Below, piece by piece: positions 1 to 64,000 of a stretch of 64,000 nucleotides of DNA. The stretch covers positions 21,925 to 85,924 of IMG/VR virus record IMGVR_UViG_3300037116_000081; one strand, 5' to 3'. The translations under genes were made by a program, and so were the position numbers. Every line of letters starts with the position of its first letter. Positions within the stretch are counted from its first letter, which is position 1. This stretch comes from a virus. A model generated the notes under the pieces. It was not told where the DNA came from. It was given only the letters and a program-made list of their open reading frames with translations, and did not search any database.

Positions 1-1
1 A

Positions 2-670
2 CCGGGCGACATAGGGCCGAGTGACGATCTTGCGGTAGCGGCGATGACCGCGAACCAATTGTTTCTGAGCGCGAATGAGCAGAACACGAACACCGGCGCG
101 GTGTACGTTTACACTCTCGTGGGCGGGCAATACCAGTTCACTCAGAAACTTGTTGGAGCTTCGGCCAATGATTTCTTCGGCGTTAATGTGAGCTGCGACG
201 GGAACACGCTGGTAATCGGCGGCGGCTTCAGTACCACTGGCAAAGCTTACGTCTACACCAAAGCTGGATCAGCATGGGCAATTTTGCAGACGCTCGTAGG
301 ATCAGACAGCTTGAGCGGAGACAGGTTCGGCGAAGGCGTTGCGGTATCTGGAACGTTGATGGCTGTAGGGGCTCCTATTGCTACGGTAGGCGGACATGCT
401 ATTGCCGGCGCGGCCTACGTCTTTCAATTGATCGCGGGGGTTTGGACCCAAACGCAAAAGCTCACAGCGCCCGTGCCGGCAGCCAACACCTATTTCGGTT
501 TGTCGGCAGGAGCCATTGCCGGATCACCTTCTTGGATCGCAGTGGGCGCTCCGGCGATCGCGAACGCGGCAGTAGAAGGCGCGGCGTACTTTTTCTACGG
601 CCCTGCAATCGCGCCTGTAGCTGATCCCTTCGTGACCCTGACATTCAAAGGACAGAAGGTGTACGCATGA
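2..670 (+). CDS. FG-GAP-like beta-propeller protein, 5' end outside window
   Basis: The frame is open from the first bases of the window and an internal ATG lies at 44, so the true start is probably upstream. The protein has at least three repeats of about 55 residues of the type G-x-AYVYT...W...L...DxFG..V (for example TGAVYVYT, GKAYVYTKAG, GAAYVFQL). This is the pattern of FG-GAP/integrin-alpha-like propeller blades. Such domains in phages are usually exposed on the virion or secreted and bind surfaces; the role here is inferred. Its stop overlaps the next ATG (667) by four bases, indicating translational coupling. Confidence 0.7.
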   Translation, partial: PGDIGPSDDLAVAAMTANQLFLSANEQNTNTGAVYVYTLVGGQYQFTQKLVGASANDFFGVNVSCDGNTLVIGGGFSTTGKAYVYTKAGSAWAILQTLVGSDSLSGDRFGEGVAVSGTLMAVGAPIATVGGHAIAGAAYVFQLIAGVWTQTQKLTAPVPAANTYFGLSAGAIAGSPSWIAVGAPAIANAAVEGAAYFFYGPAIAPVADPFVTLTFKGQKVYA

Positions 671-1293
671 GCGCAGGCGCTTACTGCACATTCCCGGCAC
701 TGCCGCCGTTCAACCCCCTTCGGCTCGCGTCAAATTATCGCGACGGCTACGGAGATCCGCACGCACTCTTGACCGAGCTTACGGACGCGGTCATCGCATC
801 TGGCTGCTACGTGCCGAGAATCTTTCACGCACCTGACACGTCTGTCGATAACGAGATTCTGCAAACCAACAGATTTCTCGAATACGCTTTGGCCTTACCG
901 ATCGGCTCTTTCATTCTGGCCTACCTACACGGATACACGGCGGCTCCCAGTGCGAACGTTACCGATCCTCCGGTCGCCTCAGGCTTTCGAGTTCAAATCA
1001 CGGACATCAAGCCGAACTATAAGTTTTTCGGCAAGCCGGTCCCTGAAGCATTCTTTCTGAATGACATCCCGAGCGCGAATCCGAACAGCGTGCTTTCGCC
1101 AAATTTGTTGTCAGTCCAAAACCAGAGCGCGCGATTGTTGACAGCTCCATATCCCGTGACGGCGCCTGGAATTTTCAAGATCGAATTCTGGAATATCCTC
1201 ACAACGGGGAATGTCTCGGCAACGTTGAACCCGAACGTCAGGCTGTCGTTTTTAGTTGCCATCCCTGACCCGGATTTGAAGGTGGGATCATAA
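667..1293 (+). CDS. hypothetical virion-associated protein
   Basis: A 208-residue protein that starts in an ATGA overlap with the preceding propeller gene. It is rich in aromatic residues, Pro and Asn, and its C-terminal half has alternating hydrophobic strands ending in a LSFLVAIPDP segment, suggesting a beta-sandwich. There are no cysteines in a zinc pattern and no signal peptide. I do not recognise the family. Position within a run of beta-rich genes suggests a tail or surface component. Confidence 0.6.
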   Translation: MSAGAYCTFPALPPFNPLRLASNYRDGYGDPHALLTELTDAVIASGCYVPRIFHAPDTSVDNEILQTNRFLEYALALPIGSFILAYLHGYTAAPSANVTDPPVASGFRVQITDIKPNYKFFGKPVPEAFFLNDIPSANPNSVLSPNLLSVQNQSARLLTAPYPVTAPGIFKIEFWNILTTGNVSATLNPNVRLSFLVAIPDPDLKVGS

Positions 1294-1296
1294 ACC

Positions 1297-1797
1297 ATGG
1301 GCGCACTCTCGTTAGCAGACATCCAAAAAGACAAGCGCGATTGGGCAACGTCCTACGTTCCGCCAGAGCGGATCATTCCGATCCATCGTCTCCCGATCAC
1401 TGCGCTCGGCTCAGTTCTATCGCCGGCGTACGGGGTGCTGAATCAAACGCTGATAGTGACTTACACAGTGCGGGCGAATTGGGCGTGCCTTATAACTCAC
1501 ATCGTGCTCGGCTTCGCGGGACCCGCACCGGCTCCTCTGCCTGGTGACATTATCTGGTCGATTGACATTGATCGGAATCTAGGGAGTATGGCGGGATACT
1601 TCGAGAAGGACTACGGGAATATCAACATGCCGCTCGGGAGCTTCACGCACGGCTGGATGTGGCCCGTAGAATTTCAGCACCGGGACAATGAAATCATCCG
1701 GGTCAAGGCGTACACGAATCAGAACGTCGCGACGGGTCCGGGCGCGTTCATCACAGCCGCTCTGATCGGCTACGAATGGCCGGAGGATTCAGACTAA
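1297..1797 (+). CDS. hypothetical beta-rich protein
   Basis: A 166-residue product starting 4 nt after the previous stop. Its middle has several Trp/Gly beta strands (IIWSIDIDRNLG, HGWMWPVEFQHRDN), typical of a small phage structural protein with a jelly-roll-like fold. The stop TAA shares a base with the next ATG. A GGAGG in its last codons serves as ribosome binding site for the next gene. No family recognised. Confidence 0.6.
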   Translation: MGALSLADIQKDKRDWATSYVPPERIIPIHRLPITALGSVLSPAYGVLNQTLIVTYTVRANWACLITHIVLGFAGPAPAPLPGDIIWSIDIDRNLGSMAGYFEKDYGNINMPLGSFTHGWMWPVEFQHRDNEIIRVKAYTNQNVATGPGAFITAALIGYEWPEDSD

Positions 1798-2660
1798 TGA
1801 AACGTTATCTTCTAGCGGCCGCTCTCGCCGTTTCTGCCTACGCACAGGTCCCCGCTCCGGATTGCATCGCCAGCTTCACTCTGAGCGCGGCGGGCTCCCA
1901 AACTGGCTTTGCGAACCAGGGCTGCATCTTTTGGAACATGACGTATCGAAACTTCGGTTTCACGGGGCTCTCTCTGACTCTCCAGCAAGCTCCGGATGCG
2001 AACAACGCACCAGGTACGTGGAAGACTTTCGCGGGCACGGGCGAAGTGGGCTCGAATCCGTCAACGTCGATCACGGGCGCTTACTACACGATCATTGCAT
2101 TGGATACCGATCTTGCGGCGTGGGTGCGAGTGACGCTCTCCGGACTAACAGGAACCGGCTTCGTTACCGGCTACGCCTTCGGGTACAAGACTTACCCCGG
2201 CGCGTCAGGCGGCGGTGGCGGCGGTGGCGGCTGTACATCTCCCTGCGTTGTCATTGGACCGGACGCTACGGGTGTGACTCCTACTCAAGACCCGGTACAA
2301 ATCGCGACTACGGACGGCTCCGGGAACGTGGTCCGTCCAATGTACTGCTCACTCAGTGCGCCGATCACGGTTACAGGGTCCGGGCTTACTCAGATCGTGG
2401 CGCTCAGTGGTGGACAGCAAATTGAGATTTGCAACATCTCCGTTTCCTTCGCGTCGGGCGTGGATTTCCAGCTCGAAACCGGCACAGGCTCAAATTGCGC
2501 GGGCGCGACTACCGCACTTACGGGCGTATACAAGACAGTGCTTACGGTCGCACTCGATTTCACCAGCGGCACACTGAACGGTGTTGTCTCTCAAGCCCTC
2601 TGCATCAACCTTGGCGCGGGCGTCACAGGCGGCGGCGTCGTAAACTACGGCCTGAGGTAA
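1797..2660 (+). CDS. secreted glycine-rich protein with signal peptide
   Basis: The start at 1797 is chosen over an in-frame start at 1776 because it follows GGAGG at normal distance and gives a clean signal peptide (MKRYLLAAALAVSAYAQ with an AYA cleavage motif). The 287-residue product has a (G)n linker near residue 145 separating two beta-rich halves, and paired cysteines. A secreted product made late may be a host-surface or lysis-related factor, or the signal may have been captured from a host gene; function unknown. Confidence 0.65.
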   Translation: MKRYLLAAALAVSAYAQVPAPDCIASFTLSAAGSQTGFANQGCIFWNMTYRNFGFTGLSLTLQQAPDANNAPGTWKTFAGTGEVGSNPSTSITGAYYTIIALDTDLAAWVRVTLSGLTGTGFVTGYAFGYKTYPGASGGGGGGGGCTSPCVVIGPDATGVTPTQDPVQIATTDGSGNVVRPMYCSLSAPITVTGSGLTQIVALSGGQQIEICNISVSFASGVDFQLETGTGSNCAGATTALTGVYKTVLTVALDFTSGTLNGVVSQALCINLGAGVTGGGVVNYGLR

Positions 2661-2661
2661 A

Positions 2662-4062
2662 ATGCTAAATCTGAAATCCAAGTGGGTTAAACTGTCTGCC
2701 GGTTTGATGGCCGGAGCTGCGCTTCTGTGGGCCTCAGGGATCGCGCCGCAAGCCTACAACCTGATCGTGGGCAACGGGACACCAGCCGGAAGAGGCAGCA
2801 CGCTTAGCTTTCCAAACACGGCATCGGTGAGCTGGTCCTGTTCGACTACAGGCATTGTTACCACGTGCCTTGCGACCGCATCCGGTGGCGGTGGAGGCAG
2901 CGGCGGGGGAATCGTCACGTATTCATCAGGCGCAGCATTGACGCCAGCCGGAACGCAATTCGTAGCTATCGGCGGCGGCGGGCAAGCATCCGCGACTGAA
3001 TCTGACGTTGAGATCGGCGCTCCATCAGCCGCGACGATTAGCTCGATGTTTGTCAATCTCGACCTTCCTGCGGGAACGGGTAATTCAATCGCGTTCATCT
3101 GGCGCAAGGCCGGGGCGGATCAAACTCTTACATGTACGATCTCCGGAGTTTCCGCGACGACCTGCAGCGACACGACCCACAGCTTCACTGTGGCGCAGGG
3201 CGATTTGATCGACATCAAATTGGTTACGACAGGCACGGTCATTGTAGCTCCCGGCCTGACCATCGCGACGGCCTACGGAGTCTCCGGATCGGCTGGGTAT
3301 TTGACCATTCAGAATAACGGTACTCCACTCGCGCAAGAGCCGGTGTTGAATCTTACGGACGGCACGAACACGACGATGGTCTGTGCCGACAATCCAGGTG
3401 TTGCAACAAACTGCCAAGTCAACGCATCGGGCGGAGGCGGTGGCACTTTCTCCGCTCTTCCGCCGTACTTGTATGACGGCACTAATTATTTCGCGCCTTC
3501 CTCCGCAGTTGTCAAGCCTGTGCCGGGTAACTTCACATGGCAGAATCAAGGCGGTGCTACGAACACGACCACTGCGAACGGGGCGATCTATCTGCTAGGG
3601 ACAAACGGGAGCCTTGACAACCGATTCTATGAAGAAGCTTGTCCGGGAAGCACCCCTTACACAATCACGGTTGCATTCATGCCCCAATTAACGGCTAACA
3701 CTTTCGCTTGGCTGGGTTTTGGATTCCGTGATCCCGTCGCCGGGAGACTTGAATATATGGCGCTGGAAGGCAACGGGGCTCAGATCGAAGTTGCTTTATG
3801 GGGCTCGATTGCGGGTTTTGCTGGACGAAGCGCTAACAGGTCAGTAGCAGCGGTTCCTTCTGTTCTGTGGTTTAGGGTGGGGAATGACGGTACAAATCTA
3901 ACTTTTTCCTGGAGCGTAGACGGTATCAATTTCTTTCAAATACTGGCCGATCCAATCTCCGGCGGTTTTCTGAACGCCACTCCTACACAATGCGGGTTCT
4001 TCTTGGTTAACAACGATTCGAGCCCTGCAATCAGCGCGATGACAGTCTTGAGTGTCCAATGA
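2662..4062 (+). CDS. membrane-anchored protein with C-terminal concanavalin-like domain
   Basis: A 466-residue protein. Residues 8-27 form a hydrophobic signal/anchor. Two glycine-rich linkers separate beta-rich modules. The last ~190 residues look like a LamG/concanavalin-type sandwich, with WFRVGNDGTNLTFSWSVDG near the end typical of that fold. Such domains bind glycans. It resembles tail-fibre or host-derived surface proteins. The stop overlaps the next ATG. Confidence 0.6.
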   Translation: MLNLKSKWVKLSAGLMAGAALLWASGIAPQAYNLIVGNGTPAGRGSTLSFPNTASVSWSCSTTGIVTTCLATASGGGGGSGGGIVTYSSGAALTPAGTQFVAIGGGGQASATESDVEIGAPSAATISSMFVNLDLPAGTGNSIAFIWRKAGADQTLTCTISGVSATTCSDTTHSFTVAQGDLIDIKLVTTGTVIVAPGLTIATAYGVSGSAGYLTIQNNGTPLAQEPVLNLTDGTNTTMVCADNPGVATNCQVNASGGGGGTFSALPPYLYDGTNYFAPSSAVVKPVPGNFTWQNQGGATNTTTANGAIYLLGTNGSLDNRFYEEACPGSTPYTITVAFMPQLTANTFAWLGFGFRDPVAGRLEYMALEGNGAQIEVALWGSIAGFAGRSANRSVAAVPSVLWFRVGNDGTNLTFSWSVDGINFFQILADPISGGFLNATPTQCGFFLVNNDSSPAISAMTVLSVQ

Positions 4063-4238
4063 AAATGTTCCTTTCAAACAATCCTGACGTAGCCGAACTC
4101 TTAGGCGCTGGGCTCATCGCTCTGTTCTTCATGCTGGGCGACTACTACGCTTCACGTGTGGAAGGCGGGTACACGATCGCGCGGTCAGTGGAAACGATTC
4201 GCGATATGTCGGCTTCAGTTCAAGAGGGCACACCATGA
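4059..4238 (+). CDS. small single-pass membrane protein
   Basis: A 59-residue ORF whose ATG overlaps the stop of the preceding gene (ATGA) and whose own stop overlaps the next ATG. Residues ~13-28 (ELLGAGLIALFFMLGDYY) form one membrane segment followed by a charged helix. Gene packing supports that it is real. Function unknown. Confidence 0.55.
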   Translation: MKMFLSNNPDVAELLGAGLIALFFMLGDYYASRVEGGYTIARSVETIRDMSASVQEGTP

Positions 4239-4345
4239 AGTTGAGAGGCTGGATACTCATGGCTCTCTGGAGTGGTTTCTACAGAAGCATCTTGCGTTTT
4301 GTGCCGCACTGGAATTGCGGCACGGAGAAAGGTCGATCCGAATGA
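4235..4345 (+). CDS. 36-residue ORF ending in a translated A hairpin
   Basis: The start overlaps the previous stop and the stop overlaps the ATG at 4342. Its C-terminal half is encoded by hairpin 4301-4323 and reads ILRFVPHWNCGTEKG. The same motif (RFVxHWSS) recurs in the tiny ORFs at 5839, 7236, 8279 and 18520. It may serve as a coupling ORF rather than make a functional peptide. Confidence 0.45.
   Translation: MKLRGWILMALWSGFYRSILRFVPHWNCGTEKGRSE
4301..4323 (+). repeat. A hairpin, cassette 1 opening
   Basis: 7-bp stem GTGCCGC/GCGGCAC with loop ACTGGAATT. It is followed by CGGAG and the ATG at 4342. Flank CTTGCGTTTT matches other A copies. Pairs with the C hairpin at 5199-5223. Confidence 0.8.
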
Positions 4346-4596
4346 ACGATAATCCGCTAGGCCCATTGCAGGGCACATCGAGTCAGCAGTTCCACCTGAA
4401 CACGCTGGATTTCCAGAAAGTCGGCCGCATGGTGCTAGTGCAGATCATCGGGCTCGGCCTGACGCTCGGGGTTCCGTGGTTGCTGAAGCTTTCCTACGTG
4501 TGGAAGGGCCACGATTACACGCCAGATGTCCTGATCGTGGTGAACTGCGTAGCTGAACTGGGGAGACGTTTTCTGACCGGGGCACCGAAGACCTGA
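4342..4596 (+). CDS. membrane protein, paralogue of 24669-24923
   Basis: An 84-residue protein with one or two membrane segments (VLVQIIGLGLTLGVPWLLKL; VLIVVNCVAELG). It is about 80% identical by eye to the product of 24669-24923 (shared NPLG..QGTSS.QFHLN, LSYVW.GHDYT, RRFLTGAPKT). Its size and topology resemble phage holins, but that is only a guess. The start follows A hairpin 4301-4323 and its GGAG. Confidence 0.6.
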   Translation: MNDNPLGPLQGTSSQQFHLNTLDFQKVGRMVLVQIIGLGLTLGVPWLLKLSYVWKGHDYTPDVLIVVNCVAELGRRFLTGAPKT

Positions 4597-4605
4597 AAGG
4601 AACCC

Positions 4606-4761
4606 ATGAAAGATATCATTCAACGAGTGCTGCTTGAACAGACGAACCTCTCGGACGCAAAGGCGGAGTATGTGGCACGGGAAATCGTGAACGCGTTGGG
4701 GCCTTACGCGCGGAACGATGATATCGGCAGCAGAACCGAGTACGCGGAGTCCGCAACTTAA
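4606..4761 (+). CDS. hypothetical 51-residue protein
   Basis: ATG at 4606 follows an AAAGGA ribosome binding site and the ORF stops at 4761. The product is a charged helical protein (KDIIQRVLLEQTNLSD...YVAREIVNALG). No family recognised. It lies inside hairpin-bounded cassette 1. Confidence 0.5.
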   Translation: MKDIIQRVLLEQTNLSDAKAEYVAREIVNALGPYARNDDIGSRTEYAESAT

Positions 4762-4773
4762 AAGTAGAGGCGT

Positions 4774-5181
4774 GTGTTAACCTTGATGTTGAATCCGTTC
4801 GCTGATTACCACTTCATCTTTGATATCATCTCTGGCGTTGCGGTTGTCGCGGGCTCCTACTTCGGGCTCATGATAAAGAACGCGCTCGGGGCCATCCGGC
4901 TAGAGCAGGCCAACGCGAAGTCCGAACTACTCTTACAGCAATCGCACACGAAAGCAGAACTACTCGCCCATCAGAACGAAGTCAAAGAGGAAATGCTCGA
5001 ACAGCATGACGTGGTTGTCGAAGGGCAGCACGATTTAAGGGCCGAGTTTGTGGATAAACACGCTGAAAACAAACAATCTCTTGCGGTTCACCTCAATGAC
5101 GATGACCGCCGATTTGAAGCCTTGAACACAGTGCTGGCGCGGATCGATAAGACGGTCGAGAAGATAGCCAACGGGCACTGA
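4774..5181 (+). CDS. membrane-anchored coiled-coil protein
   Basis: An N-terminal membrane segment (IFDIISGVAVVAGSYFGLMI) is followed by ~100 residues of charged heptad-like helix with internal repeats (SELLLQQ, KAELLAHQ). The start is GTG at 4774 after AGAGG, or ATG at 4786. The architecture is shared with 63299-63655. Spanin-like or holin-accessory roles are possible. Confidence 0.6.
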   Translation: MLTLMLNPFADYHFIFDIISGVAVVAGSYFGLMIKNALGAIRLEQANAKSELLLQQSHTKAELLAHQNEVKEEMLEQHDVVVEGQHDLRAEFVDKHAENKQSLAVHLNDDDRRFEALNTVLARIDKTVEKIANGH

Positions 5182-5198
5182 CGACAGCCCAACCTTTG

Positions 5199-5223
5199 GG
5201 CGGGGATACTCCAGATCCCCGCC
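5199..5223 (+). repeat. C hairpin, cassette 1 closing
   Basis: 8-bp stem GGCGGGGA/TCCCCGCC and loop TACTCCAGA, 17 nt after the stop of the upstream gene. Preceded by CCTTTGG as in other C copies (CTTGG). No T-run follows, so it is not an ordinary terminator. 5224-5303 holds no gene, only a TATACT box near 5272. Confidence 0.8.
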
Positions 5224-5303
5224 GACACCTGACTGAGCACATTTGAACAGTATCAAAACCCCTGAACTGGGGTATACTCCAATCTGAAGAGGAGAAAACG
5301 AAA

Positions 5304-5597
5304 ATGTCTACCAAGCCTGTTCCAGCAACGGATAAAAACGAGAAAACCATCTCGGTGAACGTGGAAGGAAAATCGCGCCAAGTCGTCATTCAGCGGCACG
5401 AAACCACCACACACATTCTCGATCGGCTGAACCTGAAGGGCTATCAGCTCTCCATGGGGCCGAGCACGCCACAGAAAACTAACGTGCTCAACGCCGGCGA
5501 TATCGTTTTTGACAACGTAGTAGAAAACGAAGGGCTCGTCGCGACTGCGGTTCCGCCTGTCGGAAGACCTGCGCAACCTCAGCCCGTCAAAAAGTAG
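5304..5597 (+). CDS. small protein with possible beta-grasp fold
   Basis: A 97-residue protein with AGAGGAG upstream. The order strand (KTISVNVEGK), strand, helix (HILDRLNLKGYQL), then GDIVFDNVVENE is compatible with a ubiquitin/MoaD-like beta-grasp, but there is no C-terminal GG and similarity is only structural impression. The C-terminus is a Pro/Gln/Lys tail. A CCCC...GGGG palindrome overlapping a TATACT box lies at 5261-5277. Confidence 0.5.
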   Translation: MSTKPVPATDKNEKTISVNVEGKSRQVVIQRHETTTHILDRLNLKGYQLSMGPSTPQKTNVLNAGDIVFDNVVENEGLVATAVPPVGRPAQPQPVKK

Positions 5598-5602
5598 GGA
5601 CT

Positions 5603-5806
5603 ATGTTCCCTGCCTTTCTGATCCAGATTGTCATTTGCCTCATCATCGTGGGGCTCCTGCTGTACGTGGTCAACCTTCTGCCGATTGAGCCGAACATCAA
5701 GCAGATTATCCGGGTGGTGGTGATTGTGTTCGTTGTCATCTGGTTACTCTATGCTTTGATGGGTGCGGCTCCTATGGCTCCTATGAGTTTGCCCCTTAGA
5801 CGTTGA
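5603..5806 (+). CDS. two-pass membrane protein, holin candidate
   Basis: A 67-residue product with two strong membrane segments (residues ~5-27 and ~38-53) joined by a short loop (PIEPNIKQ). The size, topology and location about 0.8 kb before the GH25 lysozyme fit a class II holin, which would release the endolysin. Holins cannot be recognised by sequence motif, so this is inference. Confidence 0.55.
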   Translation: MFPAFLIQIVICLIIVGLLLYVVNLLPIEPNIKQIIRVVVIVFVVIWLLYALMGAAPMAPMSLPLRR

Positions 5807-5838
5807 ATCACAGCCGGCTTTAGGCGTATACTTCTGAC

Positions 5839-5895
5839 ATGAGCATCCTCCGTTTCGTGCGGCATTGGAGTAGCCGCACGGAGGGCTGTCGATGA
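5839..5895 (+). CDS. 18-residue coupling ORF carrying an A hairpin
   Basis: Encodes MSILRFVRHWSSRTEGCR. Its stop overlaps the ATG of the methyltransferase gene (ATGA at 5892). The peptide resembles those at 7236, 8279 and 18520. Translation of this ORF would melt the hairpin and deliver ribosomes to the next start. Confidence 0.4.
   Translation: MSILRFVRHWSSRTEGCR
5856..5880 (+). repeat. A hairpin, cassette 2 opening
   Basis: 8-bp stem CGTGCGGC/GCCGCACG and loop ATTGGAGTA, followed by GAGGG then the ATG at 5892. Loop base 2 is T instead of C; the partner C hairpin (6420) has the matching change (CCAA instead of CCAG). Confidence 0.85.
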
Positions 5896-6308
5896 CACCG
5901 ACCTTGCAGGCGCGATCTGTACACTTCAGCTCCTCATCAGACCGTTGGGCCACCCCGCGGGCCGTTTACGATGCGCTCGACGCGGAGTTTGCTTTTGATT
6001 TTGACCCATGCCCGTTAGATGGAAGCGCAGACGGCCTAGCCAGCCTGTTTACGGAGTGGCGTGGAAGGCGGGTATTCTGCAACCCTCCGTATGGCCCCGG
6101 CCTCGGAAAGTGGCTGGAACGTGGCCTAGAAGCCGAACTAGCAGTCTTCCTCGTCCCTGCCCGCACTGATACGCGCTGGTTCCATGACATCGTGCTACCA
6201 AAAGCGGTGGAGATACGATTCCTGAAGGGCCGCCTGACATTCGGAGATGCCGTCAACCCGGCCCCGTTTCCTAGTATGGTAGTGATATTCCAGAGGGCAG
6301 GTCGATGA
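5892..6308 (+). CDS. phage DNA N-6-adenine methyltransferase (Dam-like)
   Basis: A 138-residue protein of the small phage adenine methyltransferase family. The N-terminus SSDRWATPRAVYDALDAEF leads to a DPCP segment, and the catalytic NPPYG motif lies near residues 60-64 (VFCNPPYGPGLGKW). The C-terminal half has PARTDTRWFHD and RFLKGRLTFG, both typical. It methylates adenine in DNA, usually to protect phage DNA from host restriction. It starts in ATGA overlap with the hairpin mini-ORF and ends in ATGA overlap with 6305. Confidence 0.88.
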   Translation: MTPTLQARSVHFSSSSDRWATPRAVYDALDAEFAFDFDPCPLDGSADGLASLFTEWRGRRVFCNPPYGPGLGKWLERGLEAELAVFLVPARTDTRWFHDIVLPKAVEIRFLKGRLTFGDAVNPAPFPSMVVIFQRAGR

Positions 6309-6460
6309 CCCGGCTGCTACTCGCGGTGTGGTGGTCTGCCGCTGGTTGGATTGCCATGTGCGCGGGTGTTAGCTGGATTCTTTTTAACGGTTGGTTGCGG
6401 AAGACAGTTCAAACTCTTGGGCGGGGCTACTCCAAGTGCCCCGCCGAAACCCCAAAGTAG
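6305..6460 (+). CDS. small membrane protein with hairpin-encoded C-terminus
   Basis: A 51-residue protein with one membrane segment (LLLAVWWSAAGWIAMCAG plus VSWILF). The last 15 residues (TLGRGYSKCPAETPK) are the translation of C hairpin 6420-6445. Similar LGxGYSS peptides come from the other C hairpins. Start is coupled to the methyltransferase stop. Confidence 0.55.
   Translation: MTRLLLAVWWSAAGWIAMCAGVSWILFNGWLRKTVQTLGRGYSKCPAETPK
6420..6445 (+). repeat. C hairpin, cassette 2 closing
   Basis: 8-bp stem GGCGGGGC/GCCCCGCC and loop TACTCCAAGT. The loop can pair over 8 bases with the loop of A hairpin 5856-5880, including the shared compensating change. It is in frame inside the 6305-6460 gene. 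Confidence 0.85.
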
Positions 6461-6463
6461 CGT

Positions 6464-6622
6464 ATGACACTACAGGTCTGTGACGTATGCCGATTAGTAG
6501 ACGGAGACTTGTCAGTGAAGTTGTGCGACTGGTGCCAATCCTGTAAAGCGTGGATATGTCAGAAGGACTGGAATAACTGGCCCCGGCGCTCGCTCGCGGC
6601 TATTCGGAGAATGAGACAATGA
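6464..6622 (+). CDS. cysteine-rich zinc-binding-like small protein
   Basis: A 52-residue ORF with CDVC, CDWCQSC and WIC cysteine groups, a likely two-metal zinc finger, and a basic C-terminus (PRRSLAAIRRMRQ). The stop overlaps the ATG of the lysozyme gene. Family not recognised. Confidence 0.55.
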   Translation: MTLQVCDVCRLVDGDLSVKLCDWCQSCKAWICQKDWNNWPRRSLAAIRRMRQ

Positions 6623-7239
6623 ACCCCCTCGGCACACCAGCTTACTTACCAGGCATCGACGTTTCGCACTTCCAGGGAGTCATAGACTGGCAGCGCGTGA
6701 AAGCGGCGGGCATCGGATTCGCATTTATCAAGGCGACGGATGGGACAGGCTTTGTGGACCCGCAACTGAACTACAATGCTCTTGCTTGCCAAGCGCTGAG
6801 TATCCCGTTCGGGCTTTACCATTTCTTCCGGCCCACCGCGGACTCTGCGTCACAGGCTCAGTTTTTCCTGGCCAACACCAAGCCCTATACCCCGTTGCTT
6901 CCGCCTGCGCTTGATCTGGAACTCGGCCCGGTGACAACGAGTCAAGCGGCTACATGGCTCGACATCGTAGACGTGGCGCTTGGCCGCGAATCTCTGGTGT
7001 ACACTGCCCCGGCTTTCGCGGCCGAGAATTTTAACGGCGAAAACTCAGGACTGATCAGCGTCTATCCCCTCTGGATTGCAGAGTACACAACCAAACCTGC
7101 CCCAACTGTGCCGGCCGCGTGGGAAGATTGGGAATTCTGGCAGCACACCCCGAGTGGACAAGTTGACGGAGTACCGAATGCAGTAGACTTAGATTGGTTC
7201 CATGGAACAGCCGACGATTTAAGGGCATGGGTGAAATGA
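6619..7239 (+). CDS. GH25 lysozyme (endolysin)
   Basis: A 206-residue protein that is a single glycoside hydrolase 25 domain (muramidase). The start of the barrel is GIDVSHFQGVIDWQRVKAAG with the catalytic Asp. It continues with FAFIKATDGTGFVDP and IPFGLYHFFRP, and the DLEL segment (~residues 97-100) carries the general acid. It ends with the family's W.FWQHT and VDLDWFHG. There is no signal peptide and no cell-wall binding domain, so it needs a holin; 5603-5806 is the nearest candidate. Two more muramidase-like genes lie at 7753 and 21326. Confidence 0.93.
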   Translation: MNPLGTPAYLPGIDVSHFQGVIDWQRVKAAGIGFAFIKATDGTGFVDPQLNYNALACQALSIPFGLYHFFRPTADSASQAQFFLANTKPYTPLLPPALDLELGPVTTSQAATWLDIVDVALGRESLVYTAPAFAAENFNGENSGLISVYPLWIAEYTTKPAPTVPAAWEDWEFWQHTPSGQVDGVPNAVDLDWFHGTADDLRAWVK

Positions 7240-7298
7240 CCGCGAGCATTTTGCGTTTCGTTTTGCACTGGGGTAGCAGGACGCTGGGAGATCGATGA
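7236..7298 (+). CDS. 20-residue coupling ORF carrying an A hairpin
   Basis: Starts in ATGA overlap with the lysozyme stop and ends one base before the ATG at 7299. Encodes MTASILRFVLHWGSRTLGDR, the typical A-hairpin peptide. Confidence 0.4.
   Translation: MTASILRFVLHWGSRTLGDR
7259..7283 (+). repeat. A hairpin, cassette 3 opening
   Basis: Stem CGTTTTGC/GCAGGACG with two U-G wobble pairs that hold only if this strand is read as RNA; loop ACTGGGGTA. GGGAG of the 3' flank is the ribosome binding site of the gene at 7299. Confidence 0.85.
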
Positions 7299-7676
7299 AT
7301 GGCGACTAAGCGTAAACAAGTTCGACCCACGAAAGGGGAACCCGCTCAACCGTCTCCCGCTGGTTTTGAAGCATGGGCTATTATCGAAATCTTTGGCCAC
7401 CAGAAATACGCGGGCAAGGTTTCGGAGTTCGCAATCGGCGGGTGTAATTTCGTGCGCGTCGATGTTCCCGAGCTGCCCACGCGCCGTCCACAGGAACCGG
7501 CCATGCCCGCGTTTACCAAGCTCTTTGGAAACGGAGCCGTGTATTCGATCACGCTTGTATCTGAGGACGTGGCCCGCGCGGTCGCTGCGACGATCCGGCC
7601 AGAGCCGCTCAACGTTTACATCCCGATAATCCCTGACCGCCAGTTGCGCTCCGGAGACGAGGACGGATTTCAGTGA
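7299..7676 (+). CDS. conserved hypothetical, paralogue of 11865-12251
   Basis: A 125-residue protein nearly identical to the product of 11865-12251 over its whole length (AWAIIEIFGHQKYAGKVSE, GCNFVRVDVPELP, FGNGAVYSITLVSE). The fold looks alpha/beta. No family recognised. Both copies are preceded by an A hairpin and followed by a C hairpin, so gene and hairpins behave as one cassette. Confidence 0.7.
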   Translation: MATKRKQVRPTKGEPAQPSPAGFEAWAIIEIFGHQKYAGKVSEFAIGGCNFVRVDVPELPTRRPQEPAMPAFTKLFGNGAVYSITLVSEDVARAVAATIRPEPLNVYIPIIPDRQLRSGDEDGFQ

Positions 7677-7744
7677 TGTCGCCGACCGTTCGGAATCTTG
7701 GGCAGGGCTACTTCAGTGCCCTGCCGACAGCCCCTGGAACCTGA
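7676..7744 (+). CDS. 22-residue ORF carrying a C hairpin
   Basis: Starts in TGATG overlap with the previous stop and encodes MSPTVRNLGQGYFSALPTAP plus two residues. The matching ORF after the paralogue (11797-11868, GTG start) encodes a similar peptide (PLGQGYSSALPITPG). Confidence 0.4.
   Translation: MSPTVRNLGQGYFSALPTAPGT
7701..7725 (+). repeat. C hairpin, cassette 3 closing
   Basis: 8-bp stem GGCAGGGC/GCCCTGCC and loop TACTTCAGT. It can pair with the loop of A hairpin 7259-7283 over nine positions if two G-U pairs are allowed. Confidence 0.85.
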
Positions 7745-7752
7745 AAAGATTC

Positions 7753-8286
7753 GTGTACCTCTACTACCAACCCCGGCGAAGAAGAGGCTTCGGTGATCTC
7801 TCAACCGTTGCGGCCGCGATTCAGCAAATTGAAGGTTGGGCGCCCGGTACACGATCTTACCGCAATAACAATCCTGGGAACCTGATGTACGCGGGGCAAC
7901 CCGGCGCGACTGGCCAAGATCCTCAAGGCTTCGCAATCTTTCCGGATTATCAAACCGGGCTCACGGCGCTCGACAATCAAATCACACTCGACGCTTCGCG
8001 CGGCCAGACCATTTCGCAGTTCACGTCCATCTATGCCCCGGCGTCAGACGGAAATAACCCCACGTCGTATGCGGCGCAAATAGCTTCAGCGGCCGGCCTC
8101 TCACCTTCAGACTCACTTTCAGCAGCAATCGCGGGCTCCAGCTCGGCGCCCGACGTTTCAAGCGGTATGGATCTCTCATCGCTGTTTCCGTCGCTCAGCC
8201 TTCCGTCAATCGACTTCACGGACCCGACGACAATTGCCGTAACGGTGGGGATCGGCCTGGCGCTGGCGTGGGCACTGAATGCGTAA
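7753..8286 (+). CDS. putative muramidase/transglycosylase-like protein with C-terminal membrane segment
   Basis: A 177-residue protein starting at GTG. Residues ~20-80 (IQQIEGWAPGTRSYRNNNPGNL...GFAIFPDYQTGLTALDNQI) match the lysozyme-like domain often found in phage particles and plasmid transfer proteins, with the RNNNPGNL signature. A Ser/Ala-rich linker follows and the last ~17 residues form a membrane segment. It may be a virion-associated peptidoglycan hydrolase. Confidence 0.6.
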   Translation: MYLYYQPRRRRGFGDLSTVAAAIQQIEGWAPGTRSYRNNNPGNLMYAGQPGATGQDPQGFAIFPDYQTGLTALDNQITLDASRGQTISQFTSIYAPASDGNNPTSYAAQIASAAGLSPSDSLSAAIAGSSSAPDVSSGMDLSSLFPSLSLPSIDFTDPTTIAVTVGIGLALAWALNA

Positions 8287-8347
8287 CTCTTTTCGTTTTG
8301 TGCTGCCCTGGAGTAGCAGCACGGAGAATGGTCGGCAAAGGGGGTGA
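8279..8347 (+). CDS. 22-residue coupling ORF carrying an A hairpin
   Basis: ATG lies inside the last codons of the 7753 gene; the stop overlaps the ATG at 8347 (TGATG). Encodes MRNSFRFVLPWSSSTENGRQ plus RG. Confidence 0.4.
   Translation: MRNSFRFVLPWSSSTENGRQRG
8300..8322 (+). repeat. A hairpin, cassette 4 opening
   Basis: 7-bp stem GTGCTGC/GCAGCAC and loop CCTGGAGTA, followed by GGAG. Partner of the C hairpin at 8478. Confidence 0.85.
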
Positions 8348-8454
8348 TGCACTTTGCAATCTGCGCACTTTGCGGCGGCTACCATGCAATCGGATGCTGT
8401 CCAACCCCGCAGTTTTGCCCGCGCGTGGACGTGGTAGCGCTAGCGGGCCGGTAA
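8347..8454 (+). CDS. 35-residue Cys/His-rich protein
   Basis: Encodes MHFAICALCGGYHAIGCC followed by CPTPQFCP and a hydrophobic end. The CxxC...H...CC...C spacing suggests a zinc knuckle. Flanked on both sides by hairpins, so it is the smallest cassette. Confidence 0.45.
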   Translation: MHFAICALCGGYHAIGCCPTPQFCPRVDVVALAGR

Positions 8455-8477
8455 AACCACGATCTCCCAACCTCTTG

Positions 8478-8502
8478 GGCGGGGCTATTCCAGTGCCCCG
8501 CC
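8478..8502 (+). repeat. C hairpin, cassette 4 closing
   Basis: 8-bp stem GGCGGGGC/GCCCCGCC, loop TATTCCAGT (8 of 9 positions can pair with the loop at 8307-8315, one G-U). Flank CCTCTTG as in the C hairpin at 11816. Confidence 0.85.
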
Positions 8503-8542
8503 GATAGCCCCTATAGTACTTTCCAACTTGAATTAAACTGGT

Positions 8543-8743
8543 GTGTGCAGTAGACTCTTTATCGTGCCCGAAGAACTTGACGACACCAACGAACTCTGCC
8601 CTGAATGCGGAGAGTCGATTAATGAGTGCGAGTGCGACGACGACGATATTTGCTGTGAAGAGTGCGGAGAGCTGCTGGCTGAATGCATCTGCGATCCAGA
8701 CGAAGACGGCGAAGGAGACGAGGACAACGATGAAATCAGCTAA
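8543..8743 (+). CDS. acidic double zinc-ribbon protein
   Basis: A 66-residue, strongly acidic protein with CPECG, CEC, CCEECG and CIC clusters, that is two zinc-ribbon-like units in tandem, and an Asp/Glu tail. Start is GTG at 8543 or an internal GTG at 8564 (VPEELDD). The +1 frame of this stretch is also open but gives unnatural composition, so it is rejected. Confidence 0.55.
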   Translation: MCSRLFIVPEELDDTNELCPECGESINECECDDDDICCEECGELLAECICDPDEDGEGDEDNDEIS

Positions 8744-8948
8744 CCCTTACATCGAAGTGAACCTTCAGATCGACTACGATCTACTCGAATCACAGCGCTG
8801 CTTGTGTGGCGACCACAAAACGATGGGGCAGAAGATGTGTAACGGCTGCTACGCGAGACTCCGCACGGGCCAGCAAGCCCAACTCGCGGCAATGCAGCCG
8901 GGGGACGGCGTTGCGAATGCAGTAGCAGGATTGGTGCGGCGTGGCTGA
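8730..8948 (+). CDS. small zinc-finger-like protein
   Basis: A 72-residue protein with CLCGDH...MCNGCYARL, a C4-type zinc site. The start ATG at 8730 follows GGAGACGAGG, overlapping the previous gene by 14 nt. Function unknown. Confidence 0.55.
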   Translation: MKSANPYIEVNLQIDYDLLESQRCLCGDHKTMGQKMCNGCYARLRTGQQAQLAAMQPGDGVANAVAGLVRRG

Positions 8949-9168
8949 TATCGTTCACATTGCCGCGATTCCCCAGGAGAAAGAGCAACGCTGCCTCCGT
9001 TGTCTGCGAAAGCTGATCGACATCGACCCGGTAACGCAAGCCAGCTTTACGCCCACAGCCTTCGTGATGCAAACAGCGGGCGGGCATTGCGAAATCCAAG
9101 AGTCGGACGCAGGGCCGGGACAGATCGCATGCAGGGGTCGGGGTAGGCCACGGGAGAAAAGCATATGA
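8941..9168 (+). CDS. hypothetical Cys-containing small protein
   Basis: 75 residues, GTG start overlapping the previous gene by 8 nt, stop overlapping the next ATG. Contains CLRCLRK and a later GGHCEI / IACRG, possibly one zinc site, and a basic tail. No family recognised. Confidence 0.5.
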   Translation: MADIVHIAAIPQEKEQRCLRCLRKLIDIDPVTQASFTPTAFVMQTAGGHCEIQESDAGPGQIACRGRGRPREKSI

Positions 9169-9578
9169 CGTGCCCGAAGTGCGGCGCGGAAGTCCCAGAA
9201 GGAAAGATCGCCTGCCAATGTTTCCTGGTGGCTGTCGATAACGAGATTGAAACGCGCGCGCTGAAAAACTTTGCGGAGGGTCCACCACACACTTCGCGCT
9301 TGTACCTGACAAGCTCCCCCTCTAGCGGCTACCACTTAATGCCGATGCCGCGGGACTGCTTGACGCTGTGTCGCAAGAAACGCTACGGCAGACCCGAGAC
9401 CCGCATAATCTTCGCCGACGAGATCCGGAAGAAAGGGCTCGATATCACAAGCGGAAAGAAACCCGATTGGTGCATGGGCTGTCTGATGAAAGCGCTTCAG
9501 AGCGCGAACGCGGGAAAGCCTCAGCCGGCGAAAGACAACTCCGAAGAGCGCCAACCCCAAAAGAGCCAATGCGAATAG
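9165..9578 (+). CDS. zinc-ribbon protein
   Basis: 137 residues. The N-terminus MTCPKCGAEVPEGKIACQC is a classic zinc ribbon; a second pair (WCMGC) lies near residue 105. The tail contains KDNSEER, which recurs as KDSSEER at the end of the convergent 9963-10616 product. Coupled by ATGA overlap to the previous gene. Confidence 0.6.
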   Translation: MTCPKCGAEVPEGKIACQCFLVAVDNEIETRALKNFAEGPPHTSRLYLTSSPSSGYHLMPMPRDCLTLCRKKRYGRPETRIIFADEIRKKGLDITSGKKPDWCMGCLMKALQSANAGKPQPAKDNSEERQPQKSQCE

Positions 9579-9970
9579 ATGTAACTCCTGGTGATGTTCA
9601 AGTAGCCTCAGTTGAGGTACGCCGGCATACTGGGGGGATCTACAGCGTCCAAATCCTGACGCCACACGAACGGCGGGCCGGATGCATCGCGCACGGATCA
9701 GTAACTGGCAAGAATGATCCGCGTTCCCAGATGGTCTACCTGTACGCCTTTGAGCCTGGTTTGGGCGTACTGAATGCCCCGACGCGAATTCTTTTCACGC
9801 CAGAATCAAACGATGAAGAAGAAGCTTTTTTACTAGGCCTCTTCGACGTACTGGACGATTGGTCGCGCTACACCGTGGCGCTCATTGCAATCCCGGCTTC
9901 AGTACTTGAAGAAGCTGAAGAAGCAGGAAGCTGGGAGCCACAAGGGCCAGTGGACTACTTGGCTACCTGA
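9569..9970 (+). CDS. hypothetical protein, last gene of the + strand operon
   Basis: 133 residues, alpha/beta in appearance, with an acidic helix (SNDEEEAFLLGLFDVLDDW). Start ATG 9569 overlaps the preceding gene by 10 nt. It ends 8 nt into the convergent gene 9963-10616, so the two operons meet tail to tail with no visible terminator. Confidence 0.55.
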   Translation: MRIDVTPGDVQVASVEVRRHTGGIYSVQILTPHERRAGCIAHGSVTGKNDPRSQMVYLYAFEPGLGVLNAPTRILFTPESNDEEEAFLLGLFDVLDDWSRYTVALIAIPASVLEEAEEAGSWEPQGPVDYLAT

Positions 9971-10616
9971 GACCCGAGATCCGTTCCAGCAATCCCATGA
10001 TCCTGTCCAGCTTGTCTATTATACATTCGCGCTCCTCTGAGCTGTCTTTCGTCGGCTGTTCCTTTTCCGCGTTCGCGCGCTGAGGCGGCACGGCGAACGC
10101 GGCGCTAGCCCTGAGATTGGGCAACACGTCCCCCTGTGAGTTGCCGGGGAAGTGTGGGCCGTCGTGTCCGACGTCGTACCCACACCGAATAATCCGCGCC
10201 CAATCATTCTGAAACCCAGCAGAACCGTGAGGAGTTGAGTAGAAGTACGGGCACTGTTCACGGTGCTTGGCGCATCCAGCAACACCAGGACAGTCGGGCT
10301 GATCATTGTACATTCGCGGGCCGGCATTCCCGCAAATTCCGCATGGCGAATCCGCATATGCTGAATGGGCTCCTGAGTGGCCATTATTCAACTCGCATGA
10401 ATTCCCGCCCATGGTGTCCCTCCCGCACTTTTCACGCGGCATAGCGCCCTCCTTGTTTACTAACTTGTGTGGACCGTAATGCCCTTCGACCATGACACAA
10501 CCCGTCTCGTGGCACCGCACCAACGGAGTGAATATGTGCTCTCCGTCATGGCCCCGATGGACCCTACATTGCGTGGTGCCTTCGTAGACCCCGCAACGCG
10601 CTGGATCATGCGGCAT
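9963..10616 (-). CDS. Cys/His repeat protein, apparently two fused genes
   Basis: A 217-residue product with four copies of a C-x(4)-GH-x-G-x-H unit (CRVHRGHDGEH, CVMVEGHYGPH, CELNNGHSGAH, CGYDVGHDGPH), each likely to bind zinc. A central CGICGNAGP...CPGVAGCAK segment is shared with 22108-22326. The start ATG at 10616 follows AAGGAGG. The same 20 bp (ribosome binding site plus start) recurs in frame at 10436-10455, giving an internal start at 10442, so two tandem genes seem to have fused. The C-terminal helix (IIDKLDRIMGLLERISG) may oligomerise. Confidence 0.6.
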   Translation of the reverse strand: MPHDPARCGVYEGTTQCRVHRGHDGEHIFTPLVRCHETGCVMVEGHYGPHKLVNKEGAMPREKCGRDTMGGNSCELNNGHSGAHSAYADSPCGICGNAGPRMYNDQPDCPGVAGCAKHREQCPYFYSTPHGSAGFQNDWARIIRCGYDVGHDGPHFPGNSQGDVLPNLRASAAFAVPPQRANAEKEQPTKDSSEERECIIDKLDRIMGLLERISGLR

Positions 10617-10629
10617 AGCGCCCTCCTTG
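10436..10629. repeat. two exact 20-bp copies of a ribosome-binding-site/start segment
   Basis: GCGGCATAGCGCCCTCCTTG occurs at 10436-10455 and 10610-10629. On the - strand it reads CAAGGAGGGCGCTATGCCGC, that is a strong ribosome binding site plus start codon. Explains the two-part structure of the 9963-10616 gene. Confidence 0.85.
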
Positions 10630-11124
10630 CTGTCCAATATACACCGAGATCCCGAGACTCTTGATGTCCGAAGGTGCGAACCTCACAGTATAGCCGATCG
10701 ACTTCCCGAAGGTCTCAGCAGCAGCGGCAGCGGCTACAGCGGTCTTTAGCGCGTCTTCGAGCCGGGTAGGAGGAATAGACGTTGGGATACCGTCCAAGGG
10801 CTCAGATTGGTCAAGAATCGTTGCTATGGCTGTTTTAGGAGCTATCTTCGTCTCGTGCGGCAATGGAGTAGCCGCACGTTGGGCCCCGTTGGCTATCCAG
10901 TTGAAAGTACGCCCGTTCTGGTGTTTCGTGATAGTAAACGGCTGTCCGGGCCTTACGCCCAGGTCTTCGATCTGTGGGCCTACTAACAGTGGCGTGTACA
11001 GCAAGTCACCGTTTGAGAGTATCCAGCGGAGCTGATCTCCCCAGGTGCCGGGCACTAGTTTCCCGGTCGGGTACCTCAGTGCGATGGTGTAGGGCTTGTT
11101 CGGCTCCAACTTTAGGATTGGCAT
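10606..11124 (-). CDS. hypothetical protein with an in-frame B hairpin
   Basis: The start is set at ATG 11124 (MPILKLEPNKPYTIALRYP) just after the stop of 11126-11299; a longer frame overlaps that gene. The ~172-residue protein begins with a beta-barrel-like half (strands with PGTWGDQLRWIL, LLYTPLLVGPQ, GQPFTITKH). Then comes an insert NGAQRAATPLPHETKIAPK encoded by hairpin 10854-10878, followed by a helical half with polyalanine. The fold could be an OB barrel; unproven. Confidence 0.55.
   Translation of the reverse strand: MPILKLEPNKPYTIALRYPTGKLVPGTWGDQLRWILSNGDLLYTPLLVGPQIEDLGVRPGQPFTITKHQNGRTFNWIANGAQRAATPLPHETKIAPKTAIATILDQSEPLDGIPTSIPPTRLEDALKTAVAAAAAAETFGKSIGYTVRFAPSDIKSLGISVYIGQQGGRYAA
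10854..10878 (-). repeat. B hairpin, cassette 11 closing, inside a coding region
   Basis: Stem CGTGCGGC/GCCGCACG; on the coding (-) strand the loop is TACTCCATT. It is in frame in the middle of the 10606-11124 gene and keeps the frame open. The stem is of the A-like CGTGCGGC type rather than the usual CGCGCTGA. Confidence 0.8.
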
Positions 11125-11125
11125 G

Positions 11126-11299
11126 TTAGCGGCGAGCCCTTTCGAGTTCATCTTCAGCATCGTCTTCTTCTTCGACCGGATCGGCCGCGCGGCTTTGTGC
11201 TTGGCTGTGATCTTCAAATCGCCTCTGCTGGTCGCGTGAATAACGGTAAGCGTCCTGTGCGTCAATCGCTCTTTGTTGTTCTAACCATGTTTGCATCAT
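11126..11299 (-). CDS. 57-residue charged helical protein
   Basis: ATG 11299, stop 2 nt before the next ATG. Encodes MMQTWLEQQRAIDAQDAYRY followed by an acidic stretch (VEEEDDAEDELERARR). Probably a small regulator or accessory protein. No gene is visible in 11300-11406. Confidence 0.5.
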   Translation of the reverse strand: MMQTWLEQQRAIDAQDAYRYSRDQQRRFEDHSQAQSRAADPVEEEDDAEDELERARR

Positions 11300-11406
11300 G
11301 GTTAAGTTTCGCCCGCAGACGTTGGGCGCGTCACTGGATCGAAGGTACCGAAATGAAAGGCGAAGATGCCTATGCCAAATCAGGTGTTTGTCCTAGTACC
11401 GAATCC

Positions 11407-11451
11407 TCAGGGCGCTGCATTCCAGAGCAGCGCGAGACGCAGAAAAATCAT
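11407..11451 (-). CDS. 14-residue ORF carrying an A hairpin
   Basis: Starts in ATGA overlap with the DUF192 stop and encodes MIFLRLALLWNAAP, in the same frame as the RFVLHWSS peptides of other A hairpins. Confidence 0.3.
   Translation of the reverse strand: MIFLRLALLWNAAP
11412..11433 (-). repeat. A hairpin, cassette 11 opening
   Basis: 7-bp stem GCGCTGC/GCAGCGC; coding-strand loop TCTGGAAT (8 nt). Opens the cassette with genes 11126-11299 and 10606-11124. Confidence 0.75.
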
Positions 11452-11795
11452 AAGCGAGTGAACGTAATCTGATCTCCTACTTCTGTTGAAAGTGCTCCCC
11501 CAGAAGGAAGCTCAAGCACAGAATTGGAGCCGGATACTTCGGCGATTCTGAACCCAGGCGGTGCCGCAACATGCTGAAGCACGCGCCCGCGATTGTCCAG
11601 GTACAGCACGTCAATCGGAAACTTCATCCCCACCGTATGAACGCTCTGGCACTTCAAAATCAGCAAGCCTTCGCCGGCCTGCATCGACGTTCGATCGAGT
11701 AGCCCGCGCGTTCGTTCCTGATCTGATTGAGCTACTTTACAGACTGAACAGAGGAGTATTTGTTTGGTTTGATTGAATACTCTAAGGTGGGCCAC
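11448..11795 (-). CDS. DUF192 family protein
   Basis: 115 residues, GTG start at 11795. RTRGLLDRTSMQAGEGLLIL and VHTVGMKFPIDVLYLDNRG are the hallmark segments of DUF192 (domain of ~100 residues, beta-rich, role unknown). The domain is normally secreted in bacteria, but no signal peptide is present here. Follows the C-hairpin ORF 11797-11868 with a 1-nt gap. Confidence 0.75.
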   Translation of the reverse strand: MAHLRVFNQTKQILLCSVCKVAQSDQERTRGLLDRTSMQAGEGLLILKCQSVHTVGMKFPIDVLYLDNRGRVLQHVAAPPGFRIAEVSGSNSVLELPSGGALSTEVGDQITFTRL

Positions 11796-11796
11796 T

Positions 11797-11868
11797 TCAA
11801 TTTCCAGGAGTTATCGGCAGGGCACTGGAGTAGCCCTGCCCAAGAGGTTGGACGGTCGTAGAGCTCAC
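11797..11868 (-). CDS. 23-residue ORF carrying a C hairpin
   Basis: GTG start overlaps the stop of 11865-12251 (GTGA). Encodes a peptide with PLGQGYSSALPITPG, homologous to the ORF at 7676-7744 after the paralogous gene. Confidence 0.4.
   Translation of the reverse strand: MSSTTVQPLGQGYSSALPITPGN
11816..11840 (-). repeat. C hairpin, cassette 10 closing
   Basis: 8-bp stem GGCAGGGC/GCCCTGCC; coding-strand loop TACTCCAGT, the exact complement of the consensus A loop. Confidence 0.85.
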
Positions 11869-12251
11869 TGATAATCATCCTCGTCTCCTGAGTGCAACTG
11901 GCGGTCAGGGATTACCGGAATGTATATATTGAGCGGTTCAGGGCGAATCGTAGCGGCAACCGTGCGCGCTACGCCTTCAGATACAAGAGTGATCGAATAC
12001 ACAGCGCCGTTCCCAAAAAACTTGGTAAACGCGGGCATCGCGGATTCCTCGGGACGTCGCGCTGGCAACTCCGGAACATCGACGCGCACGAAGTTACATC
12101 CACCGATTGCGAACTCGGAAACCTTGCCGGCGTATTTTTGATGTCCAAAGATTTCGATAATCGCCCATGCTTCAAAAGCAGCGGGGGACGGTTGAGCAGG
12201 TTCGCCTACCCGTCCCCCTTTGGGGTGTTGAACTTGTTTGCGAGTGCCCAT
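11865..12251 (-). CDS. conserved hypothetical, paralogue of 7299-7676
   Basis: 128 resid. Nearly identical to 7299-7676; main differences are an insert near the N-terminus (HPKGGRVGEPAQPS) and point changes. No recognised family. ATG 12251 follows TTGGGAG from the upstream A hairpin. Same A-gene-C cassette structure as the other copy but in the opposite strand, following the local transcription direction. Confidence 0.7.
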   Translation of the reverse strand: MGTRKQVQHPKGGRVGEPAQPSPAAFEAWAIIEIFGHQKYAGKVSEFAIGGCNFVRVDVPELPARRPEESAMPAFTKFFGNGAVYSITLVSEGVARTVAATIRPEPLNIYIPVIPDRQLHSGDEDDYQ

Positions 12252-12254
12252 TTT

Positions 12255-12326
12255 TCATAACTCCCAACGTCCTGCATTCCAGAGCAGGACGAAACGAATA
12301 AATCCCCGCGCCCGGCTCCGTTTCAC
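12255..12326 (-). CDS. possible 23-residue ORF carrying an A hairpin
   Basis: GTG start at 12326 (no strong ribosome binding site); encodes a basic peptide with FIRFVLLWNAGRWEL. Ends 3 nt before the ATG at 12251. 12327-12463 holds no other gene. Confidence 0.3.
   Translation of the reverse strand: MKRSRARGFIRFVLLWNAGRWEL
12268..12291 (-). repeat. A hairpin, cassette 10 opening
   Basis: 8-bp stem CGTCCTGC/GCAGGACG, coding-strand loop TCTGGAAT, flanks TTCGTTTCG and TTGGGAG as in other A copies. Confidence 0.8.
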
Positions 12327-12463
12327 CTTTTCTGATCACCCCCCGGTAATTTTCAAGGGAAGCGGAGCCAGACACGAGACGCCCCGAATCTCCGCCGCTC
12401 GGGACCACGCGGGTTGCAATCGACGCTCGCCCGGCTAAGGTTGCGGCGCCGATCCGGAACTTG

Positions 12464-12910
12464 TTAAAGCTTCTTAGCAGCCTTGGCTGTCGCTTGGGCT
12501 GCTGTGGTCGTCGCGGTGGTACTCGTAACGGGCGTCGCGACTCCGAACAAATCACCAACCGCCGTCGCTGCTGTCGGTGACACAGTAACGGTATCGGTCA
12601 ACGTTTCCGCCGTCGATCCGTCCTTGTTGAGCACCGTCACTGTACAACTGATGGGGACATTCGGCTGCGCGGGAGCGGAAGGCGTCGATACCACACCGCT
12701 AAGCATGGTGAAAGTGCCAGCCGGAACCGAAGCTGTAGCATCTGCCGGCCGCACCGCTACGGGTGATGCGTCAGGCGTCAACGCGACGGTGGCAGGGTCC
12801 GCCGATACAGCGCTAATGGTTTGACCAGGGCCGAGCAACGCGCCAAGAAACGGAGCGGTGCCGAAAATGTAGAAATTGTCTGTGTCCCCTACGGGAAGAA
12901 TCAATGGCAT
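12464..12910 (-). CDS. Ig-like/bacterial surface-type structural protein, cassette copy 1
   Basis: Starts at ATG 12910 (MPLILPVGDTDNFYIFGTAP) after AAAGGAG. The 148-residue product is Thr/Val/Ala-rich with alternating strands (VPAGTFTMLSGVVSTPSAP, VTVLNKDGSTAETLTDTVTV), like a single Ig/BIG domain. It is ~75% identical to 22621-23097. It is the last of five genes duplicated as a block (12464-14095 versus 22621-24308). Confidence 0.65.
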   Translation of the reverse strand: MPLILPVGDTDNFYIFGTAPFLGALLGPGQTISAVSADPATVALTPDASPVAVRPADATASVPAGTFTMLSGVVSTPSAPAQPNVPISCTVTVLNKDGSTAETLTDTVTVSPTAATAVGDLFGVATPVTSTTATTTAAQATAKAAKKL

Positions 12911-13036
12911 ATTTTCTCCTTTTGACTTTGAAAACAGAATGCCGATCCGACTTGGAACCGGGTTAATTAACCGTCGAAGCTCCTTGAGTATTTCTCTTTC
13001 AAGCTCAAGAATTTCTCTAAGCTCTGCGGGCCACAT
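12911..13036 (-). CDS. small helical ORF fused in frame to the next gene (stop codon lost)
   Basis: Encodes MWPAELREILELEREILK followed by ELRRLINPVPS. In the duplicate block the homologous ORF (23099-23248) ends with TAA just before the next ATG. Here four bases (TAAC) are missing, so the frame runs straight into the 12464-12910 gene. Either a fusion protein is made, or ribosomes start again at 12910. Confidence 0.5.
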
Positions 13037-13038
13037 TT

Positions 13039-13257
13039 CTAGGCCGTGGGTGTTGCGGGCTTCGCCGCGGCGGTTTTTGCCGCTATCGCTGCCTGAAGTC
13101 CTTGAATGGCCGTCATGGCCGCAGTGTCATTGACGTCCGCCTGGGCGAGCACCATAATGGTAGTGCTGCCGTCCGGATGCACCAAGCTAAGAATCAGGTT
13201 CACGATCCCCGGAGCCTGACCGATCAATGTTGTGATGATTGGCAATATCAAGCCCAT
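13039..13257 (-). CDS. small hydrophobic protein, cassette copy 1
   Basis: 72 residues with hydrophobic N-terminal half (GLILPIITTLIGQAPGIVNL ILSLV) and Ala/Lys-rich end. Homologue: 23250-23465. Could be a membrane or virion protein; no family known. Confidence 0.6.
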   Translation of the reverse strand: MGLILPIITTLIGQAPGIVNLILSLVHPDGSTTIMVLAQADVNDTAAMTAIQGLQAAIAAKTAAAKPATPTA

Positions 13258-13737
13258 TTATGTCCCCACCTTTGCTTGGATTATTTGGAGCGTCACCACG
13301 AGACTGCTCAGCGCTGTCGTGATAGCCACCTTTGCGGCCGCGTTTTTGATATTGAAAACATCCCCGGAGGTGATCGACGCCTGCGCCTCTTGAATGATTG
13401 GGGTGATAATCGCCGCTATCGAGGTATTCCCCGCAGCCGCGAGCGTACTGATGGCTTTGGTTGCCGTCACAGCGCGCACATTGGCGTTGATGATGTCCGT
13501 CAGGAGCGCCGCTACCCTAGTTCCTTCAGCCGGCGTCATAGCGCCCTGGTTCACCAACGCCGTGCTCGTGTTGGCAACGATCGTCACGCCTTGGGGAATG
13601 GCCACTTCGGCATTGGCCACAATCTGAAGCGGTGTGAGCGCAGGCGCGCCGACCGAGCCTACTTTCGCGCATCCAGTCAACGCCACGAAAAAGATGAGCG
13701 GCAGGATCAGTGCCGCACGATGAAATTTAATAGGCAT
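13258..13737 (-). CDS. predicted lipoprotein, cassette copy 1
   Basis: 159 residues with a lipoprotein signal (basic start, hydrophobic LILPLIFFVA, lipobox LTGC at ~19-22). The rest is Ala/Thr/Ile-rich helix (NAEVAIPQGVTIVANTSTAL, IIQEAQASITSGDVFNIKNA). Homologue: 23467-23958. A phage lipoprotein could act in superinfection exclusion or lysis; inference only. Confidence 0.7.
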   Translation of the reverse strand: MPIKFHRAALILPLIFFVALTGCAKVGSVGAPALTPLQIVANAEVAIPQGVTIVANTSTALVNQGAMTPAEGTRVAALLTDIINANVRAVTATKAISTLAAAGNTSIAAIITPIIQEAQASITSGDVFNIKNAAAKVAITTALSSLVVTLQIIQAKVGT

Positions 13738-13738
13738 G

Positions 13739-14095
13739 TTAGCTCAGTACGTTTTGAATGCTCTCGCCGTTTGCCACGCGCACGATGATCATTCCTGCCG
13801 CCTCGTAGTTCCCAAAGGCTTCGATCCAGATTTGCAGGTACAGCAAATCGTTCGCCGGGTCCACTCCGAGCGTGGTCAGGTCTTGGTTCGGGTCCACCCA
13901 CGGGGCCGAGCCGTTATTCTGTGTGGTGTTGAGCGGGCACATGAGGTTTTGGCCCCCACCCGTTTCGTTAGCGAAGAGCGCGATCGGTTGGCCTTTGTCG
14001 ATACCGGCCGCGACGATTGAAGCTATCAGGGCTTGCGCCGCGTTCACGGTCACATTCAGCGAAGCGCGCCCCGCTGTGAATCCTTGAGTGTTCAT
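13739..14095 (-). CDS. hypothetical structural-type protein, cassette copy 1
   Basis: 118 residues, first gene of the duplicated block. Contains ASLNVTVNAAQALIASIVAAG and YLQIWIEAFGNYEAAGMI; homologue 23961-24308 has the same segments. An AAAGGAG ribosome binding site is just upstream. Function unknown. Confidence 0.65.
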   Translation of the reverse strand: MNTQGFTAGRASLNVTVNAAQALIASIVAAGIDKGQPIALFANETGGGQNLMCPLNTTQNNGSAPWVDPNQDLTTLGVDPANDLLYLQIWIEAFGNYEAAGMIIVRVANGESIQNVLS

Positions 14096-14130
14096 GTATT
14101 TCTCCTTTTTATTTTACCGCTACCAGGTTC

Positions 14131-14322
14131 TCAACCATCATACTGCAATTCAGATAAGAAGCAAGTACCGGAGCGTACCAGGACCTTACTCCGTTTCGCG
14201 CTGAACTGGGGTTTCAGCGCGTGAGGATTTGCGGGCACGCCACCACAGTTCTGGATCTCCGCTGCGATTCTTGTGCCATTTACCTTTGTGCCCCTTAGGG
14301 AGCGAGCATTGAGTGCCCCCAC
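14131..14322 (-). CDS. uncertain ORF crossing a B hairpin
   Basis: 63 residues; the N-terminal half (ARSLRGTKVNGTRIAAEIQN) looks protein-like, the C-terminal part is translated hairpin in a different frame from other B copies (ALKPQFSAKR). Start not supported by a clear ribosome binding site. Confidence 0.35.
   Translation of the reverse strand: MGALNARSLRGTKVNGTRIAAEIQNCGGVPANPHALKPQFSAKRSKVLVRSGTCFLSELQYDG
14197..14221 (-). repeat. B hairpin, cassette 9 closing
   Basis: 8-bp stem CGCGCTGA/TCAGCGCG; coding-strand loop AACCCCAGT. The typical B copy. Confidence 0.8.
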
Positions 14323-14356
14323 GCTTTCCGAACTCAGTTGAACGGCAACGCCTCAC

Positions 14357-14430
14357 GATTGACCTCCCAACGTGCTGCTACTCCAGATTGACCTCCCAAC
14401 GTGCTGCTACTCCTACTCCAGTGCAGCACG
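14357..14430 (-). repeat. A hairpin with tandem partial duplication, cassette 9 opening
   Basis: 28 nt covering the 5' half of the element are repeated in tandem (from 14357 and from 14386). The complete copy has stem CGTGCTGC/GCAGCACG (14400-14407/14423-14430) with TACTCC duplicated in the loop, giving a 15-nt loop. Looks like recent slippage. Confidence 0.8.
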
Positions 14431-14444
14431 AGACGAATATAACC

Positions 14445-15278
14445 TCACAGAAATCTTTGATTGACCCAGCTCTGTACTCCATCCAGAAACTCAATTGGCC
14501 CAAAAGGCGTCTCCTGCGTTTTCCCGCATTCGTAATCCCAAACAGGCTCCCAGAGCTGAACCGATAACAGATCCCGCAAGTCCCGCTCAATCTCCGCGCT
14601 GTGCGTTGCGATGTGCAAGCGCTTCACTTTCGCGTTGAGGTCATCCAGCCCTGCGCGGATCACGAGGTATTCCTGGCCCTGTATGTCCACGTCGATCACA
14701 TCGACTAACTGGTGAGGGCGCAGAAGATCGGCCAACGTGACGGTTTCAGTTGTTAGCCCTTCTTCATTGAGCGTAGCTATCCGTTGTCCGTACCACTCAG
14801 CCGGCCGGCCAGTCAGAAAGAGACATTCGCCCGGTGTGTCCGATACTGCGGCTTCGACTAATGTCGGAATGATGCAAGGCGCTATGCCGAGTCCGTTATC
14901 TCGGCAATGTTGCAACATCCATTGGTAATGCGTGGGCTCCGCCTCCACCGCTACCAATCGGGTTCGCTCTAGCCCAGCCGCAAACGCCGCCCGCACAGAC
15001 CAGCGGCCATATCCGGCGCCCAGCTCCATGAACGTATAAATTTCGTTCGCGGCCTGCACGGATTCCAGTAGATCAATCCACTCAAAGTACTCTTCGTTGA
15101 ACGCAGGAAGCCCAGCTACTCCTACGGCGCCCGGCCCTTCCCTCGTTGTCTGCGCGGTGAATTCCGCCCGCGAAACAGTTCCGAGGAAGCTGTCACTTAG
15201 AAAAACAGGATTGCCCCACATGCGTAGAGGAGCCGGCTTCCGCACGAAATGAGAGAAGACTGGGTGATGTTCAGGCAT
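14445..15278 (-). CDS. FkbM-family methyltransferase
   Basis: 277 residues. SAM-binding motif I MELGAGYGRWS (~84-94), acidic loop VAVEAEPTHY (~109-118), and DVIDVDIQGQEYLVI (~190-205), the conserved FkbM segment. These enzymes O-methylate sugars or small molecules. Further FkbM/TylF-type genes lie at 55233, 55813 and 57748. Follows 15282-15605 by 3 nt. Confidence 0.8.
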   Translation of the reverse strand: MPEHHPVFSHFVRKPAPLRMWGNPVFLSDSFLGTVSRAEFTAQTTREGPGAVGVAGLPAFNEEYFEWIDLLESVQAANEIYTFMELGAGYGRWSVRAAFAAGLERTRLVAVEAEPTHYQWMLQHCRDNGLGIAPCIIPTLVEAAVSDTPGECLFLTGRPAEWYGQRIATLNEEGLTTETVTLADLLRPHQLVDVIDVDIQGQEYLVIRAGLDDLNAKVKRLHIATHSAEIERDLRDLLSVQLWEPVWDYECGKTQETPFGPIEFLDGVQSWVNQRFL

Positions 15279-15281
15279 TGC

Positions 15282-15605
15282 TCAAATCGATTCCCAAAAC
15301 GATTCCCTTGTCTTGAATGGAGGAGACTCAACATTTTCCGTCCCGCGCTGAACTGGGGTTTCAGCGCGTTGAGCACTCATCCACTTACTGAGGGCCTTCG
15401 ATGCGCAGGGTTCGGAGCAGATGTGTTTTTCTACTGTGTCGTCACCCGCGTTTACAACCGTCGTATCCCATGGGATTAATATAAAGACATCGGCGATCAA
15501 CAAGCTCGGCGTTCGCTGTTGCGCGTACGGCCTTAACCTCCACCAGTGATTCGATTCCTGCTTTTGCTTCCCGCACCCATCGCACGAGTAGACTTCGGAT
15601 TTCAT
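15282..15605 (-). CDS. zinc-finger-like protein with hairpin-encoded segment
   Basis: 107 residues with YSCDGCGKQ at the N-terminus and HICSEPCASKAL later, a probable treble-clef zinc site. Residues ~77-88 (AQRAETPVQRGTE) are translated B hairpin 15344-15368, after which a short tail continues. The zinc domain is complete before the hairpin. Confidence 0.6.
   Translation of the reverse strand: MKSEVYSCDGCGKQKQESNHWWRLRPYAQQRTPSLLIADVFILIPWDTTVVNAGDDTVEKHICSEPCASKALSKWMSAQRAETPVQRGTENVESPPFKTRESFWESI
15344..15368 (-). repeat. B hairpin without A partner
   Basis: 8-bp stem CGCGCTGA/TCAGCGCG, coding-strand loop AACCCCAGT. In frame near the C-terminus of 15282-15605. No A copy lies upstream before the next B, so it is an orphan. 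Confidence 0.8.
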
Positions 15606-15895
15606 TCCGCCATCCGTCCTTTACAGAACTCGCGATGCGCTCCCCGCTGGCCCTGAAGCAACATCACTTCCACGCAATTACAGCACAGCCCCGCGTGTTC
15701 ATCATTCGCGCCTGCGCTCAGTAGCGCGCCGCACTTCCGGCAATTGTGTGGTTCAAACAGCGGACGGAGACGCGTTCCCAGGTCCCTACAGAATCGCGCG
15801 AACTGAAACGGATCAGAAACAGCCAATCCCAAACCAAGCAACGCGAGCAGAGGGAAGAACAACACCAGGCCGACGTAATTGAATGCGCGTCTCAT
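15602..15895 (-). CDS. membrane protein with zinc ribbon
   Basis: 97 residues: membrane segment at ~8-27 (VGLVLFFPLLALLGLGLAV), then NCRKCGALLS...CCNCVEV, a zinc ribbon. Coupled by overlap to both neighbours. Confidence 0.6.
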   Translation of the reverse strand: MRRAFNYVGLVLFFPLLALLGLGLAVSDPFQFARFCRDLGTRLRPLFEPHNCRKCGALLSAGANDEHAGLCCNCVEVMLLQGQRGAHREFCKGRMAE

Positions 15896-16077
15896 ATTGG
15901 CCTCGCTATTACATCGTGGCTATAATGGTCCCACCAGAAATCATGAAAGCGACTCGCGTTCAACTCGCCGGCATCGGCTTTTAGCTGATCGAAGTCGGGC
16001 TCGAGCAACTCCTGTTCTGACGTGGCAACAAGCGAAGGGAACGCGAGCGAGCACGATTTACAGAACAGTTCGAACAT
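15892..16077 (-). CDS. small Cys-containing protein
   Basis: 61 residues starting MFELFCKSCSLAFPS; the CxxC and downstream acidic helix suggest a half zinc ribbon. No further assignment. Confidence 0.5.
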   Translation of the reverse strand: MFELFCKSCSLAFPSLVATSEQELLEPDFDQLKADAGELNASRFHDFWWDHYSHDVIARPI

Positions 16078-16719
16078 TTACGCGGCCCTTCGGCTCTTCC
16101 CCACGCCTGCGTTCACGTGAGCCAGCGCGGTTTTGAAAAGCTCATCGAAAGATTGCCCGTCTTTGCCGGCCGCGAGTACGGCCTCCTGCGCTTCAGCAAA
16201 AGGAACTTTCAGATTGCAGAGAGCAGAGAGCACATCTTGATGAACTGAAGAAAGCATTTCGCGGTATTGTACTACACTTCCACGTTTTGCGTTTCGCGCT
16301 GCACTGGAGTTGCAGCGCGTTGGGAGTTCTTTCCCGAAAACTTTGGCAGGACCTCCCACAGTTGCCCGGTTAGGCGACGTACCCGACCATTTCTGGCTGT
16401 GACTTACCCGTCCCTGTTGTGCCTGGACGCCGATGGATTCAGATTTCTCTGAACGGACGGACTCGCTCATCTCAAGGTCCTGGGTCTTGCGACCGCGCTT
16501 ATATGCGCCACTACTCCAGTGTGGCGCAAGACGAAAACTATCGAGATTCAAAAAGAGCCGGGCAACCTTACTGCAACCGATTGCCCGGACAAGAAGTACA
16601 TGCGAAATTACAGATACTCCAAAGCCTATCAGAAACATCCACCCAGGTAAAGAGCGAGTCGCAACCACGCAGAGGGAAACCAGGGCGACACCAGCGAGGA
16701 AGCTGTAGGCGTGTTTCAT
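16078..16719 (-). CDS. mosaic protein: membrane domain, two in-frame hairpins, UBA-like C-terminus
   Basis: 213 residues. Residues 1-50 hold two membrane segments. An A-hairpin peptide follows (SFRLAPHWSSGAYKRG), then a Ser/Lys-rich linker that contains its own ATG (MSESVRSEKSES). Next comes a B-hairpin segment (PTRCNSSAARNAKR), and last ~60 residues (DVLSALCNLKVPFAEAQEAV) resembling the RuvA domain III/UBA helical fold. The two hairpins mark the domain joints, so this may be a cassette inserted in frame, or three short genes that fused. Confidence 0.5.
   Translation of the reverse strand: MKHAYSFLAGVALVSLCVVATRSLPGWMFLIGFGVSVISHVLLVRAIGCSKVARLFLNLDSFRLAPHWSSGAYKRGRKTQDLEMSESVRSEKSESIGVQAQQGRVSHSQKWSGTSPNRATVGGPAKVFGKELPTRCNSSAARNAKRGSVVQYREMLSSVHQDVLSALCNLKVPFAEAQEAVLAAGKDGQSFDELFKTALAHVNAGVGKSRRAA
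16295..16319 (-). repeat. B hairpin, cassette 8 closing, in frame
   Basis: 8-bp stem CGCGCTGC/GCAGCGCG; coding-strand loop AACTCCAGT, complementary at 8 of 9 positions to its A partner. Confidence 0.8.
16504..16528 (-). repeat. A hairpin, cassette 8 opening, in frame
   Basis: 8-bp stem TGCGCCAC/GTGGCGCA with coding-strand loop ACTGGAGTA. The stem shares almost no bases with other copies while the loop is unchanged, good evidence for conserved structure. Confidence 0.85.
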
Positions 16720-17021
16720 TTTAACACCTCAGCATTTTCCGTCTCGCGCTGAATTGGAGTCGGATCGTCAGGCAGAAGTTCCAGTTCGTTTAGCTCGAAT
16801 GGTATCGCCCCGCCGAGCATCATCTTGGGACCGAAGACCTCAAAGATATTCCAGAGCTGAGTTTCGATCAAGCCATCCCGCCAGCCGGAATAGACTGCGT
16901 CACAATATTTTTCCCCATCCTGGATGTGGCCGAACACCACACGCGAATAGAAATTAACGAGGATGTTTTGCCCGTGTCTGTTGAGCTTCACCCGGACTCG
17001 TCGGTTAAGGTTGATCTTCAT
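16716..17021 (-). CDS. hypothetical protein ending in a decayed B hairpin
   Basis: 101 residues, basic N-terminus with strands (KINLNRRVRVKLNRHGQNIL), then YCDAVYSGWRDGLIETQLW. The end DDPTPIQRETENAEV is the remnant of a B-hairpin peptide (compare ETPVQRETE). No family recognised. Confidence 0.6.
   Translation of the reverse strand: MKINLNRRVRVKLNRHGQNILVNFYSRVVFGHIQDGEKYCDAVYSGWRDGLIETQLWNIFEVFGPKMMLGGAIPFELNELELLPDDPTPIQRETENAEVLK
16745..16760 (-). repeat. half B hairpin (remnant), cassette 7 closing
   Basis: CGCGCTG plus loop-like AATTGGAGT are present but the second stem arm has been replaced. Confidence 0.6.
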
Positions 17022-17095
17022 GATTTATTTTGTCCCGAAACCAGCCACAAAACAAGTAACCAAAGTACCATTCTTGTCGTAGTACGAAATCCCTA

Positions 17096-17118
17096 TGTGC
17101 TGCATTCCAGGGCAGCAC
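17096..17118 (-). repeat. A hairpin, cassette 7 opening
   Basis: 8-bp stem TGTGCTGC/GCAGCACA with a shortened loop (coding strand CTGGAAT). 17022-17136 has no firm gene; a possible 30-40 residue frame (RLVLPWNAAHRDFVLRQ) runs through it. Confidence 0.7.
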
Positions 17119-17136
17119 AAGACGCAACCTGCCCAG

Positions 17137-17292
17137 TCAGCAATCGCCGAAATTAACAGTCCAGAGCGCTACAATCTTCTGCCAAAACGATCCATGGCCG
17201 GTCATCTGTATTTCACAGGTCCCGTACTTATAAGTAGTCGCCAGCAATGGCAGACCGCAGATCAGCACACCACATGCGAGAATGCGTTTCAT
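17137..17292 (-). CDS. small secreted/membrane protein, paralogue of 30047-30202
   Basis: 51 residues with signal-like N-terminus (MKRILACGVLICGLPLLA) and two later cysteines (GTCEIQ...NFGDC). The copy at 30047 differs at one residue by eye (GSFWQK versus GSLWQK). AAGGAGG precedes the start. Secreted two-cysteine peptide of unknown role. Confidence 0.65.
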   Translation of the reverse strand: MKRILACGVLICGLPLLATTYKYGTCEIQMTGHGSFWQKIVALWTVNFGDC

Positions 17293-17322
17293 TTGCCTCC
17301 TTTCTCCCCATTTTCTTCGTCT

Positions 17323-17347
17323 CGCGCTGAACTGGGATTTTAGCGCG
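17323..17347 (-). repeat. B hairpin, cassette 6 closing
   Basis: Stem CGCGCTGA/TTAGCGCG, one pair being G-U on the + strand (A-C on the coding strand); coding-strand loop AATCCCAGT. It lies between 17356-17634 and 17137-17292. Confidence 0.75.
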
Positions 17348-17355
17348 TTGAGCTT

Positions 17356-17634
17356 TCAGTCCGTGTGGCATCGAAAATACCAGCCACCGTTTTGAGACTT
17401 GGTCCTCGGGATATCCGGGTCTTTTCCGAAGCGCGGTTTTGCGCAACGCGCCTGTTCAAGCCAATCTCCCCGATCCGTCGCCGCAATAATCACCACCGGC
17501 TGAGATAATGGCATTTCCGCAAACACGATCAAACAAGCGCCTACCTGCGGAATGATAGACCGCTCATGGAAGCCTACGACAAGGTACCCGCGTTCCTGAA
17601 TCAGGAAGCTTGCAACTTCATCACCTTTGGTCAT
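17356..17634 (-). CDS. hypothetical protein
   Basis: 92 residues, alpha/beta (GDEVASFLIQERGYLVVGFH, LIVFAEMPLSQPVVIIAA). ATG 17634 is chosen because it lies 9 nt after GGAGG supplied by the A hairpin; an in-frame TTG at 17643 is too close. Ends with GGWYFRCHTD. No family recognised. Confidence 0.55.
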   Translation of the reverse strand: MTKGDEVASFLIQERGYLVVGFHERSIIPQVGACLIVFAEMPLSQPVVIIAATDRGDWLEQARCAKPRFGKDPDIPRTKSQNGGWYFRCHTD

Positions 17635-17639
17635 GATGC

Positions 17640-18047
17640 TCAACCTCCCAACGTCCTGCTACTCCAGTGCAGGACGAAACGAATACCATTCCTCATAAGA
17701 ATAGCGGCTATAATCACCACTCCGAACCACAACATGGACGGCTCCGGAGTAATCGTTGGCGGTGGCACGTACGGCGGCGGCACAATTGTCTGTCCTGGAG
17801 GAATCACAGGAGGCCCCGGAGGGATGACCACGGCCACATACGCAGGCGGCTCCCACGTCTCCGCTTTCGGCGCGCACCATTGGATTGCAGGGTTCAGGAC
17901 CGAATTCTCACAGATAATTTTATCCGTCCCATAACCCGGAAAGTAGACTACCGTTGTCCAGGCGTCCTGTTGCAAGGTGATCACGAGATCGCCGTAGGTA
18001 AACGGTGTCGTACCGTTCCCCATTGGCTGCTGAAGATTGACACTCAT
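17640..18047 (-). CDS. PEP-CTERM-like protein, tail altered by an A hairpin
   Basis: 135 residues, start ATG 18047 seven bases after GGAGG (an ATG at 18053 is too close). A globular domain shared with 29598-29957 (QQDAWTTVVYF, VLNPAIQWCAPKAETW) is followed by a Pro-rich linker. Then comes the motif TPEPSM, a membrane segment (LWFGVVIIAAILM) and RNG, where the paralogue has the basic end RNRKRR. Here the basic end is replaced by the hairpin peptide IRFVLHWSSRTLGG. No N-terminal signal peptide is visible. Confidence 0.65.
   Translation of the reverse strand: MSVNLQQPMGNGTTPFTYGDLVITLQQDAWTTVVYFPGYGTDKIICENSVLNPAIQWCAPKAETWEPPAYVAVVIPPGPPVIPPGQTIVPPPYVPPPTITPEPSMLWFGVVIIAAILMRNGIRFVLHWSSRTLGG
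17652..17676 (-). repeat. A hairpin, cassette 6 opening
   Basis: 8-bp stem CGTCCTGC/GCAGGACG, coding-strand loop ACTGGAGTA, at the 3' end of the PEP-CTERM-like gene; its TTGGGAGG flank is the ribosome binding site for 17356-17634. Confidence 0.85.
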
Positions 18048-18523
18048 TAGCATTCCTCCGTCTCGCGCTGAACTGGGGTTTCAGCGCGGGGAACCTCCGA
18101 CCAATCCCAGAGACTTAGCGCGCCTTTTGCAGGAATCGGAGTTTCGAACGCGCGCACATTTTTAAGTATCCAACCAAACCGATTCGGAGAATAGTCTCCG
18201 AATGCACGCTCTCTTTCCGTGTCCAGTTCAGGGTAATCGTCAAACACTCCCGAGAGGCAGCCGCGCGCCTCTGTCGGAAGAATGTCAATGAGTTCGCATG
18301 TTGCGATAATCTTCCCAATAGGAAGTTGTAACGCGGACACCACGGAAAGGGAAGAACGGAATGGCTCAATTAGAACGTAATCGCGGCAATCGGGCGGGAA
18401 GCCCTTCGCGGCGTGTATCGCAAGCGGCCCACGGTACGCGGTGCTCCAGGAGCGTGTCTCGATTCTCTTCGCCCCGAGTGCTACAAGCGTAGCCCATGGC
18501 TGAGTGAGAGTCAGGGCTTTCAT
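18047..18523 (-). CDS. ASCH-domain protein
   Basis: 158 residues. The N-terminus MKALTLTQPWATLVALGAKR followed by ETRSW and RGPLAIHAAKGFP is the ASCH (PUA-like) signature; PIGKIIATCEL and LSLWDW complete the fold. ASCH proteins bind RNA or modified nucleotides and may act as coactivators or nucleases. The last residues (PRAETPVQRETEEC) are B hairpin. Preceded by A hairpin 18538, so it forms cassette 5. Confidence 0.82.
   Translation of the reverse strand: MKALTLTQPWATLVALGAKRIETRSWSTAYRGPLAIHAAKGFPPDCRDYVLIEPFRSSLSVVSALQLPIGKIIATCELIDILPTEARGCLSGVFDDYPELDTERERAFGDYSPNRFGWILKNVRAFETPIPAKGALSLWDWSEVPRAETPVQRETEEC
18064..18088 (-). repeat. B hairpin, cassette 5 closing, in frame
   Basis: 8-bp stem CGCGCTGA/TCAGCGCG, coding-strand loop AACCCCAGT; its 3' flank ACGGAGG is the ribosome binding site for the next gene. 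Confidence 0.85.
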
Positions 18524-18582
18524 GCGAGACCTCCCAACGTGCTGCTACTCCAGTGCAGCACGAAACGAATACTACTCCTCAT
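18520..18582 (-). CDS. 20-residue coupling ORF carrying an A hairpin
   Basis: Starts inside the end of 18572-18697 and stops in ATGA overlap with the ASCH gene. Encodes MRSSIRFVLHWSSSTLGGLA. Confidence 0.4.
   Translation of the reverse strand: MRSSIRFVLHWSSSTLGGLA
18538..18562 (-). repeat. A hairpin, cassette 5 opening
   Basis: 8-bp stem CGTGCTGC/GCAGCACG, coding-strand loop ACTGGAGTA, flanks TTCGTTT and TTGGGAGG: the archetypal copy. Confidence 0.9.
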
Positions 18583-18697
18583 TCTTTGGCCATTTCGCAC
18601 GGTCAGTCTTAGGGTACTTTGCGTTCGACGTAAACACTTCGTACGCAGCCATCCCGAGCAGGCATACGATGAGGAGAAAGCATCCAAGTGCAATCAT
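18572..18697 (-). CDS. small membrane protein, truncated paralogue of 30244-30444
   Basis: 41 residues (MIALGCFLLIVCLLGMAAYE membrane segment, then KYPKTDRAKWPKNEE). The paralogue continues with a zinc ribbon; here the frame stops just before the A hairpin, so the hairpin seems to have replaced the 3' part. ATGA overlap with 18694-19134. Confidence 0.6.
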   Translation of the reverse strand: MIALGCFLLIVCLLGMAAYEVFTSNAKYPKTDRAKWPKNEE

Positions 18698-19134
18698 GCG
18701 GCCCTCCGTTGAATCAACTGATCTCTAAGGTATTCCCCGCAGACACGGAAAGCTCTGAGAATCGCATTCTTGGCCCCATAGGCAACCGGATCTAGCAAGA
18801 ATTCTTGCCCTCTGTAAAGCGCATGCCAGTAACGCAAGCCTGCTTCTTCCTCACGTGGGACGATTACCAGCCGCGGCTTCTCTCTCAACTCCCGTAAAAT
18901 CTCCTGCACATCCAATTCGTAAGTCTGAATGAATCGCGGCCATCCGATCCGGTGTTGCTCTTCGTGATGCGCGGAGCACAGCGGCAACGTGTCCAGGTCA
19001 GAGCGCTTCTGTCCCATCCCGCGTGATCCCGGAGCGTGCGCCGCTTGGACTCCCCGCGTGCGGCCGCAACCTGGCACAGCGCAAGGAAGCGTGCGGATGA
19101 AGGCGAGATGTTCGGGAGAGCGTGTGGGAGTCAT
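18694..19134 (-). CDS. HNH-like nuclease (DUF968/recombination-associated type)
   Basis: 146 residues. PCAVPGCGRTRGVQAAHAPG, then SDLDTLPLCSAHHEEQHRIG, shows the CxxC + AH + LC..HH..QH layout of phage HNH-type proteins related to DUF968. These are single-strand or junction-associated nucleases found near recombination genes. The C-terminus is a basic helical tail. Confidence 0.75.
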   Translation of the reverse strand: MTPTRSPEHLAFIRTLPCAVPGCGRTRGVQAAHAPGSRGMGQKRSDLDTLPLCSAHHEEQHRIGWPRFIQTYELDVQEILRELREKPRLVIVPREEEAGLRYWHALYRGQEFLLDPVAYGAKNAILRAFRVCGEYLRDQLIQRRAA

Positions 19135-19138
19135 GTGT

Positions 19139-19444
19139 CTACAAGAACCTCTGCGCTACCCAACCGACTCCCAGGATCATCAGCAGTCCACAAATTTCAT
19201 AGATTTCCCTAAAGTGAAAGGGATATTCTCTTTCGGGTTTGGGCTTCTTGAAATTACGCCGCCTGAACATCGCGACAAGGCAGGACACGCCAATACTTCT
19301 TGCTACACCCAACGGTCTGACGTCGGTATAGGAAACGATAAACCACAGCCAAAAAAAGCTGGTTACGTATCCGGCCAAAACAATACTGATAGGCACCAGC
19401 AATATCCCGACGCAGCCCCAAGCCGAATCTTTTGTTTCGCCCAT
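19139..19444 (-). CDS. multi-pass membrane protein
   Basis: 101 residues, membrane segments at ~12-40 (ILLVPISIVLAGYVTSFFWL WFIV) and ~80-95, with a basic cytoplasmic loop (RRRNFKKPKPERE). GAGGCAAG precedes the start at 19444. Unknown function. Confidence 0.55.
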   Translation of the reverse strand: MGETKDSAWGCVGILLVPISIVLAGYVTSFFWLWFIVSYTDVRPLGVARSIGVSCLVAMFRRRNFKKPKPEREYPFHFREIYEICGLLMILGVGWVAQRFL

Positions 19445-19498
19445 GCGTTAATCTTGCCTCAGCGCGCGCACGCCGTCAAGATCCGGAAGTACTAGGAC

Positions 19499-19699
19499 TC
19501 ACACGCCAGCATCATCTTCCGTTTCGCGCTGAACTGGGGTTTCAGCGCGTTGAAAGTTCGCAACAAAGAATTGGCGCGAATAAAATCCCACGTCGCCTGA
19601 GTCGAACTTCACCGCGACGTAATTGCATCCCAGATTCACCTTGGTGATTTCACCAACGCTCCGTCTCGTAACTTTGTCACCCACTTTGAAATCTTCCAT
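19499..19699 (-). CDS. SH3/KOW-like small protein with hairpin-encoded C-terminus
   Basis: 66 residues; VGDKVTRRSVGEITKVNLG then VAVKFDSGDVGFYS suggests a five-strand SH3-like barrel. The end (FQRAETPVQRETEDDAGV) is B hairpin 19525-19549. Confidence 0.55.
   Translation of the reverse strand: MEDFKVGDKVTRRSVGEITKVNLGCNYVAVKFDSGDVGFYSRQFFVANFQRAETPVQRETEDDAGV
19525..19549 (-). repeat. B hairpin without A partner
   Basis: 8-bp stem CGCGCTGA/TCAGCGCG, coding-strand loop AACCCCAGT. Rightmost complete copy of the family in the window. Confidence 0.85.
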
Positions 19700-19700
19700 T

Positions 19701-19904
19701 TCACCAACCGTAGCGCTGAGCGTGCTCCATCATCCGTGGCCACCAACTGCCCGGCTGTTGGCTGGGTCCGTCGTAGCCGATCATCCAGTATTCCCGCGCG
19801 CCTTCGAGAATTCGCCTTGCTCCCCCGCTACCTCCCGGCATGTACCAACCTTCACGCATCGCGAGCGCTCGGTCCTTTCGTGGCAGGCTTACGATCTGCT
19901 TCAC
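19701..19904 (-). CDS. conserved small protein, paralogue of 63687-63890
   Basis: 67 residues from a GTG start (KQIVSLPRKDRALAMREGWY, then EYWMIGYDGP). About 90% identical to 63687-63890. Function unknown. The downstream gene starts the next coupled unit. Confidence 0.6.
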   Translation of the reverse strand: MKQIVSLPRKDRALAMREGWYMPGGSGGARRILEGAREYWMIGYDGPSQQPGSWWPRMMEHAQRYGW

Positions 19905-20014
19905 TACTTTCCTTTGGCGAATGATTCACGGCAGTCCACTTGGCCGCCGTTTAAGATTGGAATTCCACCCTTGGCTATGCACGCATCGACTATCTTGGTC
20001 TGGATTTCCAGCAT
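19709..20014. repeat. 306-bp duplication, copy 1 (copy 2 at 63695-64000)
   Basis: Covers gene 19701-19904 and the 3' part of 19904-20212. Differences cluster in the small gene; the last ~110 bp are identical by eye. Copy 2 runs off the window, so the duplication is longer. Confidence 0.9.
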
Positions 20015-20212
20015 TCGTTTGTTTGATTCCATGCCGAATTGCAGGTCACGTGCGCTCTGTGCAGCCTTCGTCACTTCTTCGCTAGACGCGCAACTCTTGG
20101 TCAGTTGATCCCGAAGTGGCTGGTTCAAAATCGCACCGGCCATCCAGCCGCCAATCATCGCCCCGAGAATCCCTAGCAGCAAACTGCAAAGCAGGGTGGT
20201 TCGCAAGTTCAT
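19904..20212 (-). CDS. membrane-anchored small protein
   Basis: 102 residues from ATG 20212 (an upstream in-frame start would overlap the previous gene). Membrane anchor LLCSLLLGILGAMIGGWMAG, then a soluble helix with cysteines (SCASSEEV, DACIAKGG, QVDCRE). Spanin-like or exclusion protein possible. A near-identical 3' copy is at the right edge. Confidence 0.55.
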   Translation of the reverse strand: MNLRTTLLCSLLLGILGAMIGGWMAGAILNQPLRDQLTKSCASSEEVTKAAQSARDLQFGMESNKRMLEIQTKIVDACIAKGGIPILNGGQVDCRESFAKGK

Positions 20213-20228
20213 GTTAGGCTCACTTTCA

Positions 20229-20711
20229 TCATTCCAATCTAAAAACCGTTCCGTCAAACCAGATCGGATATTCCTGCCCTGGAACCAACGAACTCGCCGT
20301 CGGATCGTTCTTGCCCGTCTTGTCTTTGATGTTCACCGGCCCTACATTGTCGATGTTCAGTGAGCATACGCCCGTCGCGTTCGTCACGTCGGGCACCAGC
20401 CGCAAATGCATTCCTTTGGTGTACACCGTCAGAACTTGGCAACCGGCCGCACCGAAAGAGTACGTGTACGCTGGAGTCTTGTTGCTCGAAAACACCGCAT
20501 CACAGACGCCGGATTGCGCCGTGGCCTTCGTCAGAAGCGTTGCGGTGTTGGCATCAACGAACCAGCCTTTACCTGGCGTGAAATACTGAACAAGATTCTT
20601 GCCCATCTGAAGGCCTTGCATGGGATTGATTGCCGTCGAGGCGAGCGCGGCCGCAACGCAGAAGCCGACCGCGGCGCCGCAGAGGAACCCGCGGCTCAGT
20701 GACGATACCAT
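20229..20711 (-). CDS. signal-peptide-bearing beta-rich protein
   Basis: 160 residues; hydrophobic N-terminus (GFLCGAAVGFCVAAALASTA), then a beta-rich domain with paired cysteines (GVCDAVF, GCQVLTV, GVCSLNI) ending PGQEYPIWFDGTVFRLE, a pattern seen in phage virion and tail-tip decoration proteins. Overlaps the collagen-like gene upstream by 16 nt. Confidence 0.6.
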   Translation of the reverse strand: MVSSLSRGFLCGAAVGFCVAAALASTAINPMQGLQMGKNLVQYFTPGKGWFVDANTATLLTKATAQSGVCDAVFSSNKTPAYTYSFGAAGCQVLTVYTKGMHLRLVPDVTNATGVCSLNIDNVGPVNIKDKTGKNDPTASSLVPGQEYPIWFDGTVFRLE

Positions 20712-21310
20712 GCGACAAGTCCATCCGGAGTCGGAGTCGACTGGGGAATCGCACCGGCCAAGAACGTTATCGTGCTTCCCACCAGCGTGTAATCGATGCC
20801 CGCAGTTTGAAGTAGTCCGTTCCTGTGCAGCAAAAGGCTCCCGGCCGGCGAAGGCGCCGCGGCAAGCGTAAAGGTGGCGTTAACTCCGTTGACTGTTCCG
20901 CCTGGTACTTCACCATCCGAGTAGTTGACGCCGCTTCCTGCCGGTCCCTGTGGCCCAGCGGGTCCCGTTGCACCGATCGCTCCGGCCGGTCCAATTGCTC
21001 CAGCGGGTCCCACTGATCCGTTTACCCCAGCAGTTCCGGTTGCTCCTTGCGGTCCAGCCGGTCCAGCGATCGAGCATCCGGGAGCTAAAGCGTTGAATCC
21101 GATCTTGCCATGAGTTCCCGAAACAGTCGGGTAAGCCACAGTGATACAGGGTGAGCTGATGTCCAGCTCAACAATCGTGGCTGTTGGGGTAACCGCTAAA
21201 ATGGAGCCCGTCGCGATCGCTACCGATGCTTTGGTTTGCTGTTCGAGGCTCGGCTTCGTTTGAGCCCCGAGAGTTGCGAGAGCCGCGAAAAACAGGAGTA
21301 AGATGCGCAT
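20696..21310 (-). CDS. collagen-like repeat protein with signal peptide
   Basis: 204 residues. Signal peptide [17 protein letters not shown]; in the middle (~residues 95-130) about 14 Gly-X-Y triplets ([32 protein letters not shown]). The C-terminal domain has [20 protein letters not shown], a common phage fibre-end fold. Collagen triplets trimerise phage fibres. The signal peptide is unusual for a virion fibre. Confidence 0.7.
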
Positions 21311-21325
21311 GGGAAAAGTGTACTC

Positions 21326-21727
21326 CTATGCCGAGATTGGCGCAACCGAAGCGATGAGCGCCACCTCGAGGCCTCGCCTTGACACCAGGCCAGGAAGAAC
21401 ATTGCCGTGCCGATCGTGGACAAAATTCAGCAGCTCGGATTGCCCAAGCAAAACCTGTTCCAAGGTGTGATATCCGCAGTTATAGCCAAACGAGACGTAC
21501 GCCGCCGCCGCTATCATGGGTTCGGCTTCGACCAGCTTCAGCAGCGGAGCCGCGTCAGTTTGCAGCAACGAGCTGGCTGTGTCCATGGTGATCGAGTATT
21601 CCTCAACTACCTCCGGTCCGGTGTGACCGAAGCCTACAGTCCAAACTCCGCCTGTGTCCTGATAGGCGGTCAAGCGCACGCCTTCAAAGACCCGAATCAA
21701 AGCTGCTGCCAGCATCGCTACGTTCAT
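21326..21727 (-). CDS. GH24 lysozyme (T4-type endolysin)
   Basis: 133 residues. The catalytic triad spacing of GH24 is exact: E15 (FEGVRLTAYQD), D24, T30 (GGVWTVGFGHT). YVSFGYNCGY lies where the family has AF.SF.FN.G. Cleaves peptidoglycan glycan strands. No signal peptide, though the N-terminal MNVAMLAAALIRV is hydrophobic. Second endolysin besides GH25 at 6619. Confidence 0.88.
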   Translation of the reverse strand: MNVAMLAAALIRVFEGVRLTAYQDTGGVWTVGFGHTGPEVVEEYSITMDTASSLLQTDAAPLLKLVEAEPMIAAAAYVSFGYNCGYHTLEQVLLGQSELLNFVHDRHGNVLPGLVSRRGLEVALIASVAPISA

Positions 21728-21737
21728 GGGTTTCTCC

Positions 21738-21968
21738 TCAGTCCGTGCTCACTTCGTAGAAATGGTCGTAATGATACAACGGGGCTTCTGCCGCGAAAAC
21801 ATCATCTGGATGAGCCTCCAGGTAGTCCCTAAGCGTCACTTCGCGTATGATTAACAGCGGCTGCGGCGTTACTTCTCGCCCACCAAGACCGAGCCTGAAA
21901 TGCTGAATCTCGACGGGAGGATGCCACACCTCGCCGACAGGTAAAGCACAATCGCAGTGAATTATCAC
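21738..21968 (-). CDS. hypothetical protein
   Basis: 76 residues from GTG 21968, which follows GGAG at 7 nt. Contains IHCDCALPVGEVWHPP and LIIREVTLRDYLEAHPDDVF. No family recognised. Confidence 0.5.
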   Translation of the reverse strand: MIIHCDCALPVGEVWHPPVEIQHFRLGLGGREVTPQPLLIIREVTLRDYLEAHPDDVFAAEAPLYHYDHFYEVSTD

Positions 21969-21979
21969 AAGCCAACTCC

Positions 21980-22111
21980 TCAATCGCTGTAATCGAACGG
22001 CCAGCCTTTGAACCGGGAATCCTTGCGCCGCCCCGCGCTCTGGCAAGTTCCAAAGAAAACAACCAACGCGATCACTATGACCGCTATTCCAAACATCGCT
22101 GCGTAATTCAT
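21980..22111 (-). CDS. small single-pass membrane protein
   Basis: 43 residues; membrane segment FGIAVIVIALVVFFGT then basic cytosolic tail. Start overlaps the stop of 22108-22326. Confidence 0.5.
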   Translation of the reverse strand: MNYAAMFGIAVIVIALVVFFGTCQSAGRRKDSRFKGWPFDYSD

Positions 22112-22326
22112 CGTCTTGCCCTTTCCATTTCGTCTTCCGTGAGTGATTCTAGCTGTTTTTTCGCGCAGCCCTCGACACCTGGGCATTCGTCCATGTCATC
22201 GTAGAGCCTGCCACCTTGGTGTCCACAGACGCCACACTCTGGCCCGTAAAACAACCGCGCCTGCTCAACTGTCCGATAAACGACGCGTTCCCGACCCATC
22301 GCGTCTCGCTCTCTGTAGGCTTCCAT
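22108..22326 (-). CDS. zinc-module protein related to part of 9963-10616
   Basis: 72 residues; CGVCGHQGGRLYDD then CPGVEGCAK matches the central module of 9963-10616 (CGICGNAGPRMYND, CPGVAGCAK). Four cysteines probably bind zinc. Confidence 0.6.
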   Translation of the reverse strand: MEAYRERDAMGRERVVYRTVEQARLFYGPECGVCGHQGGRLYDDMDECPGVEGCAKKQLESLTEDEMERARR

Positions 22327-22620
22327 GGTTTGATAGTACGCCCTGGTTTTGAAGCTGGGAATGGTACTGAAGGTTCAATTCGTCTAAGGTGAATCGCTGT
22401 AAGGTTGTGCCGGGGGTCTTCCTCTGTCCCCGGCGCCGGTGCAAACCCTGCTTCTGCTCCGTAGCGGTTTCAAGCTTTCCAGGGCGGAAATGTGCTGGGT
22501 TTATCCGGCCCGCCCAGCGTCGGGGTTAGCCGAGCCTTTCAGCTCAACCGGAAATGGTGTGGGCCACAACCTTGACCGACAATGCTGGTTGAAGGGTGTG
22601 GCCCCGTCCGGACTATATCG
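22327..22620. ncRNA. 294-nt gene-free, strongly structured region
   Basis: No convincing ORF. Four nested or consecutive stems are visible. They are GCCGGGG/CCCCGGC (22409-22415/22428-22434); GCCGG+AAACCC with GGGTTT+CCGGC (22435-22448/22497-22509) enclosing TTTCC/GGAAA; GCCCA/TGGGC (22512-22516/22560-22564) enclosing GAGC/GCTC; and GGCCACA/TGTGGCC (22562-22568/22597-22603) with inner CTT-ACC/GGT-AAG pairs. Could be an untranslated regulatory RNA, a small RNA on either strand, or an origin. Not a known class that I recognise. Confidence 0.4.
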
Positions 22621-23097
22621 TTAAAGCCCTGTCGGATTCGTCTTTGGCTTCGCAGCAAGCTTAGCCGCCGCAACCTGAGCCGCTGTGCCGGTAGCGGTTG
22701 TGGTCGAACTGGTTACCGCCGTAGCGACTCCGAACAGATCACCGATCGCCGTCGCCGCTGTGCTGGAAGGTGTGACGGTATCGTTTAACGTCTCGGCTGT
22801 CGATCCATCGGCATTGAGCACCGTGGCCGTACAGGGAATTGCGACGTTCGGCTGTGCGGGAGCGTTCGGCGTGGAAACGACAAGGCTCATTATCGTGGGG
22901 GTACCGGCCGGAACCGCAGGAGTCGCATCCGCTGCACGAACCGCTATTGGTGAAGGATCGGGCGTTAGTATGACGCTGGCCGGATCCGCCGACACCAGGC
23001 TAATGGTTTGACCAGGGCCAAGCAATGCGCCAAGAAACGGAGCAGTGCCGAAAATGTATTCGTTTGATGTATCCCCTATGGGAAGAATGAGAGGCAT
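22621..23097 (-). CDS. Ig-like structural-type protein, cassette copy 2
   Basis: 158 residues, homologue of 12464-12910 (MPLILPIGDTSNEYIFGTAP, FLGALLGPGQTIS). AAAGGAG lies upstream and the preceding small ORF ends properly with TAA. Last gene of block copy 2, followed by the structured region. Confidence 0.65.
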   Translation of the reverse strand: MPLILPIGDTSNEYIFGTAPFLGALLGPGQTISLVSADPASVILTPDPSPIAVRAADATPAVPAGTPTIMSLVVSTPNAPAQPNVAIPCTATVLNADGSTAETLNDTVTPSSTAATAIGDLFGVATAVTSSTTTATGTAAQVAAAKLAAKPKTNPTGL

Positions 23098-23098
23098 G

Positions 23099-23248
23099 TT
23101 AATTTTCTCCTTTTGGTTTCGAAAACAAATCGCCGATCTCGGTCGCTGGTGCGGGTTCTTCCGGGGTCAGCAGGTGAATCAATCGACGCAACTCCTTGAG
23201 GATTTCCTTCTCGGTGTGAAGAATCTCCCCAAGGTCGTCGGGCCACAT
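23099..23248 (-). CDS. small helical protein, intact homologue of the fused ORF at 12911
   Basis: 49 residues, MWPDDLGEILHTEKEILKEL followed by RRLIHLLTPEEP. Start follows the TAG of 23250-23465 after 1 nt; stop TAA is 1 nt before the next ATG. Its amphipathic helix may oligomerise. Confidence 0.6.
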   Translation of the reverse strand: MWPDDLGEILHTEKEILKELRRLIHLLTPEEPAPATEIGDLFSKPKGEN

Positions 23249-23249
23249 T

Positions 23250-23465
23250 CTAAGCCGTGGGTGTTACGGGCTTCACTGTGGCGTTCTTTGCCGCCACCGC
23301 TGCCGAAAGTCCTTGAACGGCCGTTATGGCCGTGGCATCGCCTGCGTCCGCACCGGCGAGCGTAGCCATAATCGTGGTGCTGTTGTTCGGATGCAACAGG
23401 TTAACAATCAAGCTCACGAAACTCGGCGCTTCGCTGATAAGAGTCGTAATCAGAGCTGCTGCCAT
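23250..23465 (-). CDS. small hydrophobic protein, cassette copy 2
   Basis: 71 residues, homologue of 13039-13257 (LITTLISEAPSFVSLIVNLL, HPNNSTTIM). Confidence 0.6.
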   Translation of the reverse strand: MAAALITTLISEAPSFVSLIVNLLHPNNSTTIMATLAGADAGDATAITAVQGLSAAVAAKNATVKPVTPTA

Positions 23466-23466
23466 G

Positions 23467-23958
23467 TTAGCCTACCTTTGCTTGGATGATTTGCAGTGTC
23501 ACAACCAGGCTAGTTAGCGCCGTCGTTATCGTTACCTTGGCGGTCGCGTTCTTGATATTGAAAACGTCCCCTGAGGCGATCGAGCCCTGAATCTCTTGGA
23601 TGATTGGGGTGATAACCGCCGCTATCGAGGCGTTCCCGGTAGTCGCCAATGTGCTGATGGCTCGGGTTGCCACCACCGCGCGCGCATTGGCGTCGATAAT
23701 ATCCGTCAGGATCTTCGCCACTGCCGCACCTTCAGCCGGCGACATACTACCCTGGTTCACCAATGCCGTGCTGGTGTTCGCAATCTGGGCTACCACCTGA
23801 GGGATATCGTTCTCAGCGTTCGCGACGATCTGAAGCGGAGTGAGCGCCGGCGCGACGGAGCCGACTTTCGCGCATCCTGCCAGCCCCATGGAAAGCAGCA
23901 ACGGTATCAGAACCAGTGCCGCACGCATTCGAGCAAGTCCAGTGTGTCCGATGGGCAT
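23467..23958 (-). CDS. predicted lipoprotein, cassette copy 2
   Basis: 163 residues from ATG 23958. Signal with lipobox LAGC (residues ~26-29), remainder ~75% identical to 13258-13737 (ALTPLQIVANAE, SGDVFNIKNA). The gene pair shows the block is under selection to stay intact. Confidence 0.7.
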   Translation of the reverse strand: MPIGHTGLARMRAALVLIPLLLSMGLAGCAKVGSVAPALTPLQIVANAENDIPQVVAQIANTSTALVNQGSMSPAEGAAVAKILTDIIDANARAVVATRAISTLATTGNASIAAVITPIIQEIQGSIASGDVFNIKNATAKVTITTALTSLVVTLQIIQAKVG

Positions 23959-23960
23959 GG

Positions 23961-24308
23961 TTACTCCAGCGCCTCGTTGACCGTCTCGCCGCGGTTCAGA
24001 TCGGCAATGACGCCTGCGGCATCGTAGAAGCTTTTCTTCGCCGCTACCCAGATTTGTAGGTAGACCGGAAGCGCAGTCGGCACTCCGAGGTCCGCAAGAT
24101 TCTGAGTCTTGTCTATCCATGGAACGCTCGACACGTCTTCGGTTGCGTTGACGGGAATCAGAAATGATCCGGTCCCCATGCCTCCGATGTTTTCACAGAC
24201 CAGAACACCAGGCGTGTTGTTCGCCGCCAGTTTTGCGAGAACCCCCGCGGTCTGATCGAGACTGATATTCAGGCTCGCCCGCGGCGCTTGCAGATTTTCA
24301 AAGGGCAT
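23961..24308 (-). CDS. hypothetical structural-type protein, cassette copy 2
   Basis: 115 residues, first gene of block copy 2, homologue of 13739-14095 (RASLNISLDQTAGVLAKLAA, LPVYLQIWVAAKKSFYDAAG). GAGGAG ribosome binding site; promoter 24328-24359 just upstream. Confidence 0.65.
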   Translation of the reverse strand: MPFENLQAPRASLNISLDQTAGVLAKLAANNTPGVLVCENIGGMGTGSFLIPVNATEDVSSVPWIDKTQNLADLGVPTALPVYLQIWVAAKKSFYDAAGVIADLNRGETVNEALE

Positions 24309-24327
24309 GTATTTCTCCTCACTGGGA

Positions 24328-24359
24328 ACCTTAGCACTTTCGTGCTACTTGCGCAAGTA
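24328..24359 (-). promoter_or_regulatory. palindromic -35 promoter for block copy 2
   Basis: Perfect 14-bp palindrome TACTTGCGCAAGTA (24346-24359). On the - strand -35 TTGCGC (24351-24356), 17-bp spacer, -10 TAAGGT (24328-24333). Predicted leader of ~12-15 nt with GAGGAG, so this transcript has a leader. Confidence 0.6.
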
Positions 24360-24470
24360 CCAAAATGCCTCACCTATCAGAAACGCCACAAACACCCCAA
24401 CAATCAGTATCGCGATCGCCCTCAATGACCCAACCAGCAGCGTCCGCAATACGTGGCCTTTCACCGTCAT
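24345..24470 (-). CDS. small membrane protein
   Basis: 41 residues (RAIAILIVGVFVAFLIGEAF membrane segment, ends WYLRK). Its last codons contain the palindromic promoter of the next gene. Start lies shortly after the stop of 24478-24672. Confidence 0.5.
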   Translation of the reverse strand: MTVKGHVLRTLLVGSLRAIAILIVGVFVAFLIGEAFWYLRK

Positions 24471-24477
24471 CAGGTCT

Positions 24478-24672
24478 TTAAGGGGCCAGCATTTTCGCGA
24501 ACCGAGCCTTGGCCTCGATAAGCCGACGTTCTACTTCTTTGAGTTCGCTCCGCTTCTGGTACGCTTGCCGTTCCAAGTCCTGGATGTAGTTGAACTGCTC
24601 ATGTTCGTCCGCATCGGATACCTTGGCTGGCTTGTCAGTATGTTTCGTGTGGCTCATGTTTTTCCCTTTCAT
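24478..24672 (-). CDS. coiled-coil protein
   Basis: 64 residues with heptad pattern (FNYIQDLERQAYQKRSELKE, VERRLIEAKARF). ATGA overlap with 24669-24923, so co-translated with the membrane protein. Confidence 0.55.
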   Translation of the reverse strand: MKGKNMSHTKHTDKPAKVSDADEHEQFNYIQDLERQAYQKRSELKEVERRLIEAKARFAKMLAP

Positions 24673-24923
24673 GTCTTCGGCGCCCCGGTCAGAAATCGTC
24701 TCGCCAGCTCCGCGCCGGCGTTCACCACGATCAAAACTTCCGCGGTGTAATCATGGCCGTTCCAAACGTACGAGAGTTTCAGCAGCCATGGAACCCCGAG
24801 CGTCACGAAAAGTCCGATGATCTGCACCAGGACCATACGCCCGGCCTTCTGGAGATCGAGGCTATTGAGATGGAACTGCCGACTCGAAGTACCTTGGAGT
24901 GCGCCTAGCGGGTTTTCGTTCAC
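24669..24923 (-). CDS. membrane protein, paralogue of 4342-4596
   Basis: 84 residues, same segments as 4342-4596 (NPLGALQGTSSRQFHLN, LSYVWNGHDYT, RRFLTGAPKT). Two hydrophobic stretches. Possible holin or membrane adaptor. This copy is not flanked by hairpins, unlike 4342. Confidence 0.6.
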   Translation of the reverse strand: MNENPLGALQGTSSRQFHLNSLDLQKAGRMVLVQIIGLFVTLGVPWLLKLSYVWNGHDYTAEVLIVVNAGAELARRFLTGAPKT

Positions 24924-25090
24924 TTAACCGCGCTCCCAAAAACAGCGAAGCCCAGGATGCCGATCAGGATGAAAATCAGAAGGCCGCCACCGCCCCAGCG
25001 AAACCACGGCTTTGAAGCATCGTAGCTGATCCAGTTGTAAAACAGGATCGCAATCACAAAGAAAACCCAGAACCAAATCGCCAGCGGCAT
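24920..25090 (-). CDS. two-pass membrane protein
   Basis: 56 residues; segments AIWFWVFFVIAILFYNWI and GGLLIFILIGILGFAVFG. Coupled to the gene after it. Holin-like size. Confidence 0.5.
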   Translation of the reverse strand: MPLAIWFWVFFVIAILFYNWISYDASKPWFRWGGGGLLIFILIGILGFAVFGSAVK

Positions 25091-25091
25091 G

Positions 25092-25310
25092 TTAAGCCTC
25101 CTTGCGGAGAATGGTATCACTTTTCTCGGCTAGGTATTCCGCCCGCCGTTCCTGCCAGGGTGTCGCATGGTTCTTCGCCGGCCCGCGGCGCTTGATCTCC
25201 CGCGGGGTCACGGGCGGCCCTAGCCACCATCGGAACTTGCTCTTTGGTCCCGGTCTGACGCTGTACTTTGTGCGCATCTCGTCAGCGTGCGCTTTTTGCC
25301 GATCGGTCAT
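25092..25310 (-). CDS. basic small protein
   Basis: 72 residues, Arg/Lys-rich (REIKRRGPAKNHATPWQERR) with SVRPGPKSKFRWWLGPPVT. Overlaps the helix-turn-helix gene by 29 nt. Possibly nucleic-acid binding. Confidence 0.5.
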   Translation of the reverse strand: MTDRQKAHADEMRTKYSVRPGPKSKFRWWLGPPVTPREIKRRGPAKNHATPWQERRAEYLAEKSDTILRKEA

Positions 25311-25779
25311 AGCCGGTCTCCTTTGCTGGTGGCTTCCTGAGCTTGTAGGCTCGCTCAGCAGCTTCGAGCTCCGCTCCGTTGCCGGTAGGGTACCCCTCAG
25401 CGTCTGCCCACGCAAAGAGCTCCAGAACCTCGGGGCTTGGGGTTTCGGTTTCCATGGGACGCTTGCGCCATATCTCTTCAGCAGTTCCTGCAACTCTATA
25501 AGGATAGCGGCCGGAAGCTTTGCCATAGCTTTGCCGTTGCTTCGCCGTAGCTTTGCCATTTTGGTCTGGAACTACTTGATAACTGGCAGGTTGCGGACCA
25601 CCCTGAGAAACAGCGACCAAACCGGCTTTTTTTAGTTCAGCAGTGTATCGATCAAGCTGCCTAAGACTGCAATTCAGGTGTTTGGCGATTGTCGATCGGT
25701 AGGGGTAGACTTCCTGAAAGTGTGCGGCGTACCACCTGAGAAGCTTCAGGTATCGCTGGGCACCACGCGAAAGAGTCAC
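25282..25779 (-). CDS. helix-turn-helix (winged-helix) DNA-binding protein
   Basis: 165 residues from GTG 25779, which overlaps the upstream stop (GTGA). Residues ~15-60 (YPYRSTIAKHLNCSLRQLDR YTAELKKAGLV) form a typical winged-helix reader of the type found in phage and plasmid replication initiators. The repeated KATAKQRQSYGKAS linker and a C-terminal acidic helix (VLELFAWADAEG) follow. It may be a replication or transcription regulator. Confidence 0.65.
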   Translation of the reverse strand: MTLSRGAQRYLKLLRWYAAHFQEVYPYRSTIAKHLNCSLRQLDRYTAELKKAGLVAVSQGGPQPASYQVVPDQNGKATAKQRQSYGKASGRYPYRVAGTAEEIWRKRPMETETPSPEVLELFAWADAEGYPTGNGAELEAAERAYKLRKPPAKETGYDRSAKSAR

Positions 25780-26003
25780 AGAAGTTTGTACCCCATGACA
25801 GCGGCGACCTTCCATCCTAGGTCGGCAATCTTTTCGATGTCTGGGTTTGGTGTGACACCCCGAGACTCCAGAGTCACCAGTTTCGAATGACAAAGAGCCG
25901 AGTCAATCTCTCCATTCAACTCGATCAACTTAGCATCGATTAACTCTTGGATTAGCAGCAGAGCTGCTGTAGCGTCGGCCTGCTCTTGCAGGGACATTGA
26001 CAT
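25776..26003 (-). CDS. hypothetical helical protein
   Basis: 75 residues (ATAALLLIQELIDAKLIELN). GAGGAGG upstream. Coupled to the helix-turn-helix gene. No family recognised. Confidence 0.5.
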   Translation of the reverse strand: MSMSLQEQADATAALLLIQELIDAKLIELNGEIDSALCHSKLVTLESRGVTPNPDIEKIADLGWKVAAVMGYKLL

Positions 26004-26022
26004 AGAGCCTCCTCGAAAGGCA

Positions 26023-26068
26023 GTGCAGCGTGGGCTGGAAGTTCGAGGCGACCAGCTCAGCGCTGCAC
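26023..26068. repeat. inverted repeat in intergenic region
   Basis: GTGCAGCG (26023-26030) and CGCTGCAC (26061-26068), 30 nt apart, between the VRR-NUC gene and 25776-26003. The arms resemble A-hairpin stems but the loop motif is absent. May be an operator or transcript stem. Confidence 0.45.
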
Positions 26069-26095
26069 GGGACTCTTACATCCGCGCCCCTTATT

Positions 26096-26485
26096 CTAAC
26101 TCAGAATCTGGTGGCGCATCAACCCGGACTTCTTGTAATATTCTCGAAATCCGTCGACGTCGTCCACCTTCAGCACCAGAGCTCCGCGATTGGTCTCGGT
26201 CACAGCCCAGAGCACCTGGTGTGGCAATGGCCCCTTTCCTGGTGCCTTGAACTCGATCCAGAGCACCTGGGCCGTGCAGGACGAAGGGGCAACTGAGCCA
26301 TACCGGATGAACAGGTAATCCGGCATTCCCACTTCCCCGAAGCCTTTACCCCGTGATCGATCGCTTACCGGGTCCGTTCGTATCGCTCGCCAGCCATCGA
26401 TCTCCAGCATCAGCACTACCGCTTGCTGAACGTCTGCCTCGCTTATTTTGAGTTTTGCAGTTTTGTGTACGCTTCGAGCCGGCAT
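26096..26485 (-). CDS. VRR-NUC domain nuclease
   Basis: 129 residues from ATG 26485. ISEADVQQAVVLMLEIDGW, then GEVGMPDYLFI, VLWIEFKAPGKGPLPHQ, gives the PD-(D/E)XK core: E near the start, PD, and E-F-K. VRR-NUC proteins are structure-specific nucleases resolving branched DNA in phage recombination. Sits in the same module as Gp157-like and DUF669-like genes. Confidence 0.82.
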   Translation of the reverse strand: MPARSVHKTAKLKISEADVQQAVVLMLEIDGWRAIRTDPVSDRSRGKGFGEVGMPDYLFIRYGSVAPSSCTAQVLWIEFKAPGKGPLPHQVLWAVTETNRGALVLKVDDVDGFREYYKKSGLMRHQILS

Positions 26486-26583
26486 GTTATGCAATACCTC
26501 TTTCTGAAGTCACAGAGCCACGCTGGAGATTTGTTGGGGCATGGGCTCCATCCAAGCAACCAGAACAGTAGCGCACGCATCAT
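26443..26583 (-). CDS. small membrane/Cys protein
   Basis: 46 residues (ALLFWLLGW then WLCDFRKRYCITCRLEAY). ATGA overlap upstream and long overlap with the VRR-NUC start. Uncertain but well coupled. Confidence 0.4.
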   Translation of the reverse strand: MMRALLFWLLGWSPCPNKSPAWLCDFRKRYCITCRLEAYTKLQNSK

Positions 26584-26666
26584 CGCGCCGCCAATGCCGC
26601 TGCGAAGCCCAGTATCACAGCAGCCACATAGCCCAGAAAGATTCCCCACTTCTGACGACTAGTCAT
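26580..26666 (-). CDS. 28-residue membrane peptide
   Basis: MTSRQKWGIFLGYVAAVILG followed by FAAALAAR; start overlaps the stop of 26659-27168, stop overlaps the next ATG. One membrane segment. Confidence 0.4.
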   Translation of the reverse strand: MTSRQKWGIFLGYVAAVILGFAAALAAR

Positions 26667-27168
26667 CGCCCTCAGTGTCCTTTGCTTGGCCTTCCGAAAT
26701 CAGCTTGTCCTGCTTGCCGTCGCCTTCCACTACTAGGTCGAGCATGGTCTGTTTGACGTAGCTCACGTTGAGCACACCCTTTCCTTCACCCACCGTGGTA
26801 ATGTACTCTTCGAGAAATTTGCAGGCCGTGGTGTCTGCGAACTCCACCTTGAAATGCAACTCCAGCCGGTGGCCTTTGTTCTTCTTGCCTTCGACTTCGT
26901 ACCGGACGCCCTCGAAGCCAGTAACCGCCGTGGCGTCGAATTCGATCTGGTACTTGGCGAGTGGCCCCTCTTTCGGCTGGAGACTCGCGTGAGTAGCTGA
27001 GAGCCGGCCTTCGAGCTTCGCCGAGGTAACACCGTTCTCGAGTGGCCCCCAGCCCATTGCATCGGCAACGGCCTTTGAGTAGTTGGCTGAGAAGCTGGAA
27101 ACGCCGCCCTTGGAAGAACGGCTGAAAGATTTCAGAACAACACCAGTGAATTGAATTGAGGTTGACAT
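26659..27168 (-). CDS. hypothetical protein, possible ssDNA-binding/recombination factor
   Basis: 169 residues. Beta-rich N-terminal half (FTGVVLKSFSRSSKGGVSSF, KLEGRLSATHASLQPK) and an acidic C-terminal tail (QAKDTEGDD) as in many single-strand-binding proteins; a helix LEEYITTVGEGKG lies between. Not recognised as a named family. Promoter 27176-27208 predicts a leaderless mRNA starting at or near its ATG. Confidence 0.5.
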   Translation of the reverse strand: MSTSIQFTGVVLKSFSRSSKGGVSSFSANYSKAVADAMGWGPLENGVTSAKLEGRLSATHASLQPKEGPLAKYQIEFDATAVTGFEGVRYEVEGKKNKGHRLELHFKVEFADTTACKFLEEYITTVGEGKGVLNVSYVKQTMLDLVVEGDGKQDKLISEGQAKDTEGDD

Positions 27169-27175
27169 GGGTTAC

Positions 27176-27208
27176 AGAATACTTCTTTCAGCGCAGTTGC
27201 GCAAGTAC
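27176..27208 (-). promoter_or_regulatory. palindromic -35 promoter, leaderless type
   Basis: -35 TTGCGC (27199-27204) in GTACTTGCGCAACT, 17-bp spacer, -10 TATTCT (27176-27181), then 7 nt to the ATG at 27168. Confidence 0.65.
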
Positions 27209-27214
27209 CAAACT

Positions 27215-27352
27215 ACCGCTTCCAGTGAATCACTTGGCCATGCCACGGCTTCGAGTCCCGACCGCTTCCAGTGAATCACTTGGCCATGCCACGGCTTCGA
27301 GTCCCGACCGCTTCCAGTGAATCACTTGGCCATGCCACGGCTTCGAGTCCCG
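27215..27352. repeat. three tandem copies of a 46-bp unit
   Basis: Copies at 27215-27260, 27261-27306 and 27307-27352, identical by eye except at the last end. 46 is not a multiple of three, so each copy is read in a new frame at the 3' end of gene 27230-27748. A natural stop (CGG TAG) sits at the far end in copy one's frame. Confidence 0.9.
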
Positions 27353-27748
27353 CGCATCCGTCAGCCGCTTGCTCGCGATCCAGAACCGCGCCATGTCATC
27401 AAGTGACGCACGAAACACATCACCAGTGGGCATCCCGCCGATTGTCTTACCGTTCCTGAATCCGTCGCGCCAAGCGAACTGGCACGCTTCATCAAGGCTC
27501 AACGTCTGATCCGCTATCGTGACTCTCAGCGTGTACGAAATACCTATGCTGGTCAGGTCCAGCGTGATCGGTTCCACCTTAACGCAAGGCCAGCGCCCGA
27601 GCAGCCGCATGGTCTTCTGACGCGGATCAACGTAGCAGTGGCACATCTCGCCAACCTTCGGAGGATTCTTGCGAAAGCCCCTGACCGTGTGCGTCTTCGA
27701 GCCTTCCTCAACGAACTGCGCAAACTGACGCTGGAAACCTAGCAGCAT
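27230..27748 (-). CDS. ASCH/PUA-like protein with repeat-expanded C-terminus
   Basis: 172 residues. The first ~135 residues (FQRQFAQFVEEGSKTHTVRG, VGEMCHCYVDPRQKTMRLLG, DEACQFAWRDGF) have the ASCH-like pattern with HTVR in the nucleotide/RNA-binding loop. The last ~37 residues come from the 46-bp repeats in three frames (HGQVIHWKR, SGLEAVAWPSDSLEAV, GTRSRGMAK). Family known mainly from phages; role unknown. Confidence 0.65.
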   Translation of the reverse strand: MLLGFQRQFAQFVEEGSKTHTVRGFRKNPPKVGEMCHCYVDPRQKTMRLLGRWPCVKVEPITLDLTSIGISYTLRVTIADQTLSLDEACQFAWRDGFRNGKTIGGMPTGDVFRASLDDMARFWIASKRLTDARDSKPWHGQVIHWKRSGLEAVAWPSDSLEAVGTRSRGMAK

Positions 27749-28459
27749 CTATTCAACCCTCAGGCTCATCTTATCGGTCACAAGGCTGCAACCTGGTACG
27801 CCTTGGTTTACTTTGCCGGTCGCGTTGCATTTAGGGCAGCCAGGCGCATCGGAGAATGGTGTCGTGCGGCCGATTCCGTGACACGCTGCGCACGCTATCT
27901 GCTGCTTCAACGCTTCGGCTATCCGGATTTTCATGGGCTCACGCTTCGGGTTCGAGAACGGTAGCGATTCTCCCAGGCGTTGGGCTTCAGGATCTTTAGA
28001 TTCGCGACATGCAGCTTTCAGCGTGATGACATCGGCCACGGTGAGCTTTAGCTCTGATGCGCAATACTCTGCGGGAACCAATTCCGGCTGGGCTATCTCT
28101 ACGCTTGCCGGACACTTCACCAGCCTCAGCGTATTCGAGTCTCCGTCCAACCGTGCTTTGCCGCTCATCAGCATGACCGACTTCACCAGCGTCTTTAATC
28201 GTTCGTGCCGAGCTTCCCACGCATCCGCCCTAGCCTTCAGCCGTTTCGCTTCTTCCTTTGCCGCGGCCGCGCGCGCTTCGAACTCTTTCAGGTAATACGC
28301 CACGCCGTCTACTTTCTTGATTTCTCGCCCGACGTATTCGCGAATCTCGATGTCCTTCTCAATAATCGAAAGACCTTCGGCCGCCAGTTCCTCACGTTCG
28401 AACATCAGCCGCATGAGCGTGGCTTCCAGGTTATACAGTGTTAGGTTTGCTGTGCTCAT
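27749..28459 (-). CDS. Siphovirus Gp157-like protein with C-terminal zinc module
   Basis: 236 residues. The N-terminal 170 residues (LTLYNLEATLMRLMFEREEL, EYVGREIKKVDGVAYYLKEF, then a long coiled coil) match the Gp157 family, linked to phage recombination/resistance. An added C-terminal CAACHGIGR...CPKCNATGK is a DnaJ-like zinc module. Coupled to 28456-28653. Confidence 0.75.
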   Translation of the reverse strand: MSTANLTLYNLEATLMRLMFEREELAAEGLSIIEKDIEIREYVGREIKKVDGVAYYLKEFEARAAAAKEEAKRLKARADAWEARHERLKTLVKSVMLMSGKARLDGDSNTLRLVKCPASVEIAQPELVPAEYCASELKLTVADVITLKAACRESKDPEAQRLGESLPFSNPKREPMKIRIAEALKQQIACAACHGIGRTTPFSDAPGCPKCNATGKVNQGVPGCSLVTDKMSLRVE

Positions 28460-28653
28460 TTCTTTGGCTCCTGTAGGTCCAGCGTTCTCGATTGGCCGGC
28501 GTCACTGCGCTTCTTGCGCTTTGGCTGCGCTTCCATTAATTCACGTACGTCGATCACGCCTTGCGCCCACCACACGAATTCCATTACCTCTTTGAGTGGA
28601 GCTGTCCGGACAAACTCTTGACAGTCCCAGATTTCAACCTTCTTGTCAGGCAT
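28456..28653 (-). CDS. hypothetical small protein
   Basis: 65 residues; WDCQEFVRTAPLKEVMEFVW then a basic tail (PKRKKRSDAG). ATGA overlap with the Gp157-like gene. Confidence 0.5.
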   Translation of the reverse strand: MPDKKVEIWDCQEFVRTAPLKEVMEFVWWAQGVIDVRELMEAQPKRKKRSDAGQSRTLDLQEPKK

Positions 28654-28655
28654 GT

Positions 28656-28856
28656 TTATTTCGACAGTTCCTCTCTACGCAGTTGCTTGTCTTCGTACTC
28701 AATCGTTGCATCGTCGAGCGTTTGTTGGGTGGTCTCTCGATACCGAGCGTGAGCGATCGCGCACTCTGGTAGCCCGCAATGCTCGCTCCCAACAATCCGC
28801 TTGCAACGTCCCTTCCTGTTCGGAATAAATTCGTGCATGTGTCGCGGGTCAGCCAT
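28656..28856 (-). CDS. Cys/His-containing small protein
   Basis: 66 residues; HEFIPNRKGRCKRIVGSEHC ..LPECAIAH resembles a zinc-binding 'C..H..C' fold of small phage proteins. Helical C-terminus. Confidence 0.5.
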   Translation of the reverse strand: MADPRHMHEFIPNRKGRCKRIVGSEHCGLPECAIAHARYRETTQQTLDDATIEYEDKQLRREELSK

Positions 28857-28865
28857 TCGTTCCTC

Positions 28866-29402
28866 CTAGAAAGGTACCCAGTCGTCGCTCGGTATGTCTC
28901 CGTCCGGTTCTTGCCCTTGCGTCTGTTGTTCGGCGTCTTCCGGCTTGCGATCCTTCACACGGATGTAATCCCGAACCTTCGGCGCTTCCATCGCTTTGGG
29001 TAGTCGCATGATCGTAGTGACGTTTGCGTACGTGTCACCTTCCTTGGTGACCTGCATCACGTTCAGCAAAGCTGGAGCACTCAGTAGCGTTTCGAGATCG
29101 AAGCCCTGAAGTTGTTCGTCGCTGAACGGTATACCACGCCACGATTCCAGATCCTTCAGCAGCGCTGCCTTCTTGTGCAGGCTTAACGTGTAGCGCTTTT
29201 GGACGATGTAAGGTTTGTTGTCCGCCATCACTTCCGCAATCTGCCAAACGATTCGAACCTTGTGCTGGCTTTTCTTTTTCCCGCCGTAGGAGACTTCAAG
29301 TACACCCATGTCCACAACGTCACAGCAAACCGCCGCATGGGCGCCGGCTGGCGCCGGGATGAAGTCTCGCCCGCCTCCAGTTGCTTTCGCCACGATAGCC
29401 AT
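28866..29402 (-). CDS. DUF669-like recombination-associated protein
   Basis: 178 residues. FIPAPAGAHAAVCCDVVDMG, KKKSQHKVRIVWQIAE, RYTLSLHKKAALLKDLESWR and ANVTTIMRLPKAM follow the pattern of the phage DUF669/ssDNA-associated family often next to nucleases and Gp157. The acidic end (DGDIPSDDWVPF) is SSB-like. Probably binds single-stranded DNA during replication/recombination. Confidence 0.65.
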   Translation of the reverse strand: MAIVAKATGGGRDFIPAPAGAHAAVCCDVVDMGVLEVSYGGKKKSQHKVRIVWQIAEVMADNKPYIVQKRYTLSLHKKAALLKDLESWRGIPFSDEQLQGFDLETLLSAPALLNVMQVTKEGDTYANVTTIMRLPKAMEAPKVRDYIRVKDRKPEDAEQQTQGQEPDGDIPSDDWVPF

Positions 29403-29548
29403 TACGCACTCTCCTTTTCTTCGATCTCCGGATAGTCTTGATCGCGCTCCGCATTCGCCCAGGCTTTCGCGACTCGCTTCCGCATCGCTTGGGTAATTGC
29501 CGGCTGCGATTCTCGAAAGTCTAGATCCAGCTTTTCATCAGGTTCCAT
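29402..29548 (-). CDS. 48-residue acidic protein, first gene of the recombination operon
   Basis: MEPDEKLDLDFRESQPAITQ then AMRKRVAKAWANAERDQ; stop shares a base with the ATG of the DUF669-like gene. Its ATG lies 7 nt after a -10-like box (29556-29561). Confidence 0.55.
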   Translation of the reverse strand: MEPDEKLDLDFRESQPAITQAMRKRVAKAWANAERDQDYPEIEEKESA

Positions 29549-29555
29549 GCTTTCG

Positions 29556-29584
29556 ATTCTGAACTGAGAACGTGTTTACAGCAA
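29556..29584 (-). promoter_or_regulatory. promoter-like site, leaderless type
   Basis: -35 TTGCTG (29579-29584), 17-bp spacer, -10 CAGAAT (29556-29561), 7 nt to ATG 29548. Same spacing as the palindromic family but without the palindrome. Confidence 0.4.
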
Positions 29585-29597
29585 TGGAACTGAGGTA

Positions 29598-29957
29598 CTA
29601 GCGCCGCTTTCGGTTACGTTTCAGCGCCATCCCGATAATCATCAAAGCTATCCCGAGTGTGAACATAAACATGGTCGGCTCCGGAGTGGTGGCAACGATC
29701 GGTGGTAGCGGTGGAGGTACGATCGTATGCCCCGGCGGAATGATCACCGCCTTGTACGCCAGCGGCACCCATGTCTCGGCCTTTGGAGCACACCACTGGA
29801 TCGCTGGATTCAGCACGGAATCCGCACAGATAATCTTATTCGACCCATTGGCGAAGTACACCGTCGCGGTCCACGCATCCTGCTGCATGGTGAGAAGAAG
29901 ATCCTGGTAGGCGAACGCCCCATCGCCGTTCCCGGTAGGCTGTTGATTGATAATCAT
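29598..29957 (-). CDS. PEP-CTERM-like protein (intact tail)
   Basis: 119 residues. Globular part (MQQDAWTATVYFANGSNKII, VLNPAIQWCAPKAETW) paralogous to 17640-18047, Pro-rich linker, then the three-part sorting tail: TPEPTM, hydrophobic FMFTLGIALMIIGMAL, and KRNRKRR. In bacteria this tail is recognised by exosortase. No N-terminal signal peptide is seen, which is unusual for the family, so membrane anchoring without sorting is an alternative. Confidence 0.7.
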   Translation of the reverse strand: MIINQQPTGNGDGAFAYQDLLLTMQQDAWTATVYFANGSNKIICADSVLNPAIQWCAPKAETWVPLAYKAVIIPPGHTIVPPPLPPIVATTPEPTMFMFTLGIALMIIGMALKRNRKRR

Positions 29958-29976
29958 GCGTCAGTTGAGCCCTCGC

Positions 29977-30038
29977 GAATGCGCCGTGCACGTTGCCCGC
30001 GAAGTTCTCACCGGGGCAACAAGAGACTTGGCGCATTC
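29977..30038. repeat. nested inverted repeat
   Basis: Outer arms GAATGCGCC (29977-29985) and GGCGCATTC (30030-30038); inner arms GTTGCCC (29992-29998) and GGGCAAC (30014-30020). Lies between the PEP-CTERM-like gene and 30047-30202; no T-run, so probably an RNA stem or protein site. Confidence 0.6.
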
Positions 30039-30046
30039 GTCAAAGC

Positions 30047-30202
30047 TCAGCAGTCGCCGAAATTAACAGTCCAGAGCGCGACGATCTTCTGCCACAACGA
30101 TCCATGGCCGGTCATCTGTATTTCACAGGTCCCGTACTTGTAAGTCGTCGCCAACAGTGGCAGACCGCAGATCAGCACACCACATGCGAGAATGCGTTTC
30201 AT
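30047..30202 (-). CDS. small secreted/membrane protein, paralogue of 17137-17292
   Basis: 51 residues, MKRILACGVLICGLPLLATT then YKYGTCEIQMTGHGSLWQ. Strong AAAGGAG. In this region the order is 30244, 30047, 29598, while in the other copy it is 18572, 17640, 17137: the same genes reshuffled. Confidence 0.65.
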   Translation of the reverse strand: MKRILACGVLICGLPLLATTYKYGTCEIQMTGHGSLWQKIVALWTVNFGDC

Positions 30203-30228
30203 TTTGTCTCCTTTCTCCCCATTTCTTT

Positions 30229-30250
30229 CGTCTTGCGCTGCTACTACTCC
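30229..30250 (-). repeat. hairpin remnant
   Basis: CGTCTTGCGCTG followed by CTACTACTCC: 5' part of a B-type element joined to the loop/3' part of an A-type element. Only trace of the family outside 4.3-19.6 kb. Confidence 0.5.
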
Positions 30251-30444
30251 TCATGAGAATAGCTCCCACATATCGGACAACGGCCCTGCCTTCCGGGTGC
30301 AGCGCAACCCCAGCATTGAAGTAGCTCATTCTTTGGCCATTTCGCACGGTCAGTCTTTGGGTACTTTGTCATTGACGTGAGCACTTCGTACGCAGCCATC
30401 CCGAACAGGCATACGATGAGGAGAAAGCAGCCAAGCGCGATCAT
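30244..30444 (-). CDS. membrane protein with zinc ribbon, full-length paralogue of 18572-18697
   Basis: 66 residues: membrane segment IALGCFLLIVCLFGMAAYE, then KYPKTDRAKWPKNE, then CWGCAAPGRQGRCPICGS zinc ribbon, which is missing in the 18572 copy. Confidence 0.6.
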   Translation of the reverse strand: MIALGCFLLIVCLFGMAAYEVLTSMTKYPKTDRAKWPKNELLQCWGCAAPGRQGRCPICGSYSHEE

Positions 30445-30626
30445 CGCTTAATCCACTTCCACAGGCGTATCCACCAAGGAGCAGGTTGCGAATAAAAGAC
30501 ACAATTCAGGTAGATCGCCCGCGGCTCATCCAAAGACTGAACCGGAGGAAATTGAAACGCATCCCGGCCATTGCCGTAAAAGACGCAGCTAGTGAAAGCG
30601 GGGGTCTGCTGTTTTTCTGGTTCCAT
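30441..30626 (-). CDS. hypothetical small protein
   Basis: 61 residues; VFYGNGRDAFQFPPVQSLDE and CVFYSQPAPWWIRLWKWIKR. ATGA overlaps at both ends. No family. Confidence 0.5.
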   Translation of the reverse strand: MEPEKQQTPAFTSCVFYGNGRDAFQFPPVQSLDEPRAIYLNCVFYSQPAPWWIRLWKWIKR

Positions 30627-30961
30627 CAGTACTCGATTTCCTGATTGCTCTTGCAGCCCACTTTATGGCACGATGCTTGCCCGTTGATGATTGGCTCCGC
30701 GCATTCAGGACAGAACTCCGTCCGTGGTTTCGGCGCGGCCTCGAACGCCACGCGCGCTTCGCGTTCCTGGTCTTCGGTCTGCTCTTCGTAGCCGGAATCC
30801 GTCAACTGCTCGCGAAGATTTGCAATTGCCGCGCTCTCCGTCGCGCCTCGGCCTACATGCCATTCTTCGCGCCCGTCGAGCCACGCGGACCAATCCATGG
30901 AACGAATAGGAATCGGTGGATAGTCGAAGTTGGTTTTTACTGTGGCGTTTCCGATTCTCAT
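30626..30961 (-). CDS. hypothetical protein with C-terminal zinc ribbon
   Basis: 111 residues; WSAWLDGREEWHVGRGATES (a dsRBD/HicB-like strand-helix start) and a C-terminal FCPECAEPIINGQASCHKVG CKSN zinc site. Unknown function. Confidence 0.55.
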   Translation of the reverse strand: MRIGNATVKTNFDYPPIPIRSMDWSAWLDGREEWHVGRGATESAAIANLREQLTDSGYEEQTEDQEREARVAFEAAPKPRTEFCPECAEPIINGQASCHKVGCKSNQEIEY

Positions 30962-31146
30962 GCAACCTCCTCAAGATCCGGCTCGGCGTATTCCGCTTTC
31001 CAGTTCGCCTCTGCGATTTCAGAGAGGCGGTTTTGAAGTTGCTTGGCGTCTTCTGCCAAGCCGGTTTCGCGTAGCACGACAAGCTGCTTAATTAGCGTGT
31101 CCAACGTGTCGCCCGCGTCCTGCAAGAGCTGGTAGCGCGTCTTCAT
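30958..31146 (-). CDS. small helical protein, leaderless start
   Basis: 62 residues, coiled coil (LLQDAGDTLDTLIKQLVVLR, AKQLQNRLSEIAEANW). ATG lies 6 nt after the -10 box, so the mRNA probably starts at the start codon. Confidence 0.55.
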   Translation of the reverse strand: MKTRYQLLQDAGDTLDTLIKQLVVLRETGLAEDAKQLQNRLSEIAEANWKAEYAEPDLEEVA

Positions 31147-31152
31147 GAACTG

Positions 31153-31185
31153 ATTATGCTTGAGAAACGGTAGTTGCGCAAGTAG
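31153..31185 (-). promoter_or_regulatory. palindromic -35 promoter, leaderless type
   Basis: -35 TTGCGC (31176-31181) in CTACTTGCGCAACT, 17-bp spacer, -10 CATAAT (31153-31158), 6 nt to ATG 31146. Confidence 0.7.
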
Positions 31186-31311
31186 GCAGAAAGTACCGAT
31201 TGTGACTTAGTACCGAGGTTCTAAGGGCTGGCTGCCTTATTTCCAGCCCCACTGCATTTGGCGCGCCCTCCGTGACCGAGACCGGGGTGGAAGCCCGAGC
31301 GCCAAAAAACT

Positions 31312-31488
31312 TTAAGCCCGGCGTCCGTCCATCGGCAATCCCCGCAGATGCCGTGTTGGGCTCTTTAACAGCAGCCGCACGCCCGTGGCTACCAGGACGC
31401 CGATGGTCGTTTTCTTGTCTTCTGCGAGCTTCGTAAGCTGCTGGTGATGCTCTGGAGTCACGAAGCCGGATACCTTGACGGGTTTCAC
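31312..31488 (-). CDS. ribbon-helix-helix transcription regulator
   Basis: 58 residues from GTG 31488. VKPVKVSGFVTPEHHQQLTK (ribbon strand plus helix A) and LAEDKKTTIGVLVATGVRLL (turn and helix B) fit the CopG/Arc/ParD fold. Such dimers bind short palindromes, and the gene's own promoter (31496-31527) contains one. Likely autoregulated; a good candidate repressor for all palindromic promoters here. The overlapping frame 31154-31576 is rejected. Confidence 0.65.
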   Translation of the reverse strand: MKPVKVSGFVTPEHHQQLTKLAEDKKTTIGVLVATGVRLLLKSPTRHLRGLPMDGRRA

Positions 31489-31495
31489 AGACTTG

Positions 31496-31527
31496 ATTGT
31501 ATGGCAGGATGCAGAGTTGCGCAAGTT
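31496..31527 (-). promoter_or_regulatory. palindromic -35 promoter of the ribbon-helix-helix gene
   Basis: -35 TTGCGC (31519-31524) in AAACTTGCGCAACT, 17-bp spacer, -10 TACAAT (31496-31501), 7 nt to GTG 31488: leaderless. Confidence 0.7.
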
Positions 31528-31604
31528 TCAAAAAGACCGGAGCGCCAGACATTCGCGAGAGCGCCCCGGTTGGCATGACAGTCCTCTAACGTCCTAACGC
31601 TGGA

Positions 31605-31637
31605 ATGCTATCACAGACTCAGTACTTGCGCAAGTGC
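31605..31637 (-). promoter_or_regulatory. second palindromic -35 promoter upstream of the regulator
   Basis: -35 TTGCGC (31628-31633) in GCACTTGCGCAAGTAC, 17-bp spacer, -10 TAGCAT (31605-31610). It would read through 31576-31489 into the regulator gene. Confidence 0.6.
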
Positions 31638-31641
31638 TAAC

Positions 31642-32841
31642 TTACCAGGCGTAGCTTCCGACTCCCCCGCATGTGTACGGTTTGCTTGGATCAAGGCTCA
31701 CCAGCTTCATCAGCGAAAACTGCGTACAATGGATTCCTGTCGATAACGCTTTAATCCCCCACTCCGCCGCCCCGATGTCCCCATCATTCCACGCCTGATT
31801 GTTTGACGGGTTTTTCTCGCTCAAGAACTGGTACGCCAGATACCCGAACATTGGCGGATAACTCGGCTCAACCGTGCTTCCTGAATCGATTAGCGTGGCA
31901 TTCGAGCCCATCTGAAACAACGTGACGGCCGGCCGCGTGTACCCGCCGATCTGCGCGCCACCGCCTGTTGGCCGGCAAACGAAGTTCAAGCCCAACCCGA
32001 GAATCAGCCCGTAGCAACGCGGCCGCGAAAAGCCAAACTGCTGCAAAGCTCCTACCGTATTGGGAACCATGTATGTCGTGTCACCGTCAGGGTAGTTGCC
32101 TGTCGGCCCATGCTCACTGACTGCCAGCACGTTCGTAGCGGCGCCGACAGGAGACCAGGGGTTTCCTCCGACACTCACGTTTGGAACGAAGCTATCAATC
32201 CGTGTGGCGCCCAGGAACCCGGTGAGCCCAGGTTGGGAATCTAGGATATAGTGATTTTGGATTGCCCAATTCTGATTCGGCGCGCGCCACACGAACGTGT
32301 CGATGAGCGTTAACGCTCCCGCACTGCCGTGCATGATCGGGTTACCCTCGTAGTGGACCAAAAAAGCTCCCGCGCCGATCTGCACTTCGAGCTTTCCCCA
32401 GATAGGCTGCTGACCAAGCGCGTAACTCGATACCGGGAACTGATTTGATGAGACGGCCAGGTCGATCGGTGCCGGCCCTCCGGTGTTCGTACCAAGTCTG
32501 AAATGCAGATAACCGCTGGTATCGATCAGCATTGAGCAGATGATTTGCCCCGTGTGTTGATTCGCCGCTTGCCAGATTTCCGCATTGCCCTGAATGACGG
32601 TCTGGGTTCCGTCGTTAAAAAACGCGATATCCGCAGCCCAGTACCACGGCTCCTGGAGATCATTTAGAGTGATGATGTGGTTCAGTGCGCCGAAAGAAGC
32701 GTTGAGCATCCAGTACGCGAAGCCTTGCCCGTCACGACCCACGATTGCCGTAGCCTGCGAAAACTCATTTACCTTGGTGTATTTGGTCCCTGTTCCGGGT
32801 GGATCGGTTACATTGCAGAGATCGTCAAGAAAGCGAAGCAT
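31642..32841 (-). CDS. phage tail/fibre protein (concanavalin-like)
   Basis: 399 residues, beta-rich; WYWAADIAFFNDGTQTVIQG and GYLHFRLGTNTGG resemble a laminin-G/concanavalin module in phage fibres. Last gene of the structural operon. No clear ribosome binding site: only the hairpin 32852-32881 lies upstream. Confidence 0.6.
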   Translation of the reverse strand: MLRFLDDLCNVTDPPGTGTKYTKVNEFSQATAIVGRDGQGFAYWMLNASFGALNHIITLNDLQEPWYWAADIAFFNDGTQTVIQGNAEIWQAANQHTGQIICSMLIDTSGYLHFRLGTNTGGPAPIDLAVSSNQFPVSSYALGQQPIWGKLEVQIGAGAFLVHYEGNPIMHGSAGALTLIDTFVWRAPNQNWAIQNHYILDSQPGLTGFLGATRIDSFVPNVSVGGNPWSPVGAATNVLAVSEHGPTGNYPDGDTTYMVPNTVGALQQFGFSRPRCYGLILGLGLNFVCRPTGGGAQIGGYTRPAVTLFQMGSNATLIDSGSTVEPSYPPMFGYLAYQFLSEKNPSNNQAWNDGDIGAAEWGIKALSTGIHCTQFSLMKLVSLDPSKPYTCGGVGSYAW

Positions 32842-32851
32842 GGAATAGAAT

Positions 32852-32881
32852 GGCCCGGCTGTTACACCGGGCCTGTTTTTT
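32852..32881 (+). terminator. intrinsic terminator facing against the genes
   Basis: GGCCCGG (32852-32858), 8-nt loop, CCGGGCC (32867-32873), then TGTTTTTT. The T-run is on the + strand while all nearby genes are on the - strand, so it would stop antisense transcripts; on the - strand no T-run follows. Confidence 0.65.
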
Positions 32882-32993
32882 ACTGCGATGATTTCTTGCG
32901 AAGATCGGCCAGCTCTTTGTCTTCTGCTGGTGTCTTATTGGCTTTGTTGACAAGCTCGGTGACCCGAGCGCTTTCTTTCGCGTTGAGATTCAT
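32880..32993 (-). CDS. 37-residue helical protein
   Basis: MNLNAKESARVTELVNKANK then TPAEDKELADLRKKSSQ; AAAGGAG upstream. Small helical linker protein between two tail genes. Confidence 0.5.
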   Translation of the reverse strand: MNLNAKESARVTELVNKANKTPAEDKELADLRKKSSQ

Positions 32994-33024
32994 GGCTGAA
33001 TCTCCTTTCGACAACAAGTCTACA

Positions 33025-35409
33025 TCACATCGCTGTTCTGACTTTGAGCGTGACGCCGCTCGCTGGCGTTGGGTTCGAGCCGAAAATGTTGTAGCTTGCG
33101 CTGATGTTCGAGACGTCGCCGGCAAAGACGTAGATTGGTATCGAGGTTGGTTGGTTGAACTGGAAGAGCTGATTCGCCGCGGCCGTCGCTGGAAGCGTGA
33201 TCGTCGCAATGGTCCGGTTGCCATCCGAAACCGTGAGCACCAAATCTTGTCCAGTCGGAGGAACCGAGGCCGCGAGCAGCAGTTGAACGAAAAGCCCGGT
33301 GCGTCCCCAGATGTACGGGTTAGTGATGTTGTTCGCACTCGCTACCGAAGCACCGGCGCCCAGCACAAAGACGGCTTCCTCGTATTGCAAGACAGGCAGC
33401 GGATTGACCGTGCGCCCTACCAACCGTTCGTACCATTTGATCCAGTTGCCCGGATCGAGATTTGTGGTCCCTTCCACTGCCCATGAAAACGCGGATCCCT
33501 TGTAGAGGTTCGGTGGAATCATCGTCCCGGTAACTTGCGTGACGAGGATTTGCTTGGCGTTAATCCCCGACAGCGGAATATCGACGCTCATAATCTGGCC
33601 CGGTCGAATTCCTGGGTAGCGCGTGGTGAAGTCGATCACAGTTGGAACCCCGCCAAGCCTCAGCAGTTCCGCGCCGGCGATCGCGTTCAAGTCGTCAATG
33701 GTCGAGACGTTCTGGAGTTGCATGACGCCTTCATAGATTCCAGAACCGCAGGTGCCCAGCGGGCTCCCGGAAGGACCGACAGGCGCAAGAGCATCACCGT
33801 ACTGCGCGTTGCTCGAATTGGTTGAGCTGGCTGGCACGTAGTCGATAACGATCACAGCATCCGCTGGAGGCTGGAAGGTCCACACAACCGTTGTGGTGCC
33901 GGGTCCGAAGAACCACAAGTAGTCGGTCAGTCCCGTTCGGACCTGTCCGGAAAACTGGGTGAAGTCGATAACGCTTTGTGGAGCGCCGTTCACCGTCATA
34001 CTCAGCACCGAGCCGATTCCCACACTCGTGTTGAACCCCGTCGCGATGAAAGTGTTCGTCGGCGAAAAGAATGTCTTGATGATTCCCGGCTGGCCCACTG
34101 CGAAATTCGGGTAATTATCCGTTATCCCCGTTTGTCCCGTTGTGCCGGATCCGCCTGAGCCTGAGCCTGGGAGAATGTTGAGATTCGAAACCGCGTACAG
34201 CTTGTTGTAGTAGTTCGTTGTGGTGACGGTGTTTCGGATCGTCAGATCCTTTTCAGGTCCCCAGTAGTTCGCCGAACTCTCAGTGAGCGAGAACGGCGCC
34301 GCGGGCAGGTTCGTCAGTGACGAGAAATGGAGCACGTAGTTTTCATCGATCCACCACACCATACCGTTATCGGTGCAGATTTGATCGAATGCCTGGGTGA
34401 CGGTCGGGAAGTTCCATGTGAGGTCCGCCGCGAGGTCTCCCAGGTTTCCAGGTGCGATTTCCGGACCCGGCACGATTCCCTCGCCGTTCAGGAAATTGTT
34501 GACAATATCGAGAATGACACCCGCCACGTCGGTCGGCAGTAACGAGATCGGATCAACCGCGGGGTAGGTGACGCCGACTACTACCCGATGATCACAGATT
34601 CCCGACTTGTCGGTAGCCGTGACGTGGAACGTGGTGGCGTTCGAGCTCTCTGTGCTCAAGAATCGGTCGGTGATTATCTGGGTGATGCAGCCTGAAAAGA
34701 TCCGCGCGCCGAAGTCGAGCATCAAAACCGTCTGGCCGAGGACCGGAATAAGCGACTGACTCTGGCCAGGCGGCTTCATGTTCATGTCGAAGGTAGCCGT
34801 CCAGCGTCCCAGGGTTTGGCTGGTAACCTGACAAGTGCCGTCAACGAAGCTCAGATAGGCTGAAGCGTCTTGGCCGGACAGAAACAGGAAGATACCCTGA
34901 TTGCCTCCGTTGAGAGTTGGGGTGTACCAGCGTTCGCCGGACGGGATCCCTACAACATTGAGCCACCGTGGGCTACCTTCCACTATCGGGGTAGGCCAAG
35001 ACTCGCCAGACGGTATCCCGGCTGACAGTGCAATCGTTTGGACGTTGGCCACTCGAGGGGGATACCAGGTCTCACCGCTCGGAATTGCCACCGTGGGAGG
35101 GCTTGCGGTACCCACCAGCACGGTTTGGCCCACCCGGATGGTAGGTGTAGGCCAAGATTCTCCTGAAGGGATGGCAGCCACCGTGATGGCTCCCGCAACC
35201 GCAGGGGTGAACCAGCGTTCCGAAGTGCCGATCGCAGGCAACGGCGGAATGACGGTATTGGCGCCCCCCGTGATGGTTGGGGTTCCCCAAGACTCACTGG
35301 AAGCGATAGCCGGCGCCGCGGGAGTGATGGTCTGCGGACCCGTTGAGGAGCTTTGCAGCGGTCCTATATCGAGGTTCGAGGTTTGAAGAGGCCCAATGTC
35401 AAGAGCCAT
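33025..35409 (-). CDS. tail hub/baseplate protein with IPSGE repeats
   Basis: 794 residues. The first ~160 residues hold six or seven degenerate units of the form (A/G)IPSGE-x-W-x-TP-x(3-4)-G (IASSESWGTP, IPSGESWPTP, IPSGETWYPP, IPSGERWYTP), a repeat known from phage tail tip proteins. Then come tail-hub-like segments (FSGCITQIITDRFLS; QAFDQICTDNGMVWWIDENY) as in siphovirus Gp37/gp27-like hubs, and a C-terminal beta domain. Likely assembles at the tail tip. Confidence 0.7.
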   Translation of the reverse strand: MALDIGPLQTSNLDIGPLQSSSTGPQTITPAAPAIASSESWGTPTITGGANTVIPPLPAIGTSERWFTPAVAGAITVAAIPSGESWPTPTIRVGQTVLVGTASPPTVAIPSGETWYPPRVANVQTIALSAGIPSGESWPTPIVEGSPRWLNVVGIPSGERWYTPTLNGGNQGIFLFLSGQDASAYLSFVDGTCQVTSQTLGRWTATFDMNMKPPGQSQSLIPVLGQTVLMLDFGARIFSGCITQIITDRFLSTESSNATTFHVTATDKSGICDHRVVVGVTYPAVDPISLLPTDVAGVILDIVNNFLNGEGIVPGPEIAPGNLGDLAADLTWNFPTVTQAFDQICTDNGMVWWIDENYVLHFSSLTNLPAAPFSLTESSANYWGPEKDLTIRNTVTTTNYYNKLYAVSNLNILPGSGSGGSGTTGQTGITDNYPNFAVGQPGIIKTFFSPTNTFIATGFNTSVGIGSVLSMTVNGAPQSVIDFTQFSGQVRTGLTDYLWFFGPGTTTVVWTFQPPADAVIVIDYVPASSTNSSNAQYGDALAPVGPSGSPLGTCGSGIYEGVMQLQNVSTIDDLNAIAGAELLRLGGVPTVIDFTTRYPGIRPGQIMSVDIPLSGINAKQILVTQVTGTMIPPNLYKGSAFSWAVEGTTNLDPGNWIKWYERLVGRTVNPLPVLQYEEAVFVLGAGASVASANNITNPYIWGRTGLFVQLLLAASVPPTGQDLVLTVSDGNRTIATITLPATAAANQLFQFNQPTSIPIYVFAGDVSNISASYNIFGSNPTPASGVTLKVRTAM

Positions 35410-35413
35410 GACG

Positions 35414-36688
35414 TTATGGGATTACCGTTGGGACGCCAGCCTGTTTGCAGGCCGCGCCTGCTCCCGACGTGTTGTTTAGCGAAAAGTCGCCACTAGATGC
35501 GTTCGTAAATGGATCGCCGGTCAAGGTCACGTCATCAACCCCAGGTCCGCATCCGCTATAGTTGCCGCCTGTGTTGGAGCCGAAAGCGTTGTTAGAAAAG
35601 AACTGTCCGGCAGCACTCCCGTTAGAGCGGATGGCAGGTGCCCCCTGTCCCCAAAAGATGCTGTTGATCACCTGAAGCGAGTTCGCGTTGTTCAGGTAAA
35701 TCCCGGAGTTTGTGTTTGCGTAAAACGCGCAATTGACGATGGACGGGGTATCTGCGTTTTGTTGAAACCACAGCCCCCCGAGACTTCCGCAGCCCTTGAA
35801 GACGCACCGCTCAAAAGAAGCGACCGCCCCTAAAAACCCGCTATTCCCGATGTTCACACCCTCGGCGGTCGTATCGTGAATGAAGCAGGCGAACATGCTG
35901 ATAGCTCCACAGTTCGCAATTCCGTTGATGGTCTGATTTTTGAACTCGCAGAACTGGCAGATAAGTCCCTGGATGGTGTACGGCGTGGTGTAATCTGCCC
36001 ACACCCCGTAAGTGCCCCCATCGAAAAGACAATTGGTAACGGTTATTTGGCCTACGTTTCCTCCGCTAGGCCGCACGGTGAGCAACGCTCCAGGTGTTCC
36101 TGCTGTGCACTCGAAATGAATATTGGCAAACTCAATTTGGTTGTTGTATAGGGTGACTAAATTGACAGAGTTCGTGGATGTCGTCCAGGTCACCTGTGTG
36201 CCGTCACCGCGCGTGGAGCCGTATCCGATGAATTGACAGTTGCCGGGAATGCCCGTTTGGGTAGCTGTGACGATGTAAGAACCGGAATTCTGGATATATA
36301 CGTCGTTACCAGGGACCATTTCTGCTATGGCTTGCGCAACCGTCGCAAGCGCGCCGCCGATATTTAGCGTCAACCCGGTGCCGGTTGTGGTGTTGCGGTC
36401 CACCACAATCGTTGTACTGTTGGTGAGGCTCTCGACCCAATACCAATTTCCATCGAAGTAGATGATGTTATCAACGATGGCCGAGGTGAAAGACGCCGTT
36501 ACGCTGACTATCGAGGTGGAACCAACCCCCACTCCGTCTGTGGTGCTTTGATTATTTCCACTGCCTGGGTTTTTGGAGTCCTGTTGGGAATAGTCCGTAC
36601 CCGAGCCACCCGAGATGAAGCCGCCGCCGTTGGTGTCATTGCCAACGGTTGGGCGAACCTCCCATACTGCTGTGGCTGGAAGCGCCAT
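35414..36688 (-). CDS. tail spike with right-handed beta-helix
   Basis: 424 residues. Repeating Asn-ended coils (IVNCAFYANTNSGIYLNNAN, SLQVINSIFWGQGAPAIRSN) are typical of pectate-lyase-like parallel beta-helices that bind or cleave host polysaccharide. N-terminal ~110 residues form the particle-binding part. Confidence 0.75.
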   Translation of the reverse strand: MALPATAVWEVRPTVGNDTNGGGFISGGSGTDYSQQDSKNPGSGNNQSTTDGVGVGSTSIVSVTASFTSAIVDNIIYFDGNWYWVESLTNSTTIVVDRNTTTGTGLTLNIGGALATVAQAIAEMVPGNDVYIQNSGSYIVTATQTGIPGNCQFIGYGSTRGDGTQVTWTTSTNSVNLVTLYNNQIEFANIHFECTAGTPGALLTVRPSGGNVGQITVTNCLFDGGTYGVWADYTTPYTIQGLICQFCEFKNQTINGIANCGAISMFACFIHDTTAEGVNIGNSGFLGAVASFERCVFKGCGSLGGLWFQQNADTPSIVNCAFYANTNSGIYLNNANSLQVINSIFWGQGAPAIRSNGSAAGQFFSNNAFGSNTGGNYSGCGPGVDDVTLTGDPFTNASSGDFSLNNTSGAGAACKQAGVPTVIP

Positions 36689-36691
36689 GCA

Positions 36692-37222
36692 TTACGCCAG
36701 AACGATACGCGGTTCGGGAATCCAGATCCCGCCAGGTCCGAGCTTGGCCGGTATCCCAGCGACTTCACGGAACCACTCGAGAAGCTTTCGCGCGCGGCCT
36801 TTCTCTGATTCTGGCAATCCAGCAAAGAGAGTGAACACTTGGCCGGACGCCCACGCTACCGTGATGTCGCCACCATTCGGCGTCACAGGCAAACCGCTCG
36901 CGGTGTCGATCAGGCCAATGAGTGGTGACGTGCTCGAAGTCCCGCTATCCACGTATAGGGGAATATAGGAAGCTGTCGATCCCGACACGGACGTGAAGAT
37001 CACGTTAGCAGCCGATAGAGTTCCAGCAGATCCAGTACGGCTCGAAAGCGCCACCCCAGCAGCAACGATGTTGCCTCCGGAGATTGCCGAGTAAAATTGA
37101 TCCGTGGCCAGGTTCGGCGTGTAGCCGGTCGTCACGAGCGAAATTTTCAGCGCGTCCGTGAGTGCATCCGTTCCGCCTTCGAGAAACAACTCGCGGCCGT
37201 GTGCGTAAAGGCTATTCGCCAT
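36692..37222 (-). CDS. phage structural protein (common head/tail family)
   Basis: 176 residues. YAHGRELFLEGGTDALTDAL, KISLVTTGYTPNLATDQFYS and ALSSRTGSAGTLSAANVIFT recapitulate a widespread tail-associated family. Sits next to the beta-helix spike, so likely tail. Confidence 0.65.
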   Translation of the reverse strand: MANSLYAHGRELFLEGGTDALTDALKISLVTTGYTPNLATDQFYSAISGGNIVAAGVALSSRTGSAGTLSAANVIFTSVSGSTASYIPLYVDSGTSSTSPLIGLIDTASGLPVTPNGGDITVAWASGQVFTLFAGLPESEKGRARKLLEWFREVAGIPAKLGPGGIWIPEPRIVLA

Positions 37223-37364
37223 CTTGCGGCTCCTTTGGTTGTGTCGCTATTACTTCTGCGATTATCTTCCTAGAATCCGCCACTGCTGTTTTTGGAGTTT
37301 TCGTGCCTCCCGCGCACATCAGCGCCGCCATGATGCAAATCATTTCAGGATCGATGCGTTTCAT
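37212..37364 (-). CDS. hypothetical 50-residue protein
   Basis: MKRIDPEMICIMAALMCAGG then TKTPKTAVADSRKIIAEVIA; overlaps both neighbours by a few bases. No family. Confidence 0.5.
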   Translation of the reverse strand: MKRIDPEMICIMAALMCAGGTKTPKTAVADSRKIIAEVIATQPKEPQDGE

Positions 37365-37576
37365 TGCTTAACTCCCAGATCCAACACTCTCGCGAGACTT
37401 GGCGGCCCAGCGGTCTGTCTGAAATGCTCTGCCCACTTCTTATCTCGGTACGGCGTCATCTTTCGGTTTTCGTTCCTCAGATCGTCCATTGCCCGCCTTC
37501 GTTCCATGATGTGCGCTTCCAATTCCTTGATGCTCATCGGCTCGACGTTCGCCAAAATGTCTTGTAGGTCTCTCAT
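37361..37576 (-). CDS. helical protein after tape measure
   Basis: 71 residues, charged helix (SIKELEAHIMERRRAMDDLR). ATGA coupling with 37212-37364. Position after the tape measure suggests a tail assembly accessory. Confidence 0.5.
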   Translation of the reverse strand: MRDLQDILANVEPMSIKELEAHIMERRRAMDDLRNENRKMTPYRDKKWAEHFRQTAGPPSLARVLDLGVKQ

Positions 37577-37589
37577 CGTTCCCCCGATT

Positions 37590-40500
37590 CTACCGTATTT
37601 TCTGCCCGCCTACCTGCTGAAGTTTCGTTACCACGTTCTTCGACACCAGATCCGAGAATTGCTGGATCTGCGCATTGTTGTTCATCGCCACCACTCCCGG
37701 AGTGATATTGGTCTGAATGTTGAGAATGAGTTGCCCTGGATTCGTCAGAATGTTGTTCGACGTAAAGCTGTTCGAGCCGCCTGGCCCGCTGTTGCCGATG
37801 CCCGGAACATTCGCGGTTGGCAGGATCGGTGTGAAGCTGTTCGAGCCAGGCGAGTAAGCTACCGTAGCCGGCACAGGCGTTGCCTTGGTAATCGCGGTGA
37901 AGCTGGTCGCCACAGTGTTGGCCGCGGCTGTCACCGTAGTTCCCACAGCCGTCAGAGTCGTACCCAGCGTACTCGTAACCGTCGAGAGCGTTGCAAGACT
38001 CGTGCCTGTCGCGCTTGCCGCCGTCGCCACACCCTGCACTGACGCCCCAAGCCCGTATGGCCCGGCAAGATCCCCATCGAGCACTTTGAGATCTGCGCCG
38101 ATTTGATCGGCGAAGGATTGTAGCGCCGCGCCGCCAGATCCGCCTCCGCCGGCGCCGCCCGCCACCACAGCAGCCAGGATGTTGGTTAGCGTCTCATTCA
38201 TTGACTGGGTGAGTTCCATGATGGTCACGACATCGCCATGGATGTAGCCCAGGAATTCCGCTGACTTGCCGGTGTAAAACTGGATCGAACCGGATCCTGA
38301 GTCCCCCAAGTAGATGGCCATGCGCGCGGTTTCATGCTCGATATCCGATAGCAGGGTGTTGGTGTGCATCAACTCAATCGCGCTGAAGATGGAGGCGATT
38401 GCTGAGACGACAGACGCCACAGCCGTAAGCCCAGAAACCATCTGGCTTGCACTCTGACTTACCGAACTCGCCGCTGACTTCATTGAACTGCTCGCGGTGT
38501 TGGAAAACGACTTGACCGCATCCCCGGCTTGGCCAAAGTAGGTAATCGAAACCTGCGAGAAATCCTGAGCCGCTTGCCCGGCCGACTGCATGGCCGGTGC
38601 AATGATTCCACCTCCAGACGGTCCACCGAAGATCGCGTTGAACATCTTCCCGAAATCGCTCACTGCGTTCGTGTTCTGAAGAAACGCATCCTTGAGCTGA
38701 TTGAGAAGATACTGGGTTACAAGTTCCGCAATCTGCTGTTTCAGTGTGTCGAAAACTTTGGTCAGCGCAGCACCGAAGTTTTGACCGCTCACCATCGCAT
38801 CCCCGAGCCCTTTACCGAGATCAGTCCAAGCCGTTCCGAGCGCCTTCACCATGCCGGTGTACAAATTCGATAGGCCGATGGTCTGATCCTTCAGGACGTT
38901 CATCTGGGTCTGAACGGCAGTAAGCTGCTCGGTCCATTGCAACGTCTGCTGAGCCGTCGCACCGGTGGAATCCGCGATCTTAATTTGGAGCTGCGCTATC
39001 TGAGCCTGCACCGCTAACTGCTGCTGAAGCGGCGCGCCCATCTGTTCCATGGTTTGCAGGTTCCTCTGCATTGCCGCGAGTTGCTGTTCGTCGAGACTGA
39101 CATCGTCAATCTTCAGCGTCTTGAGCATCGCGTAGACGGCCCCAACTTTAGCGCCCCAAGTGGTAACGGTAGTCGAAGAGTCGATCCAGCTTTTGTTGAT
39201 CGCTTGGATGTTCGCCTCCATTTGGGTGGTGAACACTCCAGCATCCGCCAGTTGGCTAGTGAGCGATTTCCCGAAAGTGGTATCGAACGTAGCCCAGTCC
39301 TTTTGCATACTACTCGCGAGGTCATCAAAACCTTTCTGCATTGCCAGAAGGTTCTCTAAAATCTTCGCAGGGTCGTCGGTCTGTGCTGCTTGGTGTTGCG
39401 CCGCCGCAAACGCCGTCATGTCCTTAATCCATTCCTGAATGGCTGGGCTCATCTCAGCAACCTGTACGGGGAACTTATCCGCAAGCGTTTGGATTTTGTC
39501 GCCCAACTTGGTGAGATTATCGTCCTCAATGAAACCCTGGACCGTCATCTTCAGCGCGTTGAGTTGATCGATGTATTGCTGTATGCCCGCGATTTGCGCT
39601 GGAGTAAGACTGAAATTCGCCATGTCCTTCATGGCCAGCGCGAGAGCCTGATTGATCTGAGAAAGCATCTGGGTAGCTTTCTCGCCACCCTGCTGAAGTT
39701 GTATTAGGTAAGCATCCTCAGTAGCGGGAATGGAGTTCAGAAGACTCGCCACCGACTGGCCGAGCTTCGCAAGAGCGACCTGTATCTGCTGGCCGCTTTG
39801 GTCCGCCTTGACGCCTAACAATTTCAGCGCATCACCCACCTGGGAAGCTGAATATCCCATGGCGGCCAGCATCGTGCCGAGTTGAGTCGCCGCATAGCCT
39901 TCGTTCAGTAGCTCCTTGCCCATAGCAAAGGCGCTTGCGGTTACCCCGTCAGTGGACGTCTTCACATTGGTAGCCGTGGCGGCCCAGATTTGATCGATTA
40001 TTTTTCCGTTCGCTGCCCAATCAGCAGCCATCTTTTGCCCGGTATCGTGGATATCGCTCGCCACTGCGTTCCACCCGTTCGTGATGGCGCTCCACGCGCC
40101 GGCCCAATCCTGATTCGCCGCTGCGACCGCTGCTTTGCCGACGCTCATGAACACATCGACCGCAACCTTGCCGAGCCCCACGATGATATCGACGGCTTGC
40201 TGCACGTAGCCGATCAGCGCCACAACGAAAGTTTCAATGCCTTGAAGAGCTAGCTTGAAAACACCGACGCCGCCAGGTCCACCAATCAGTGCGAGCGAAT
40301 CGCCAATGTTGACGGCGGCCTCATGCACAGCGTTGGACATCTGCTGCCATGACCCGGTGACGTCGCCGGCCGTCGCTTGGGAGATTCCAGCGACTTTTTG
40401 AGTTGCGGCAACCAACACGTTCGCGCGTTCAGCGGCAGCTTCCGCATCGGTGCCGTAATTCGCGAAAGCGTTTTGAATATCTTTAACGCTGGCATTCGTC

Positions 40501-41582
40501 ATGCCCATGGCGTTCCCTAAATCGGTCATGCTCAAACCGGCCGCCACGAGAGACCTGGTCATCACCTTACCGGTAGCATCCATCCGCTCAAACGAAGATG
40601 CGACCGAATCGAAGTCATTGCCCGACGCGCGCGCCGCGTCACTAACAGCGGTGAGCAACGCCGGCATTTGTCCAAGAGTGACACCGAATAGAGCAAACTT
40701 CTGCTGCGCGGCTTCTAATGACGGGACTGCCTGGGCGAGAGAGTTGGCGAGTTCGGGTATCGCTTCGAGAGCGGCCGCGGCCCCTTCAGCATCCTTGGTT
40801 ATGGCGGCCAGAGCTTCGCCCGCACGCTGGAATTCAGCGAAGGCCTCTATAGATCCCATGAGCGCTTCTTTGAGAGCTTCAAGCGTTATAGCGATCCCAG
40901 CCAGTTCCAGTCCAGTCGCGAGCATTTCCGTAAAGCCTTCGCTTACGCTGCTCGATTCGGTCTCGACTTCGTGGAGTGCCGGTGGAATCTGTTCTATGTT
41001 GCCCGCAACTTCGCCAGCGCTAGTACCCATGCCGGACATGGACTCAGCCACACCGTCGAGCCCCTGAGCGGCCGTGTTAGCCTCATCGGCGATTCCCGCA
41101 ATTGCCTGCGTTGCCGCATTGGCTTCGTCTGGTATTTCACTGAGCCCGGAGGTACTACCGAACGCCTCGTTTACAGCGGTGCCAGCCTCTTCGGCCGCTT
41201 GGCTGATTTGAGCAAAGGATTGTGCAACCTCATCCCCTACACCACCAAGCGCAGCCTCAGTGGCTTGCGCGGCCTCTTCTGCAGCTACTGGAATAGCATC
41301 AAAGGCTTGCTGGGCTTGCTCGTCAATCCCGGTGAAGAGATCCGCCTGCCCAGCGAATGCATCCGCAACCTCCGCCGCGGCCGCCTGCGCAGCCTCAGGA
41401 ACCGCTGCGAAAGCCTCCTGGGCTTGCGTGCCGATATCCGCGAACAGGTTGTCTTGGCCGGCAAACGCGTCTTGGACGGCAGCGGCCGCCGCTTGCGCAG
41501 CTTCGGGGATTTGATCAAACGCGGCCTGGAGATCGGAGATGTCTCCGCCGACTGTGACGACTAAATTATCGAGATCTGCCAC
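37590..41582 (-). CDS. tape measure protein
   Basis: 1330 residues, the longest gene. N-terminal ~200 residues are Ala/Gln/Glu helices with a repeated unit (DAFAGQDNLFADIGTQAQEAF, DAFAGQADLFTGIDEQAQQAF). A central ~550-residue helical tape includes hydrophobic segments (FVVALIGYVQQAVDIIVGLG), and the C-terminal region has low-complexity Thr/Ala. Length would set a tail of roughly 200 nm by the usual 1.5 A per residue rule. It overlaps the chaperone gene by 17 nt. Confidence 0.9.
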   Translation of the reverse strand: MADLDNLVVTVGGDISDLQAAFDQIPEAAQAAAAAVQDAFAGQDNLFADIGTQAQEAFAAVPEAAQAAAAEVADAFAGQADLFTGIDEQAQQAFDAIPVAAEEAAQATEAALGGVGDEVAQSFAQISQAAEEAGTAVNEAFGSTSGLSEIPDEANAATQAIAGIADEANTAAQGLDGVAESMSGMGTSAGEVAGNIEQIPPALHEVETESSSVSEGFTEMLATGLELAGIAITLEALKEALMGSIEAFAEFQRAGEALAAITKDAEGAAAALEAIPELANSLAQAVPSLEAAQQKFALFGVTLGQMPALLTAVSDAARASGNDFDSVASSFERMDATGKVMTRSLVAAGLSMTDLGNAMGMTNASVKDIQNAFANYGTDAEAAAERANVLVAATQKVAGISQATAGDVTGSWQQMSNAVHEAAVNIGDSLALIGGPGGVGVFKLALQGIETFVVALIGYVQQAVDIIVGLGKVAVDVFMSVGKAAVAAANQDWAGAWSAITNGWNAVASDIHDTGQKMAADWAANGKIIDQIWAATATNVKTSTDGVTASAFAMGKELLNEGYAATQLGTMLAAMGYSASQVGDALKLLGVKADQSGQQIQVALAKLGQSVASLLNSIPATEDAYLIQLQQGGEKATQMLSQINQALALAMKDMANFSLTPAQIAGIQQYIDQLNALKMTVQGFIEDDNLTKLGDKIQTLADKFPVQVAEMSPAIQEWIKDMTAFAAAQHQAAQTDDPAKILENLLAMQKGFDDLASSMQKDWATFDTTFGKSLTSQLADAGVFTTQMEANIQAINKSWIDSSTTVTTWGAKVGAVYAMLKTLKIDDVSLDEQQLAAMQRNLQTMEQMGAPLQQQLAVQAQIAQLQIKIADSTGATAQQTLQWTEQLTAVQTQMNVLKDQTIGLSNLYTGMVKALGTAWTDLGKGLGDAMVSGQNFGAALTKVFDTLKQQIAELVTQYLLNQLKDAFLQNTNAVSDFGKMFNAIFGGPSGGGIIAPAMQSAGQAAQDFSQVSITYFGQAGDAVKSFSNTASSSMKSAASSVSQSASQMVSGLTAVASVVSAIASIFSAIELMHTNTLLSDIEHETARMAIYLGDSGSGSIQFYTGKSAEFLGYIHGDVVTIMELTQSMNETLTNILAAVVAGGAGGGGSGGAALQSFADQIGADLKVLDGDLAGPYGLGASVQGVATAASATGTSLATLSTVTSTLGTTLTAVGTTVTAAANTVATSFTAITKATPVPATVAYSPGSNSFTPILPTANVPGIGNSGPGGSNSFTSNNILTNPGQLILNIQTNITPGVVAMNNNAQIQQFSDLVSKNVVTKLQQVGGQKIR

Positions 41583-41892
41583 CGAATCCGCCCATGAAGT
41601 TTTGAATCATTTCTATTTGTTCTTCTGGACTCCTCAACACCTTGCCGCTGGTCACAATCCGTTCCACTCGTTTGGAGTTGCGCCGCGGGAAAAGCTCGTC
41701 CAGGCTTTGCGCCGGTGCGTGCTCGGCTCGGTGCGCGTTGTAGTACATCGTGTAGAGCATTCCGATTCGTCGATCCGCCCGCTCCTCAGCATCCAGGTAT
41801 TGCTCCCACACCGCGAAAAACTCCCGCGGCGTCATTTCCCAAAACTCAGCGTCGGTCAGACCCAGTAATTTTCCCGACGCCCACGCGCCCAA
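41566..41892 (-). CDS. tail assembly chaperone, downstream frame (gpT-like)
   Basis: 108 residues as an independent ORF (TTG start), FWEMTPREFFAVWEQYLDAE typical of the second chaperone frame. The -1 frame is open upstream through the end of 41901-42254 (reads VLDPVERVLGAWASGKLLGL), so it is most likely made as a frameshift fusion. Confidence 0.7.
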   Translation of the reverse strand: MGAWASGKLLGLTDAEFWEMTPREFFAVWEQYLDAEERADRRIGMLYTMYYNAHRAEHAPAQSLDELFPRRNSKRVERIVTSGKVLRSPEEQIEMIQNFMGGFGGRSR

Positions 41893-41900
41893 AACCCTTT

Positions 41901-42254
41901 CTACTGGATCGAGGACTTCTCCGGTATCGGCTCCGGGTTCTCCTGGGGGGCAACTTTTAGGATCATGTTCTTGATGGCAGTTGCCACAGCGAGAGAGTCG
42001 CCGACGTCCAGTTTGTCGATCAACTGATCGGGCGTGAACTGCACGAAACCCGAAAGAGCAACGGATAATATCTTAGCGGTTTGCTCCATCGCTGCGAAGC
42101 CCTTTAGTTGCTCGATCTTGTCGAAAACATCAATACCGTGCAACTCTTTGAGCTTCTGAGCGTCACGCCACCGCAGGCGGATTGGATAGCTTACTCCCTC
42201 AATGGTAACGCGCGGATATTCACTTATCGGAACGGGACGGGGATCTGTTTCCAT
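41901..42254 (-). CDS. tail assembly chaperone, upstream frame (gpG-like)
   Basis: 117 residues from ATG 42254. ISEYPRVTIEGVSYPIRLRW, KLKELHGIDVFDKIEQL and the helical remainder match the first chaperone in front of a tape measure gene. Confidence 0.7.
   Translation of the reverse strand: METDPRPVPISEYPRVTIEGVSYPIRLRWRDAQKLKELHGIDVFDKIEQLKGFAAMEQTAKILSVALSGFVQFTPDQLIDKLDVGDSLAVATAIKNMILKVAPQENPEPIPEKSSIQ
41945..41950 (-). other. probable -1 frameshift site (six C)
   Basis: The coding strand reads GTT GCC CCC CAG near the end of the upstream chaperone. A -1 slip on the C run enters the frame of 41566-41892 and avoids the TAG 40 nt later. The arrangement (chaperone, slip, second chaperone, tape measure) is the same as in lambda G/GT. 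Confidence 0.55.
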
Positions 42255-42282
42255 AGTATTGCGGACATCGTACCACAAAAGC

Positions 42283-42325
42283 AAAACGCGAGAACCGAAT
42301 GCCCGCCACTCGATTCCCGCGTTTT
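42283..42325. terminator. bidirectional terminator-like hairpin
   Basis: AAAACGCG (42283-42290) and CGCGTTTT (42318-42325) with inner GAAT/ATTC. T-runs follow on both strands. Placed after the major tail protein and 42343-42444, it may lower expression of the chaperone and tape measure genes. Confidence 0.55.
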
Positions 42326-42342
42326 GGATGGAATCACTTGAT

Positions 42343-42444
42343 CTACTTATCGTTAGGTTGTGTCGGAGTGTGCGGACCGGCCGGTGGATTGGCTGGACCG
42401 GTCGGCGGAGTCGTCGGCTTCGGATCAGTAGGGTGTTGCGACAT
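42343..42444 (-). CDS. 33-residue Pro/Thr-rich protein
   Basis: MSQHPTDPKPTTPPTGPANP then PAGPHTPTQPNDK, with AAAGGAGG upstream. Disordered; perhaps decorates the tail tube or is a linker. Confidence 0.5.
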   Translation of the reverse strand: MSQHPTDPKPTTPPTGPANPPAGPHTPTQPNDK

Positions 42445-42479
42445 TTGGTTTTGCCTCCTTTCCACTTCTCAGTCTACCC

Positions 42480-42932
42480 TTATGCCGGGAAGGTTGGCTC
42501 ACCAGTGCCGCGGACGGACATGGCCGCCTTGATTACCCCATCCACCGTAGCGGAGATCTTGAACGTTGCGATGAAGCCGTTGAAAGTCCACACCGTGCCG
42601 GCAACATCCGAGAAAAGCAGCTTGAACGGAATTGGCAAGCCTGGTGTATTGTTGAGCCCACGCTGGGTGAACAACGCGAGTACAGCCTTTTGGCTTGTAT
42701 CGGCTGGGAGGAAGAACATATCGAGCGCAATGTGGCCAGCGTCCAAGAGCGTGATGATCCAGTCGCGCCACGGTGTTCCGGAATCCTGCGCGGTAACGTC
42801 CTCTTCCTTGCCAGCCATTTCGAGGCCAGTGAGTGAGCCTTGGCGAGAGATCACCGTGTAAACGGGCGGGCTCGATGTGTCGCCGTAAAAAAGTTGAGTG
42901 CCCTTCGAGGGAACTGCGAGAACGTTGCTCAT
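42480..42932 (-). CDS. major tail protein
   Basis: 150 residues. SNVLAVPSKGTQLFYGD, TVISRQGSLTGLEMAGKEED, WRDWIITLLDAGHIALDMFF and VWTFNGFIATFKISATVDGV follow the tail-tube (lambda gpV/Phage_tail_2) pattern. Polymerises as the tail tube. Confidence 0.82.
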   Translation of the reverse strand: MSNVLAVPSKGTQLFYGDTSSPPVYTVISRQGSLTGLEMAGKEEDVTAQDSGTPWRDWIITLLDAGHIALDMFFLPADTSQKAVLALFTQRGLNNTPGLPIPFKLLFSDVAGTVWTFNGFIATFKISATVDGVIKAAMSVRGTGEPTFPA

Positions 42933-42944
42933 GAGATAGGCTCC

Positions 42945-43379
42945 TTATTGATCGATGTACCAAAGCTTTGCGTCAATGACGCACATGAAAATGGGCGGCT
43001 GGGTTTGCGGCTGAACCAGCATCCGTCTGCCGAGCACGTAATTCGGAGGCGTGCCGAGGAGTGGAGGCGATTGCACGAGCTGTCCGCAATTGAAAGTTTC
43101 GAGAGCTGCTGTGACGGCTTGAGCGAACGCTTCGCTCTGCTGTCCCGAGTTTGCGCCTTGAAAGAATCCGGTGATCTGAAACCGCACATACCCGAAAGTT
43201 CCCTGATTTGTGTTCTCTTGGGTGTAGAGAGGCACGGTCGCGATTCGCTGATACGCTGCGCTCGGATAGGTTGGGTTCTGAGGAAGCTGGACGAGAAAAA
43301 GATTATCGCCAATAATATCAGTGACACCAGACTGAGCCAGAAGACCCGCACGTAATTGCTGTTCGACTGAAACGCTCAC
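42945..43379 (-). CDS. tail terminator (DUF3168-like)
   Basis: 144 residues. SVEQQLRAGLLAQSGVTDII, then TYPSAAYQRIATVPLYTQEN and RFQITGFF match the tail completion/terminator family. Caps the tail tube and joins the connector. Confidence 0.8.
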   Translation of the reverse strand: MSVSVEQQLRAGLLAQSGVTDIIGDNLFLVQLPQNPTYPSAAYQRIATVPLYTQENTNQGTFGYVRFQITGFFQGANSGQQSEAFAQAVTAALETFNCGQLVQSPPLLGTPPNYVLGRRMLVQPQTQPPIFMCVIDAKLWYIDQ

Positions 43380-43816
43380 TGGCCTCCTACAACTGCATCG
43401 AGTTCCTGCAAAATGCCGTTCTTTATCGCATCAATTGCCGGCTGTTTCTGCGTCTCGTACGCGGGTCTCATGTAAGATTGTGCCGCCTGGTGATAATGCC
43501 GGCCCAGCGAATCTACTCCGATGAATCCCATCTCGATGCGCCTTGCATATGCTGGATCGAATCCCCATTTGTTTCCTGCTTCGACTGCGGGTGTCACGGT
43601 CTGCTCTTGGATCTCCGGTTCGTCCACTGTGTTTTCCGTGTGGATCGCATCTTGAAGATTGCCGCTCTCAACCGGCACAATCGCTTTCGCTTCCTGCTCG
43701 ACCAGTCCGGCGGCTTCAGAGACTCCAAACTTCAGCCCGGTCTGCGCAGCGGTCTTCATGTACTGCACTTTGAGCGAGAGAGCATCGAGCCCAGCGATCG
43801 CGACAGTAATATTCAT
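43376..43816 (-). CDS. HK97 gp10-like head-tail joining protein
   Basis: 146 residues from ATG 43816. GVSEAAGLVEQEAKAIVPVE SGNLQDAI with YARRIEMGFIGVDSLGRHYHQAAQSYMRPAY is the HK97 gp10 signature ('P..TG.L'-type and F..P..). Confidence 0.82.
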   Translation of the reverse strand: MNITVAIAGLDALSLKVQYMKTAAQTGLKFGVSEAAGLVEQEAKAIVPVESGNLQDAIHTENTVDEPEIQEQTVTPAVEAGNKWGFDPAYARRIEMGFIGVDSLGRHYHQAAQSYMRPAYETQKQPAIDAIKNGILQELDAVVGGQ

Positions 43817-44232
43817 AGCTGGTACAACCTCACGGTCAACCTGGTTTGCTGCTTCTGCGAGTCCGACTCCACGCCGCCAGGTGTAATCGAATACTGCACG
43901 CCGTCCACGATGCACAGGTAGCGCTGAAGAACTTGCGGATACCAATCGTTCAACAGAATGTGCCGCTGCGAAGCTTCGAAGTTGTATTCCTGGGTTCGGC
44001 CGCCTTCCATCATCGCCTTGACCATGGAGACCGCCGCGATCATGCACGGAATGTCTACCAACCCCGCTACGTTCTCGTAGTCCGCGTCTGCCAGGTCTAC
44101 TTGACCCAGCGGATCGAGAACCGGAGTAGCGGCGCCGGCGCGATCCTGGAACGTGCAGAGCGATGGAAATAACCCAGTCACGACCGCGGCCGGCATCACA
44201 GCGTTGACCTCGTACAGTAACGATTGGTTCAC
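43813..44232 (-). CDS. head-tail connector/completion protein
   Basis: 139 residues from GTG 44232 in GTGA overlap. NQSLLYEVNAVMPAAVVTGL and VQYSITPGGVESDSQKQQTR; typical size and place of the head-closure protein but family not certain. Confidence 0.6.
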   Translation of the reverse strand: MNQSLLYEVNAVMPAAVVTGLFPSLCTFQDRAGAATPVLDPLGQVDLADADYENVAGLVDIPCMIAAVSMVKAMMEGGRTQEYNFEASQRHILLNDWYPQVLQRYLCIVDGVQYSITPGGVESDSQKQQTRLTVRLYQL

Positions 44233-44753
44233 GCGATCATCCCTCCGCTCTGCCGTTGAACCTGCTTCCAGAAACGGTCGCGGAATGACCATTCATCGTT
44301 AACCTGCTCAATGATCATGAACGCGCCGGAATTGTCCTCAACATCCCGGTACTCGCACGCCGTTGCACGAAGCTGAATCGAAGCATCCGAACTGTCGAGC
44401 TTCACATCCAGCAATTGCTTGATCGAAGCGAGCCGCGCCTTGTTGGCCGCGAGCGAATCGAGCAGCAGCGCCGAAACCCGGAGGTACGATACCGGACTGG
44501 TCGGAATATTCTGCCCCATCGGCGGGCTATAGAACTGGGCTGATTGAAATTGCGCCCCTTGGATCTGGTAAGCGCCGGTGATTTCAGAATCCTCGAAGAT
44601 GTGGTTCACATCCTGGGTGTCCGAGATCAGCAACCGCACGAAGTCGATCGTGTTGTTCGTGCCGTCACAATTATTGTAAGTGAACATCAGGAAACCTAAA
44701 GCCAGCAGAACGCGCCCGCCACCTCCCCCGAGATTACCGAGCGCGTTCCACAT
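44229..44753 (-). CDS. head-tail connector (gp6-like)
   Basis: 174 residues. TNNTIDFVRLLISDTQDVNH IFEDSEI and the helix ALLLDSLAANKARLASIKQL are characteristic of head-tail adaptor proteins that bind the portal. Starts 9 nt after the capsid gene. Confidence 0.75.
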   Translation of the reverse strand: MWNALGNLGGGGGRVLLALGFLMFTYNNCDGTNNTIDFVRLLISDTQDVNHIFEDSEITGAYQIQGAQFQSAQFYSPPMGQNIPTSPVSYLRVSALLLDSLAANKARLASIKQLLDVKLDSSDASIQLRATACEYRDVEDNSGAFMIIEQVNDEWSFRDRFWKQVQRQSGGMIA

Positions 44754-44762
44754 AGCAACTCG

Positions 44763-46133
44763 TTACTGACCGAAGCTCGCGACGGTCGAACGTCCGTCGA
44801 TGTTGACTCCACCCATGACTCCGACAATTTTCATATCCTGGTCCATACTGTAGAAGTCGCCCATCATCGGATCGACGCCGCCGCCCATCCGCATGGTGTT
44901 CGGCACCTTCTGGAAAATCTGCGGAGTCTCGAACCCTTGCAAGAAGCCAACTTCGGTAGCGGGCCGGTTCTGAGAATTCGGATCAACCGTGATGCCCCAC
45001 ATTTTGTGCTGGACACCGGAAGCCGTACACACGATCGGGATGTAAGGGTCCATAACCAATTGCAGGTTTTGGACAATCCAGTTTCCGACTTTCACAGCCT
45101 GTGCCGGGAAGCCAGTCGCACCAGCTTGCGTACCACCCTGGACTGATACCGTGACTTCCAGCATCTTCATCAAGTTCATTGCGGTGGCGTAATAGGACGG
45201 CGGGTACCACAGAATCATCGTGCCAGTGATCAGGATCGGGTCACCTGTCGAGTCGCGCATTCCTGCCAAGATCGCGCAAGCATCCTGTAGCCCTTGGATC
45301 GAAAGAGGAGGATTGTCGGACGATGCGCCGTTGGCGAGGTTGATGAGGTTGCCGTAGCCGGAGTTGTACAGCGTGGCGTTTGGTCCATTCGCGTCAACGT
45401 AAAAGCCGGTGATGAACTTGCTGATCCCACGGTTGCCCTGGATCGCGAGACGATTCGAGAGATCCTTGAAAATCCCGAGATCGTCATTCACGAACGCGCG
45501 CCAGTTCACCGAGGTCATCGACTGATAGAGCAACGGCTGATACTGAATCGGCGCCGTCGAGGTGGCTGCGGTCGCTGGCACGGCTCCATCTTGCGGAGCC
45601 GGGCCAAACAGAGCTTTCTGCGGAGGCGGTGCCGCGGCATCCATGGCCGTGTAGGGAGTCACCGCGCCGTCAAGCAGGTAGCGCGAGACCAAACGGAAAT
45701 CTCGAAGCGTGTGGATCTTGACCAGCGATTTGTTGACGATCGGGTAGGCGTTGTAGAAGCCATAGTACATCCGATCCAGCACGTCCACATAGAGCGCCTG
45801 GTAATCGGTGACCGACATCGTTTCGCGCAATCCCAACTGCCGGCCTCCGGGGTCTCCATAGATGCCCGGATACTTCTCCATCAGGTGGCGCACGAAAACT
45901 TCGTTGCGCGGTTGAATCGCTTCCTTGATGAAGATCGGATCGATTCGCCCCGCGAGAGCATCGGCATAAAGCCGAGCCGCTTCGAGAACTCGCCGGTCAT
46001 GTCCCGGCCCGGCATTGCGCCGTGCGGCCGCGAAGCCTTGCATGGACTTGTCGTCAGCTACCGGCCCAGCCAGGACACTGGAGCTGTCGAACCCACGCCC
46101 AGCTTCGCTTGCAATCATTGTCATTTTCGACAT
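44763..46133 (-). CDS. major capsid protein
   Basis: 456 residues, located between decoration and connector genes. N-terminal arm, then domain segments QPLLYQSMTSVNWRAFVNDD and IKEAIQPRNEVFVRHLMEKY; C-terminal beta strands (KVGNWIVQNLQLVMDPYIPI). Fits HK97-fold capsid proteins of the Mu-like/MuF-type phages. Position and size support assignment more than motifs. Confidence 0.82.
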   Translation of the reverse strand: MSKMTMIASEAGRGFDSSSVLAGPVADDKSMQGFAAARRNAGPGHDRRVLEAARLYADALAGRIDPIFIKEAIQPRNEVFVRHLMEKYPGIYGDPGGRQLGLRETMSVTDYQALYVDVLDRMYYGFYNAYPIVNKSLVKIHTLRDFRLVSRYLLDGAVTPYTAMDAAAPPPQKALFGPAPQDGAVPATAATSTAPIQYQPLLYQSMTSVNWRAFVNDDLGIFKDLSNRLAIQGNRGISKFITGFYVDANGPNATLYNSGYGNLINLANGASSDNPPLSIQGLQDACAILAGMRDSTGDPILITGTMILWYPPSYYATAMNLMKMLEVTVSVQGGTQAGATGFPAQAVKVGNWIVQNLQLVMDPYIPIVCTASGVQHKMWGITVDPNSQNRPATEVGFLQGFETPQIFQKVPNTMRMGGGVDPMMGDFYSMDQDMKIVGVMGGVNIDGRSTVASFGQ

Positions 46134-46138
46134 TGGTG

Positions 46139-46546
46139 TTAGCCTCCCGTCACAATCTCGACTACCGCTGTGGTGGAAGTCGTACCGCTGGTTACTGCCG
46201 GCGCGCTCGGATCAAGATTTCCGAAGAACGCGCCGCCGCTGGCAGCGTCGAGCGTGAACCCGTAAGTCACGTTCGTTGGGCCATCGGTTGTTCCGCCGTC
46301 CGCGTACACCTTGTCACCAGGATTGATCTGGTGGCCAGTTTGCGGAGACAACACCGTCGCTCCCACTACAGTGAGGTTAAAACTCCCGTTCAGCAGAAAC
46401 GTGGTGCCTCCGGTGTTGGCCTGGTAATTGTCCAACGCCACTGCCGGGATCTTGCCGAGCAGTACGGGTTGCCCTGCCACGATGCTCGAAGGACAAAGCG
46501 CAAAGCGCCGACTGGTCGGGGTTCCGGTAAATACTTGGTTCTTCAT
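46139..46546 (-). CDS. capsid decoration-like protein (DUF2190-like)
   Basis: 135 residues, beta-rich with VAGQPVLLGKIPAVALDNYQ, NGSFNLTVVGATVLSPQTGH and KVYADGG, matching DUF2190/gpD-like capsid stabilising proteins. Directly between protease and capsid genes. Confidence 0.75.
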   Translation of the reverse strand: MKNQVFTGTPTSRRFALCPSSIVAGQPVLLGKIPAVALDNYQANTGGTTFLLNGSFNLTVVGATVLSPQTGHQINPGDKVYADGGTTDGPTNVTYGFTLDAASGGAFFGNLDPSAPAVTSGTTSTTAVVEIVTGG

Positions 46547-48223
46547 TTAGGAAGCCCTCCCAGCTACCGCGAATTTCGCAGCTTCTTTGTTGCCCATCAG
46601 CTCTTCGAAAACACCGACCGATTCCTTAAAGGCTCGCTTGTCGGCTTTCCGTGCGGCCTTCTGATCGGCTTCGGTCATCTGCACAACCGGAGCGCCGCCC
46701 AAACCAGTGATCCGCCCCGCGCCGGTAAGCTCAGCGACATACTGACCCTCGGATTTGGCCTCAGCGTTCAGCCGTTCGGTGAACTTCGTCACGTCCAGCG
46801 CGCCGTCTTTCAACGGAAGCGCTTCGCGCAACACAGTCTCGATGACTTTGCGCTTGGACGATTCGGGGAGCGTGACGGATTCGAGAAGCTTGGTTGCTTC
46901 CTCCCGCGCATCGCCCTTCAATGCTCGCTCAGTGAGCGAGACAACAGGAGTTTGCACGGCAGCTAGCGCCGCGGTTACGGCTGCTGCTGTGGTGGTCTCC
47001 ACTAGCTTTTTGATTTCTTCGTCTGTCATAGTGCTCTCCTGTTGAGATTGCGGCTTAGCCGCCTCGGTCAAAATCATTCCACCGGCCCCAGCTCGCGTTA
47101 CGACATCCACGCTTTCGGCGCCGGTCAACTGTTTCAAGATCGGTACTCCGTCACGCATCTTGCCGGCTTCGGCTACTCCAGATGCTCGAATGCTCATGCC
47201 GGTAAAAGCTGCTTTCTCTTTCACGAGAGGAGCATAGTCGCTGGTGAACAGCGCGCTACCGTACAAGCCAGGTCCAGCTTTGCCGGCTTCATCGTAGTAG
47301 GCGTTCGACTCCAAAGCGCCCGCGAGTTTGTGCCAATCGCCTTCCGGCCGCGCCGATTCTTCCGCAGAGGTCGCATGGTTGATGTAGATGTGCGTGCCCT
47401 TCGTGAAAACGTTCGGCCCGTCGCGCTTCAAAACTTCGGCGGGATAGAAAGCTGAGGAACCTTTACCTGGAGCGATGAGCTTGATTGGCATCCGCACCGA
47501 GTCGCCAGCCGACTCGACCAGGTGCAACGCAGTTTCTTTTCTCCAATCGCTCGACTCGACAAGCTTCAGCGTGCCAGCCTCTGTGTGCGAAGTTTGGGAC
47601 TCGGTTGCGTCCGCTCCGTCTTGCCAAGCTTTGGGCAGGTATTTCGTCCAGCCCTTTTTCTTCGCAATCCGAATGATGCTCGACTTCAGCGAGTCGGTGC
47701 TCTTATTGTCCGAGCCAGCGCGCCCCATGGATCGCACAGCCGCCATCACATCCGCTGGTTTCAAGATTGGAAAGCTTTTGCCCTTGCCGGCGAAGTCCGA
47801 GGAGTCAGCGGCGTCACGTTCCGACTTCGCAATGAACCGCTCAGCGAAAAGCATCCGGCGCCCATCGTGATCCAACGCTTTCGCGCGCTTCGCCTCATCG
47901 GTTGACATCCCAACGTAATGATCTTCCTCGTCGGCTTCTTCGTCGTACACCGTCCGGGGAATCACATTGATGGCCTGGTCGTCGTCAATCGCCGTGGTGC
48001 GCTTGCCGTTCACCATTCCGATTTCATACGGAGCTTTCCAGGTGTCGGAATCGGCGTGGAAAACCACGTCGCCTGATTCATCGTCACCGTAGATGTCGCA
48101 CACGTAGCAGTACTCGCCTGGGAACATGTCGCGCAGCTCGTCCGAGAGCGCTGCGCAAATGTCTTTTTGGGAAAGTTCGAGAGCTTCCTGGAGAGCGAGC
48201 GCTTGGGTCCGGCTATACGCCAT
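46547..48223 (-). CDS. capsid maturation protease with scaffold-like tail
   Basis: 558 residues. Residues ~1-230 form an extra N-terminal region (EYCYVCDIYGDDESGDVVFH; TIAKKKG-like basic end). Residues ~240-390 form the protease core: PIKLIAPGKGSSAFYPAEVL, HINHATSAEE (catalytic His) and FTGMSIRASGVAEAG (catalytic Ser). The C-terminal ~150 residues are a charged helix (EEIKKLVETTTAAAVTAALA), scaffold-like. Cuts scaffold and capsid arms during maturation. Confidence 0.82.
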   Translation of the reverse strand: MAYSRTQALALQEALELSQKDICAALSDELRDMFPGEYCYVCDIYGDDESGDVVFHADSDTWKAPYEIGMVNGKRTTAIDDDQAINVIPRTVYDEEADEEDHYVGMSTDEAKRAKALDHDGRRMLFAERFIAKSERDAADSSDFAGKGKSFPILKPADVMAAVRSMGRAGSDNKSTDSLKSSIIRIAKKKGWTKYLPKAWQDGADATESQTSHTEAGTLKLVESSDWRKETALHLVESAGDSVRMPIKLIAPGKGSSAFYPAEVLKRDGPNVFTKGTHIYINHATSAEESARPEGDWHKLAGALESNAYYDEAGKAGPGLYGSALFTSDYAPLVKEKAAFTGMSIRASGVAEAGKMRDGVPILKQLTGAESVDVVTRAGAGGMILTEAAKPQSQQESTMTDEEIKKLVETTTAAAVTAALAAVQTPVVSLTERALKGDAREEATKLLESVTLPESSKRKVIETVLREALPLKDGALDVTKFTERLNAEAKSEGQYVAELTGAGRITGLGGAPVVQMTEADQKAARKADKRAFKESVGVFEELMGNKEAAKFAVAGRAS

Positions 48224-48509
48224 AAGTCACGCTCACTTTGTCGCTCGATGTGCCGTACACGAAGACCTGATCGAGGTAGTAGCCTTGCTGGTCGAAGGCA
48301 CCGCGCGGCAGAGTTACTGAGGTGCCGGTCGGAACCACGATGCCACGCGCAGAGCCCACGTTTTTATCGCCTACCCGAATGCTTGTACCATTCGCGACGA
48401 TTGTAATCCAGATGGCTTTGATGCCCACGGGACCTAGCGCGGTAGCGACTCCGCCAGGGGTAATATCAGCTACAGTTCCCAGTTGCACGTTTTCATCATC
48501 TTGCGACAC
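48213..48509 (-). CDS. hypothetical structural protein
   Basis: 98 residues from GTG 48509 with AAGGGG upstream (a TTG at 48527 is less likely). GVATALGPVGIKAIWITIVA and IRVGDKNVGSARGIVVPTG resemble small phage 'receptor-like' beta proteins. Starts the capsid operon. Confidence 0.6.
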   Translation of the reverse strand: MSQDDENVQLGTVADITPGGVATALGPVGIKAIWITIVANGTSIRVGDKNVGSARGIVVPTGTSVTLPRGAFDQQGYYLDQVFVYGTSSDKVSVTYGV

Positions 48510-48553
48510 GCTACCCCTTGCGTACAAGCTTTGTTGCGCTACAATCTGAATGT

Positions 48554-48666
48554 GCTGGTTCTGGCGAAATTGGCAAACGCTACCTGGTCGCGACCGGTCA
48601 ACGCGACGAAAGGTGTACCACGATCATGGTTGTAAAGGTTTCCGGTTCAAGCCCGGATAGCCAGCA
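48554..48666 (+). tRNA. tRNA-like structure, probably degenerate class II
   Basis: Acceptor GCTGGTT (48554-48560) pairs with AGCCAGC (48659-48665). The D-arm GCG-AAATTGGCAAA-CGC (48564-48580) has tRNA-Leu/Ser form. The T-arm TCCGG-TTCAAGC-CCGGA (48641-48657) is perfect. An anticodon-arm candidate is ACCTG-GTCGCGA-CCGGT (48582-48598), one mismatch, with a U33-like T. The ~42-nt variable region is too long for a normal tRNA, and one unpaired T sits before the 3' acceptor arm. Function or pseudogene unclear. Confidence 0.45.
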
Positions 48667-48877
48667 AAAGAGCCGCGCCGCCTACTTCCGCCAACGCCGC
48701 GAAACACTTCGGAAAACACGCGGAATGCAGGAGAAGCGGCTATTTCAACAGGGTGTGGAAGCTTTGAGGAAAACAGCTATCGAGGTATTCCGAGGGATCG
48801 GATTAGGGGAGATGAACGGCTACACCGCAGCCGAAGTGGTCAAAGACCTGAAACTGGATGTTCCACGTGAAACGTAG
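48626..48877 (+). CDS. small basic helical protein on the + strand
   Basis: Frame MVVKVSGSSPDSQQKSRAAY then FRQRRETLRKTRGMQEKRLF, ends VVKDLKLDVPRET. The only + strand gene in the right half. If the tRNA-like RNA is real the start is probably later, e.g. ATG 48725. Overlaps the cytosine methyltransferase end by 38 nt. Could be a small regulator. Confidence 0.4.
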   Translation: MVVKVSGSSPDSQQKSRAAYFRQRRETLRKTRGMQEKRLFQQGVEALRKTAIEVFRGIGLGEMNGYTAAEVVKDLKLDVPRET

Positions 48878-49736
48878 GCTTAAAGACTCTCGCAATATGC
48901 TGAGCCAGCGGAAAAGGAATCTTCGCGATTGCAGCAGAAGCAGCTTTACGGCCCGGTGATCTCGATGAGTACTTGTGTGTGAGACTTTCGGGATCGTGCC
49001 ACCATTCGCCGCCCTGCTTCGTGCCGGTGCTTTTCATCGCGTCTACGGCAGCGCCTTGGAAGCAACGGTTGGTATTCCCTTTGCCGTCGCGCCTCCATCC
49101 ACAATCACCAACTTTCATGGCTTGCCGGAGGGTGGGGATTGGCATCAGTGCTGGAAGATCGCCCCAAAGATAGTAGCTACCAAATTTCCACCGCGCCGCG
49201 CCAACCCACTTCTCAGCCCCGCGCACGTTCTCTACAATCAGCGGAATGTACCGCCCAGCCGCTTCCGATGCTTCCCGCTGCAATCGAAAGCACGTCTCAA
49301 ACAGCGTGTTATCCGGTGGCGCCTTCAGATGCTTTCTTCGCCAGATGGCCCACTCGGCCATGTCTTGCAATGTCATGCAGGGCGCGTCTCCGTCTTTACG
49401 TGCGTCCAGTGGCTTGTACTCCGGCAGTCTCCACCAACTCGGCTCCGGCAAGCCCACTTCTTCTGGCGTTAGAGCTTTCGACTGCTTCCACGGCATCGCT
49501 CGGTAGCTGTACGCCTGACATGGTGGGCTCGCCACGATCACATCAGCGTTGCGGAACTGCGAGCCGTGCAGCGTGGTAACGTCCTGCAAGACAAGTTGCC
49601 CTGGATACCCGCCAGTGCCGTAATCGTGGCGCTCAACATCAAACCCGATCACGTCCCAGCCTTCTGAGAGAAAGCCTTCCGCCCACCCACCGAGACCGCA
49701 GAACAGGTCAATCGCTAAAGGACGGATCTGGTTCAT
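48840..49736 (-). CDS. C5-cytosine DNA methyltransferase
   Basis: 298 residues from ATG 49736 (upstream in-frame starts overlap the previous gene). Motif I IDLFCGLGGWAEGF, motif IV VASPPCQAYS (catalytic Cys in PPCQ), motif VI-like VENVRGAE, and a final AIAKIPFPLAQHIARV. Complete enzyme, presumably modifies phage DNA against restriction. Second DNA methyltransferase besides 5892-6308. Confidence 0.88.
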   Translation of the reverse strand: MNQIRPLAIDLFCGLGGWAEGFLSEGWDVIGFDVERHDYGTGGYPGQLVLQDVTTLHGSQFRNADVIVASPPCQAYSYRAMPWKQSKALTPEEVGLPEPSWWRLPEYKPLDARKDGDAPCMTLQDMAEWAIWRRKHLKAPPDNTLFETCFRLQREASEAAGRYIPLIVENVRGAEKWVGAARWKFGSYYLWGDLPALMPIPTLRQAMKVGDCGWRRDGKGNTNRCFQGAAVDAMKSTGTKQGGEWWHDPESLTHKYSSRSPGRKAASAAIAKIPFPLAQHIARVFKPTFHVEHPVSGL

Positions 49737-50982
49737 AGCTGATTGAGCACCGACAATTCGGATGTGCGGGTGGCTCATCGTCTCCCGAATCAAACGGAGC
49801 TTCCGAGTCGATCGCTTCCATGTCGGCGTTGGCTTGGCAATCTTCGCAGGGATCGTCTTCCGTTTCCCAGGTCTTCAATACTGGCCCGTTGCCGCCGCGC
49901 CAGTCGTTTACGAAGTCCGCTGCGCCGCCGTGGTAAGCCTCCGACACTTCGTTGAGCGCCACGCTGTCAGCTCGCGAGTTTCCCGCCGCATCCGTTGTAG
50001 CCCATTCCTTGAACTGCGCCGCGACAAGTCCGAGAACCGCTGCGTGGGTCAGATCGCCGGCATAAGATCTGCTGATTGTGTCGCCCAATTGCTTTTGGGT
50101 CGTATCGTCCAGCTCGTCCTCGAGGTCCGTCACCGTTCTGGCGACTCCAGGAAGCGTCGGCAACGTTGGCTTAGCTTTCGCTTCCCGAGGTTTCGGCAGT
50201 TGCGCCTGGGCCAGCAGCGCGCCACTATCGTAGGCTTTAGCGACTACCGCTGCGTACATCCGGGAAAGGTTCGCATCCCGAATATGGAGCGCCGATCGCC
50301 AGTTATCCAAGCCGGCCGCTTTGATCGCCTTGGCCTGCTTTTTGAATCGCCCAACAACGGCTCTCTTGAGCTTCGCGACCAGCGGATCAATCACTTTGGC
50401 TCTGCTCGCGCGCCGCAAGTTCTCGGTGAGTTCCAAAGCTCCATCGGCTACCGCTTCCTCAGCCGCGCCTTCTCGAAGCTGCATGGCCAGCTTGGGAGTC
50501 AAGAACCAGCGAAAGCCGGTCAACGCCTCGTCACCTTCGATCACTTCCTTGTGATCGGTATTCACCATTGCCATCGAGCCGTGCGAGAAAAGATTGTGTC
50601 CAGCGTCGAATCCGAAACAGATCGCCGCGAGCATCGGCATTATGAGCGGATCGTGGGTCACGATCAGCACGCGGTAAGGATGCTCGGGATCTTCGTCCAC
50701 TCCGACACTGCGCACGATCCTACGCCACGCGTCGTTTGGGTTCCCATCAGGCTCCAACTGCGGAAATTCATACAGCGGCTCTTCGTCGGTCACTTCCACC
50801 ACGGTGTCAAACGCTCGCTCGAACGGACTACTGAACGTGAAGTCGAACTTCACTCCGAGGTCCTTCAGGTACTTTCGGATTGCCTTGCACTGCTCTTTCC
50901 CTAAATCAGTGAGTGTGCGATTCGGGTCCATCTGCGCGCCTGGTGTGCAGTGCGCATGACGCATCAAATAATATTTCGGCAC
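49708..50982 (-). CDS. fusion of a SixA-like phosphohistidine phosphatase and a MuF/SPP1 gp7-like head protein
   Basis: 424 residues, GTG start. Residues 1-150 carry all histidine-phosphatase motifs: LMRHAH (H9), SSPFERAFDT (R56) and VLIVTHDP (H110). A connecting region follows. Residues ~180-424 have the minor head protein pattern (FKKQAKAIKAAGLDNWRSAL, TISRSYAGDLTHAAVLGLVA) with the C-terminal cysteines PCEDCQ...HPNCRCSISYE of MuF/gp7 proteins. Located after the portal as usual for MuF. The fused phosphatase is unusual. Promoter 50989-51021 predicts a leaderless transcript. Confidence 0.8.
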   Translation of the reverse strand: MPKYYLMRHAHCTPGAQMDPNRTLTDLGKEQCKAIRKYLKDLGVKFDFTFSSPFERAFDTVVEVTDEEPLYEFPQLEPDGNPNDAWRRIVRSVGVDEDPEHPYRVLIVTHDPLIMPMLAAICFGFDAGHNLFSHGSMAMVNTDHKEVIEGDEALTGFRWFLTPKLAMQLREGAAEEAVADGALELTENLRRASRAKVIDPLVAKLKRAVVGRFKKQAKAIKAAGLDNWRSALHIRDANLSRMYAAVVAKAYDSGALLAQAQLPKPREAKAKPTLPTLPGVARTVTDLEDELDDTTQKQLGDTISRSYAGDLTHAAVLGLVAAQFKEWATTDAAGNSRADSVALNEVSEAYHGGAADFVNDWRGGNGPVLKTWETEDDPCEDCQANADMEAIDSEAPFDSGDDEPPAHPNCRCSISYEPDPSFSD

Positions 50983-50988
50983 GTTCGG

Positions 50989-51021
50989 ATGTTACCGTGT
51001 CCCGCGTAGTTGCGCAAGTAC
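50989..51021 (-). promoter_or_regulatory. palindromic -35 promoter of the phosphatase-MuF gene, leaderless type
   Basis: -35 TTGCGC (51012-51017) in TAGTACTTGCGCAACTA, 17-bp spacer, -10 TAACAT (50989-50994), 6 nt to GTG 50982. Confidence 0.7.
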
Positions 51022-51028
51022 TAAAGTT

Positions 51029-51136
51029 CTAGTTCTTAGACTCCCACACCAGTACCGGCCCGCGATTCGTCCACCACACCGTTGCCAGAAGTGTGCTGCA
51101 AAGATATTGCTCGCGGCGTGCAAAAAGTAGTTTCAT
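51029..51136 (-). CDS. 35-residue protein
   Basis: MKLLFARREQYLCSTLLATV then WWTNRGPVLVWESKN; ATGA overlap with 51133-51324. Very short, weakly hydrophobic. Confidence 0.4.
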   Translation of the reverse strand: MKLLFARREQYLCSTLLATVWWTNRGPVLVWESKN

Positions 51137-51324
51137 AACCTCAGCATCTCGATGGTGGGGTACTGGCTCCAGTGCTTCACCGCTCCGCTGTAAATCTTCG
51201 GCTCCCACGCCATTCCGCATTCCGGACACTCAAAACTCTTTAGCTCCGGGTTCGCCTCAGCAGCTTCAGTAAGCGCGTGATTGCAGCACAGTTCCGAATC
51301 TTCCTCGAAGGTTTGCAGCATCAC
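51133..51324 (-). CDS. zinc-ribbon protein
   Basis: 63 residues; LCCNHALTE and SFECPECGMAWEPK. Zinc ribbon of a small phage regulator type. Coupled both sides. Confidence 0.55.
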   Translation of the reverse strand: MMLQTFEEDSELCCNHALTEAAEANPELKSFECPECGMAWEPKIYSGAVKHWSQYPTIEMLRL

Positions 51325-51605
51325 GCCCCTGGTGGAAAGTCACCTTGATTGTAGTCCAGTAGTTTAAGCCAGACGTGCCAGCCACAGCCGCCGCCCGCCC
51401 ACCCTTGCACCGGAATCGCCTCAGTAGCGTGATAGTACGAAGCCGTTACCGTTCCATCCGCGTGAACGTGATGAGCCGCTGCCGTGTTTCTCTGGCCACA
51501 CCGGCAAACGATGATCGGTCGGCAAACTTTCCCGTCCCATGTGTGCGGTATCCAGCACGGCCCCGGAGTGCTGTAGTTACCTCTCGGGATTTCAGTGAGC
51601 ATCAT
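51321..51605 (-). CDS. hypothetical Cys/His protein
   Basis: 94 residues; IIVCRCGQRNTAAAHHVHAD and GGCGWHVWLKLLDY. Start overlaps the portal stop (ATGATG at 51600-51605). Confidence 0.5.
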   Translation of the reverse strand: MMLTEIPRGNYSTPGPCWIPHTWDGKVCRPIIVCRCGQRNTAAAHHVHADGTVTASYYHATEAIPVQGWAGGGCGWHVWLKLLDYNQGDFPPGA

Positions 51606-53584
51606 TTCCCGTTGACCGTCTCGTAAGCTTCCAGCGCGCCTTTCAGCTTGCTAAACGCCTCTTTGGTCGTAGCCCTCGGTTGCTGGCCCGGTTGCGGAAT
51701 GGCTGCCTGTTGCGGTGGTGGATCTATCCCGCCTGGCGCTTGCGGTGCGCCTCCAGGATCAGGCAACGCTTTCATGATCGGCGCCGGTAACGGTTCCTTC
51801 GTCCGGTCAGGATCGTACTCATCCTCGGGATACTGCTCTTCGGTCAACTCGTCGCCATTCTCCATCCCGAGCAATTCGTAGAGCCTTCGGACGCCCGCCT
51901 TCTCGTCAATGCCGACTACCTGCCCGCCTTTGTTGCCCAGCGTCATTGCGTCTGTCGTAGCCGTGATGAGCTGCGGGATGTCGCCCTCTCGAATCGCCGG
52001 AAAGCTCACCTTGACTTCAATCAAGTTCTTCTTTTTGGCGTCTGGATCAGCTTCCCACACCCACTGGCCGCGCTCGTTCTGGTAGCGCTTCATCTCAACG
52101 ATGCGTAACTTGACGCCGCCCGCCGCTTCTTTCAGCTTGCCGCCCGCCGCGCCGCTCGAAATCTTAAGCACGTATTTGGCGATGATCGTCAGATCCTCAC
52201 GCCATTCTTCCTGGAAAGCAAGAAATACCAACTCGGTCGGGCGATCCAACGTCGTCGCCGTCGCGAGGTTCCCGGTTGACACATCGCCGAGAAACGTTTC
52301 AGGAACGCCCTTGGTCATGCAGCACATCAGCTTATATTGCCTTACGTCTTCTGGATCACCTCCCCCACCCCGTGTGTTGAAAGCTTGCAAAGTAGTTCCC
52401 GGCCCGCTCGCGAAGATCGAAGCGTTTACTGCAGTTGGGTTCGTGTCCCAGATCGCGGCCGATGGCCCAACGGTTGTGCTCAATTGCTGCTTGGCGCCTT
52501 CCATGGCCTGCTGTCCACCCTTGGTAGTCAACGTAGCTACAATCTGAGCGAGCGATAGCCTGACGGTCATGCAGGCTTCAAGGAAGCGCCTCGCAGCGCG
52601 CGCCCAGTCGATTGCCGGGTACATCCTCGGACAGCCGAAAGTCCACTTGGCGACGTCGCCGCACTTGCGGTGATGCACCGGCGTGTCCCACATCACTGGG
52701 ATGCTATTGAAGCTCGCAGGCTTCGCGGTTGGCTCGTAGTTGAGCGCCGGGTAGTAAGCTTTTTGGCTCTTGAAATCCCAAATGCCGTTTGCTTCGTTCC
52801 AGAACTTCTGACTCCACACGCGAAGGAAATACCACTCAGTGTCCGAATCGTCCGGGTCTGAAACGATTTCCTGCATCTCGGTTGCGTCAATCGTGCGAAG
52901 CTTCACTTTGCCGGTGTTCACCTTGTCAGGAAAGAACGCGAAGAAGAGATTGCCGTCGTAGTCCTTCATTCTTTCCATCTTGGCCAAGCCGACTTGACCA
53001 AGGACAGCCGCGTTGTCTTCCCGGAACTCTTTCAGCACTTCATTGGCGGTTTCGTTTGTGCTCGACATCTCGACGCCACGCCCGAACACGTACGCCGCGC
53101 AAACATCGATCAGTCGGCGAAGGATCGGGTTCTTGATGTAGTAGAGCCGTGAAATCAGGATGATTTGCTGAATGCCCCATCGTGTGAATTCGAGCCACGA
53201 TAGATTGATCTGGCGTTGCCAATCCACGTTTTGAAGTGCCAACTCGATGTCTCCGAAAGCCCCTTGTGAGATTTGCGGGACACCTTCTCTCAACGGCACC
53301 GCGGATTCCTGAGCCATCGCCTGTTGAGCGCTCGCGATCAGACGATTACTTTGCTGGACTACTTCCTGTGAAATCTTCCACGGTCCCGAACCGGACATTC
53401 GTACAGCCTCAACCATCTCAGCAATGAGTTCCGCGCCGGCCTCACGTCGCTCGCGTTGCTTGGCGTCGAGCTCGATGTAGGCTTCAGCGATCGCACGCTC
53501 ACGAGCAGAAAGCGGAGGTTCAGGCTTTTGAGGAGAGAGGCGAAGGTAGAGCCGTTTGAGGAGAGCTAGAAACCATCGGCGCAT
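51602..53584 (-). CDS. portal protein
   Basis: 660 residues. Segments LISRLYYIKNPILRRLIDVC, YVFGRGVEMSS, FFAFFPDKVNTGKVKLRTID and KYVLKISSGA are in the order of siphovirus portal proteins; Pro/Gln-rich C-terminal tail. Twelve copies form the DNA channel. Confidence 0.85.
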   Translation of the reverse strand: MRRWFLALLKRLYLRLSPQKPEPPLSARERAIAEAYIELDAKQRERREAGAELIAEMVEAVRMSGSGPWKISQEVVQQSNRLIASAQQAMAQESAVPLREGVPQISQGAFGDIELALQNVDWQRQINLSWLEFTRWGIQQIILISRLYYIKNPILRRLIDVCAAYVFGRGVEMSSTNETANEVLKEFREDNAAVLGQVGLAKMERMKDYDGNLFFAFFPDKVNTGKVKLRTIDATEMQEIVSDPDDSDTEWYFLRVWSQKFWNEANGIWDFKSQKAYYPALNYEPTAKPASFNSIPVMWDTPVHHRKCGDVAKWTFGCPRMYPAIDWARAARRFLEACMTVRLSLAQIVATLTTKGGQQAMEGAKQQLSTTVGPSAAIWDTNPTAVNASIFASGPGTTLQAFNTRGGGGDPEDVRQYKLMCCMTKGVPETFLGDVSTGNLATATTLDRPTELVFLAFQEEWREDLTIIAKYVLKISSGAAGGKLKEAAGGVKLRIVEMKRYQNERGQWVWEADPDAKKKNLIEVKVSFPAIREGDIPQLITATTDAMTLGNKGGQVVGIDEKAGVRRLYELLGMENGDELTEEQYPEDEYDPDRTKEPLPAPIMKALPDPGGAPQAPGGIDPPPQQAAIPQPGQQPRATTKEAFSKLKGALEAYETVNGK

Positions 53585-53594
53585 TTACCGGGAA

Positions 53595-54524
53595 TCATAC
53601 CACGCCGAACAGATCGAGGCCTTTGAACGTCTCCGCGCCGCGCTCTGCTACTAACCGGCGAACTTCAGCTTCTTGCCACAGCGGCTCATTGTCCAAATGC
53701 TGGTCGAGATAGCGAATCATCAGATCCTTATACGGCGCCCACCACTCTGCTGGTACGTTCGCAAAGGTCCACTCTAGCGCCCACGCCGGCTGAAGTCCGT
53801 ACATGATCGAACAATCGTGCGGTGAACGCCAAAGATTGTATTGCCGTTCAATCTCGGCAGTTGCCCTCGCTGGCCAGCGCAACCGCTCAGTAACTTTGTA
53901 CAGCGCGTGCTTCGCCTTCAACCGTCGCTCGCTTACACCCCACAGGTGAAAGCTTCCGCCCTGCCCGTGCTTGATCGGCTGATACGGTCGCAACTTTCCG
54001 CCGCCTGGATATTCCGGTTCCCTGCTGTGAAACTTGTCGCCGCTCCACCTCAGCCGCGGATCATCCTGAAACGCTACCGAAAGCCAGCGGTTTCCCCAAA
54101 TGCCGTTAGCGTGATAGCGATCGAGTGAGCCGCGAAGCTGGCACATCGGGAGTTGAAGGCAAGAGCCTTTCGGCATGTTCGCCACTGTACGCCGGATTAG
54201 CGGATATCCGCCATTCGATTCCAGCAGATTCCCTGTCAGGATTTCATCTGCATCTACTATGGCTATGTGGGTTGCACCTGCACCGCGCGCGATCTCCAGC
54301 ATCTGCTGGCGATGCGCCATCTCTGTCCAGCATTCGTGCCGATGCGTGCGCACGATGATCCGCCCAGGGTTCTCGCCATGGATGTCGGCAACGATGCGCG
54401 TGCTCTCGTCCGTGCAGGCGTGAAGCAGCACCACAACCATATCGCACCACAGCAGCGCTGCCCGCAATGTCAACCCGAGACACCAGGCTTCGTTTCGTAC
54501 CGGCATAATTCCTACGAGTTTCAT
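53595..54524 (-). CDS. glycosyltransferase family 2
   Basis: 309 residues; MKLVGIMPVRNEAWCLGLTL start, metal site VDADEI (D91-D93), LRGSLDRYHANGIWGNRW and C-terminal LMIRYLDQHLDNEP. Probably transfers a sugar to a virion, lipid or host glycan. Last gene of the terminase-portal island. Confidence 0.82.
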   Translation of the reverse strand: MKLVGIMPVRNEAWCLGLTLRAALLWCDMVVVLLHACTDESTRIVADIHGENPGRIIVRTHRHECWTEMAHRQQMLEIARGAGATHIAIVDADEILTGNLLESNGGYPLIRRTVANMPKGSCLQLPMCQLRGSLDRYHANGIWGNRWLSVAFQDDPRLRWSGDKFHSREPEYPGGGKLRPYQPIKHGQGGSFHLWGVSERRLKAKHALYKVTERLRWPARATAEIERQYNLWRSPHDCSIMYGLQPAWALEWTFANVPAEWWAPYKDLMIRYLDQHLDNEPLWQEAEVRRLVAERGAETFKGLDLFGVV

Positions 54525-54709
54525 TCAGGCCTCTGGTACGTCGCCAAGCCTTCCGCGGCCTCTTCAATTTCCGCGTCTGTCGCGCCGAGCACCTTCAGTG
54601 CCATATCGCGGAACCGTTCATCTTCAGCCCCTTGTTCCGGCCCGTAAGTTTCCCGCTGCGTAACTTCGTAGGCGTCCATCAGCTCGCGAATCGCTTGTAT
54701 TCTGTCCAT
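54521..54709 (-). CDS. hypothetical acidic helical protein
   Basis: 62 residues (DRIQAIRELMDAYEVTQRET, EEAAEGLATYQRPE). ATGA-coupled between the sigma factor and the glycosyltransferase. Confidence 0.5.
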   Translation of the reverse strand: MDRIQAIRELMDAYEVTQRETYGPEQGAEDERFRDMALKVLGATDAEIEEAAEGLATYQRPE

Positions 54710-55236
54710 CAAATCACATCCCCCACTTTCCGCACGCCGCGCTTCCGCAAAATCGCTTTCATCTCCCGTAACGCTCGCTCCAGAATCTGACTCGCTCGTC
54801 CCTCGCTTACCCCGAACGCCGCCGCTATCTCGTTCATCGAGCAGTCTTCCTGGAATCGCATCATCAGGCAATCGCGCCAGCGTTCCGGTAATTCCGCCAT
54901 CGTCTCAGCTATCAAATGCGCCGCGCTGTTCGGAGCCTTCGCTTCATCAATCAGCAGATCCGGCCGGCGAAGCTGCCGTTCGCTTACTGGATACGTTCGT
55001 GTGCCTGGTGCCAGCGCCCGCAACGCATCACCGACCGCACCAGCCATCCTACCTCTAAGCCAAGTCTTGAACGTCCCAAGCGCCCGATCGTACCGAGTCG
55101 CGTCTTTCACGATCCGCACATAAACACACCCCACGATGTCATCGCGATCCACCTGCCATGGCAGCCCTTTCGCTCGAAGTTTCACGCCAGTGCGGATGTA
55201 AGAAAAATGCTCAGCCACCAAGTCTCCGTTTTTCAT
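54709..55236 (-). CDS. RNA polymerase sigma factor, phage-encoded
   Basis: 175 residues from ATG 55236. Region 2: EHFSYIRTGVKLRAKGLPWQ, DDIVGCVYVRIVKDATRYDR, GTFKTWLRGRMAGAVGDALR. Region 4 helix-turn-helix: RWRDCLMMRFQEDCSMNEIA, FGVSEGRASQILERALREMK. Resembles FliA/sigma-28-like alternative factors. Coupled to the FkbM gene. Candidate reader of the TTGCGC-N17 promoters. Confidence 0.75.
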   Translation of the reverse strand: MKNGDLVAEHFSYIRTGVKLRAKGLPWQVDRDDIVGCVYVRIVKDATRYDRALGTFKTWLRGRMAGAVGDALRALAPGTRTYPVSERQLRRPDLLIDEAKAPNSAAHLIAETMAELPERWRDCLMMRFQEDCSMNEIAAAFGVSEGRASQILERALREMKAILRKRGVRKVGDVI

Positions 55237-55835
55237 GCTTTCAAAGTTAACACCGAATCCCAGTGCCCAAACCAATCGCCCAGCTTCGCGCGCGGATGCT
55301 GAGCGATCCGATAATCCGGCAACCGTCGCCACAGATCCTCGAAGTACGCCAGATTCTTCGTTGCGTCCGCTCCATCGTGAAACTCGACGCTGATCTGTTT
55401 CGCGATCGGCCCGGGCCAATTCCATAGGATGTCGAACTCCGAACCTTCGCAGTCGAGCTTCACCACGTCCCAGCGCTTTACCTCGCAGTGGCGCATCAGT
55501 GTGGTGATGTCGATGCAGGGGACTTCGTAAATTTTGGCGTCGTAATACTTGTCACCTTCGATCAGCAGATTCCCTTCGCCATCCGAGTAAGATGCGTAGT
55601 TCGATTTAGTCTTGCCGTCTCCAACCAGCGCCATGTTCCAGAACATGCAGAACGTGAAGTTTAGCGGCCCCGCAATTTCTTTGTCTGGGTCCATCGCGAT
55701 CACGATAGCTCCCGGCCTGAGCTTCAGAATCGCTTCAGTGAAGTCGAAGCGCCGGCATCCGACATCGAGAACGATTGGGATTTCCGGCAAGAGATCCACG
55801 TCGATGGTGTGCTCAGCTAATTTTTGGAGGTTCAT
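55233..55835 (-). CDS. FkbM-family methyltransferase
   Basis: 200 residues from ATG 55835. IPIVLDVGCRRFDFTEAIL (motif I), AIVIAMDPDKEI, and WDVVKLDCEGSEFDILWNW. Sugar O-methyltransferase type. Confidence 0.8.
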   Translation of the reverse strand: MNLQKLAEHTIDVDLLPEIPIVLDVGCRRFDFTEAILKLRPGAIVIAMDPDKEIAGPLNFTFCMFWNMALVGDGKTKSNYASYSDGEGNLLIEGDKYYDAKIYEVPCIDITTLMRHCEVKRWDVVKLDCEGSEFDILWNWPGPIAKQISVEFHDGADATKNLAYFEDLWRRLPDYRIAQHPRAKLGDWFGHWDSVLTLKA

Positions 55836-56466
55836 TAGGTTTCCTAAAATAGATCGGCGCCGGGTTCGTCGCTTCGAGGATCGCTTTCTTACATCCGGAG
55901 AGGTCGAAGTCGTCAACGATCACGTAGCCGCCTGGTGGGACAAGTGGGTATAGGTAGTCCATGCAGACCTTGGTGGAGCGGTAGAGATCGCCGTCGAGCC
56001 GAAGGACCGCGATACGCCAGCCTGGATCAAGCCGCCCAATGAGCGTGGCCGGCATTTCCATTGGTAAAACTTCCTGGAACCAGCCGGGATGATAGACCAG
56101 CAGTTCGTCTGGTATCCCCCAGTCCCGCATGTTCTTCTTGACGTCTTCGAGTGAGCATTTCGCCTCGCCGGCCGGCTTGTGCGCCAGCTCTGAATCTTCC
56201 GGCCCGGCCAACGGAATGCCCGCGAAGCTATCGAACAGATGGACACGCCGATTGTCGCTGAGCGCATACTCGCCACGGTTCGCAACGTGCTCCATGATTG
56301 CCTTCGCCATGATGGCCGAGCTGGCACCAGCGTAGACTCCGCATTCCACGAAGTCACCAGGTACACCGCGTTCGAGCGCCATGCGGCAAATGTCGTAGGT
56401 CATTTCCTGCGAGGTCCGATGGCCAAGCGAGTGGTAGCAAACTTTCTCCCACCAAGCGTTTGTCAT
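55813..56466 (-). CDS. TylF/macrocin O-methyltransferase family
   Basis: 217 residues. VPGDFVECGVYAGASSAIMA, VHLFDSFAGIP, WRIAVLRLDGDLYRSTKVCM and GGYVIVDDFDLSGCKKAIL are the TylF signature including metal-binding DD. Methylates sugar hydroxyls. Confidence 0.85.
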   Translation of the reverse strand: MTNAWWEKVCYHSLGHRTSQEMTYDICRMALERGVPGDFVECGVYAGASSAIMAKAIMEHVANRGEYALSDNRRVHLFDSFAGIPLAGPEDSELAHKPAGEAKCSLEDVKKNMRDWGIPDELLVYHPGWFQEVLPMEMPATLIGRLDPGWRIAVLRLDGDLYRSTKVCMDYLYPLVPPGGYVIVDDFDLSGCKKAILEATNPAPIYFRKPNEPPKIS

Positions 56467-57251
56467 ATGTTCCTATAGACCGATCCGCTCAGATCCCGCT
56501 TGTCGCCTCGGCAGTCTTGCTGATGAAACATCTGCGGCCAGGTGTCCGTAGGCCATCCGCAACCTGGTGAAATCGGCCAGCCGAACTGGCACGCCTCCCG
56601 GTGCGGTTTAATGCCGTACTTGATCGCCAGCAAGCTCAACACCGATTGTTCGTTGGAATGCCGTTTGAAGCCAGGAAACTCTTCGGTGTAGCTGCTCCTG
56701 TAGAGCTTCTGGCACTCGCGATTCGTCGCGTAGGTCAGCCATTCAGCCAGGAATTGCTCGAGCCGCGGATCACCTTTCTTGAACATCGAGAAACGCCCGC
56801 ACGCCTGTATCTCCTCACCGGCCTGCTCACCGAGCCCCATGACCACGTAGGTATCTCGCCGCGTCCAGAACTTGTTGGGGCAGCCCTGCGCCTCGAACAG
56901 CACTATCCCTTCGCGGTCGCACAACTCGAAGATCGGCGTCAGATCCGCAATTGGATAAGTATCCGCATCGGTGTAGAGAACCAGGTCGCCAGTATTCAGC
57001 CGTTTCATCTCCTGCATGAGCATGTACGGTTTCCATGCGCACCATCCGAAACCCCAGTTGCGATGGTCGAATGCCGGATCTTCATCGGTGTGCCACAACC
57101 AATTGTTGATTTGGTAGAACGGCGTGGTCATCAGCCAGGCATCATCGTATACCCGCACTTCGTTGACACCAAAGCCAGGAGCCCGCGAGACAATGACGCC
57201 GGTGGTTTCATCGTACGCTTTGCCGCCGAATGTAACGTAGACACGCTTCAT
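56463..57251 (-). CDS. glycosyltransferase (sugar transferase with DAD motif)
   Basis: 262 residues from ATG 57251. NWGFGWCAWKPYMLMQEM, GDLVLYTDADTYP (D95-D97), CPNKFWTRRDTYVVMG and RHSNEQSVLSLLAIKYGI; GT32/GT-A-like. Coupled both sides. Confidence 0.75.
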   Translation of the reverse strand: MKRVYVTFGGKAYDETTGVIVSRAPGFGVNEVRVYDDAWLMTTPFYQINNWLWHTDEDPAFDHRNWGFGWCAWKPYMLMQEMKRLNTGDLVLYTDADTYPIADLTPIFELCDREGIVLFEAQGCPNKFWTRRDTYVVMGLGEQAGEEIQACGRFSMFKKGDPRLEQFLAEWLTYATNRECQKLYRSSYTEEFPGFKRHSNEQSVLSLLAIKYGIKPHREACQFGWPISPGCGWPTDTWPQMFHQQDCRGDKRDLSGSVYRNI

Positions 57252-57751
57252 GTTTTCTCCATCCACACCCGATCGGCCAGCTCGTCGCTGTTGGTAAGCG
57301 TCAATGTCGCTGGACTGAAGCGCTTGTCAACAAATTGATGCTTCCACAGATGCAGGATTGGTTCAAACGGTTTCATGATATCGGCCGCTCCCCAGTCATG
57401 CACCACAATATATGGTGCTGTTCGTGCGAAGATTTCCGCCGCTTCCGCTCGCTTATGTCCGTTGTGATCCAGAAAGACAACGGACCAAGGACCCTGCGCA
57501 ATTGTCTTCAATACGTCGCCCATAAAATCTAGATGGACGAAGCACGAACCGCAACGTTCTGCCCACTCTGCGTTTTCTTCTAGCGTCACAAACTCTCGCC
57601 GCGCGGTCTGACAAAAGGTTCGCAATAGTGGAGTACTCCACAACCCGGCACCGACCTCTAACACGGCTCCACTGGTGGCCATCAGCGCCGCGAACAATGA
57701 CGGCAAGTGCGAACCCCAGCATTGCTCAATTGGAACATCTTGCATATTCAT
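57248..57751 (-). CDS. class I SAM methyltransferase-like protein
   Basis: 167 residues; LFAALMATSGAVLEVGAGLW (motif I), FVTLEENAEW, WSVVFLDHNGHKRAEAAEI and PYIVVHDWGAADIM. Resembles small Rossmann methyltransferases acting in glycan pathways. Confidence 0.65.
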   Translation of the reverse strand: MNMQDVPIEQCWGSHLPSLFAALMATSGAVLEVGAGLWSTPLLRTFCQTARREFVTLEENAEWAERCGSCFVHLDFMGDVLKTIAQGPWSVVFLDHNGHKRAEAAEIFARTAPYIVVHDWGAADIMKPFEPILHLWKHQFVDKRFSPATLTLTNSDELADRVWMEKT

Positions 57752-58368
57752 CCCTTCACCACGATCAGGTTAGTTCCGTTTGCATACGTGCATCGATATC
57801 CCCGCTTTGTCGCGGCCTTCAGTAGTTCGGTAGTCCGCTCATCGTGCTCAACGCAGATACATCGAGTGTCCCAGTCGAGCTCCATGATCCGCAGAAATAT
57901 TTCTCCGCTCACGCCTTCCGCGTCGATGTTGATAAAGTCGAAGCCACCGCATACTATCGAAATTATTTCAGGAGTGATCCCCGGAACAGACACGAGACCG
58001 TAATACGTGACATCGTCGCGTTTCGACGGATTGCCGAGAATGGTACTGCTCGGCTGGTCACTCACCCGAAGATCGTACAGACCCCGTTCGAGCGCTACGA
58101 CTGCCTGTATCAACCTGATCCGCGGCTCAAACTTGTATTCCAGCAGCAGCGCTTCCATGTAGCGCGGCGCCGGCTCGATCATCACCCCTGACCAGCCGAG
58201 CTCGAAGAGTGCGCGTGTGTTCGATTTGTCGAATGGATCGCCAGCGCCGATATCCAGAAACTTGCCGCTCTTTTGCGCAGCGTCCCGACCGCCGAAACCG
58301 TGGGATTCCTTCCATGGCGTGTCGAATGCGGCCAGGATGTGCCTCTCTTCGTCTTCTTGGGAATACAT
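57748..58368 (-). CDS. FkbM-family methyltransferase
   Basis: 206 residues; SGKFLDIGAGDPFDKSNTRA, ELGWSGVMIEPAPRYMEALL and GGFDFINIDAEGVSGEIFLR. Standard FkbM core. Confidence 0.8.
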   Translation of the reverse strand: MYSQEDEERHILAAFDTPWKESHGFGGRDAAQKSGKFLDIGAGDPFDKSNTRALFELGWSGVMIEPAPRYMEALLLEYKFEPRIRLIQAVVALERGLYDLRVSDQPSSTILGNPSKRDDVTYYGLVSVPGITPEIISIVCGGFDFINIDAEGVSGEIFLRIMELDWDTRCICVEHDERTTELLKAATKRGYRCTYANGTNLIVVKG

Positions 58369-58593
58369 CTACATGCTCCTGATTCCGTACTTGTCTCTCG
58401 AAGTCGGAGTTACGACCGCTCGCTTGTCCCACTTCTGCTCCGACCGTAGTTTCTTCCATTTCTTGTTCTCGAAGTGCGCCTCAACACGCGAGCGCTCAAT
58501 CTTCGCTTCCCATTCAGCCAGCGGCATCCCTTGAAAGTCTGGAGGAACGTCGGAGAGCTTGTAGCCACGGGGCTTCAGTTCAGAGAGCGTCAT
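58369..58593 (-). CDS. hypothetical basic protein
   Basis: 74 residues; MPLAEWEAKIERSRVEAHFE, KKWKKLRSEQKW. Charged, helical, unknown. Confidence 0.5.
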   Translation of the reverse strand: MTLSELKPRGYKLSDVPPDFQGMPLAEWEAKIERSRVEAHFENKKWKKLRSEQKWDKRAVVTPTSRDKYGIRSM

Positions 58594-58814
58594 GGAGTTT
58601 TCTTGATCGCCTCAGCCAATACCGCATCCTGTAACTTCGCTACTGACCGCCACACCCACCAACCCGCCGAGCTAGAAACAGTGAATCCAGCGTTCGCCCA
58701 ACTGCTCTTAAGCTCTACCACTCGCTCGTCAGCCGCGGATGATGCGACGAACATACTGTCGACCCACCGTTCCCCTCTGGGTAGCCCTGCCATCACAACG
58801 TAAACATTTATCAC
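58590..58814 (-). CDS. hypothetical protein
   Basis: 74 residues; VYVVMAGLPRGERWVDSMFV, ELKSSWANAGFTVSSS. Alpha/beta, coupled in the glycosylation island. Confidence 0.5.
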   Translation of the reverse strand: MINVYVVMAGLPRGERWVDSMFVASSAADERVVELKSSWANAGFTVSSSAGWWVWRSVAKLQDAVLAEAIKKTP

Positions 58815-59611
58815 GCTATCGGCTCACTTCCTGGAAAACCCGCTGCCTTCCGCTGATTGAAAAGCGTCTGCGTCCGCTTCCAGTTCTCTTGACTGTTCGC
58901 CTCTCGCAGAAACTCCGGAATATCCGATCGTTGCGCGAGCGACTTTCGGCCCCAATGCTCATGCCTGTGCGTCAGGTCTTCCCGTTGCCACAGCACCCCA
59001 AGCTTCTTCGAGACTTCAAACAACTCCTCATCGTCAAACATGTGCCGATACTCAGGCCAGAACGGACCGTTACCTTGATACATTCGCCGGCAGAATTCGC
59101 GACCGAGCCACGGTGACCCACAGATACGATCAATGCGGGAAGCTGGCCAGGCTTTGAGATCACCGATAGGCTGCATCACACCGAAGGTTGACCAATATTT
59201 CCAGCTTGGCGCATTACTGCCAGATCCGCCTGGTGCGGCAACGTCAAAGGGAATGTGGCTCCACTTCGGCTTGGCGGGCGGATAGGTCAACTCCACGGTA
59301 TTGTAAAAACGTCCACTACACTGCTGGGCGATTTCTTCGGCCCGTACGTTTGGATCGGGGTAGATATCGTCTGACGCCGCTACTACCCAGTCGCAAGCCT
59401 TGTCCATCGCGAAGACTTGCCGCGCAAGAAAGTTCATTGACGCGCCCCAGCCTTCATACTTAGTCGTCACAACGCGAACGCTCGCGGCTACGACAGGATC
59501 GCACGAATCACGCATGACCACACTGATGTACCCCATGTCATGCCACGCCTGTAGGACCTTGTTCGCCACTTCCGCTGGACGCTTTGATGGGAAACACACC
59601 CAAACACTCAC
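58811..59611 (-). CDS. glycosyltransferase-like protein
   Basis: 266 residues from GTG 59611 in GTGA overlap. [40 protein letters not shown] (DD metal site), REFCRRMYQGNGPFWPEYRH. GT-A fold likely. Confidence 0.65.
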   Translation of the reverse strand: MSVWVCFPSKRPAEVANKVLQAWHDMGYISVVMRDSCDPVVAASVRVVTTKYEGWGASMNFLARQVFAMDKACDWVVAASDDIYPDPNVRAEEIAQQCSGRFYNTVELTYPPAKPKWSHIPFDVAAPGGSGSNAPSWKYWSTFGVMQPIGDLKAWPASRIDRICGSPWLGREFCRRMYQGNGPFWPEYRHMFDDEELFEVSKKLGVLWQREDLTHRHEHWGRKSLAQRSDIPEFLREANSQENWKRTQTLFNQRKAAGFPGSEPIA

Positions 59612-60357
59612 ACGTTTCCCTTCTCGTAGCTGTCTCCCATTGTCATCAAGATCCGTAGCCTCGTGTCCCAGCCGGTCTCTCGCTTCCATTCCAACGCTTC
59701 AGGCGTGACCTTGGCGTGCGTGTTGCCGCCGTGCAGCTCCGCTACCAGCATCGGCCGCCATGAGCCCTGTTGGTCCGGATTGTCGCCATACGATTGCAGC
59801 GACGTGCAAGCTGACGTCCGCTGGCCAAGCGTAAACAACCTGTCCTCGCCGGCACTTGTCGCCGTGAATGGATGCGTCTCCCAGTACTTCCGCCAATAAC
59901 AAAGGCTTGTCCCTACCGGTGATTTGTGATCCGCATGCCGCCACATCCACGCTTCCAATTTGAGTGAGTCCCAGAAGAGCAGATCGTTGTAACCTACGAT
60001 GTCGGCGTTCGAGGCTTGCAGCAGCCGAACCTGCTCTTCGATGCGATGCGGCGCCGACCAGTCGTCAGAGTCCCAGTGGATCAAAATGTCGGGGCCGTCG
60101 TCTCGCGCGTTGGCGCACACCCACAAATTTGCTTCGTTACGCAACGCCCCGATGGTTCGCCGCGGCGCATTCTCAGATCTCGCCAGTTCGATTCTCCCGC
60201 TGGCCAGCCGGTCCATCGCGTACGGCTTGATGCCTGTATCGTAGATCAGCAGCCGCGAATTCTCGTAGGTTTGACTCAAAAACGATTGCACGGCTCTGTC
60301 TGTATACGCCTGCCTGTCTGCCGTCAAGCAAACCGCTGTCACACTTAGGTTCTTCAA
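59608..60357 (-). CDS. glycosyltransferase family 2
   Basis: 249 residues; TTG start at 60357 chosen for AGGAGG and TTGA overlap. [40 protein letters not shown] (residues 96-100) and [13 protein letters not shown]. Clear GT2. Confidence 0.85.
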
Positions 60358-60863
60358 GCTGCCTCCTGTGGACGCTTCTGCCAGCGCCGTGGCCTTCTGT
60401 TGTTCGCCTGCTGAGTGTAGGTTGCCCACTGGCAATTTCCCGGAGAGTACGGACCATCATTATCCTTGCGATCCAACGTTACTCTTCCGACACGCGGCCC
60501 CATGTCTTCCACAAACGCCGTGAAGCTGTAACGCCACCGATCACACATTGTTACCCCGCGCCCACCGTAATCCGCATAACGGGGATCGGTTGGATTAAAG
60601 CAACGCTGCTTTGCAGAGTTCCACAATCGGTACAGTCTGGTCTTGCTCTGACCGTGTACCAGTCGCGCCGCTGCCGTCACCTCACGGCGCAAGCAACCAC
60701 AGCTCATGGTTTCGGCGCGCAACAATTGCCGTCCAACCGCTACCACTGAATTGCCGCACGAGCATAGACAATTCCATCTTGTCCTGGTTCCGAGATTGTC
60801 GGCTCTCGAAACAACCGTCAGCCGGCCGAACACGCGCCCGACAAGACTGAGCAGGTTAGGCAT
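60354..60863 (-). CDS. HNH homing-type endonuclease with zinc finger
   Basis: 169 residues; [20 protein letters not shown]...SCGCLRRE (zinc), [37 protein letters not shown] and [20 protein letters not shown]. Phage AP2/HNH homing endonuclease pattern. May have mobilised the island; inference. Confidence 0.8.
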
Positions 60864-60994
60864 CAGATCGTCACCTCAAAAAACGTCGCAAGCGTTTGGA
60901 TGATGCGCCGCCGATTCTCTTTGGACAACGCCGTGAGTTGCTTGATAATCGCGAGCAGTAGTTCATCATCCGGATGCGATGTGCCCGCCTGCAT
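60863..60994 (-). CDS. small helical protein
   Basis: 43 residues ([35 protein letters not shown]); ATG 60994 or GTG 61021. Stop shares a base with the HNH start. Confidence 0.45.
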
Positions 60995-61013
60995 CGCTGC
61001 GCGCCCAGCTCTC

Positions 61014-61193
61014 TCACCCACGCTTTGCCGCCTCAAAGTTCGGCTTGTCGTGGATCACCACTTGCAAAAGCTTTTCTCGCCACACCACAGGATGCCCATG
61101 TAGCCTGAAGCCTTCATCGATCAGCTTTTCAATTGCGGTTGCGCCCCGGCCATCAGCGGCAGTGGGATTCATTTCGAGTATTCTGATTTGCAT
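61014..61193 (-). CDS. hypothetical small protein
   Basis: 59 residues (IRILEMNPTAADGRGATAIE, GHPVVWREKLLQVVIHDKP). ATG 61193 has GGGAG close upstream. Unknown. Confidence 0.45.
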   Translation of the reverse strand: MQIRILEMNPTAADGRGATAIEKLIDEGFRLHGHPVVWREKLLQVVIHDKPNFEAAKRG

Positions 61194-61257
61194 TTCTCCC
61201 TTTCGTGGAGTTACACGAGGCGAGATCACTGACCCGCCTCGTTACTTTCAACAGTTA

Positions 61258-61344
61258 TTACCTGATCGGCTTTTCGGGCTTGTCCGGCTTATCCGGTTTG
61301 TCCGGTTTGTCCGGCTTTTCCGGAGGATCGGCAAAAGTTCGCAT
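61258..61344 (-). CDS. 28-residue KPD-repeat peptide
   Basis: MRTFADPPEKPDKPDKPDKP then DKPEKPIR; AGGAG upstream. Extended, charged repeat seen in small phage peptides. Confidence 0.5.
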   Translation of the reverse strand: MRTFADPPEKPDKPDKPDKPDKPEKPIR

Positions 61345-61437
61345 CGGTTTTCTCCTTTCGCACTGAGCAGCGGAGCTTCGCCCCAGCAGTCGGAGGAAAG
61401 CGGTACGAAGGAGGCCTCCGCTGCCAGTACGTTTGGA

Positions 61438-61470
61438 TATTACCGCAGTCTCAGCAGTTGCGCAAGTACC
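61438..61470 (-). promoter_or_regulatory. palindromic -35 promoter downstream of the terminase
   Basis: -35 TTGCGC (61461-61466) in GTACTTGCGCAACT, 17-bp spacer, -10 TAAATA (61438-61443). Leader of ~90 nt before 61344, so not leaderless. Confidence 0.6.
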
Positions 61471-61482
61471 AAAATGCTAGTA

Positions 61483-62943
61483 CTATATCGGGCTGATTTG
61501 CTCGATTGGCTGCATTACCATTCCGGTCTGCCGTGGCTGCACTCGACAGAACGCCATAATTTCAGCCTCCGCCCGATCCGGTGATGATAGCCCACGCTTG
61601 CGTGAATCGTCCTTCGATTCGATCTCAATCAATCCGCGCCCGGTTTCTCGATACTGAATCCCGCACAGTTGCGCTTCTGTCTCTTCATCGAGCGCATCGG
61701 GTAACGTGCAGACGTAATCGGCTTTGTACATATCCCGCAGCCGAAAGTGAGCCTCAGCTTTCATGTTGACGAACTGCTCTACATCGATCGGCTTGTACCC
61801 GGCATTGAATCCCACCACTCGAAAGCCCTGGTCGGCCAGATGCAACGCGAAGTTGTAGCCGATGCCCACGATGTCCACTACCACAGGACCAAGCTCGTAT
61901 CCAGTGCTCCTGAGCCCGTGCAGCCACTTCGCACACGCTGCCCGTGGATCAGCATCGGGCCACGCCGCACGCGCAACCTTGATGCCGTTCACCCGTGCTA
62001 CAGCGGTCGTCTCATCGTCGCCAGGCCCGGCAACGTCGATGCCTGCCTGGATAAAACAACCTTTGGCCCGTGCGAGTTCAATCTCGTTCGGCTCTCGCTT
62101 CGCCCGTTCAATCCATTCGAGCGAGAAAACCGCATACTCGGATTGCGTCGGAAACTCGCCCAGCACACGAGACAGATACCGCGGGTTGTTCGGTCCCCAT
62201 CGCAGATACTTGTCAAGCACCCACCAGCGGGTTACGAGAAACGGCGCCGGCGCATATTCCAGTTCTTCCGGCGAAAGCGCCTTCAGTTCCTCGATCGTGA
62301 ATGGATAACCTGTCTTTTCGTTTTGCAGGTTTGGCGTGTCGAACGCGCTGATCGTGATGCACTCGGTCATCGCACGCCCGCGGCCGAAGTCGTCAAAAAA
62401 TGGCCCACTCGGAACCGTGGGATTGCCGAGCTTCAAGATCCGGACGCGTCCGCCGGCGCGGATGCCCTCTATCGCGTCCCATACCTCGCCTGAGATGCCA
62501 GGCGATTCGTCGGTGATAATCAGCACGTCCTGACCGTGGAAGCCTTGCGCGTTTACGCCCTTCGCCGAACTGAACCCTATCCCGTAGCGTTCCTCAGTGA
62601 TTCGCAGGCCAGCCGTCGAGCACTCCGGAAATTGCAGCGCGGATCCGCGGCGCGCCAATTCGATTTCCTCCCACATGAGCTTGACTTGGCGAAGCGTCGG
62701 CGCAATTGTGATAGCTTTGCCTTGTGGGAAAACCGCCAGATGTCTCAGAACGCACCCCGAAGTCACGTAGGTTTTGCCGGAAGCATGGCAGCCTTTCACC
62801 GCTGTGCTGCGTTTTGTTGCGCAGGCGTTAGCGATATCCTGTTGACGCTTCCAGAGCTTGCGGTGCAGGATTGCTTGCTGGAAGTTTACCGGGTCGCTGG
62901 CCAGCCGCGCGCGCTCGCGTTTATCAAGGGGTGGTGCTGTCAT
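61483..62943 (-). CDS. terL: terminase large subunit
   Basis: 486 residues from ATG 62943. ATPase: Walker A KGCHASGKT (50-58), Walker B VLIITDE (D145, E146). Nuclease domain: AGIDVAGPGDDETTAVARV, then LGPVVVDIVGIGYNFALHLA and later conserved Asp. Packages DNA into the prohead. Confidence 0.92.
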   Translation of the reverse strand: MTAPPLDKRERARLASDPVNFQQAILHRKLWKRQQDIANACATKRSTAVKGCHASGKTYVTSGCVLRHLAVFPQGKAITIAPTLRQVKLMWEEIELARRGSALQFPECSTAGLRITEERYGIGFSSAKGVNAQGFHGQDVLIITDESPGISGEVWDAIEGIRAGGRVRILKLGNPTVPSGPFFDDFGRGRAMTECITISAFDTPNLQNEKTGYPFTIEELKALSPEELEYAPAPFLVTRWWVLDKYLRWGPNNPRYLSRVLGEFPTQSEYAVFSLEWIERAKREPNEIELARAKGCFIQAGIDVAGPGDDETTAVARVNGIKVARAAWPDADPRAACAKWLHGLRSTGYELGPVVVDIVGIGYNFALHLADQGFRVVGFNAGYKPIDVEQFVNMKAEAHFRLRDMYKADYVCTLPDALDEETEAQLCGIQYRETGRGLIEIESKDDSRKRGLSSPDRAEAEIMAFCRVQPRQTGMVMQPIEQISPI

Positions 62944-63250
62944 CCGTGTCACGAAGCACGGCGTCAAAGGCTTCGAGCGGTATCAGTGGCGCGCCGTCTT
63001 TGCCTGTGACTTCCAGGCTAGTTTGTCGAAGTTGGGGATGAACGTACTTGGCCAGTTCCGCGTGCATCCTCGCTCGAATTGGCAGATCCGCTGTGGGGTC
63101 CGCCGCAATCATTGCCATGCCTTCGATGGGATTGACGCCAAGTTTATCGAGCAGTCCCGCGACGTCGCGCGTGATCTTGTTCTTGCTCTTGAGTTTGCGC
63201 CCGCCAACTTTCGGATGCCCTGGTTGAAATGTTGTGCTTGCCTTAGCCAC
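62924..63250 (-). CDS. terS: terminase small subunit-like protein
   Basis: 108 residues from GTG 63250, overlapping the large subunit by 20 nt. Basic N-terminus (GHPKVGGRKLKSKNKI) then helices (VAGLLDKLGVNPIEGMAMIA, IRARMHAELAKYVHPQ). Sequence and position fit the DNA-recognising small subunit. Confidence 0.75.
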   Translation of the reverse strand: MAKASTTFQPGHPKVGGRKLKSKNKITRDVAGLLDKLGVNPIEGMAMIAADPTADLPIRARMHAELAKYVHPQLRQTSLEVTGKDGAPLIPLEAFDAVLRDTDDSTTP

Positions 63251-63288
63251 TATCCACTCACTAATTCCGGAGCTTCAGGATAGCACAC

Positions 63289-63300
63289 ACTTGCGCAACT
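63289..63300 (-). promoter_or_regulatory. palindrome half-site upstream of the small terminase gene
   Basis: CACTTGCGCAACT-type core present 39 nt before GTG 63250, but no matching -10 at 17 bp. Probably an operator copy without its own promoter, or a degenerated promoter. Confidence 0.4.
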
Positions 63301-63655
63301 AAACGGGCAACCGTTCTTCCATCCGCACTAGCTGCGCTTCAATGAGTTCCAGCCGTTTGGTGTTGGAATGGTGCATCGTGAGCGATTCGTTTCGGTTGAT
63401 GTAGGCGTTGCCGAGATTGTCCATGATGGACTTGTATAGTCCGGCGTGGTCTACCGCGAAGTCCGCGCGCATCTTCGCCATCTCAAGCTGCACTTTGCCC
63501 AGCTCGATCGTGAAACCCGCGCGCATCTCAGACATAGACCCGTTTACACGTAAGTTCATGATTAACATCAGGACAGTGCCTGCGGCTCCAAGGAAAGCTA
63601 GTATGATTGCTATTACATCACCAGTTGTGAGCGTCACTGGAATGGAGTCTAGCAC
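63299..63655 (-). CDS. membrane-anchored coiled-coil protein
   Basis: 118 residues, GTG start; membrane segment VIAIILAFLGAAGTVLMLIM then heptads (VQLEMAKMRADFAVDHAGLY). Same architecture as 4774-5181. Spanin/holin accessory type possible. Confidence 0.6.
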   Translation of the reverse strand: MLDSIPVTLTTGDVIAIILAFLGAAGTVLMLIMNLRVNGSMSEMRAGFTIELGKVQLEMAKMRADFAVDHAGLYKSIMDNLGNAYINRNESLTMHHSNTKRLELIEAQLVRMEERLPV

Positions 63656-63686
63656 ACCGTAAGATGCTTCACGCGAGGCTTTTGTT

Positions 63687-63890
63687 TCACAATCCGTAGC
63701 GCTGAGCGTGCTCCATCATCCGTGGCCACCAACTACCAGGCTGAGGACGGGGTCCGTCGTAGCCGATCATCCAGTATTCCCGCGCGCCCTTGAGAAGTCG
63801 CCTTGCTCCCCCGCTGCCGCCCGGCATGTACCAACCTTCACGCATCGCGAGCGCTCGGTCCTTTCGTGGCAGACTTACGATCTGCTTCAC
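63687..63890 (-). CDS. conserved small protein, paralogue of 19701-19904
   Basis: 67 residues from GTG (KQIVSLPRKDRALAMREGWY). See 19701-19904. The duplication continues past the window end. Confidence 0.6.
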   Translation of the reverse strand: MKQIVSLPRKDRALAMREGWYMPGGSGGARRLLKGAREYWMIGYDGPRPQPGSWWPRMMEHAQRYGL

Positions 63891-64000
63891 TACTTTCCTT
63901 TGGCGAATGATTCACGGCAGTCCACTTGGCCGCCGTTTAAGATTGGAATTCCACCCTTGGCTATGCACGCATCGACTATCTTGGTCTGGATTTCCAGCAT
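63695..64000. repeat. 306-bp duplication, copy 2 (copy 1 at 19709-20014)
   Basis: About 95% identical, fully identical over the last ~110 bp at the window edge. Implies recent duplication or gene conversion between positions 44 kb apart. Confidence 0.9.
63890..64000 (-). CDS. 3' part of the membrane-anchored protein (copy of 19904-20212), truncated by window
   Basis: The visible residues (MLEIQTKIVDACIAKGGIPI, LNGGQVDCRESFAKGK) are identical to the end of 19904-20212. Confidence 0.6.
   Translation of the reverse strand: MLEIQTKIVDACIAKGGIPILNGGQVDCRESFAKGK

Follow-up and report, generated by a model that had tools for sequence, protein, structure and literature searches.

The head gene cluster of related viral contigs encodes a SixA-like histidine phosphatase fused to a MuF-type head protein

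The window analysed here, a stretch of 64,000 nucleotides from a viral record of 85,924 bases, carries on its minus strand a single uninterrupted frame in which a SixA-type histidine phosphatase is joined to a MuF head-morphogenesis region ending in a Cys/His tail (Table 1). Continuity of the frame had been claimed in the original prediction and is borne out by the translation of the window; the plus-strand translation of the same positions contains stops, and no strand had been named in the original prediction. The portal gene lies upstream on the same strand with one short candidate gene in between, in agreement with the predicted location next to the portal. Spacer genes separate the fusion from the protease, and the order portal, fusion, protease and capsid protein is found in relatives as far as their contigs extend.

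Table 1. Positions of the fusion gene, its parts and the head cluster genes in the window
Feature	Position	Strand	Basis
SixA-MuF fusion gene, 424 aa, GTG start	49708..50982	-	Open frame; homologous fusion in 19 more contigs
SixA-type histidine phosphatase domain, residues 1-166, complete to closing strand	50485..50982	-	Profile, PDB sequence and fold matches
Catalytic R8-H9 (RH motif)	50956..50961	-	Invariant in 18 rows and E. coli SixA
Catalytic R56 (SSPFERAFDT)	50815..50817	-	Invariant
Catalytic H110 (VTHDPL)	50653..50655	-	Invariant
Closing strand FRWFLTP (E. coli SixA FNWQMSP)	50494..50514	-	Alignment with E. coli SixA
MuF head-morphogenesis region, residues 172-420	49723..50469	-	PHROG 2662 and PHROG 2468
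Cys/His tail CxxC...HPNCxC, residues 368-414	49741..49881	-	Nearly invariant in relatives with and without the fusion
Portal protein, upstream in head cluster	51602..53584	-	PHROG 10963, E 2.7e-53
Head maturation protease	46547..48223	-	PHROG 15531, E 2.4e-28
Head decoration (cement) protein	46139..46546	-	Phage_cement_2, E 1.8e-6
Major capsid protein	44763..46133	-	Phage_capsid_4, E 4.2e-15
Terminase large subunit	61483..62967	-	PHROG 2, E 1.6e-19

Other genes are found in and around the cluster. A frame at 48840-49793 (minus strand), which matches a cytosine-5 DNA methyltransferase in its N-terminal part only (Pfam positions 4-76 of 324), overlaps the end of the fusion gene. A sigma-70 family factor (54709-55425, minus strand; TIGR02937, E 8e-19) sits between terminase and portal and suggests a bacterial host, and glycosyltransferase-like, TylF-type and FkbM-type methyltransferase genes (53595-54524, 55813-56466, 57748-58368 and 59608-60435, minus strand) are situated within the packaging and head cluster. 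For both the capsid and the portal protein, the top matches listed among the annotated phage records are Methanoculleus viruses L4768/Blf4, with 29-32% identity. The related contig L003 has two portal-like genes, one at 2-1678 that is 81% identical to the window portal and a divergent one at 3605-5407 directly before its SixA-MuF gene. No tRNA was found in the 64-kb window.

The N-terminal half matches the NCBIfam SixA model (TIGR00249) over residues 4-145 (E 6e-14, 52.1 bits), Pfam His_Phos_1 (E 5.5e-9) and, by sequence, the E. coli SixA entry 1ujb of the PDB (E 9e-8). End-to-end alignment with E. coli SixA, a short SixA form, gives 27% identity and reaches the last strand, and this closing strand is present in each fused protein. 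All the SixA motifs that had been predicted are present, as MRHAH (R8, H9), SSPFERAFDT (R56) and VTHDPL (H110). Since 52.1 bits is below the equivalog cut-off of TIGR00249 (74.5 bits), the domain is SixA-like and not a SixA equivalog, and for the same reason the substrate of E. coli SixA cannot be transferred to the phage domain.

The C-terminal half matches PHROG 2662 (portal/MuF) over residues 172-419 (E 1.6e-14) and PHROG 2468 (head morphogenesis, E 7.6e-8). With Pfam Phage_Mu_F the window protein reaches 17.3 bits (E 0.008) against a gathering cut-off of 29.6, and the fused relative L144 exceeds both Pfam cut-offs (His_Phos_1 49.1 bits, Phage_Mu_F 42.8 bits). The unfused homologue L029, at the equivalent gene position, scores 48.8 bits with Phage_Mu_F, above the cut-off, and matches, at E 4.5e-30, the MuF profile of the fused family. 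The cysteine pattern expected in this half was recovered as C379-x2-C382 ... H407-P-N-C410-x-C412. Intein-like inserts split the tail between HPN and C in two contigs: in L038 (3836-4510 approx.) the insert is long, has Ala as its first residue and ends in ...VVSN ahead of CDC, and in L125, near the end of the MuF frame (1174-2529), it starts with CLPGDTVV and has a weak PT-HINT match (E 0.024).

Structure prediction was in accordance with both halves. The AlphaFold2 model used (14 rows, mean pLDDT 77, pTM 0.54), which replaced a 9-row model with pLDDT 70, is weak near residues 123-155 and 172-193, and its placement of the two halves relative to each other is unreliable. The best PDB fold match was again E. 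coli SixA (1ujb, E 2e-9, TM 0.81 on the target); other SixA-like entries came next, and there were further matches to alpha-ribazole phosphatase, PhoE, RosC and MutT1. Fold matches in the viral library were split between head-morphogenesis, minor capsid and portal proteins and histidine phosphatases.

A search for the same fusion found it in 20 viral contigs, the window counted, or about 17 distinct sequences because L144, L145, L147 and L148 are near-copies. It is carried by L002, L003 and L004 (82-90% identity to the window), by L023, L024, L025, L030 and L038 (36-42% identity), by L043, L045, L046, L053, L061 and L063, and by L144-L148. When the query was restricted to the SixA domain, 15 of the 15 viral relatives found were MuF fusions and none was free-standing, in a pattern-based search that detects only relatives with certain peptides and is no census. 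PF00300 gave no free-standing phosphatase in the unfused phages, in a search that overlooked the fused L043 as well. None of 50,697 phage records covered both halves of the window protein when this was the query, and SixA-domain queries of the phage records gave only three matches, two of them large Acinetobacter records annotated sixA and the third a 3.7-kb unannotated Salmonella record. Scans of the genome_contigs collection yielded no relatives.

The original prediction had named two findings that would speak against the fusion, separate genes in homologues and an active site missing in relatives. No split genes occurred in the homologues and the active site is kept in every fused relative. 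The chance that an assembly or sequencing artefact fused two genes is negligible, for independent contigs from many metagenomes show the same join with no internal stop, whereby the relatives already refute such an error, and no evidence supporting it was found. An internal start yielding a separate MuF protein was also considered and rejected. M167 lies near the domain boundary in the window group, and it is not a conserved feature because the divergent rows have no Met at that site; ribosome-site signals were inspected by eye.

In an alignment of 18 rows, among which phosphatase identity falls as low as 23%, just 13 of about 160 columns are invariant, and R8, H9, R56 and H110 are all among them. 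The chance of this is ~3e-5 by a rough hypergeometric estimate that ignores relatedness. The dN/dS of the phosphatase is about 0.28 between the window and L004 and 0.10 between the window and L002, and the domain is under purifying selection. Pseudogene decay is ruled out by the invariant active site together with dN/dS. A phosphatase fold retained as a non-catalytic structural or binding module would have precedent, as pseudoenzymes exist among histidine phosphatase relatives, and L024 is without R22, a residue otherwise conserved; the confinement of invariance to so few columns that nevertheless include the four core catalytic residues, and the purifying selection, make such a module highly improbable.

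Position 134 (50581-50583, minus strand) is an invariant His across the phage SixA domains and Thr in E. coli SixA, and H134 is possibly an extra pocket residue. Many small phosphates are substrates within the histidine phosphatase superfamily, and an injected enzyme could hydrolyse a small phosphorylated molecule, such as a nucleotide, a sugar phosphate or a defence signal, and not a phosphohistidine protein. The breadth of the superfamily, which is reflected in the non-SixA fold matches given above, and an invariant His not shared with E. coli SixA are consistent with a substrate of this kind. It is considered unlikely, however, with SixA proteins as the best matches in both sequence and fold and with an alignment that spans the whole of the short SixA form.

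In L053, L061, L063 and L146 the fusion has a nested form. The strand that closes the SixA domain (LHWMVTP and similar) is found past the MuF tail, 220-249 residues beyond the RH motif as opposed to 131-150 residues otherwise, which indicates that the tail is inserted in the loop preceding the last phosphatase strand. Judged from sequence comparison and from a motif with a background of 44 matches in 1.1 million residues, the MuF tail of the nested form is predicted to lie inside the phosphatase, with both parts in one chain.

The phosphatase is missing from the MuF or MuF-tail gene of five relatives (L029, L031, L048, L027 and L036). In a protease tree the fused label requires three changes. 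The fused L043 has L048 as its sister with support 99/95, and for this pair one loss is the simplest reading. From the sequences the phosphatase looks like an added, dispensable domain, and it is probably unnecessary for head assembly because it is absent from some MuF relatives, among them the sister of a fused phage. The same relatives bear on the alternative that the phosphatase acts no later than packaging, either in the cell that produces the particles or in the assembly of the head, in which case the fusion to MuF would serve portal positioning and not delivery. Such a role would fit a gene of the head cluster, but in view of the five genes lacking the domain it is distinctly unlikely.

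The closest known systems are MuF head proteins with added enzymes. The MuF polymorphic toxins of temperate phages (Jamet et al. 2017, PMC5576092) likewise combine a MuF head protein with an extra enzyme domain that is presumed to be delivered with the DNA, but there MuF is N-terminal and the C-terminal extension is mostly a nuclease, peptidase, ART or RelA-like domain, whereas here the phosphatase is N-terminal or nested. Ten related, possibly incomplete records gave no match to integrase or resolvase (PF00589, PF00239). MuF/portal fusions among polyvalent proteins, with PBECR, 2H phosphoesterase, RelA/SpoT, PRTase or zeta-toxin-like kinase (Iyer et al. 2017, PMC5512222), are alike as effector fusions. 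The MuF cargo known from these two studies consists of nucleases, peptidases, ADP-ribosyltransferases, alarmone synthases, kinases and the like, and a phosphatase is unmentioned in the main text of both. The gp7 of SPP1, a minor head protein adjoining the portal, is similar by MuF class and not by direct alignment, and unlike the fusion it has no phosphatase domain described (PMC6316719). E. coli SixA shares whole-domain homology, fold and all catalytic residues with the phage domain but is a free-standing cellular enzyme, whereas the phage domain scores below the equivalog cut-off and has H134. The view that no such fusion was known is upheld by its absence from the cultured phages searched and by literature searches pairing both domains; full-text search, with subscription journals and InterPro architectures outside its scope, found no paper that pairs a histidine phosphatase with a MuF or minor head protein. 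Among MuF-delivered effectors the phosphatase would be a new enzyme class, and it is new in being placed N-terminal or nested and not C-terminal.

The analysis shows directly that one polypeptide holds both parts, that the phosphatase has a SixA fold and keeps its catalytic residues intact under purifying selection, that the head genes are syntenic and that the architecture is conserved in divergent phages. Starting from these and from characterised homologues, we tentatively infer presence in the virion, ejection, activity and substrate, the reading that we favour being a virion cargo enzyme that would be ejected with the DNA and act on host phosphohistidine proteins. For SPP1 gp7, the model protein of the class, a few copies bind the portal and are taken with it into the procapsid; gp7 is not essential and aids the onset of infection (PMC6316719). 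MuF proteins carry enzyme domains that are thought to be delivered, one such protein having been found by phage proteomic analysis (PMC5576092). By analogy, the MuF half of the fusion would bind the portal and take few copies into the procapsid, and the fusion protein would exit with the DNA at infection. Known targets of E. coli SixA are NPr (PMC6282199, PMC7948535) and Ndk (PMC12934123). The SixA half may then strip phosphate from phosphohistidine of host phosphocarriers of the NPr/HPr type, of nucleoside diphosphate kinase or of histidine phosphotransfer domains, by which host phosphate relays or NTP metabolism would be reset ahead of phage gene expression. Of the targets suggested in the original prediction, a polyprotein has no support here. 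Since the join persists in divergent relatives with its active site intact, it is probable that these viruses bring a preformed phosphatase into the host cell.

We know of no takeover step acting on phosphohistidine that has been described for any virus. The fuller proposal is more doubtful than the cargo reading itself, namely that a phage lineage may inject a phosphohistidine phosphatase with its DNA, placed before, or wrapped around, the capsid-targeting tail, and may in this way, during the first minutes of infection, reset phosphate relays of the host or its NTP supply (PTS-type carriers, Ndk, two-component systems). In a review sixA is listed as a soil viral auxiliary gene, not validated (PMC12713726), which resembles the present case in that sixA occurs in uncultured viruses and differs in that it is classed there as a metabolic gene. 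Where sixA has been annotated in uncultured viruses as an auxiliary metabolic gene, its product may belong to the virion. If the proposal is true, a conserved phosphohistidine phosphatase cargo would suggest that host phosphohistidine signalling or NTP metabolism is targeted at entry.
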